Virus record (IMG/VR): IMGVR_UViG_3300042486_000938
Location: 1 to 24,121 of that record
Length of the DNA stretch: 24,121 nt
Reading direction: 5' to 3' (one strand)
Source of the DNA: a virus
The translations under genes and the position numbers were made by a program. The notes below the pieces were generated by a model. The model saw nothing but the letters and a program-made list of their open reading frames with translations, made no database searches and was not told the DNA's origin. This document shows, piece by piece, positions 1 through 24,121 of this stretch (position 1 is its first letter; each line of letters starts with the position of its first letter).

Positions 1-407
1 TCAAATACCGTCAAAGCAACAGACAATTTATTAGATTCATAGTGGGCGGCTTTATTATTACACACTACAATACCAAATAAATTTTCTAACTCATTGTTAG
101 GATCTGTAAACTCAATTAGAAAATTGCTGTCATCAATTTTTGATTTAACAATAAAATTAGATTCATATACGATTTCGCCAATATCATTTTTCAATAAACA
201 TAAGTTTGTAGAAAAATCAACAATGTAAGTGTATGAAACCGGAATGGACATTTCGGAAGGGATGCGATATGTATCATTTAATAATTCCGACATACTACCA
301 AATGAAGTACCAGGTCCATGTGTTTCAGAAGTACCAAATCCTGAGATGGTAACTACTTGAGCATTGTTAATAAATGGTAATAACAGTAATAACAATAACT
401 TTTTCAT
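1..407 (-). CDS. small secreted protein, C-terminus beyond left edge
   Basis: The reading frame starts at the ATG at 407 and stays open to the left edge, giving at least 135 residues. It begins MKKLLLLLLLPFINNAQ, a typical Bacteroidota type I signal peptide with likely cleavage before or after AQ, so the product is exported. No domain is recognised. The mature part starts with a Gly/Ser/Thr-rich stretch and contains YTYIVDF, which resembles ATYIFDI in the next gene. The gene lies 3 nt downstream of the stop of the gene at 411-800, so the two are co-transcribed. The signal peptides of the two proteins are nearly identical, and I infer that they are diverged tandem paralogues. The function is unknown. 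The end of the gene is not visible. Confidence 0.75.
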   Translation of the reverse strand, partial: MKKLLLLLLLPFINNAQVVTISGFGTSETHGPGTSFGSMSELLNDTYRIPSEMSIPVSYTYIVDFSTNLCLLKNDIGEIVYESNFIVKSKIDDSNFLIEFTDPNNELENLFGIVVCNNKAAHYESNKLSVALTVF

Positions 408-410
408 AAT

Positions 411-800
411 CTATAATTTAGTTAAAATTGAATTCGGAAATTTACAAACATAATCAGAGCTATCTAATCTCAATTCAGTAAATAATACTTCTTTAGTGGT
501 AAGATTAATCAACCATCCTTGTAACGGATGATCATTATAGGTCAAACCAGCATAACTATCACCAACAGAAGTAGTATCAATCCAACAAAATACACTCATA
601 GTTGTAGCAACACCATTGATGGATGCGGTGATTGTATTATTTTTAATATCAAAAATGTATGTTGCAACAAATGACATAACTTCAGAATATGTAGTATCTT
701 CATTTTTTATGACTACTTCTTGAATGTCAAAAGTTTGAAAATTAAATACTTGACCATTACCAATAAATGGTAGTAGTAATAGTAATAACAACCTTTTCAT
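411..800 (-). CDS. small secreted protein, paralogue of the left-edge gene
   Basis: This gene encodes 129 residues starting MKRLLLLLLLPFIGNGQ, a signal peptide differing by a few residues from that of the neighbour at 1-407. The mature part is beta-rich with no recognised motif. ATYIFDIKNNTITASI can be aligned with YTYIVDFSTNLCLLKN of the neighbour, which supports a tandem duplication. The stop is TAG. The gene lies 6 nt downstream of the small membrane protein at 807-1028 and 3 nt before the left-edge gene, so the three form one transcription unit. A host-exported or periplasmic role is inferred only from the signal peptide. Confidence 0.8.
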   Translation of the reverse strand: MKRLLLLLLLPFIGNGQVFNFQTFDIQEVVIKNEDTTYSEVMSFVATYIFDIKNNTITASINGVATTMSVFCWIDTTSVGDSYAGLTYNDHPLQGWLINLTTKEVLFTELRLDSSDYVCKFPNSILTKL

Positions 801-806
801 GACTTT

Positions 807-1028
807 TTATTTTTTACGATTAACAACTAGATTTGTGTTGTACAAAATCAATCCAACCAAACTCAAAACTAATGTTATATTATCTGATGGATCTGGCGTG
901 AATAACATTTCAAATGGTTTATTCAAAATTTCACTTGGCGGACCCCAAATCAACATGTTTCCAACAACACCAAATAATAGGGTAAGATTAATAACGATAG
1001 CGGTTGCGATAGACAATAACTTTTTCAT
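807..1028 (-). CDS. small membrane protein with two hydrophobic segments
   Basis: This gene encodes 73 residues with two hydrophobic stretches, about residues 4-28 (ending GVVGNMLIWG) and 49-63 (ITLVLSLVGLILY). They are separated by a short polar loop, and the tail is basic (NRKK). This predicts an inner-membrane hairpin with both ends in the cytoplasm. No family is recognised. Small two-helix proteins in phages can be holins or membrane-active host-takeover factors, but nothing here decides between these, and the lysozyme is about 8 kb away. It is the first gene after the terminator at 1094-1123, so it probably has its own promoter in the 127-nt gap. Confidence 0.7.
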   Translation of the reverse strand: MKKLLSIATAIVINLTLLFGVVGNMLIWGPPSEILNKPFEMLFTPDPSDNITLVLSLVGLILYNTNLVVNRKK

Positions 1029-1072
1029 AATTTTTATGGTTTTAGGGTTTAATAAATGATTGATTTATAATG

Positions 1073-1080
1073 TAAAGATA
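1073..1080 (-). promoter_or_regulatory. possible Bacteroidota -7 box (TATCTTTA)
   Basis: Read on the minus strand, TATCTTTA differs by one base from the Bacteroidota -7 consensus TAnnTTTG. It lies about 45 nt upstream of the ATG at 1028, in a gap that follows a terminator and so needs a promoter. The -33 region is only T-rich. This is a weak call. The gap (1029-1155) otherwise holds the terminator and A/T-rich sequence. Confidence 0.25.
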
Positions 1081-1093
1081 AGAAAAATATTTT

Positions 1094-1123
1094 AAATAAA
1101 AAACCCCCACCGTTAAGTGAGGG
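1094..1123 (-). terminator. intrinsic terminator after the packaged-protein cassette
   Basis: On the minus strand the arms are CCCTCAC and GTGGGGG, pairing over 7 bp with one T-G wobble around a 6-nt loop (TTAACG). A T-rich run follows. It lies 33 nt beyond the stop of the gene at 1156-2655 and would end transcription coming from 7400-1156. On the plus strand the same stem has a C-A mismatch, so it should work better on the minus strand. Confidence 0.85.
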
Positions 1124-1155
1124 CTATTTTTTTATAATTAATAGTATTCTTCTTA

Positions 1156-2655
1156 TTAATTAAAAAGATCGTCTATATCCATATATTTAATATGATCAGG
1201 AAGTTTATCAATTTCTTTACTCCTTTCTATTTGTTTAGATAAACTTGCATCAAATTCTTTCTTTTGTCTTAACTCTTCCTCTTCTTTTCGTCTTTTTTCA
1301 TCTCTCGCTCGTCTTTCTTCTTCTTTGGACATAACAACCTCATCATCTCTAGTTTCTATATCGCTAGTACTTATTTTATCAATAACTTTGATTGCCGACC
1401 TTGGAATTGATTGATTTGTATATATTGCTCCGTAAGTCGCCATCGATTGAGGATCGAGATAAAATTTGTGATTTGGTAACTTTGTCAAATCAATTTCTAA
1501 AAGATAATAGTCCTTTATTTGATTTTGTCTTTCTTTACTTAAAGAATTCCATATTGCCCAAACCATACTTTTTGGGGTGTCTTTATTTTCATTTAAAAAT
1601 AGATAAATTCTGTCAGGATGATTAGATAATTTACTTTCAGATTTAAGTGTAAGACCCGTTTTCTTTATTCCATCAATGAAAATGTCAGGTGTAACGTGAA
1701 ATGCTTTAGTTGGATTAGTATTAACTTGTTTACCAAAGTTCGATTCATACCCGATCTGAACGTCGTCTTCTCCCAAATATTCGTTTACGTGGTTTGAATA
1801 TATTCGTCCTTTCATACCTGATAAACTAATATTAGTTGGGAACCATCCCCTTTCATACATAAACTTATTAAGATAATTTAAAGTATTTTGATCCAAACGA
1901 TCAACTACAATATCAAAACTTGACTTGAAGGGTCCAATTTTAACAAATTCAACTCTGTTACCATTTTTAATATTTGATGACCCTAATATGTTTGTTAATT
2001 CAGATTCAATTGTTTTTACATCAACTGTATTAATTTCTTCCTTTAACATTCTTCTTATGTTTTCATATTTCTTTTGAACTTCTTCTCGGACTATCCTCCT
2101 AATTGATTTATTCATAACATCTTTTACTTCTGAAATGTGTTTGAAGTGTACGTGATCAGGTTCCATCTCAAATGGTGGAGCATCATATCCACCAGCACCT
2201 TCTTTGGATTCTTTTTTCTTTTTGATTTTAACACAATTAGGATATCTTTTACCGAACATGGTCTTCATTCCTTTCTGAGTGTAACCTTTCCAACATCTCT
2301 CAGTAATCTCAGACTCATTTAATTTTTCACCACATTTCATCGTGTCGGTTGTAATAAATATACCGTTGAATTTTGGAAAAAAGTCGTTGATTAAATTATG
2401 TAGTTCTCGTTTTTTTATTCCATAAGTTTCATAACCCATATCCCAATGCGAAGGCGTCACATATAAAATGATTCGTATTTGTATTCCTTCCCTATGATGT
2501 AATTTAAACACCTCCCAATTAAACCCACAGATGTTATCACCAAAAACATCATCGACTAATCCAGAAATTAATTTGTCGTATTTAAGGTAAGGAGTCTTTA
2601 TGTCCTCTGAACTTTCCTCTCTTATTATTTGTTTTATATGTTGTCTAAGATTCAT
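1156..2655 (-). CDS. two-part capsid-targeted protein with possible ADP-ribosyltransferase-like C-terminal domain
   Basis: This gene encodes 499 residues. The N-terminus MNLRQHIKQIIREE is a variant of the peptide shared by the next four genes. It resembles the T4 capsid-targeting sequence and contains the [IL]xE cleavage pattern (IRE). Residues 15-110 are unknown. Residues 120-145 carry the phage-type peptide CWKGYTQKGM...YPNCVKI. At 181 a second start-like segment appears (MNKSIRRIVREE, then IRRMLKEE), so the protein looks like two tagged proteins fused. Residues 318-425 hold FHVTPDIFIDGIKKTGL, RIYLFL, YYLLEIDLT and NQSIPRSAI. Their order recalls ADP-ribosyltransferase folds of the H-Y-[EQ] type, but I see no decisive signature. 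Residues 443-485 are a charged coiled coil. It lies 35 nt after the previous gene, with its own TATTTAT element. The function is inferred, not shown. Confidence 0.8.
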   Translation of the reverse strand: MNLRQHIKQIIREESSEDIKTPYLKYDKLISGLVDDVFGDNICGFNWEVFKLHHREGIQIRIILYVTPSHWDMGYETYGIKKRELHNLINDFFPKFNGIFITTDTMKCGEKLNESEITERCWKGYTQKGMKTMFGKRYPNCVKIKKKKESKEGAGGYDAPPFEMEPDHVHFKHISEVKDVMNKSIRRIVREEVQKKYENIRRMLKEEINTVDVKTIESELTNILGSSNIKNGNRVEFVKIGPFKSSFDIVVDRLDQNTLNYLNKFMYERGWFPTNISLSGMKGRIYSNHVNEYLGEDDVQIGYESNFGKQVNTNPTKAFHVTPDIFIDGIKKTGLTLKSESKLSNHPDRIYLFLNENKDTPKSMVWAIWNSLSKERQNQIKDYYLLEIDLTKLPNHKFYLDPQSMATYGAIYTNQSIPRSAIKVIDKISTSDIETRDDEVVMSKEEERRARDEKRRKEEEELRQKKEFDASLSKQIERSKEIDKLPDHIKYMDIDDLFN

Positions 2656-2664
2656 TATACTAAT

Positions 2665-2671
2665 ATAAATA
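2665..2671 (-). promoter_or_regulatory. TATTTAT element upstream of the 1156-2655 gene
   Basis: The minus strand reads GATATTTATATT nine nucleotides before the ATG at 2655, in a 35-nt gap between genes. It is one of eight sense-oriented copies of TATTTAT in the short gaps of this window. It may be a phage promoter core or a translation element. Confidence 0.4.
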
Positions 2672-2690
2672 TCATCAAATATCTATTTTA

Positions 2691-3668
2691 TTAATCCCAA
2701 TAACCACCCTCAATAGTTTCCATCATCCATGAAATGATTGATAGTAACTCTTCATTAGTCAGGTTATTAATTGTTGTTAGGTATTGTTCATTTTTTTCTG
2801 TATCTCCGTATTCATCTTCATCATATCCCCATATTTCAACCGCAATTTGGTCCCTGTCTTGTACATGTATATCCTCAACATACTTAGTGTTACTCAATGG
2901 TAAATTTAAAGCGAAAAGAGATCCATAATCCCCATCACTCATACCATCATGTTCTAAAACAAATTGTCTGATATATTGTTTTAATATTTCTTTGGGGTTA
3001 TCTATTTGTTTTATCAACGACCTAACTTTATTAAAATCTAACCCTGTCATTTCAATAAAGTCGTATAGTCCGTCTTTTTCTATTAGTTTGATTAAAGATT
3101 TTTCTTTAATTGATGATTCGTTTAGACTTTGATTACCACCATAAAGTTTGTCGTGTAATTTTTCGGATTCAGTAAGAGAAAGAATACCACTATCGATTAA
3201 ATCAATGTCTTCCCCATTTATTTCTTTAACGGTAATATAATTTGTATTGAATATTCTACTATCTTCAAATTTACTTTTAAATGCACTATGTTGAGCTTCG
3301 TCGTATAAGTACTTAATCATAGACTTGAAGTCTTCGTTTTCTTCGGGTGTTAATTTGTTTTCATCATATAAAACATTTATTTCAGGCCAGTAGTTAGTCT
3401 TAGGAATATTACTATGTCTACCAATTATTTCATAATCTAAAGGAAATTTTATATCTCCATAAACAACAACAGGGTAATAAAAAGTAATTGTTCCTGTTAG
3501 TTTCTCAAATAAAGAACTCATTTCAGGATTGTCTTTGAATATCTTTTTTAGGTTTCCTATTCCACCAATTATGTCAGCAGCATCAAAAATATTACCATCT
3601 TTGATAACTTGTTTCAACTCTTGTTGGATTCTATTCTCTTTTAAGATATGTCTAATCAGTTTTCTCAT
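2691..3668 (-). CDS. capsid-targeted protein of unknown function
   Basis: This gene encodes 325 residues starting MRKLIRHILKEN, the shared capsid-targeting-like tag with an LKE site at residues 9-11. No enzymatic motif is recognised. Residues about 60-165 are mixed alpha/beta (TITFYYPVVVYGDIKFPLDY). Residues 186-240 hold a helical segment (LIKLIEKDGLYDFIEMTGL) that looks like a small modular unit. The C-terminus is acidic (WGYDEDEYGD) and ends in a helical region. The start overlaps the stop of the upstream gene by 4 nt (ATGA), so translation is coupled and the protein belongs to the packaged cassette. If the tag is cleaved after LKE, the mature protein would have about 314 residues. What it does after injection cannot be read from the sequence. 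Confidence 0.85.
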   Translation of the reverse strand: MRKLIRHILKENRIQQELKQVIKDGNIFDAADIIGGIGNLKKIFKDNPEMSSLFEKLTGTITFYYPVVVYGDIKFPLDYEIIGRHSNIPKTNYWPEINVLYDENKLTPEENEDFKSMIKYLYDEAQHSAFKSKFEDSRIFNTNYITVKEINGEDIDLIDSGILSLTESEKLHDKLYGGNQSLNESSIKEKSLIKLIEKDGLYDFIEMTGLDFNKVRSLIKQIDNPKEILKQYIRQFVLEHDGMSDGDYGSLFALNLPLSNTKYVEDIHVQDRDQIAVEIWGYDEDEYGDTEKNEQYLTTINNLTNEELLSIISWMMETIEGGYWD

Positions 3669-4297
3669 TGTCCTTTTAATCTTCTGTATTCAGCCCCGTT
3701 AAGTTGTTCTAAATAAGTTTGTTCAATCCATCCTGGTAATCTCTCTTCCCACCACAATATATCTTCCATTTTATATTTTCCGGTCTTAAGAATAAGTTCT
3801 ATCATTTCCTCCTCAGTTACATCATCAGGTTTTGTTATCGGTGGAAAACAAATATCACCGTTGTAATTAGTTATATAAAGTTCGGAAATGTAAATATCAT
3901 TTCTACCCATCTTTTTTTGAATTTCACCTAAATAAGTATCATCGAACCATTCTTCAAGAAGGTATCTTAAATAACTTACTCTCATAGGAAGATCTGTGGT
4001 TAAATCATCAAATACATTTTTTGGAACACTCATTAAACCCCTATTAAAACTCATTTCTTCAGTTTTTTTATTGTCGTCATCATCATTACCAAAATATAAA
4101 ACAACATCCAATATTTCTCTTCCGTTTTTACAAAAATCAAAACTATGTGTTGATTCATAAGATTTTTTATGATACATTTGCGCACCATCAAAATAGTTGT
4201 TTAACCATCTATAAACAAGTTGTTCTACCTTTGGTGTAGGTTTAGCGTATTTTCTACTAACCTCTTCTTTTAATATGTATCTAATTAATTCTTTCAT
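3665..4297 (-). CDS. capsid-targeted protein of unknown function
   Basis: I start this gene at the ATG at 4297, not at the GTG codon directly before it. That gives MKELIRYILKEEV, matching the tag of its neighbours, and a TGATG junction with the upstream stop. The product has 210 residues. No domain is recognised. It is acidic, with an Asp run (NDDDDN), aromatic-rich helices (LRYLLEEWFDDTYLGEI), an IYISELYIT strand, and a C-terminus WWEERLPGWIEQTYLEQL. The first 11 residues contain the candidate LKE protease site. It is translationally coupled on both sides within the cassette. The fold of the mature part is unknown, and no catalytic residues are evident. Confidence 0.85.
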   Translation of the reverse strand: MKELIRYILKEEVSRKYAKPTPKVEQLVYRWLNNYFDGAQMYHKKSYESTHSFDFCKNGREILDVVLYFGNDDDDNKKTEEMSFNRGLMSVPKNVFDDLTTDLPMRVSYLRYLLEEWFDDTYLGEIQKKMGRNDIYISELYITNYNGDICFPPITKPDDVTEEEMIELILKTGKYKMEDILWWEERLPGWIEQTYLEQLNGAEYRRLKGQ

Positions 4298-5742
4298 CAC
4301 ATTACTTCGTATAAAAACTTTTTAATGGTTCTAACAACTTTTTGTCTGTATGGGTCGTTCTCGTTTGAGAAGTTATCGATTGGTTCAGTGACATCGTTTT
4401 CAACAAGCATATTCAAAATAAGTCTTACTTGTCTTTTTTTATTGTCCCACATAGATACACCATAATATTCATCACCTACCTTAAAATATATCTCTTTAAA
4501 CTTAATACCCCCTTCAATATTAACCTCATTAATTTCATATCTTCTTCTTAGAAAGTTATAAACTTTTTGGTCAATCTCTTCAGATTCTTCATTAAGGACT
4601 TTTTTTATTATGTTTTCAAATATTGGTTTAGAAATCCTTTTTTTATAATTTTCTGGTCTACCTTTAGTTTGATTTATTGTTATAGTCTCACCATCATTAT
4701 TTCTAAACTTAAAAGATCCGTAATCAATTAAATTGTTAATAATTGAAAAGATTTTAATGTCTGGTCTTTGATTTTCTTGTTGCACATAGTTCACAACTCT
4801 TTCTATGGTATTCAAATTTTCATTTGGGTCTTTATCTGATTTAAATGAAAGTTGGTCTTTATAAAACTCATCTATTTTATTTCTTCTAAATACCTTTTTA
4901 AAAAGGTTTGGATATGTATTTTTGAAATCGTGTATGTTTATACTTCCACTCTGAATGATTTTCAATAGATCTTCATCACTATGATAATCTCTTTGTTTTG
5001 GGTGATTAATACCATATTTTTGAAATCCATTTTTCATTAAAAATTGATATAAATCGGGGTCTCTATTTTCAATTTCACTCGCACTATAGGTTTTATTGTC
5101 CTTAATGAATTTCCATATATTAGGTGAATTATATTTAGATGTGGTTCGTGTTGCTCCTAAAATACCTAACTTATCAGAAGAATTAAGCATTTCATAACCC
5201 ATATTATCATATTCACGATGTAACTGTGATTCAAGATTTTGAGCATCAACATCATTTATAAAATCTGTTGTAACTACTTTAAATTTAGGAGTTGGGTTAA
5301 GTCCTTTATCTTTTCTTTCCAATATGTACTTACCAACCGCAGTTATTCTTTTACGTTGAACGTCCGTATTACAATAAAAATTTGGTGACAACGTTTTTGT
5401 GTGTTTTTTGTTTCTTGTTATCACATTACAAGTTAAACCCACATACGCCTTTTTAGGTTCGTCTCCTTCTTCTTCCCAAGTATAAACATAGAGTTTTCTT
5501 TTACCTTCAGGTGCCGCATCATCAAATTCTAATTCATCCGCTAATCTTACAACCCAATTATTCTCTAATGCTTGCTTGTAATGTTTTTTTTCTTTCTTCT
5601 TAAGATCTTCAATGCTATAAACGCCTTCTTGAGTACCATGTAGTTCATCTTCGGCTCTTTTTACCAGAATATGCTTTTTGAAATCTTCATAGTTTTCAAA
5701 TCCATGTTGTTCTCTTAAAATACGTCTAATTAAATCCTTCAT
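4297..5742 (-). CDS. capsid-targeted GIY-YIG family nuclease
   Basis: This gene encodes 481 residues starting MKDLIRRILREQ, the cassette's shared tag. A GIY-YIG nuclease domain spans about residues 83-185. It has YVYTW (85-89, in the GIY position), YVG (100-102), the following R110 and H114, and the metal-binding Glu in NLESQLHREY (E171). Two helical repeats of the kind that accompany phage GIY-YIG and HNH enzymes as DNA-binding modules follow (WKFIKDNKTYSASEIENRDP and a second near 258-295). At 374-386 an internal tag-like segment, IFENIIKKVLNEE, precedes a separate domain of about 95 residues (KFKEIYFKVGDEYYGVSMW). The product probably cuts or nicks DNA. With the tag, a packaged nuclease attacking host DNA at injection is plausible. 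A homing endonuclease is the main alternative. Confidence 0.85.
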   Translation of the reverse strand: MKDLIRRILREQHGFENYEDFKKHILVKRAEDELHGTQEGVYSIEDLKKKEKKHYKQALENNWVVRLADELEFDDAAPEGKRKLYVYTWEEEGDEPKKAYVGLTCNVITRNKKHTKTLSPNFYCNTDVQRKRITAVGKYILERKDKGLNPTPKFKVVTTDFINDVDAQNLESQLHREYDNMGYEMLNSSDKLGILGATRTTSKYNSPNIWKFIKDNKTYSASEIENRDPDLYQFLMKNGFQKYGINHPKQRDYHSDEDLLKIIQSGSINIHDFKNTYPNLFKKVFRRNKIDEFYKDQLSFKSDKDPNENLNTIERVVNYVQQENQRPDIKIFSIINNLIDYGSFKFRNNDGETITINQTKGRPENYKKRISKPIFENIIKKVLNEESEEIDQKVYNFLRRRYEINEVNIEGGIKFKEIYFKVGDEYYGVSMWDNKKRQVRLILNMLVENDVTEPIDNFSNENDPYRQKVVRTIKKFLYEVM

Positions 5743-7400
5743 TATTTAACTTTGAACGGGTTTGTTTTAATAAATTGTTTTGTAATTCTCATCACACCTT
5801 CGTTAACGCTTTTACTTTGTCTTACTTTATCTTTCAACACATTAACAAATTCACCTTGGATGTCCTTAACTAAATCCACAAATGATCTATCTTTAACTTG
5901 TTCAACAGGAGTTATTGGTCCCGTTTCTTTTTCAATTTGTTTTGTTGCAACTTCAATTTGTTTGTCAGATAATCTACCATACTTAATTAACTTACCTTGC
6001 AAATCTTTTACAAACTTATTGTTTCCATTGTAGTTGGTTATTGGTAATAAATTTGCATCAACCTCTCTTTTAGCATTGTTAAAACTTTTAGTGTACATAA
6101 AGTTTAATCCAGATATGTTTGTAATACATTTGTGTCCACCTGAGTTAGCATTAACAACGTCAAAACCATTCACTGATACTTTGTTTAGTAGTGATTTTTG
6201 GTTTGGTGTTAGGGTCTTATATAAATTTTTTGATATTTCATCTAACATCTTAGCCAAACTTTCACCACCTTCCATATTAAATGATGGTCTATCACCGTAA
6301 ATTGCCATCATATCTCTGAAAGTAAAACCTACAGAATTTTCACCCGCTTCTTGTTCCGATATTCTTTTGAGAGTTCCAAATGTGATCTTTTGGTTTTCTA
6401 ACTCCCCTTTAAATTTATCTAATACCTCATCCTTAATTTGACCTAAATCAATACCTTTAATTGCCCTATCTTTTTTGAATGGGTTACAAGACGCTTGTAC
6501 CATACCCATCGGCATACCTGTCACTAAAAACTCGGCATCAGGAAAGTTACTAAACGGTACATATCTATCATATGCTCCAGTTTTAGTCGTAGAACCAAAC
6601 CCATATTGAGAAATTATACCATCAGAATATTCAAGACCTTTACCTTCTTTTCTTGATTCTTTATATGCTTGAGAATGTTTTGTAATCGTATCAATATCAG
6701 CATAACCTTTTTCTTTAATTTGATCCTTGATATTCATCAAAATACTCAATAAAGATGGTTTTGCGTTTAGTACAATATTAGAAAGGAACCCTGGTTTGTT
6801 TTTGAATGCCAATAACAACTTATTCGCCACCAATCCCATTTTTCTTTTATTTTCTTTAAACCCTTTGTCTCTATCTATTTTGAATAAGTAGTTCATCACA
6901 TTCTCAGGTGTGATATCATACTTAGCATAGTCAGCCGAATCGATCATGGAAATTGTTTCAATGTCTTCAGTTGGAAATATGTCTTTAGGTGATATTGTTT
7001 GTGAGATGGTTTCAACGTTTGATCTTGAGGATTTGAAGTTTGTTGCTGTCCCTTGTTCTACACCAGCTTGAGTATCGTGGTGGTCAGTGTGGATAACAAA
7101 CATTGGTTTACCATGAGCAAAATCCACTAACACCGGCATGATATCACCTTCACCTTCAGGTTTTTTAATAGCAAACTCCTTAGATCCGTATTGTATTATT
7201 TCTGCATCAACAACTTTAATACCATGTTGTTCAAGATAGTCTTTCATCGCCAATGCGGTTGTAACACCATCTAAATCTTGGTGGAAATATATTTTCGCCA
7301 TTTTATATCGTTTGGCGAGATCTTTAATGTCTCTTATACCACTTTCATTCAAAAGTCTTTGACCTTCTTCTTTTAATATTTTTCTAATTAAATTTTTCAT
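5742..7400 (-). CDS. capsid-targeted DHH/DHHA1 family phosphoesterase
   Basis: This gene encodes 552 residues starting MKNLIRKILKEE, the clearest copy of the shared tag. The DHH superfamily motifs are present in order: FHQDLDG (39-45), the Asp in LVDFAHG (91-97), the signature HTDHHD (104-109), and IDSADY (153-158). The C-terminal part has SGGHKC (420-425), the GGH motif of DHHA1 domains that binds substrate. Members of this family (RecJ, NrnA, GdpP-type) use two Mn/Mg ions to hydrolyse phosphodiesters in single-stranded DNA, short oligonucleotides, pAp or cyclic dinucleotides. The sequence does not say which applies here. It is first in the cassette, with a TATTTAT element 4 nt before the ATG and a terminator just upstream. 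An injected enzyme degrading defence signals or nucleic-acid ends is an inference. Confidence 0.88.
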   Translation of the reverse strand: MKNLIRKILKEEGQRLLNESGIRDIKDLAKRYKMAKIYFHQDLDGVTTALAMKDYLEQHGIKVVDAEIIQYGSKEFAIKKPEGEGDIMPVLVDFAHGKPMFVIHTDHHDTQAGVEQGTATNFKSSRSNVETISQTISPKDIFPTEDIETISMIDSADYAKYDITPENVMNYLFKIDRDKGFKENKRKMGLVANKLLLAFKNKPGFLSNIVLNAKPSLLSILMNIKDQIKEKGYADIDTITKHSQAYKESRKEGKGLEYSDGIISQYGFGSTTKTGAYDRYVPFSNFPDAEFLVTGMPMGMVQASCNPFKKDRAIKGIDLGQIKDEVLDKFKGELENQKITFGTLKRISEQEAGENSVGFTFRDMMAIYGDRPSFNMEGGESLAKMLDEISKNLYKTLTPNQKSLLNKVSVNGFDVVNANSGGHKCITNISGLNFMYTKSFNNAKREVDANLLPITNYNGNNKFVKDLQGKLIKYGRLSDKQIEVATKQIEKETGPITPVEQVKDRSFVDLVKDIQGEFVNVLKDKVRQSKSVNEGVMRITKQFIKTNPFKVK

Positions 7401-7404
7401 ATTA

Positions 7405-7411
7405 ATAAATA
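7405..7411 (-). promoter_or_regulatory. TATTTAT element upstream of the DHH phosphoesterase gene
   Basis: The minus strand reads GTATTTAT, TAAT, ATG. The element lies 4 nt from the start codon at 7400 and directly after a terminator, so a promoter is expected here for the whole cassette. The sequence from TATTTAT through ATG is identical to the one before the lysozyme gene. Confidence 0.45.
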
Positions 7412-7427
7412 CTTTGGTATATAAAAA

Positions 7428-7450
7428 AACCCCACCTTTTGAGTGGGGTT
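7428..7450 (-). terminator. intrinsic terminator between the beta-barrel gene and the packaged cassette
   Basis: Perfect 8-bp arms (AACCCCAC and GTGGGGTT) enclose a 7-nt loop, and a T run follows on the minus strand. It lies just beyond the stop of the gene at 7459-8067 and insulates the cassette that starts at 7400. A shorter T-rich stretch on the other side could allow weak activity on the plus strand too. Confidence 0.88.
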
Positions 7451-7458
7451 TCTATATT

Positions 7459-8067
7459 TCATAGTTTATATGTTACCGCTAATTGGAGTAGTGGTCCTCC
7501 TAACCCTATTTCACCTCCAAGACCAACGTTGTGTGTTAATGAATAACTGAACCCATAACATAATCTCATGGATAGTCCAATTGCTGAGTCTTTAGTGTTT
7601 TCAGTTACCAAGACATTATTAACATACTCCTTAGTCCAACGACTATTTCCACCTACCGCAAATCCAAAATAATGATCTAAATTAGTTCCAGTAGTATAGT
7701 GTCGGTTGATACGGAATTGTGGTCTTAGTCTTCGTTTACTGATACTGTAGTCATTCGTTTCTGTTGTCCATTGTCCGTTTGTGAACACTGAATCAGTAAT
7801 ACTATATTGTGCTTTAGCAAATCCATAGATTACGTCAAACCCGATACTAACTTTATCGTTTACTTTCATTACACCACGAACACCAAATGGTGATAGTCCT
7901 GAATATCTGGCATTACTTGGGATGTCTTCCGTTGCCGATAAATTCAATTTAAGTGTGTTAGGTAATCCGCAATAAGCCGAGATTAAAATATCACCTCTAT
8001 AAGATTCTTGTGCCTTTAGATTTAGAGTAAATAAACTTAATAAAGTTAATAGGAATAATTTTTTCAT
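7459..8067 (-). CDS. outer-membrane beta-barrel protein
   Basis: This gene encodes 202 residues. The signal peptide MKKLFLLTLLSLFTLNLKAQ is of classic Bacteroidota type. The mature part alternates polar and hydrophobic residues in strand-length blocks (VSIGFDVIYGFAKAQYSI, LDHYFGFAVGG, IGLSMRLCYGFSYSL, LLQLAVTYKL), as expected for a small 8-stranded outer-membrane barrel of the porin-family/OmpA-like fold. The gene stands alone, with a host-like TAnnTTTG box upstream and a strong terminator downstream, so it may be expressed independently, perhaps early. Phage-encoded outer-membrane proteins elsewhere can mask or replace a receptor and exclude competing phages. That role is an inference here. 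Confidence 0.82.
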   Translation of the reverse strand: MKKLFLLTLLSLFTLNLKAQESYRGDILISAYCGLPNTLKLNLSATEDIPSNARYSGLSPFGVRGVMKVNDKVSIGFDVIYGFAKAQYSITDSVFTNGQWTTETNDYSISKRRLRPQFRINRHYTTGTNLDHYFGFAVGGNSRWTKEYVNNVLVTENTKDSAIGLSMRLCYGFSYSLTHNVGLGGEIGLGGPLLQLAVTYKL

Positions 8068-8089
8068 TTCAAATAGTTTTAGTTTCTAA

Positions 8090-8097
8090 CAAAAATA
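8090..8097 (-). promoter_or_regulatory. host-type -7 box (TATTTTTG) for the beta-barrel gene
   Basis: The minus strand reads TATTTTTG, matching the Bacteroidota primary-sigma -7 consensus TAnnTTTG, 22 nt before the ATG at 8067. A TTTA about 21 nt further upstream could be the -33 element (consensus TTTG). The 83-nt gap is one of the few without a TATTTAT element, so this gene may be read by the host polymerase. Confidence 0.5.
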
Positions 8098-8150
8098 TAG
8101 TTTTTTATTTTCGACTTGTAAACTACTTTTTTCTTGATCTATGATAAGAC

Positions 8151-8810
8151 TTACCTTATGAATTTGGTTTCGTAGTAAGTCGCAACATAGTCAGCACCTA
8201 TAAGTGGATATTGGACAATCACTTGATCAACATCTTGATAATATTCCTCAGTTTCGTAGTATATTTCTGCCTGTGGTAAGAATTCATCAATATATGTATT
8301 TATTGCTTCATTAACATCGACATTTTCATCATTTTTTGTTGCTGATATTGCAACAACGGTATTATCAATATAATATGCCTCTGGATCATAATGTCTGGTT
8401 TTTAACCCAATAGATTCTATTTGGATAATCCATCGTTTGTATCCGATAAACGGAGTTCCTGTTGTAAATTTGATTTCTCTAACAGAATCAAATACATTTT
8501 GAATTTGATTTTTTACCTTTTCGTTAAGATAAAATTTTGGTTGTTCGTCCCATAATATTTTAGTATCTAATCTAATACCAACATAATCTTCAAACTCCGT
8601 TAAAATATCTAAAAGTTCGTCATCCACTATTGCCCAATAATAAGAAACATCATTTGGATTTTCTATTTTAAATCCAATAGGATAAGAAGGTTTGAAGAAA
8701 TTACTAACAATTTTTTCCCCAATTATAACAGGAATACATTTTAACCCATGAAGATTAATTTCATTCCCCGCAAACCTTTTGAATAATTTTAATATCTTTT
8801 CTTGATCCAT
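8151..8810 (-). CDS. hypothetical protein next to the lysozyme
   Basis: This gene encodes 219 residues without signal peptide or membrane segment. It is acidic overall and rich in aromatic residues, especially Tyr near the C-terminus (YYETEEYYQDVDQV). No family is recognised. The start overlaps the stop of the lysozyme gene by one base (TAATG), so the two are translated from one message. Co-transcription with a lysozyme would fit a structural or lysis-associated role, but no motif supports either. A short hairpin-like ATAAG/CTTAT pair follows the stop, without a convincing T run. Confidence 0.75.
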   Translation of the reverse strand: MDQEKILKLFKRFAGNEINLHGLKCIPVIIGEKIVSNFFKPSYPIGFKIENPNDVSYYWAIVDDELLDILTEFEDYVGIRLDTKILWDEQPKFYLNEKVKNQIQNVFDSVREIKFTTGTPFIGYKRWIIQIESIGLKTRHYDPEAYYIDNTVVAISATKNDENVDVNEAINTYIDEFLPQAEIYYETEEYYQDVDQVIVQYPLIGADYVATYYETKFIR

Positions 8811-9736
8811 TACACAAACATTTTTGCCTCATTTTCTCTACGAATTTTTAGACCAGGGAAGTCATCAAACAAACTGCTACTTGTTTGTAAGATTAATTCT
8901 CTTGCTTCGTCAAAGTCCCCTCTTTTAATTGATTGTAGGAAGTCTTTTGTTCTTATACCTCTTCCCATGTTATATGTCATAGAAATTAAAGTATTATACA
9001 TTCCTTGTGTAAGATTTGGTTTTATACCTTCTTTTTCCCAATCATTTAATATTTCATTTACAATACCTTCAGCAATTTTAACGTCATCTCTTAATAACAT
9101 CTCAGCTTGTTTTTTTGTAATTCTTGTCTTACCTGGTATAATTTTTTCATAATTGGGTAAAAAATCATATCCTTCTCTTTCCCCTTTGAATACTGCGTGT
9201 CCATAACCAATCGTATAAGCATTGTCACCAAGATCATAAGCAACTAAGGCAGGTTCACCTTTGTGTCTTATCGATCCTTCTTCCCATCTTAAATGATCAA
9301 GAAGTTCTTTTGATGATCTTCTTATTCTTGGTGCTTCATTTACTTCAGGATTAGCAACATCGATTGCTTGTTTTTCAGTCTTAACTACCTGTTTTAATTG
9401 TGGGTCTAATATATTTTGTATTTGATTAAGTGAGAGTATACCTATGAATGAATACATCACATATCTCATAATTTTTCGTTTAACTTCTTCAGGTAAGTTT
9501 TTAATCTTATCCTTTAAAATCTGAACATATTTTTTAACATCTTCTTTGGTTTTAACCCACATTTTGGAAAAGTCTATTTCATCCTTTACATTTGTAAAGT
9601 CCCATTCCATGTCAGGCTCTGTCTTTCCATCTTCAGTGAGAATGGATAGTTTCATTACTACCTCATCTAATATATTTTCACAATTAATATAAGATTCAAT
9701 AATTTTATATTGATCTTCTCGAATAGATAATTTCAT
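8810..9736 (-). CDS. GH24 phage lysozyme with N-terminal extension and membrane segment
   Basis: This gene encodes 308 residues. The C-terminal domain (about 140-308) is a T4-type lysozyme (GH24), which cleaves the MurNAc-GlcNAc bond of peptidoglycan. WEEG supplies the catalytic Glu (E153), the AYDLGDNAYTIGYGH stretch supplies the Asp (D168 or D171), and TIGYGH the Thr (T175), matching the E-D-T triad. SMTYNMGRG is the usual downstream motif. T4 lysozyme has 164 residues, so this protein carries about 140 extra at the N-terminus, with one hydrophobic segment at about 90-105 (MRYVMYSFIGILSL) before the catalytic part. That arrangement suggests a membrane-tethered or signal-anchor endolysin, or a virion-associated lysozyme. 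The first residues, MKLSIREDQ, include an IRE triplet. Confidence 0.9.
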   Translation of the reverse strand: MKLSIREDQYKIIESYINCENILDEVVMKLSILTEDGKTEPDMEWDFTNVKDEIDFSKMWVKTKEDVKKYVQILKDKIKNLPEEVKRKIMRYVMYSFIGILSLNQIQNILDPQLKQVVKTEKQAIDVANPEVNEAPRIRRSSKELLDHLRWEEGSIRHKGEPALVAYDLGDNAYTIGYGHAVFKGEREGYDFLPNYEKIIPGKTRITKKQAEMLLRDDVKIAEGIVNEILNDWEKEGIKPNLTQGMYNTLISMTYNMGRGIRTKDFLQSIKRGDFDEARELILQTSSSLFDDFPGLKIRRENEAKMFV

Positions 9737-9740
9737 ATTA

Positions 9741-9747
9741 ATAAATA
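9741..9747 (-). promoter_or_regulatory. TATTTAT element upstream of the lysozyme gene
   Basis: The minus strand reads TATTTATTAATATG, with four bases between the element and the start codon at 9736. This is identical to the arrangement before the DHH gene at 7400. The 18-nt gap leaves no room for an ordinary leader with a ribosome binding site. Confidence 0.42.
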
Positions 9748-9754
9748 TATGAAA

Positions 9755-10114
9755 CTATTTTTCAAAAGTAACTTTGCTAATTTGGAAGTCTGTGATATTA
9801 AAGTAAACCAATTCGTCTCTTAGTTGTCGTTCGTTTTGGTATCTACGAATTCTGTCATTTTTACGTCGTGAAGTTGAGTTTTCATAATAATTGGCAGTTG
9901 TTTTAACAATAACATCTACCTCATAGCAAAATTGTTTTTTGTCACCTCTCCAAGAAACAGTTTGATACTTTCTGATATTTGAAATTGTGATAACACAGTC
10001 ATTATCTCTAAAATATTTTCCCTCAATAGATATTGGGTTTTTCTTAAGGAATTTTTTAATAAACTTTGTGTCTTTGTCGTTAATACAATTACCTATTTTA
10101 TATCTGTGTTTCAT
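9755..10114 (-). CDS. small basic hypothetical protein
   Basis: This gene encodes 119 residues. It is very basic, with Lys-rich (FIKKFLKKNP) and Arg-rich (SRRKNDRIRRYQNERQLRDE) segments. It alternates predicted strands (YFRDNDCVITISNI, QFCYEVDVIVKTTANYY) with a C-terminal strand (VYFNITDFQISKVTF). No signal peptide or membrane segment is seen. The charge would suit nucleic-acid binding, but no fold is recognised. It lies between the glycosyltransferase block and the lysozyme, with an 18-nt gap to the latter. A TATCTTTG box sits 4 nt before its ATG. Confidence 0.7.
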   Translation of the reverse strand: MKHRYKIGNCINDKDTKFIKKFLKKNPISIEGKYFRDNDCVITISNIRKYQTVSWRGDKKQFCYEVDVIVKTTANYYENSTSRRKNDRIRRYQNERQLRDELVYFNITDFQISKVTFEK

Positions 10115-10118
10115 ATAA

Positions 10119-10126
10119 CAAAGATA
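10119..10126 (-). promoter_or_regulatory. TATCTTTG -7-like box directly before a start codon
   Basis: The minus strand reads TATCTTTG, TTAT, ATG. This is an exact match to the Bacteroidota -7 consensus TAnnTTTG, placed so that the A of the ATG at 10114 would fall near +1. If used, it would give a leaderless mRNA. No convincing -33 TTTG is seen upstream. Confidence 0.35.
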
Positions 10127-10134
10127 ACAAAATA

Positions 10135-11094
10135 TTACCTTCTGCCAAAATTTTTATTAAGATTTTCTAATTTAGCTTTCTTAAGTGCGGTGTTTAATAC
10201 TTTGGTAGTTTGGTGATTTGTATTTCTATTAACTTGAGTATAGTCAATTGTTTTTGATTGTTTAGTTTCATTAACTGATATTGGTTTATCACTAAAAATG
10301 GATTCTAATAACTTATGTTTTTTCTCTTTTAACTCTCTCTCCAAATTAATTTCTTCTGTTTGTGTTATCGATTGAGATAAAGTTTTTGTTTTGATATCCA
10401 AGAATTGGTATTCACCCTTTTTCATTTCACCCAAAATCACACCGGCCTTTTTGTTCTTACTAATCCCAAAAAAGTGAGCTCTCATCTTTGACGCATATCC
10501 AGTATCTTTTCTTCTTGTTAAACTATTATCGTGTAATCTCCTGTGAAATAAAACATAAGGTGTTAAATTTATTTTTTTGTTAAACCTATATATTCTTCCC
10601 ATAAAATCCGAGTCGGCAGCAACTTTCCATCCCTCAAACCCATTCATATTTAAAAATAAATCTTTTTTAATACCAAATACACCTTCACCATATAACGCAT
10701 CATCATAACTACTAAAGTTTCTTTGACATTCATGGTCTTTGAAGTTTAGGAACTTCGGTTTTACGCAATCGTATTTATTAAGACTATTATCGATCTCATT
10801 CATCAGACTCTCCAACATGATGTCGTCCGAATCAAAGAATAACAATTTATCATACTTAGACAATTCAGATAATGTATTCTTAATCAGGTAAGGCCCACCA
10901 TTTTCAGTAAAATAATAAAAAAAATAGTTTTCAGGGAATTCTTTAGTTTTCACATACTCTAAAGTTTTTTCACAATTATCAATTCCTATCAATACTTCAA
11001 ATTCATTATCGTATTTGTTGTTATTGATTGATACAATCAGTTCATCAAAAAAATCAACAGAATCAAACGTTGGTATTATAATTGATAAACTCAT
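10135..11094 (-). CDS. family 2 (GT-A) glycosyltransferase with C-terminal extension
   Basis: This gene encodes 319 residues. The N-terminal 200 residues are a GT2-type GT-A domain. MSLSIIIPTF is the nucleotide-binding first strand, LLFFDSDD (DSD at 88-90) is the DxD metal/nucleotide-sugar motif, and GVFGIKKDLFLNMNGFEGW with ADSDFMGRIYR fits the acceptor-side motifs. The reaction is transfer of a sugar from a nucleotide donor, with unknown donor and acceptor. Residues about 240-319 form a charged, low-order tail containing KTIDYTQVN and ending LNKNFGRR. A similar tail ends the upstream glycosyltransferase (KTINYEKIN, LNKKGGRG). Its start overlaps that gene's stop by 4 nt (ATGA). It is the last of five consecutive glycosyltransferase-like genes. 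Confidence 0.85.
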   Translation of the reverse strand: MSLSIIIPTFDSVDFFDELIVSINNNKYDNEFEVLIGIDNCEKTLEYVKTKEFPENYFFYYFTENGGPYLIKNTLSELSKYDKLLFFDSDDIMLESLMNEIDNSLNKYDCVKPKFLNFKDHECQRNFSSYDDALYGEGVFGIKKDLFLNMNGFEGWKVAADSDFMGRIYRFNKKINLTPYVLFHRRLHDNSLTRRKDTGYASKMRAHFFGISKNKKAGVILGEMKKGEYQFLDIKTKTLSQSITQTEEINLERELKEKKHKLLESIFSDKPISVNETKQSKTIDYTQVNRNTNHQTTKVLNTALKKAKLENLNKNFGRR

Positions 11095-12023
11095 CCCCTT
11101 CCCCCTTTTTTGTTGAGTTTTTGTACTATAGATGTATTTGTTCTTAAAGATGAATTACCACCTATTATCTTAGGTTTTGTTGCTATGTGTACAGGTGTGG
11201 AGTTAAATATTTGGTTTATTTTTTCGTAATTAATTGTTTTTTCAGTTTTTTCTATTGTTGAGGCAACTTTAATTCTCTCCTCTATTGGAACAAAACCTTG
11301 TTCGTATAAACTTTTTTGATTTTGATTAATTTCAGGTAATATAACTGACTTATCAAATGTTGAATTTGCCACTAATGTTTGTAAAACATCGTTCTTTGAC
11401 TCAACGTCGTAAATCGTTGTCTTTTGTTGGATGTATTTAATATAACCACTTTCGTGTCTTAAACACAATATTTCTATATTATTTTCATAACAATATTTAC
11501 CAACCCAAACATCCGCCATATTTGGGTAGTTAAAATAACTGATAGGTAATTTTATTAGATTTGTATGAAAACACATAACACCAGTACCACCAAATTGGAC
11601 TGGAACATTTTTACCTACGTGATTAAAACAAGAATATCTTTCAGATGCGTTTGCGTAATAACTTTTTATTGGGAACACATTAAAGTTTCTACCGTGTAGT
11701 GTTATAACCTTTGTGTTACCATATTCTTTACACTTGGCAATCATATATTCCACATAGTTCGGCGGATAAATTAAATCATCGTCAATTGTTAGGTAATAAC
11801 CATCACTCTTATCTAACGCGTAGAATTTCATTGCATCACCTAATGAATTATCACTTAAAATTAGGTTTACTTTATCGTGATATAATATTTCAGGAATGTC
11901 ACCATCATATGAATTTAACGATACGTTAATGACATCACACTGATCAATAATACTCTCCAAACTTTTAACTAAAGAGTCAATACGATTATATGAAGCAACA
12001 TTCGCTATTATAGTTTCACTCAT
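11091..12023 (-). CDS. glycosyltransferase (GT-A fold, DxD) with C-terminal extension
   Basis: This gene encodes 310 residues. The N-terminus ETIIANVASYNRIDSLVKSL is the GT2-type nucleotide-binding start, and YYLTIDDDLIYPP (DDD at 81-83) is the DxD motif. The central part (LHGRNFNVFPIKSYYANASE, then FGGTGVMCFHTNLIKLP) is shared in style with phage and bacterial sugar transferases. The C-terminal 80 residues are a polar tail with KTINYEKIN, matching the tail of the next gene. Both ends overlap neighbours by 4 nt, so translation is coupled. The acceptor is unknown. Virion decoration or modification of host surface glycan are both possible. Confidence 0.83.
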   Translation of the reverse strand: MSETIIANVASYNRIDSLVKSLESIIDQCDVINVSLNSYDGDIPEILYHDKVNLILSDNSLGDAMKFYALDKSDGYYLTIDDDLIYPPNYVEYMIAKCKEYGNTKVITLHGRNFNVFPIKSYYANASERYSCFNHVGKNVPVQFGGTGVMCFHTNLIKLPISYFNYPNMADVWVGKYCYENNIEILCLRHESGYIKYIQQKTTIYDVESKNDVLQTLVANSTFDKSVILPEINQNQKSLYEQGFVPIEERIKVASTIEKTEKTINYEKINQIFNSTPVHIATKPKIIGGNSSLRTNTSIVQKLNKKGGRG

Positions 12024-12718
12024 ATAACTATTAATTTATTTTTCTTTCTTTCTAATTTATTCATTTGTGATTCATGATCACCATGAGTTACAAATGTATT
12101 CTTAGTGTGATACATACCTTTACCTAAGTTATGTAATCTAATTGATAACTGCCACCCAACACCAGAACTTAGGTTTGGATTTGTATCCCATCTTGATGGT
12201 GGGATTGGTTCAATAGAATAATTTAATGTTTCAAAAAACTTTTTTTCACAAATAAAATGTAATTCAACCCATTGTGTTTTAATTACTTCACCACGTTCTC
12301 TGGGGGTATAATTCGTCCAATTACTTGAGTTGGTTCTATGGTCGGTTAAAAAACTTAAAGATATCTTACTATTGTCATCAATATTCTCATATCTATCAAC
12401 TAATCCATTAAAAAAATTATCAATAATTTTTACATCGTCCTGTAAATAAACGTAGTATTTTGAGTTCACATTCTTAACGTATTTGAAGGATGAGTCAATA
12501 ACTTTCCAAAACTTTTTTTTACCCATATTTGGATAATACTTGATAAATTTAACGTCGCTTGGTATGTCATATATTTCGGAACTACCGTCATCAATGACAA
12601 TAATTTTTATTTTAAAATCATTTTTTTGGGCTCTAATTTGATTAATAAGTTCACTCAACATATCAGGTCTGTTGTGTGTTGTTATTAAAATACAAAAATC
12701 AAACTCATTTTGACTCAT
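12020..12718 (-). CDS. family 2 glycosyltransferase
   Basis: I start this at the ATG at 12718 (MSQNEFDFCILITTHNRPDM). It forms a TAATG junction with the preceding stop, like many junctions here. An ATG 21 nt upstream (12739) would overlap the neighbour by 22 nt. The product then has 232 residues. CILITTHNRP and IIVIDDGSS (near residues 41-49) are the classic GT2 first strand and the Asp that contacts the nucleotide. YVYLQDDV gives the DxD-like motif (residues 92-95). VGWQLSIRLHNLG and the final THGDHESQM fit the C-terminal GT2 region. No tail is present, unlike its two downstream neighbours. Confidence 0.85.
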   Translation of the reverse strand: MSQNEFDFCILITTHNRPDMLSELINQIRAQKNDFKIKIIVIDDGSSEIYDIPSDVKFIKYYPNMGKKKFWKVIDSSFKYVKNVNSKYYVYLQDDVKIIDNFFNGLVDRYENIDDNSKISLSFLTDHRTNSSNWTNYTPRERGEVIKTQWVELHFICEKKFFETLNYSIEPIPPSRWDTNPNLSSGVGWQLSIRLHNLGKGMYHTKNTFVTHGDHESQMNKLERKKNKLIVI

Positions 12719-13326
12719 TACCCGAGTATTGAATGACATTTATTTAGAAAGAAACTATCTCTTTGTTTGAACCTAGATTCAAATGCGTGGTATATCTCAT
12801 TACCATATGTCGTACCATATCCAAATGTGATTGGTCCGTCTAAAGGAGCGTAAGGTGATTCAACATGACTTGGGTATAACATTCTTATTTCAACACCTTT
12901 TTCTCTGGCAGAATGTGTCATTTCTGCACCACAATCAGATCTTAAATTAGTTTCAAATGAAGGTCTACCTAAAATATTGAAAGTCTTGATGCTGAATACC
13001 ATAAATGCTGGTGCGGCGTGAATCAATGGATTTGTTAGTTTTACCGCTTTTTGAGCCAAGGAAAAAATACCAACATTATCTTTACACCAATTAACGGCTT
13101 TATGAATTATTGTATCATTCAATGGTATTGAGTCAATGTCAAATAAAACAATTATTTCATTTTCATCATGTATAGACGAAAGGTAGTCATCAACCGCCTT
13201 TCCATGTGTCACCCAATTTTTAACATAAATTTGATCTATATCATATCCAAATTTATTAAACACTTTTTTTTGTAATTCCGCAAATTGTGGGTTAACTATT
13301 TCATTGTAAAATGTTATTACTCTCAT
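12718..13326 (-). CDS. glycosyltransferase-like protein with DxD motif
   Basis: This gene encodes 202 residues. MRVITFYNEIVNPQFAELQK starts the domain, and IIVLFDIDSIPLN (DID at 63-65) is a GT-A type DxD motif. The downstream segment GIFSLAQKAVKL...HAAPAFMVFSIKTF resembles the part of GT-A proteins that contacts the acceptor. It is shorter than full GT2 enzymes and lacks the usual PTxxR first strand, so it may be a divergent or minimal transferase. It is the second gene of the five-gene sugar block and follows a 44-nt gap with its own TATTTAT element. Confidence 0.72.
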   Translation of the reverse strand: MRVITFYNEIVNPQFAELQKKVFNKFGYDIDQIYVKNWVTHGKAVDDYLSSIHDENEIIVLFDIDSIPLNDTIIHKAVNWCKDNVGIFSLAQKAVKLTNPLIHAAPAFMVFSIKTFNILGRPSFETNLRSDCGAEMTHSAREKGVEIRMLYPSHVESPYAPLDGPITFGYGTTYGNEIYHAFESRFKQRDSFFLNKCHSILG

Positions 13327-13341
13327 ATGAAATTAAATATA

Positions 13342-13348
13342 ATAAATA
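13342..13348 (-). promoter_or_regulatory. TATTTAT element inside the glycosyltransferase block
   Basis: The minus strand reads GTTATTTATTAT 15 nt before the ATG at 13326, in the only sizeable gap of the glycosyltransferase block (13327-13370). It may restart transcription for the four downstream transferases. Confidence 0.38.
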
Positions 13349-13370
13349 ACATTTCTTTATAAACATAACG

Positions 13371-13928
13371 TTAGTGTCTCACGTTATAGAATATTTCAGG
13401 TGTTATAATAAAATTATGTGTGGTGTTTCTTAATTTATTAATAAATTCATAATCTTCAGAATCGCTATTATCATCAAACAAAATGTTTGTGAACTTGTTT
13501 TTGAAGGATATTGATATCCCAACTCTATTAATTTTAATATCATTTCTAGTTAACTCAGGATATATCTTACCGTCAGTCGTTTGCATTCTCCAAACAATAA
13601 AATCGTATGATGTGTATTTCTCTACAAGTGTCTTAACGTAATCTTGGTGTAGGGTATCATCGTCATCCAAAAAACCAATCCATTCAGTATTACACATTTT
13701 AATACCTTCATTTCTTACTAACCCGGCATTACCGTGTCTTTCTCCCTTCTTACCTAACTTATTTAATTTAATAATTTTGATTCGTGGATCATCAAATGTT
13801 TTACCATCAACCCCATCATAAAGTAAAAGACATTCCCAATTTGGGTTTGTTTGATTTAATAAAGATTGGATTGTGTTATCAATAGTAGGTCTATTAATGG
13901 AGGGAATAATAAATGTGATTAAACTCAT
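13371..13928 (-). CDS. family 2 glycosyltransferase, short form
   Basis: This gene encodes 185 residues. SLITFIIPSINRPTIDNTIQ is the GT2 first strand and helix, CLLLYDGVDG replaces the usual DDGS, HGNAGLVRNEGI is the conserved G-x-x-x-ARN-like motif, and WIGFLDDDDTL (88-91) is the DxD region. It lacks most of the C-terminal acceptor half of longer GT2 enzymes and ends soon after HNFIITPEIFY, so it may be a minimal enzyme or act with a neighbour. It overlaps the zinc-ribbon gene upstream by 4 nt (ATGA). Confidence 0.83.
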   Translation of the reverse strand: MSLITFIIPSINRPTIDNTIQSLLNQTNPNWECLLLYDGVDGKTFDDPRIKIIKLNKLGKKGERHGNAGLVRNEGIKMCNTEWIGFLDDDDTLHQDYVKTLVEKYTSYDFIVWRMQTTDGKIYPELTRNDIKINRVGISISFKNKFTNILFDDNSDSEDYEFINKLRNTTHNFIITPEIFYNVRH

Positions 13929-14236
13929 TTGTTATGTTTTTTTCTACCTTGACAATGAGCTCTCTGACTAAAACCTTTTGGGTTATTACAGTTAATTGAT
14001 TTTTTATAATTTTCAGACCATTTCTCCTCAAGAGGTTCTTTCTCTAACTTATTTTTCCAAAACTTGAATAGGTTTTCTTTATCGTATTCTTGTTTTTTGT
14101 GATCCCAACCACAGTCGTGACATAAATAAGGGTGTCTATCACCTTCCTCCATTTTCCAAGAGTGTTCACACTTTTCACATTCAATATTTTTATTGAATAC
14201 TCTGTCGGCTTGTTTTTCTGTTAACATTATTTTCAT
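13925..14236 (-). CDS. small zinc-ribbon protein with phage C-terminal basic motif
   Basis: This gene encodes 103 residues. A treble-clef or zinc-ribbon site is formed by C20-x2-C23 and C39-x2-C42 (ECEKCEHSW and PYLCHDCGW). The C-terminus, CNNPKGFSQRAHCQGRKKHNK, is a short Cys/His/basic module that I recall as recurrent in phage proteins, where it often ends a protein. The first residues, MKIMLTEKQ, contain an LTE triplet. No catalytic residues are seen, so binding to nucleic acid or protein is the likely role. The gene is sandwiched by 4-nt overlaps between an acidic hypothetical gene and a glycosyltransferase gene. Confidence 0.8.
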   Translation of the reverse strand: MKIMLTEKQADRVFNKNIECEKCEHSWKMEEGDRHPYLCHDCGWDHKKQEYDKENLFKFWKNKLEKEPLEEKWSENYKKSINCNNPKGFSQRAHCQGRKKHNK

Positions 14237-14973
14237 TTTCTTAATACCGGTATTACTTCTTCCGCAAAAAAGTTCATTACTTCGTCCTCAATTTGCATGT
14301 CTTTTAATATGTCCTGTAATCTTGTTTCTTCATTTAAAACACTATAGAAATCATATCCAATGACATATCCACGTTTATCGGTGGTTATTACCCCCAAGAA
14401 CTCATCCTCCTCAAAGATTATTTCACCAAAGTAATTGATCTCACCGTTTTCCTCGAATTCTTCTGAGAAAGTATATACCAAAGGCATATCGAAACCATTA
14501 TATTCAAATGTTTCACCATCTCGTTTATCTATGTCATAACTAAAATCATCACTATAATCGAACTCTTCAGCATTACCCCCTTGATTTACGAACTTTTGAA
14601 ATGCTCTCATCATGGTTTGTTCTGATGGTTTTAATTCAATTCCTTCTTTCTTTTTAGTGTATAAATCTAAAATTCTATCAAAGTTTTCAGTTATTGTTTC
14701 ATGGGAATTTACACTATAAAAATATTCTTTCAATTGACCATCAAAAGTATCTTTAATCGATGAAACAACACTCAAGTATTTCTGATTGGGTGAGTCAGAA
14801 TGTGATTCAGTTATAGTTTCAACAAAAGTTTTACTCAAAACCTCATCATAAACATCAACTAAAAAATGCTCAAATATTTTATATTTGGTGGGATCAGTGT
14901 TATTTACCGCTTTCTCAACAGCTTTAATAACATCACCCATTCTTCTCGTTAACCAAAGTTGACCTTCTGTCAT
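14233..14973 (-). CDS. acidic hypothetical protein
   Basis: This gene encodes 246 residues. The N-terminal 120 residues are mostly helical. The C-terminal half is strongly acidic, with Tyr/Phe (EEFDYSDDFSYDIDKRDGE, FSEEFEENGEINYFGEI), and is predicted to form strands. No signal peptide or known motif is present. An acidic surface of this kind can mimic DNA, which is known for some phage anti-defence proteins, but that is only suggestive. It overlaps the zinc-ribbon gene by 4 nt and has a TATTTAT element 22 nt before its ATG. Confidence 0.75.
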   Translation of the reverse strand: MTEGQLWLTRRMGDVIKAVEKAVNNTDPTKYKIFEHFLVDVYDEVLSKTFVETITESHSDSPNQKYLSVVSSIKDTFDGQLKEYFYSVNSHETITENFDRILDLYTKKKEGIELKPSEQTMMRAFQKFVNQGGNAEEFDYSDDFSYDIDKRDGETFEYNGFDMPLVYTFSEEFEENGEINYFGEIIFEEDEFLGVITTDKRGYVIGYDFYSVLNEETRLQDILKDMQIEDEVMNFFAEEVIPVLRK

Positions 14974-14995
14974 AATTCAATTTTTTCTTTTAATG

Positions 14996-15002
14996 ATAAA
15001 TA
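14996..15002 (-). promoter_or_regulatory. TATTTAT element upstream of the 14233-14973 gene
   Basis: The minus strand reads AAAGTATTTATCATT, with 22 A/T-rich bases to the ATG at 14973. The extended form AAAGTATTTAT matches the copy before the DHH gene. The leader here is long enough for a normal transcript start. Confidence 0.45.
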
Positions 15003-15004
15003 CT

Positions 15005-15739
15005 TTAGAAATTGATTGTCATGTAATTTTCCTCAATTTCTTCATCGTAGTTTTGGTAATGATCACCACTCACGATTTTATTTGCAAAGTCGTATGTGAA
15101 TGTTCCATTTGACCCTTCATTAATCTCCCAACCAGAATGATATAAGTCAAGTAATTCATATGTAATATCTTCAAGTCTACCATCCATATTAGTTTCACCA
15201 TTAGACGATGAAACTTCATCATTTAACCACCCACTATCACCTTCACCAGAATATGTTATTTCAGCAATGTCACCATATTTTTTTAACATCTCATCAATAA
15301 AATCTTGATTAACTAATAATTTGTCTTTTCTGTCACTTCCTTGTCGGTACCAAGGGGATGTTGTATTTACAACATTCTGAAACGTATGTTCTATTGTTGT
15401 TTCGTCGGTTTTTGTTTCATAAAAATCATACGTAACTATAATTTGTTTTTTTTGAGCATCGATCTCAAAATTTAAAGAACCATTTGCGGTTCCATAAAAA
15501 TCATTATAAAAATTATCTATATCGAAATCATTTTTTATTTCATTAAACAAATTTTCTATTGATTGAGGTAATTTACCTACCTCATATACCGAACTACCAC
15601 GATAATATGGTCCCTCCATATCGTAATCCCATTCATCGTAGCAGTTATATTTATAATTAACCCCATCTTCTAAGTTCATAGAGTTAAGTATTAAAGAAAA
15701 CTTCTTTAAATCTTTAATTTGTTCTTCAGTTAATTCCAT
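15005..15739 (-). CDS. acidic hypothetical protein
   Basis: This gene encodes 244 residues, highly acidic and Tyr-rich. It starts MELTEEQIKDLKKF and has a beta-rich middle (GSLNFEIDAQKKQIIVTYDFYE). A well-ordered C-terminal unit follows (ITYSGEGDSGWLNDEV, then LLDLYHSGWEINEGSNGTF and NYDEEIEENYMTINF). That last unit has the look of a conserved phage domain, but I cannot name it. There is no signal peptide and no metal or catalytic signature. It is flanked by short gaps that each carry a TATTTAT element, so it may be transcribed as a single gene. Confidence 0.75.
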   Translation of the reverse strand: MELTEEQIKDLKKFSLILNSMNLEDGVNYKYNCYDEWDYDMEGPYYRGSSVYEVGKLPQSIENLFNEIKNDFDIDNFYNDFYGTANGSLNFEIDAQKKQIIVTYDFYETKTDETTIEHTFQNVVNTTSPWYRQGSDRKDKLLVNQDFIDEMLKKYGDIAEITYSGEGDSGWLNDEVSSSNGETNMDGRLEDITYELLDLYHSGWEINEGSNGTFTYDFANKIVSGDHYQNYDEEIEENYMTINF

Positions 15740-15754
15740 AAAAATGTTTTATTT

Positions 15755-15761
15755 ATAAATA
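15755..15761 (-). promoter_or_regulatory. TATTTAT element within a 12-bp palindrome
   Basis: The 24-nt gap before the gene at 15005-15739 contains TATTTATAAATA (15750-15761), a perfect 12-bp palindrome. The sense copy lies 15 nt before the ATG at 15739. Because it is palindromic, it also reads TATAAATA, the T4 late promoter core, on either strand. Confidence 0.4.
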
Positions 15762-15763
15762 GT

Positions 15764-16117
15764 TTAATCTTCAAACTCTAACTTTTGACTTCTTGTGACC
15801 CAAGTAGGTCTTTCACCTGACATTAATATCTTCATCCAATCAGATGCGGATGGTATATATCCATCACAATCTTCTTTCACATGTTGTTCACCAACATAAC
15901 GAGTATAAACGGTCTTACCATCACTATTCTTAAACTCGGCACCGAACTTTTCTTGGAGTTCAAATATACCTTCGCTGTGATGTCTAAATGCTCTATGTAA
16001 GGAATGTCCATACCATCCTTTAGTCTCATCTAACCAGTTATGGATGTGTATGTAATCTTCCCATTTTCCTCCAAACTTTTTGGCTGAACTTTTTGAATGT
16101 AAAATTGGGTGTGCCAT
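15764..16117 (-). CDS. DUF6915-like His-rich protein
   Basis: This gene encodes 117 residues. The pattern MAHPILHSKSSAKKFGGKWEDY, then HNWLDETK, HRAFRHHSEGIFELQEKFG, NSDGKTVYTRYVGEQHVKED and IPSASDWM follows a small bacterial and phage family that I recognise as DUF6915. The conserved His, Asp and Glu residues suggest a metal-binding or hydrolytic site, but no reaction is established to my knowledge. Its length fits the family. It overlaps the upstream gene by one base (TAATG). Identification is from memory of the conserved block order. Confidence 0.75.
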   Translation of the reverse strand: MAHPILHSKSSAKKFGGKWEDYIHIHNWLDETKGWYGHSLHRAFRHHSEGIFELQEKFGAEFKNSDGKTVYTRYVGEQHVKEDCDGYIPSASDWMKILMSGERPTWVTRSQKLEFED

Positions 16118-16398
16118 TATTTTGTTATTTTATTTGCTGAGTTAACGAACTCTTTTATTGTTTTATTAGTTATTGAAGTTGTTTCCCTATTTTCAAATAG
16201 TTCAGGTTTTGATTCTTCAATTATATTACGTAATCTTTGTCGAAGATATTTTCTATTACCATCTATTTGATAGAACTTATCGTCAACCATTAAATGGGGT
16301 AAATTAGAATTAAATACATTAACACTTGGAAAAAACACTTGATGGTGTCTCACCATATGATAGAACAAAGTCTTATTTATTTTTATATCTTCGACCAT
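16117..16398 (-). CDS. small hypothetical protein
   Basis: This gene encodes 93 residues, mostly helical, with a His-containing segment (LFYHMVRHHQVFF) and a basic stretch (RKYLRQRLRNIIEE). No family is recognised. It is divergently oriented to the zinc-finger-repeat gene that starts at 16436, with only 37 nt between the two start codons. Its stop overlaps the start of the DUF6915-like gene, so it leads that small unit. No clear TATTTAT copy reads toward it. The nearest sense sequence is CTATTTTTAATATATG. Confidence 0.65.
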   Translation of the reverse strand: MVEDIKINKTLFYHMVRHHQVFFPSVNVFNSNLPHLMVDDKFYQIDGNRKYLRQRLRNIIEESKPELFENRETTSITNKTIKEFVNSANKITK

Positions 16399-16413
16399 AT
16401 ATTAAAAATAGAG

Positions 16414-16420
16414 TATTTAT
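16414..16420 (+). promoter_or_regulatory. TATTTAT element reading toward the only plus-strand gene
   Basis: The plus strand reads GAGTATTTATTATAAAAACAC, 15 nt before the GTG at 16436. It closely matches the minus-strand sequence before the gene at 17254-17748 (TAGTATTTATAATAAAATAC). The element therefore follows gene orientation, which supports a real function. Confidence 0.45.
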
Positions 16421-16435
16421 TATAAAAACACAATA

Positions 16436-17257
16436 GTGAAAATTACAGAAAACAAACTAAAGGTTTTTACCAAACAAATATATAACCATATTATTGATGA
16501 ATATGGTCAGCAGAGATTTGCAACACCTCAAGAAGTATACAACACGATTGTAAATTATAATGATGAAATTCTCAAATTACTGACAAGTAGAATGGATCCT
16601 GACACAAAAAGGGCAATATCATTTATGGTATATCTTTTTTCTGAAAACAAAAATCTTGATGAGATTGTTAAGTATGTTTTAGATAATTACACTTATATGG
16701 ACGTCATTCACTACGATAATTTTGAGACTAAACTTATTGAATGCTCTGAATGTAGAGGTGATGGTAATGAAACTTGTGATAAATGTGACGGAAGTGGTCA
16801 GGAATATTGTGATGTCTGTGATGGTACCGGTCTTATTAACTGTGATTATTGTGATGGGTCTGGCGAAATTGATGGTGATACATGTGATAATTGCATTGGT
16901 AGTGGTGAAATAGATTGTTATAATTGCGATGGTAATGGTAATGTTCCTTGTAATGATTGTAATGGAGAGGGTGATCTAAATTGCGCATATTGTGATGGAA
17001 ATGGTGAAGTAGAATCAGATAATAAATACTTTGATAAGTATGTTGGTATTATCACAAGCATATCACCTGATGTACGTAATTTACCTACTGACACAATATT
17101 AACAGATGATCAAGCCGACACACTTTTAGATTCAAAAATGATTGGTCGCCTTGATCTTGAGGACAGTCAAGTTGACGAATACGAACCTATGGCATTTAAA
17201 GGTGATGGATCCGGTACGGATATGTGGGTTATCGAATATAAGGAAGCAAGTTTCTAA
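16436..17257 (+). CDS. DnaJ-type zinc-finger repeat protein without J domain
   Basis: This gene encodes 273 residues from a GTG start. A stop lies in frame just upstream and the next ATG is 52 codons in, so GTG is the only sensible start. Residues 103-190 hold eight CxxCxGxG units (starting at C103, 114, 125, 136, 150, 161, 172 and 183), spaced 11 residues apart except one gap of 14. DnaJ has four such units binding two zinc ions, so this protein could bind four. No J domain (HPD) is present. Flanking regions are a helical N-terminal 100 residues and an acidic C-terminus. It may act as a holdase, redox or assembly factor. It is the only plus-strand gene, and its stop overlaps that of the convergent gene. 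Confidence 0.85.
   Translation: MKITENKLKVFTKQIYNHIIDEYGQQRFATPQEVYNTIVNYNDEILKLLTSRMDPDTKRAISFMVYLFSENKNLDEIVKYVLDNYTYMDVIHYDNFETKLIECSECRGDGNETCDKCDGSGQEYCDVCDGTGLINCDYCDGSGEIDGDTCDNCIGSGEIDCYNCDGNGNVPCNDCNGEGDLNCAYCDGNGEVESDNKYFDKYVGIITSISPDVRNLPTDTILTDDQADTLLDSKMIGRLDLEDSQVDEYEPMAFKGDGSGTDMWVIEYKEASF
16742..17005 (+). repeat. tandem 33-bp coding repeats encoding zinc-finger units
   Basis: Eight imperfect repeats, mostly 33 bp, each encode one CxxCxGxG unit with the core TGTGAT...GATGG. One copy is followed by a 9-bp longer spacer. The repeats are diverged at third positions, so the array is old or under protein-level selection and is not a recent expansion. Confidence 0.8.
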
Positions 17258-17748
17258 CTTAGGAACTTCAACTTATACATCGTAGAGTAAATTAACTCCT
17301 GAACAGTATCAATTTGATTTTGGATGTAACTATCTTCTACTGATTCTCTATTTTCTTCAATAGTATTTAATAGTTGTGTAAAGTATGACAACACTTGTTT
17401 CTTATTTTTGTAAGATACCATTTTAAAACTTTTATAGTTTTTCATCAAACCATATTTACCTTGATAAGATTCTACTAAACCGTCTGTAAGTGCATCAATA
17501 CCTTCATAAAATCCCTGTAATGCTTTGTGTTCCGCATATGACTTAGTACCTAAATGAAATACGTGTGCTTGTGTTTGGGAATGTAATAACTGACAAATCA
17601 TTACACAAAAATCATCATTTGTAGATCCCTCTTCAGTTTCATTTTCTTCAGAAGTATCTTCAGTATCTTGATCTTTATCTTCTTCTTGTTCTAAAAGATT
17701 TCTCTTTTTTAATTCTTCGATCAATTCTGCTCTCAAATCACTTTTCAT
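17254..17748 (-). CDS. DUF5856-like (ferritin-like) phage protein
   Basis: This gene encodes 164 residues. An acidic, disordered stretch (residues 20-42, EEDKDQDTEDTSEENETEE) follows a short N-terminal helix. Residues about 45-160 are helical and contain LLHSQTQAHVFHLGTKSYAEHKALQGFYEGIDAL and LVESYQGKYG. These fit the phage family DUF5856, distantly like Dps/ferritin four-helix bundles (HLGTKSYAEHKA is the segment aligned with the ferroxidase-like His/Glu helix). The biochemical role is not established. The stop TAG shares two bases with the stop of the convergent plus-strand gene. The family name is from memory. Confidence 0.75.
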   Translation of the reverse strand: MKSDLRAELIEELKKRNLLEQEEDKDQDTEDTSEENETEEGSTNDDFCVMICQLLHSQTQAHVFHLGTKSYAEHKALQGFYEGIDALTDGLVESYQGKYGLMKNYKSFKMVSYKNKKQVLSYFTQLLNTIEENRESVEDSYIQNQIDTVQELIYSTMYKLKFLS

Positions 17749-17762
17749 ATTTGTATTTTATT

Positions 17763-17769
17763 ATAAATA
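17763..17769 (-). promoter_or_regulatory. TATTTAT element upstream of the DUF5856-like gene
   Basis: The minus strand reads TAGTATTTATAATAAAATAC, 14 nt before the ATG at 17748, within a 32-nt gap. It is the closest relative of the plus-strand copy at 16414-16420. Confidence 0.45.
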
Positions 17770-17780
17770 CTATGAACTAC

Positions 17781-18278
17781 TTATTTATTTATTAAATCTT
17801 TATCGGCGATTATAATTAGATCTTCACCAAAGAAAGGATCAATCTTTTTAATCTCACTTTTAATTTCAGGATAATCAATCCAAACTTTAACACCTTCATT
17901 CTCGGGACTATAGTCATTATCAACCAAGTATTGCACCACAGAATCTTCCTCTAATGTTATAAAACCGTGAGCAAAGTATCTTGGTACATACACCTCATCA
18001 CCCTCGTTCATTTCAAAAAAGAATACTTTATTGTAGTCCTCCGATACGGTTCTCATATCAATCACAAAGTCCAATATCTTACCTGAGATCACTTTAATTA
18101 ACTTGGCTTGAGCATACTCATTCTTTTGGAAGTGTAGTCCCCGTAAGGTATATTTACGGGGATTTACACTGATGTTACTCTGAACCCAGTTCTTATCAAG
18201 TTTATCTAACATTAAAGGACTGAATGCCCCTCGTTTGTCTCTGAATACTTTGTTCTCAATAAAACGTGCCTTTTCCAT
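17781..18278 (-). CDS. rfbC: dTDP-4-dehydrorhamnose 3,5-epimerase family (RmlC-like)
   Basis: This gene encodes 165 residues of the RmlC cupin family. RDKRGAFSPL, NPRKYTLRGLHFQKNEYAQAKLIKV (with the catalytic-base His, H49), GDEVYVPRYFAHGF, then DYSPENEGVKVW and the C-terminal IIADKD match the family blocks in order. RmlC epimerises C3 and C5 of dTDP-4-keto-6-deoxyglucose on the way to dTDP-rhamnose, and relatives make other deoxysugars. The protein is slightly short (most have 180-190). No rmlA, rmlB or rmlD gene is in the window, so it would work on host intermediates or with genes elsewhere in the genome. It joins the metallophosphoesterase gene by TAATG. A strong hairpin lies inside the coding sequence (18132-18169). 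Confidence 0.88.
   Translation of the reverse strand: MEKARFIENKVFRDKRGAFSPLMLDKLDKNWVQSNISVNPRKYTLRGLHFQKNEYAQAKLIKVISGKILDFVIDMRTVSEDYNKVFFFEMNEGDEVYVPRYFAHGFITLEEDSVVQYLVDNDYSPENEGVKVWIDYPEIKSEIKKIDPFFGEDLIIIADKDLINK
18132..18169. other. strong inverted repeat inside the epimerase gene
   Basis: The arms CCCCGTAA (18139-18146) and TTACGGGG (18154-18161) pair perfectly around a 7-nt loop and extend by T-A. After a 1x2 internal loop the stem continues with GTGTA/TACAC. About 14 bp pair in total. No T run follows on either strand, so it is not an intrinsic terminator. It encodes the conserved NPRKYTLRGLHF block, so protein constraint may explain part of it. Confidence 0.7.
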
Positions 18279-18970
18279 TATAAAAATTTAATTTCATTTG
18301 TTATTGGGTTCCAGTCAATATTCCAGGGTGTGTGTGAATAAAGATATCGTTCGTTCAACACAGCGGCATTAAAGTAATGAGTGTGACCATCGTAGTAGTG
18401 CCCATAACCAGTATGGATGTGTCCACAGATATGAATCTTTGGTTTAATTTGTTTGATTCTCTCGGCTAGTAACTCACATCCAAGATGAACGTTTCGGTTT
18501 CCTTCAACATCATCTAATATACCCCAAGCCGGACCATGAGTAATCAAGATGTCAATATCTTCAGGTATCATATCCCATACCGCTTTCAACTCTTCACCGT
18601 TTCGTGGTAAATTGAATGCCCAATTATAGAACTCAGGTTGCCAGGGACTACCCCAAATTTTAACGGTTTGTGTATCACCATCTCCAACATTAACCCAATC
18701 ATCTTGGAGATATGTAATGGTATCGTATTGACCGATAATCTCTTTTACTTTATCAACATTGTTTTGGAAACCCCAATCGTGATTACCCGCAATGAATACT
18801 TTATGGTGGTAGTTGTTTAAACCATTATACCACTTCGCAAACTCGGTAATTTCGTGTTCATATCCCATAGAAGAGAGGTCACCGGCATGTAATAATAAAT
18901 CACCACCAAGAAGGTCATCTGTAACCTTTTTGTGTTTAGTGTGAGTATCAGATATTATAGTTATTTTCAT
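18278..18970 (-). CDS. calcineurin-like metallophosphoesterase
   Basis: This gene encodes 230 residues with all metallophosphoesterase motifs: ISDTH (7-10 region), AGDL (about 29-32), AGNHDWG (61-67), ITHGP, and CGHIHTGYGH near residue 182. These bind a di-metal centre (Mn, Fe or Zn) that hydrolyses phosphate mono- or diesters. The form is closest to the UPF0046/MPPED-like subgroup, in which the HGP block is followed by a short insertion and GHIH. The substrate is unknown, and cyclic nucleotides are plausible for this subgroup. It overlaps the upstream gene by 4 nt and the epimerase gene by 1 nt. It is cytoplasmic, with no signal peptide. Confidence 0.88.
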   Translation of the reverse strand: MKITIISDTHTKHKKVTDDLLGGDLLLHAGDLSSMGYEHEITEFAKWYNGLNNYHHKVFIAGNHDWGFQNNVDKVKEIIGQYDTITYLQDDWVNVGDGDTQTVKIWGSPWQPEFYNWAFNLPRNGEELKAVWDMIPEDIDILITHGPAWGILDDVEGNRNVHLGCELLAERIKQIKPKIHICGHIHTGYGHYYDGHTHYFNAAVLNERYLYSHTPWNIDWNPITNEIKFL

Positions 18971-19182
18971 AGTCGTATTTTTTTACTTTCAAATGTAGAT
19001 TCAAACCGATACATGTAATTTATCATTTCCATTTTAGGAACTTGTTTGTTCCACTTCTTCTTGAAGTTCTCAAACAAAGTTCTTGCGGTTAATAATTGTT
19101 GGTAATTCTGACATGAACTAACAACCTTAGAAATGTACTGAAAATCTTTCTCGTATACCATAATTAATTTATTTTTATCCAT
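18967..19182 (-). CDS. small hypothetical protein
   Basis: This gene encodes 71 residues if started at the ATG at 19182, which overlaps the upstream gene by 19 nt. A second ATG at 19161 follows that gene's stop after two bases and would give 64 residues (MVYEKDFQYISKVV). The second fits the junction style of the region equally well. The product is helical and basic (LFENFKKKWNKQVPKMEM) with no recognised family. It overlaps the metallophosphoesterase gene by 4 nt (ATGA). Confidence 0.65.
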   Translation of the reverse strand: MDKNKLIMVYEKDFQYISKVVSSCQNYQQLLTARTLFENFKKKWNKQVPKMEMINYMYRFESTFESKKIRL

Positions 19183-19541
19183 TTGTTATCGTGGTTGTAC
19201 TTGAATGATCCGATATGTTCTCGGTTCCATTCATTTGGTTGTATCAAAGATAAGAAAATATTTCCATCTGTACCATAATATAAGTGATAAATTTTTCCAA
19301 TTACAGGTTCAAAACTAAATTTTGCTTTGTAGACCAGGTCGTTCCATCTGTATTCCTCAATCAGTTTTTCATATTCTTTTTTGAGTTCTTCAAACTTGTC
19401 CTCAAATTGTTGATTGACATGGGTTATTCTTGAACTCTTCCAAAACTGAATATCGTTCACAACAATTGCTGGTGCCCCAACATTTGATCCGTAAGGTAGT
19501 AAACCGGGGTTATCAGCAACATTGTCGGGTTTCTTATCCAT
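19164..19541 (-). CDS. DUF2452-like protein
   Basis: This gene encodes 125 residues. NPGLLPYGSNVGAPAI near the start, a central coiled coil (FEDKFEELKKEYEKLIEEY), then FSFEPVIGKIYHLYYGTDGNIFLSLIQPNEWNREHIGSFKY match the block order of the DUF2452 family (LPY...VG...I, F.P..G..Y.LY, LS.I.P.EW). The function of that family is not known. The length fits. It forms a TAATG junction with the upstream coiled-coil gene. The family assignment is from memory of the pattern. Confidence 0.78.
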   Translation of the reverse strand: MDKKPDNVADNPGLLPYGSNVGAPAIVVNDIQFWKSSRITHVNQQFEDKFEELKKEYEKLIEEYRWNDLVYKAKFSFEPVIGKIYHLYYGTDGNIFLSLIQPNEWNREHIGSFKYNHDNKWIKIN

Positions 19542-19864
19542 TATAAAGTATTGATCTTATCGTTAATCTTCTTGATTAGAGTTTCGTCTGTAATTTGATT
19601 ACTTGAAAGTATTTCATTTAATAACTTTTCGGTTTCCAACTTACCTTTTATTTTAACTCTATGTGTTGCAATAAGTTCTACCTCATATAACCTATAAGCA
19701 ACCTCATCAACTTTTTTTAACTTGTTGATGTATTTTTCAATTCGTTGATCTATCTTTCGTTTCCTTTCTATATTGGTTATGGTTGGGATTGCTTTATACA
19801 ATTCATCCAAACGACCTTTGAGGTATTGGATCTCACCGAATTTAAGTATTTCTTGTTCTGTCAT
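19541..19864 (-). CDS. small coiled-coil hypothetical protein
   Basis: I start this at the ATG at 19864, one base after the upstream stop, and not at the TTG codon at 19873. The product is MTEQEILKFGEIQYLKGRLDEL and onward, 107 residues. It is almost entirely helical with heptad-like Leu/Ile spacing and many Lys/Glu (IERKRKIDQRIEKYINKLKK), as in a dimeric coiled coil. No family is recognised. It is coupled with the DUF2452-like gene downstream (TAATG). Confidence 0.72.
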   Translation of the reverse strand: MTEQEILKFGEIQYLKGRLDELYKAIPTITNIERKRKIDQRIEKYINKLKKVDEVAYRLYEVELIATHRVKIKGKLETEKLLNEILSSNQITDETLIKKINDKINTL

Positions 19865-19865
19865 A

Positions 19866-20195
19866 TTAATCAAGTTTGGGTTCTAAAGTATCTTCAACAA
19901 TTAATGTTTGATCTGGTATGTCTAATATGTAAGGACTTGGGTGTTGTCCTTTATGGATTGGGTTTTTACAATTACCTTTATGTGAACCCCAAATACTTTT
20001 ACCATATCCTACTTTAATGTATTCACACCCTTCATAGGTGTATTCAACCACCTTTTGGTAATAATTTTCGCTATCTTTAGAAAGTTCAATTGGTTCTTGG
20101 GATGATTGTTCATCATTGGTTTGTCTATCACATGAAAGTGCTATTGTTATAAGAATCAATAGTAAGACAAAAATGTGCGCTACATAATTTTTCAT
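19866..20195 (-). CDS. small lipoprotein
   Basis: This gene encodes 109 residues. The hydrophobic N-terminus ends in a lipobox (ITIALSC, Cys22), so it should be a diacylated lipoprotein. The residues after Cys (DRQTNDEQ) are acidic and polar, a little like Bacteroidota lipoprotein export signals that lead to the outer surface. The mature part has YTYEGCEYIKVGYG...HKGNCKNPIHKGQH, a Cys/His-containing block that may form a disulfide or bind metal. It starts a new unit after a 35-nt gap (20196-20230) that holds CATTTATTTTTAATTTATG but no exact TATTTAT. Confidence 0.75.
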   Translation of the reverse strand: MKNYVAHIFVLLLILITIALSCDRQTNDEQSSQEPIELSKDSENYYQKVVEYTYEGCEYIKVGYGKSIWGSHKGNCKNPIHKGQHPSPYILDIPDQTLIVEDTLEPKLD

Positions 20196-20230
20196 AAATT
20201 AAAAATAAATGATTTGTGTTGTTAAATCAA

Positions 20231-20677
20231 CTATGGTTTTGAATAATAATTGATTTTGTTTTGAGCATTTTCTATTAACCACTGATCAACATTTGGTACC
20301 TTCAATAAAAAATCTAATTCATACGAATAAGCCCAACATTCTTCTTGGTTTGGATCCATGTTTCTCCCATATAATAATAAGTGATAACTCTCATGAATTA
20401 GGATGGCACATATGTTATATATGTTACCGAAGTTCATCTCTTTGGTTGGGATAAGGATTGTTTGTGGTGGTTCTGTGGTGGCAAAAGTATTATTCCAATA
20501 ACCAATCTTATTACAAACAGCAATAAGGTTATTATATTTTATGGTATCGTATTTTTGAATCGTATCTAATGCCTGTTGGACTTTACCTTTCCATCCATCC
20601 CCAACATCCGCAATCTGAACCTGAGTGAAAGAATAAGAATATAACATTAACGATATCAAAAGTTGCCATATTTTCAT
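20231..20677 (-). CDS. secreted zincin-like protein (HExxH)
   Basis: This gene encodes 148 residues. It begins MKIWQLLISLMLYSYSFTQ, a signal peptide. ICAILIHESYHLLLYG contains HExxH (H95-E96-S97-Y98-H99), and the downstream NQEECWAYSYELDFLL offers the third ligand Glu (E112, E113 or E120), as in gluzincin-type peptidases. The protein is small, so it may be a minimal metallopeptidase or a degenerate binding protein. It would act in the periplasm or outside the cell. It overlaps the upstream secreted-protein gene by 4 nt (ATGA). Confidence 0.72.
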   Translation of the reverse strand: MKIWQLLISLMLYSYSFTQVQIADVGDGWKGKVQQALDTIQKYDTIKYNNLIAVCNKIGYWNNTFATTEPPQTILIPTKEMNFGNIYNICAILIHESYHLLLYGRNMDPNQEECWAYSYELDFLLKVPNVDQWLIENAQNKINYYSKP

Positions 20678-21126
20678 ATTTTGATAATCGCTTCGTGAAT
20701 TGCCTTCTTTAATGCCGACGATACCGTCATCTTTTCAAACGGCATCATTCCCTCTCTTACTTCAATCATCATCGCTCTTACTTCTGTTGACGACTCACCA
20801 ATTCCCTCATAACACTTCCCATCATAATGTATTCTAACACCAACCTGAGTTAGAGATTCTGTTCTCTCAACACCAACAACTCTGATCGTTGTCTTTGGAA
20901 GTCCGAAGTAAAACACTTCAACATCCATGTCTTTCCCATCATCAGACAGACAGAACTTTTCGGATAATTCTTCTTCAACAATTTGTTTAATACCAAATCT
21001 GATGTCTCTGTTTCCAAGTTCTCTTAACTTCGCCGTGTTGTATACAGAATCCACATAAACACATTGTTGTGCTGTTACAATGTTACCAACTAGTAACATA
21101 CCAAGTAGTAAGATTATATTTCTCAT
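20674..21126 (-). CDS. secreted hypothetical protein
   Basis: This gene encodes 150 residues with a signal peptide (MRNIILLLGMLLVGNIVTAQ). The mature part is alpha/beta: a helix (FGIKQIVEEELSEKF), strands (DVEVFYFGLPKTTIRVVGVE and VGVRIHYDGKCYEGIGESS), then a C-terminal helix (VSSALKKAIHEAII). The fold recalls small periplasmic domains of secretion or cell-wall accessory lipoproteins, but I cannot name a family. It overlaps both neighbours by 4 nt, so it is made together with the secreted nuclease and the zincin-like protein. Confidence 0.75.
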   Translation of the reverse strand: MRNIILLLGMLLVGNIVTAQQCVYVDSVYNTAKLRELGNRDIRFGIKQIVEEELSEKFCLSDDGKDMDVEVFYFGLPKTTIRVVGVERTESLTQVGVRIHYDGKCYEGIGESSTEVRAMMIEVREGMMPFEKMTVSSALKKAIHEAIIKI

Positions 21127-21707
21127 TTTATTTTATATTTTGTAAAGTCAGTTGATAATGGTTTCTCATTCTTGAAGTAATACTTCTCTACGGTTTTTCC
21201 GTATTTGATTGTTTTGTAGTATCCATCTGGTATAACAGCCCCTGTAGGTAAGACCACCGACTTAGGTGTAAATACACAACGGATCTCTACAGTTACAGAT
21301 TGAGTCTTTGCAAGTTCTCTTTCACGAGCTTCCAATAATCTCCAAGTAGTTCTGTTTAAGTTCTCTTGTTGTAATGAACAATTAAGATAGGTGAATGTTC
21401 TATACATCATATCTCTTGTACAACTAAAGTTCGCCGCTGGTGCTAAGTGACCTTTATCATATGGATTGTTCTCATAGTCTTTGTTGTCTGATGTTAAGAT
21501 TGAATCACAAACATAGAAGTCCATACCCTTTCTTGATGCCGTTCCATTTGGACACGGGACATTATACCTAATAAATTTTGGTTGTTGTAATTTTTCAGAA
21601 TAAACAATCTCAAACATATCTGTCTTGATGTAGATTGAGTCTCTTAATGCTTTCTGACCGAAAACGAATAGTGGTAATAATAATAAAAATAATAATTTAA
21701 TTCGCAT
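21123..21707 (-). CDS. secreted DNA/RNA non-specific endonuclease (NUC/EndoG type)
   Basis: This gene encodes 194 residues. Signal peptide MRIKLLFLLLLPLFVFGQ. YDKGHLAPAANFSC (DKGH at 84-87) is the DRGH-type motif with the general-base His, and FTYLNCSLQQENLNRTTWRLLE is the block that carries the Mg-binding Asn (N118) and the conserved Trp and Glu. Together they define the beta-beta-alpha-metal nuclease family of Serratia nuclease and EndoG. The protein is shorter than the usual 230-250 but has both core motifs. It would cut DNA and RNA in the periplasm or medium. In an infected cell that could recycle released nucleic acid or destroy incoming competitor DNA (inference). Confidence 0.85.
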   Translation of the reverse strand: MRIKLLFLLLLPLFVFGQKALRDSIYIKTDMFEIVYSEKLQQPKFIRYNVPCPNGTASRKGMDFYVCDSILTSDNKDYENNPYDKGHLAPAANFSCTRDMMYRTFTYLNCSLQQENLNRTTWRLLEARERELAKTQSVTVEIRCVFTPKSVVLPTGAVIPDGYYKTIKYGKTVEKYYFKNEKPLSTDFTKYKIK

Positions 21708-23406
21708 AACCTGTTCTTATTAAATAAATGTTTGATGTCCCGTTGTTTGTAGGACTTTGTATTGTTAATCCCTGAACCCCAGGGTAGGTTGTTCTTAAAT
21801 CACCAGAAGATGAATTAATTACATTCCATTGGGTTTGATTAAATAGTCTATATATTGGTACACCAACTTCCCAAGGTACGTTATATGTCTTCTGATAAAC
21901 TTCATAAACATCCGATATCGTGAGGATGTTATTACCATTTGTATTTAATCTATAATAATCTTTAGAACTAAATCCCTGTGTTAAAATCTTTTGGTTGAAG
22001 AATTGAGCATCGCTCACATTTGGGTTACCTACCGTTATATTATCAACCACCAATTGAAAGTTGTACAAGGAAACATCTAACGTAGTTGTTATACTAAATT
22101 GTCCATTACTTGTCGTTGTATATGTTCCGTGTAATGTGTAATTAGTTTCTGAATTTAATTTTCTAAATAACTTTACGGAAATGTTAGGTATACCAACTCC
22201 TTCCGCGCCATAGATAAAACCTGAATGAATAAATGGTACAGGGTAATTTACCGTAGCAACAACTGCGGTTCTTGTTGAACTAATACAACCATTTGTAGTA
22301 TTTCTTGATTGAGCAAAATATGTGGTTGTATTTGTAATACTTGGTGTGGTGTATGTTGTAACACCCAAACCTCCCGATATAACATTTCCCCCAACTGAGT
22401 TAGTATACCAGTCAACTGTAGAACCTGCGGGTGGTGTTGCAGATATAACGACCGTTCCCGCATTCATTCTACTTCCATTAGTACCTGTAGGTGCTGTAGG
22501 TGAAGTTGCCGGACTACACGATATTTGATGAGTAACAAATCCTGTAAAAAAATCCGTAAATGTTTGATTGGCAGGATCTGTCCATGTCCCATATTCTATA
22601 ACATACGCACAACTAAAATTATTAGGTAAGTCATTCCATTGAGAACCATTCCATTTGGTTACCGCATAATCTTCATTGCCTGAATTATTAGGTTCTCCAG
22701 GTGCCCAGTTATTATATTGACCTGCAATGTTCCCGGTGGTTTGTCCATTTGCCGTTTTAATAAGAGTTCCCGATTCAGGTCCAGCGTTAATTCTCCACTG
22801 ACCTTCCACCGCTTCGTCTGTAAGAGCGAACCATATATTTGATTGTGGTACGTTATTGAAAATAAATGCGTCCTCATCCGCAGATGTTATTGTAACTAAG
22901 TAACCTTGTTGTCCTTTAAACGTAGTTGTTAGTGATGTTGCTCTTGCATTTGTGTAAGTTGTACCCGCAGATATTGGTCTATAAAAGTGCCCGTTAGAAG
23001 GGAGATAAAAATATCCAACCGGATTTTCTGTTGCGGTTACCGCAATGTAAACATTTCCAGGTACTGATCCTGTATTTAATCTTAAAGATGATAAAACATT
23101 ATTCACATTTGCCATAGTTCCCGTAAAACTAATTCTTGTGAAATTTGATGCGAGTGAATATCCTGTACTTGCTGTTACACCTGATGTGGTATTCAATCGT
23201 AAAGTTGTGCCTGAAGGAGGGTTTACTAAACCTATAGTAATCAGAAGTGTTGATGAACCATTAAATCCGTTTACCGAAAAACCACTTACAACTTGGTTAG
23301 TTGTACTTTGCGGGTAGGATGTTGCAGTAGGGCTTATTACACTCTGAGCTCTTAATGATAAAACCGTAAAGAACACTATTGTCCAACTAATAATCTTGTT
23401 CCACAT
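21697..23406 (-). CDS. secreted C-type lectin and Ig-like domain protein
   Basis: This gene encodes 569 residues with a signal peptide (MWNKIISWTIVFFTVLSLRAQ). Residues 25-125 form a beta-rich Ser/Thr domain. Residues about 131-272 are a C-type lectin domain: IWFALTDEAVEGQW, NNWAPGEPNNSGNEDYA and WNDLPNNFSCAYVIEY. The Ca-site motifs EPN (238-240, the mannose-type triplet) and WND (257-259) are both intact. Residues 297-388 are an Ig-like CHU-type domain (VDWYTNSVGGNVI, YFAQSRNTTNGC). The C-terminus (391-569) has a carboxypeptidase-regulatory-like sandwich followed by a dockerin-like segment (NVSDAQFFNQKIL, ISDVYEVYQ). It probably binds glycans outside the cell. The start overlaps the upstream gene by 31 nt, but the signal peptide fixes it. 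Confidence 0.82.
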   Translation of the reverse strand: MWNKIISWTIVFFTVLSLRAQSVISPTATSYPQSTTNQVVSGFSVNGFNGSSTLLITIGLVNPPSGTTLRLNTTSGVTASTGYSLASNFTRISFTGTMANVNNVLSSLRLNTGSVPGNVYIAVTATENPVGYFYLPSNGHFYRPISAGTTYTNARATSLTTTFKGQQGYLVTITSADEDAFIFNNVPQSNIWFALTDEAVEGQWRINAGPESGTLIKTANGQTTGNIAGQYNNWAPGEPNNSGNEDYAVTKWNGSQWNDLPNNFSCAYVIEYGTWTDPANQTFTDFFTGFVTHQISCSPATSPTAPTGTNGSRMNAGTVVISATPPAGSTVDWYTNSVGGNVISGGLGVTTYTTPSITNTTTYFAQSRNTTNGCISSTRTAVVATVNYPVPFIHSGFIYGAEGVGIPNISVKLFRKLNSETNYTLHGTYTTTSNGQFSITTTLDVSLYNFQLVVDNITVGNPNVSDAQFFNQKILTQGFSSKDYYRLNTNGNNILTISDVYEVYQKTYNVPWEVGVPIYRLFNQTQWNVINSSSGDLRTTYPGVQGLTIQSPTNNGTSNIYLIRTGYAN

Positions 23407-24121
23407 GTTACTGTATAATTAAGTGCGTTTTCTTTTATTGCCCATGCACCACCGGCATTTATGTTAAACTTGAATCTTTTTGTTATGTTAATATTTGTAC
23501 CCAAACTTGGTATTACCACATAAGGCGACTTTAATAATAGGTCATTGTAATAACTGATGTAAGGTGAGTAAACAAACAATCCCATTATTTTCATATCAAT
23601 TCTTTTTCCGAATCTCAAATCATACATCCCACCAGCAATAACCGCAGTTCCCAAGAACTCTGTTTTATATACTTGCCCATATGATATCGTTCCCATATAA
23701 ATGGCTTTGAGGCTTGGTATTTTTGGAAACATTAACATCTGTCCTCCCGCTATCGTTCCGTAAACAGAACCTCTACCTTCAAAACCTAATGATAATGTTC
23801 CTGACAATAAACTCATGGACTTTTTATTGATCCAAGCATGATACCCTGTTAAGTTTGGTCCTTGTTGTGCCGACACATAATCAACCAAACCACCACGAGC
23901 GGTCTCACCGTCCCAACGCATATTATGATATCCACCTGTAAGTTTTAATCCTGTTCTAACTTCAGAGTTTTGAAAGTTGAAACCTACAAAATCGCTTGAC
24001 GCAATTACTGTAGGTTTACTAGCTTCCTTATTCTGATTTATTGTTTTTGTCGCTCCCTGTGTGATGTTGGTTTGTCCTCCACCACTTTCTTCTGGAGTTG
24101 TTGTTCCTTCTTGGTTGGGTG
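23376..24121 (-). CDS. beta-barrel-like envelope protein, N-terminus beyond right edge
   Basis: The frame is open from the right edge to the stop at 23376 (about 248 residues visible), well beyond the first internal Met at 23921, so the true start lies outside the window. The visible N-terminal part is a low-complexity linker (EESGGGQTNITQGATKT), followed by about 200 residues of amphipathic strands with Gly and Tyr turns (GTLSLGFEGRGSVYGTIAGG, IDMKIMGLFVYSPYISYY, RFKFNINAGGAWAI). This fits an outer-membrane barrel or a beta-rich surface protein. It precedes the lectin-domain protein in the same unit, with a 31-nt overlap. Confidence 0.7.
   Translation of the reverse strand, partial: PNQEGTTTPEESGGGQTNITQGATKTINQNKEASKPTVIASSDFVGFNFQNSEVRTGLKLTGGYHNMRWDGETARGGLVDYVSAQQGPNLTGYHAWINKKSMSLLSGTLSLGFEGRGSVYGTIAGGQMLMFPKIPSLKAIYMGTISYGQVYKTEFLGTAVIAGGMYDLRFGKRIDMKIMGLFVYSPYISYYNDLLLKSPYVVIPSLGTNINITKRFKFNINAGGAWAIKENALNYTVTCGTRLLVGQ

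Follow-up and report, generated by a model that had tools for sequence, protein, structure and literature searches.

In phage T4, the prohead protease gp21 cleaves behind Glu at L/I-X-E, and the internal proteins carry N-terminal capsid targeting sequences of 10-19 residues that are removed by gp21; T4 Alt is an injected ADP-ribosyltransferase (ART) (PMC9026906). Head-packaged phage ARTs are well described (PMC9503650). The Glu-specific prohead protease of phiKZ and SPN3US cuts many packaged and ejected proteins, some of them at several sites (PMC10052503, PMC5694885). Polyvalent proteins of phages and conjugative elements are multi-effector chains delivered by the virion, in which ART domains are common and in which an embedded MPTase is believed to release the units (PMC5512222). 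A literature search found no description of cargo polyproteins that are resolved by a prohead protease.

The window analyzed here is a stretch of 24,121 nucleotides from the IMG/VR virus record IMGVR_UViG_3300042486_000938. It contains a composite gene for a protein of 499 amino acids (Table 1), which begins with MNLRQHIKQIIREESSED and includes MNKSIRRIVREEVQKKYENIRRMLKEEINTVD. A Pfam scan gave no family match to this protein (E ≤ 0.1), and a PHROGs search matched solely the stretch around the peptide CWKGY. An IMG/VR scan for relatives yielded 185 related places, 80 of which were kept. Residues 1-13 (MNLRQHIKQIIRE/E; a slash follows the Glu of a site) fit the pattern of T4-type internal head proteins, whose N-terminal propeptide is short (about 7-20 residues) and ends in L/I-x-E. 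The module behind this tag has homologs as an internal module in L004 and L007 as well, and in an alignment most of the stand-alone relatives of the N-half carry a Glu with S, G or E behind it at the position of KLNE/S.

Table 1 Features of the 499-aa gene and of its tagged neighbors in the window (slash, position of a cut site or module junction)
Feature	Position	Strand	Basis or remarks
Composite, polyprotein-like 499-aa gene	1156..2655	-	ORF; both halves occur separately in relatives
N-terminal tag MNLRQHIKQIIREE, aa 1-14	2614..2655	-	L/I-x-E motif; profile score 26.8; predicted cut after E13
First putative cargo module, aa 14-114	2314..2616	-	homologous to stand-alone tagged proteins L008, L010, L011, L015
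Predicted cut site KLNE/S, aa 112-115	2311..2322	-	just upstream of CWKGY peptide
CWKGY short conserved peptide module CWKGYTQKGMKTMFGKRYPNCV, aa 120-142	2230..2298	-	85-97% identity across dozens of otherwise unrelated proteins
Second short peptide module EGAGGYDAPPFEMEPDHVHFKH, aa 152-173	2137..2202	-	followed by HISE/V; also in L003, L004, L017
Internal tag copy 1 MNKSIRRIVREE, aa 181-192	2080..2115	-	site V-R-E/E; tag profile
Internal tag copy 2 KKYENIRRMLKEE, aa 195-207	2035..2073	-	site MLKE/E after aa 206; tag profile
Small alpha/beta domain, aa 211-307, ferredoxin-like arrangement	1735..2025	-	AlphaFold model; weak structural matches
Predicted ADP-ribosyltransferase-fold domain, aa 306-434	1354..1740	-	VIA-align and Foldseek on model
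Charged long C-terminal helix, aa 444-499	1159..1326	-	model helix 242-281; conserved in L001
325-aa tagged neighbor	2691..3668	-	modules A and H (first and last) of relatives' 8-module polyprotein; joined at LNE/S, aa 182-185
211-aa tagged neighbor	3665..4300	-	same module behind internal tag in L007, L076
481-aa tagged neighbor	4297..5742	-	region with GIY-YIG-matching relatives, internal tag, 95-aa module
Internal tag of 481-aa protein, FENIIKKVLNEES	4582..4620	-	predicted cut after aa 385
552-aa tagged neighbor	5742..7400	-	weak DHH similarity; LKE/E at aa 11, LNE/S at aa 19

A sequence-only reading of the locus had placed a second copy of the targeting peptide at residues 181-208 (window 2115..2032, MNKSIRRIVREEVQKKYENIRRMLKEEI). 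A tag profile of 12 residues, built solely from 47 N-terminal tags of other phages, confirmed this copy and resolved it into two tag-like helices in tandem, MNKSIRRIVREE and KKYENIRRMLKEE. The N-terminal tag itself scored 26.8, KKYENIRRMLKE (aa 195-206) 14.9 and VMNKSIRRIVRE (aa 180-191) 8.6, and the next best place in the protein scored -4.9. When residues 31-499 were shuffled 20,000 times, a score of 14.6 was reached in 17 cases and 8.4 in 186; in five related phages, 1 of 821 untagged proteins reached 14.6 and 7 reached 8.4. The internal copies score far above chance and, as the profile finds three tag-like places with few shuffles as high, the internal copy is real. The tag at the start of the L001 protein also aligns with copy 2. 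A stand-alone protein (L020:5256-6803) opens with two tandem tags (MNLQQTIRKILREEFKSHNNLQETVRKVLREK) that resemble the tandem internal tags.

Splits had been proposed near residues 191 and 207. The strict L/I-x-E site in this stretch is MLKE/E after residue 206; the site at residue 191 reads V-R-E/E and departs from the motif. Further L/I-x-E sites lie at module edges, namely KLNE/S after residue 114 and HISE/V after residue 176. The two mature proteins expected in the same reading are probably too few, since conserved sites flank the CWKGY peptide and suggest at least three products.

Both halves of the protein exist apart. Equivalents of residues 1-142 are stand-alone proteins with an N-terminal tag of their own in L008, L010, L011, L012 and L015, and all five end in NCVKKKK; the earlier remark that the CWKGY...NCV peptide often ends phage proteins is borne out by many relatives, such as the 143-aa protein of L008. 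The peptide is nearly invariant across many loci with wholly different partner modules, and it is also found in cyanophage proteins adjoining terminase or tail-fiber genes and in a cyanophage protein annotated 'virion protein'. A second mobile short peptide (consensus EGxGGYxAPxFEMxPDHxHFKH) stands before or after the CWKGY peptide depending on the protein: L003 has it in the same place as the 499-aa protein, and L004 and L017 have it ahead of CWKGY.

In L001, a different protein begins with the equivalent of about residues 193 to 499 (55% identical), directly behind its own tag MNLQEQISRIQEMMGVIKEE. In two huge-phage genomes (LR756502 and LR756501) the C-half is a separate protein behind another type of tag, for example MIYSFGKFINLLNE/G. 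L003 has a first half that is 68% identical and the same NCVKIKKKK...PDHVHFKH junction, which leads into an internal tag, MKNLKESIKNILKEE, and then into an unrelated module. Because the halves exist apart, and because L003 has an internal tag and a different module at this point, the internal tag marks a module seam. Such comparisons strongly support the earlier view that the gene is a fusion of separately tagged units, split versions of which occur in related phages. The exact two-half architecture was found intact in no other contig. A search for relatives with residues 209-499 alone found none, and a two-sequence profile again recovered only the copies of L001/L002 type.

Four upstream genes of the same array (2691-7400, minus strand) begin with the tags MRKLIRHILKEN, MMKELIRYILKEE, MKDLIRRILREQ and MKNLIRKILKEE. 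Adjacent tagged genes are tightly packed, with overlaps of 1-4 bases. The 481-aa protein has an internal tag of its own (site FENIIKKVLNE/ES); L189 and L190 have its C-terminal 107 residues as a tagged gene that stands alone, L179 encodes its two pieces in separate tagged genes, and L003 has an extra module between the corresponding parts. The 325-aa protein has relatives in the form of long chains, with 966 aa (L182), 871 aa (L183 and L185), 874 aa (L186), 1009 aa (L018) and 1018 aa (L065), with a shorter one of 436 aa in L161. When the long chains are split at [LIM]xES, conserved segments result, with lengths of about 185/93/110/132/109/95/101/141 residues. The second segment is missing in L183 and L186 and the sixth in L185 and L187; L161 keeps the first, the seventh and the last, and the 325-aa protein of the window keeps the first and the last, joined at LNE/S. 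Elsewhere, several such segments occur as tagged genes in their own right. The polyproteins of the relatives reach up to about eight modules, and whole segments are gained and lost at [LIM]xES. A tblastn search with the 966-aa polyprotein gave zero matches among 50,697 phage records, so that only metagenomes are known to contain the multi-module form.

We took all internal stretches of one protein that match a stand-alone tagged protein; after removal of redundancy, 115 borders were left. At 91 of them an [LIM]xE occurs no more than 8 residues from the predicted border, compared with 34.0 ± 4.4 expected for random positions in the same proteins, and [LIM]xES is found at 45 (expected 5.9 ± 2.4). 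The control motifs were not enriched at the 115 borders (xD 17, expected 30; xK 32, expected 31; xN 23, expected 29; xS 16, expected 21). As alignments may include the tag itself, a stricter subset of 55 borders was used, with the alignment starting after the tag and the site required outside the alignment; here [LIM]xE was counted at 31 (13.2 ± 3.0 expected) and [LIM]xES at 16 (2.2 ± 1.5 expected). As the borders have common ancestry, both sets of figures overstate independence. Some of the 24 borders without [LIM]xE were aligned via repeats or weak matches. [LIM]xE is short and also found within folded domains, so accessibility must decide cutting. Over the whole set of tagged proteins, [LIM]xES is only slightly denser (1.5-2.0 against 1.15 per 1000 aa), and the signal is concentrated at module borders and in most scaffold-position proteins.

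At least three other types of N-terminal tag were observed, (I)TESQLxxLIKxIIxE, MNLQEQISRIxxMMGVINE and NEERNRILNLHESATKNxYLxSE, for instance in L119:7577-8434, L007 and L128. Several unrelated tag types, with the ends ILKE/E, MMGVINE/S, LLNE/G and RILNLHESATKN..SE/Q, have the final [LIM]xE alone in common. The window also encodes a lysozyme-family endolysin (8810-9736; Pfam PF00959, E 2.6e-14) whose N-terminal extension is unusual; it starts with MKLSIREDQYKIIESYI and resembles the ITESQ-type tags.

The 24-kb window is a fragment without protease or capsid genes. A Peptidase_S77 protease is encoded in 16 of the 35 relative contigs searched and a Gp23-type capsid protein in 16, and the 272-kb contig G030 has protease, capsid protein and a 1018-aa polyprotein together. 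The capsid propeptide of five relatives ends in ..ENQAS(F/H/Y)LINE/A. The proteins in the scaffold position, between protease and capsid protein, hold 21 [LIM]xES in 2438 aa over five genomes (2.8 expected); they are homologous and hence not independent, and four of the five are rich in [LIM]xES, the other having a single site. The full-length relatives are T4-like, with a T4-type prohead protease, a capsid protein whose propeptide has the LINE/A end and mostly motif-rich scaffold-position proteins. The host is probably a member of the Bacteroidota. Of the listed isolates that infect Bacteroidota, Flavobacterium phage immuto has the nearest capsid protein (about 41%). Its capsid propeptide is similar (..QIVSE/A) and some of its N-termini are tag-like; no polyprotein was seen in the roughly 128 of 160 kb that were read. 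In the window, a DNA/RNA non-specific endonuclease adjoins a lectin C-type/Ig_7 protein (21123-23406), and these two functions are also adjacent in immuto.

The C-half was modeled on its own with AlphaFold, as MAFFT had misplaced its relatives in the 499-aa alignment. The mean pLDDT of the model was 69, with mostly 50-90 in the ART-fold part. The small domain at residues 211-307 gave weak matches (VIA-align Z about 6) to EpsM, PulM and ribosomal S6. Residues 306-434 matched KptA/Tpt1 (1wfx/8tg3) with a VIA-align Z of 10.4 (1wfx rmsd 3.0, 96 aligned), and Foldseek matched this domain to KptA with E 6e-6. The modeled C-half thus contains an ADP-ribosyltransferase-fold domain, which may be enzymatically active. 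All nine aligned modules share H320 (H118 of the model), which stands where the fold begins, at the position of the conserved NAD-binding histidine. KptA/Tpt1 proper is a two-lobed enzyme with an RNA-binding N-terminal lobe and a catalytic Arg/His set; the matches to KptA cover essentially just its C-terminal lobe, and the N-terminal lobe was not found in the structural list, which could miss it. For one related tagged protein that stands alone, the match to Pfam ART-PolyVal lies under the curated cut-off.

Other genes of the window were noted in passing. A small ORF (13925-14236) encodes a zinc-ribbon-like stretch, CEKCEHSWKMEEGDRHPYLCHDCGWD, which recurs in L020, L031, L035 and L040, and a short C-terminal peptide, KKSINCNNPKGFSQRAHCQGRKK. 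A plus-strand ORF with DnaJ-like CxxCxG repeats (16436-17257) lies amid minus-strand genes. Several glycosyltransferase-like genes and a dTDP-4-dehydrorhamnose 3,5-epimerase (10135-13928 and 17781-18278) suggest a surface-glycan module.

The border motif matches the L/I-x-E of the T4 protease, and the relatives encode protease, capsid and scaffold. We therefore have good reason to believe that the product of the 499-aa gene is a T4-like phage's cargo polyprotein, whose units are cut by a gp21-type prohead protease and injected. The chain would be synthesized whole, each unit opening with a short basic amphipathic helix that ends in [L/I/M]-x-E. The N-terminal and internal tags would dock the chain onto the prohead core, and the protease would then cut after Glu at residues 13, 114 and 206, and perhaps also at 176 and 191. 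A small N-terminal domain, a segment with the CWKGY peptide and a C-terminal protein with the ADP-ribosyltransferase-fold domain would be released, remain inside the head and, like T4 Alt, pass into the host together with the DNA. For the predicted cutting by a prohead protease, already proposed from sequence, motif and gene context provide good though indirect support. For the environmental group as a whole we lean, somewhat less firmly, towards polyprotein cargo with interchangeable effector modules, each preceded by a tag or a site. These modules would be separated within the prohead and delivered together by injection, and the cut sites would double as the seams of module gain, loss and shuffling.

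It is unlikely, in our opinion, that the 499-aa chain is packaged as an uncut fusion, with the N-terminal tag targeting all of it and the internal tag a disused vestige. Stop loss between such tightly packed tagged genes would easily fuse them, and the first internal copy has drifted to V-R-E; however, [LIM]xES sites persist at the borders of the polyproteins. In the single polyprotein modeled (L183; a weak model with mean pLDDT 59 and pTM 0.25), 5 of 6 such sites fall within low-confidence segments, taken as linkers, which make up 30% of the chain. The internal tags also retain helix and site yet lose a Met that would be useless to them: only 1 of the 17 best-scoring internal tags of relatives has Met at the start position, and the others have D, N, R, E, P, K, T, G, I or S. 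The Met start noted for the internal copy is present here at residue 181 and is not a general feature. The tag seems to be kept as a peptide and not as a translation start, which makes internal initiation at Met181, giving two products without proteolysis, very improbable; many other borders, moreover, have just [LIM]xES and no start codon.

A sequencing or assembly artefact that fused two adjacent genes might be suspected in a metagenomic contig with overlapping tagged genes. The independent contig L003 crosses the same junction into an internal tag, so the read-through is not an artefact of one assembly, and with internal tags present in many contigs and proteins we can give this explanation next to no weight. 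The tags are basic amphipathic helices whose link to the head is drawn from context, and they could be a common assembly or nucleic-acid-binding helix of a gene family, with the Glu incidental. This is hardly probable, as several unrelated tag types agree only in the final [LIM]xE, the capsid propeptide ends alike, and most scaffold-position proteins hold several such sites.

If the prohead-protease reading is true, many injected effectors would be loaded in a fixed ratio from one translation unit with one or few tags, and they could be swapped through recombination at protease sites. From tags or [LIM]xE/S seams one could derive a rule for recognizing injected effectors, counter-defense proteins among them, in the sequences of thousands of unannotated environmental phages. 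The role of the prohead protease would widen from propeptide trimming to the resolution of polyproteins, in a manner that resembles the polyprotein use of animal RNA viruses but is built around a capsid maturation protease.

The predicted system resembles T4 internal proteins and Alt in its short N-terminal propeptide with a predicted cut after Glu at L/I-x-E, in the gp21-type protease and gp23-type capsid protein of the relatives, and in the ART fold of a putative cargo. In T4, by contrast, each cargo is a single protein that has one propeptide at its N-terminus (from Alt a C-terminal propeptide is removed as well), whereas here the units are strung together with internal tags and sites. The ART-fold lobe is like that of the KptA/Tpt1 RNA 2'-phosphotransferases, the model matching over about 100 residues, but the C-terminal lobe alone is matched and the domain follows a small alpha/beta domain in a phage cargo. 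As in polyvalent proteins (PMC5512222), several domains lie in one chain that would be split into units, with delivery by the virion predicted here; two or more domains per chain are seen in the C-half model and in the relatives. Polyvalent proteins have their own MPTase and large domains, while the units here are about 95-185 aa with a prohead-protease motif at their borders. Pfam found no peptidase family in the 499-aa protein (E ≤ 0.1) or in L182, L065, L018, L007, L076, L042 and L168 (E ≤ 0.05), searches that could miss a divergent one. Finally, the extra cuts of phiKZ and SPN3US remove propeptides, whereas the sites described here separate homologs of independent proteins.
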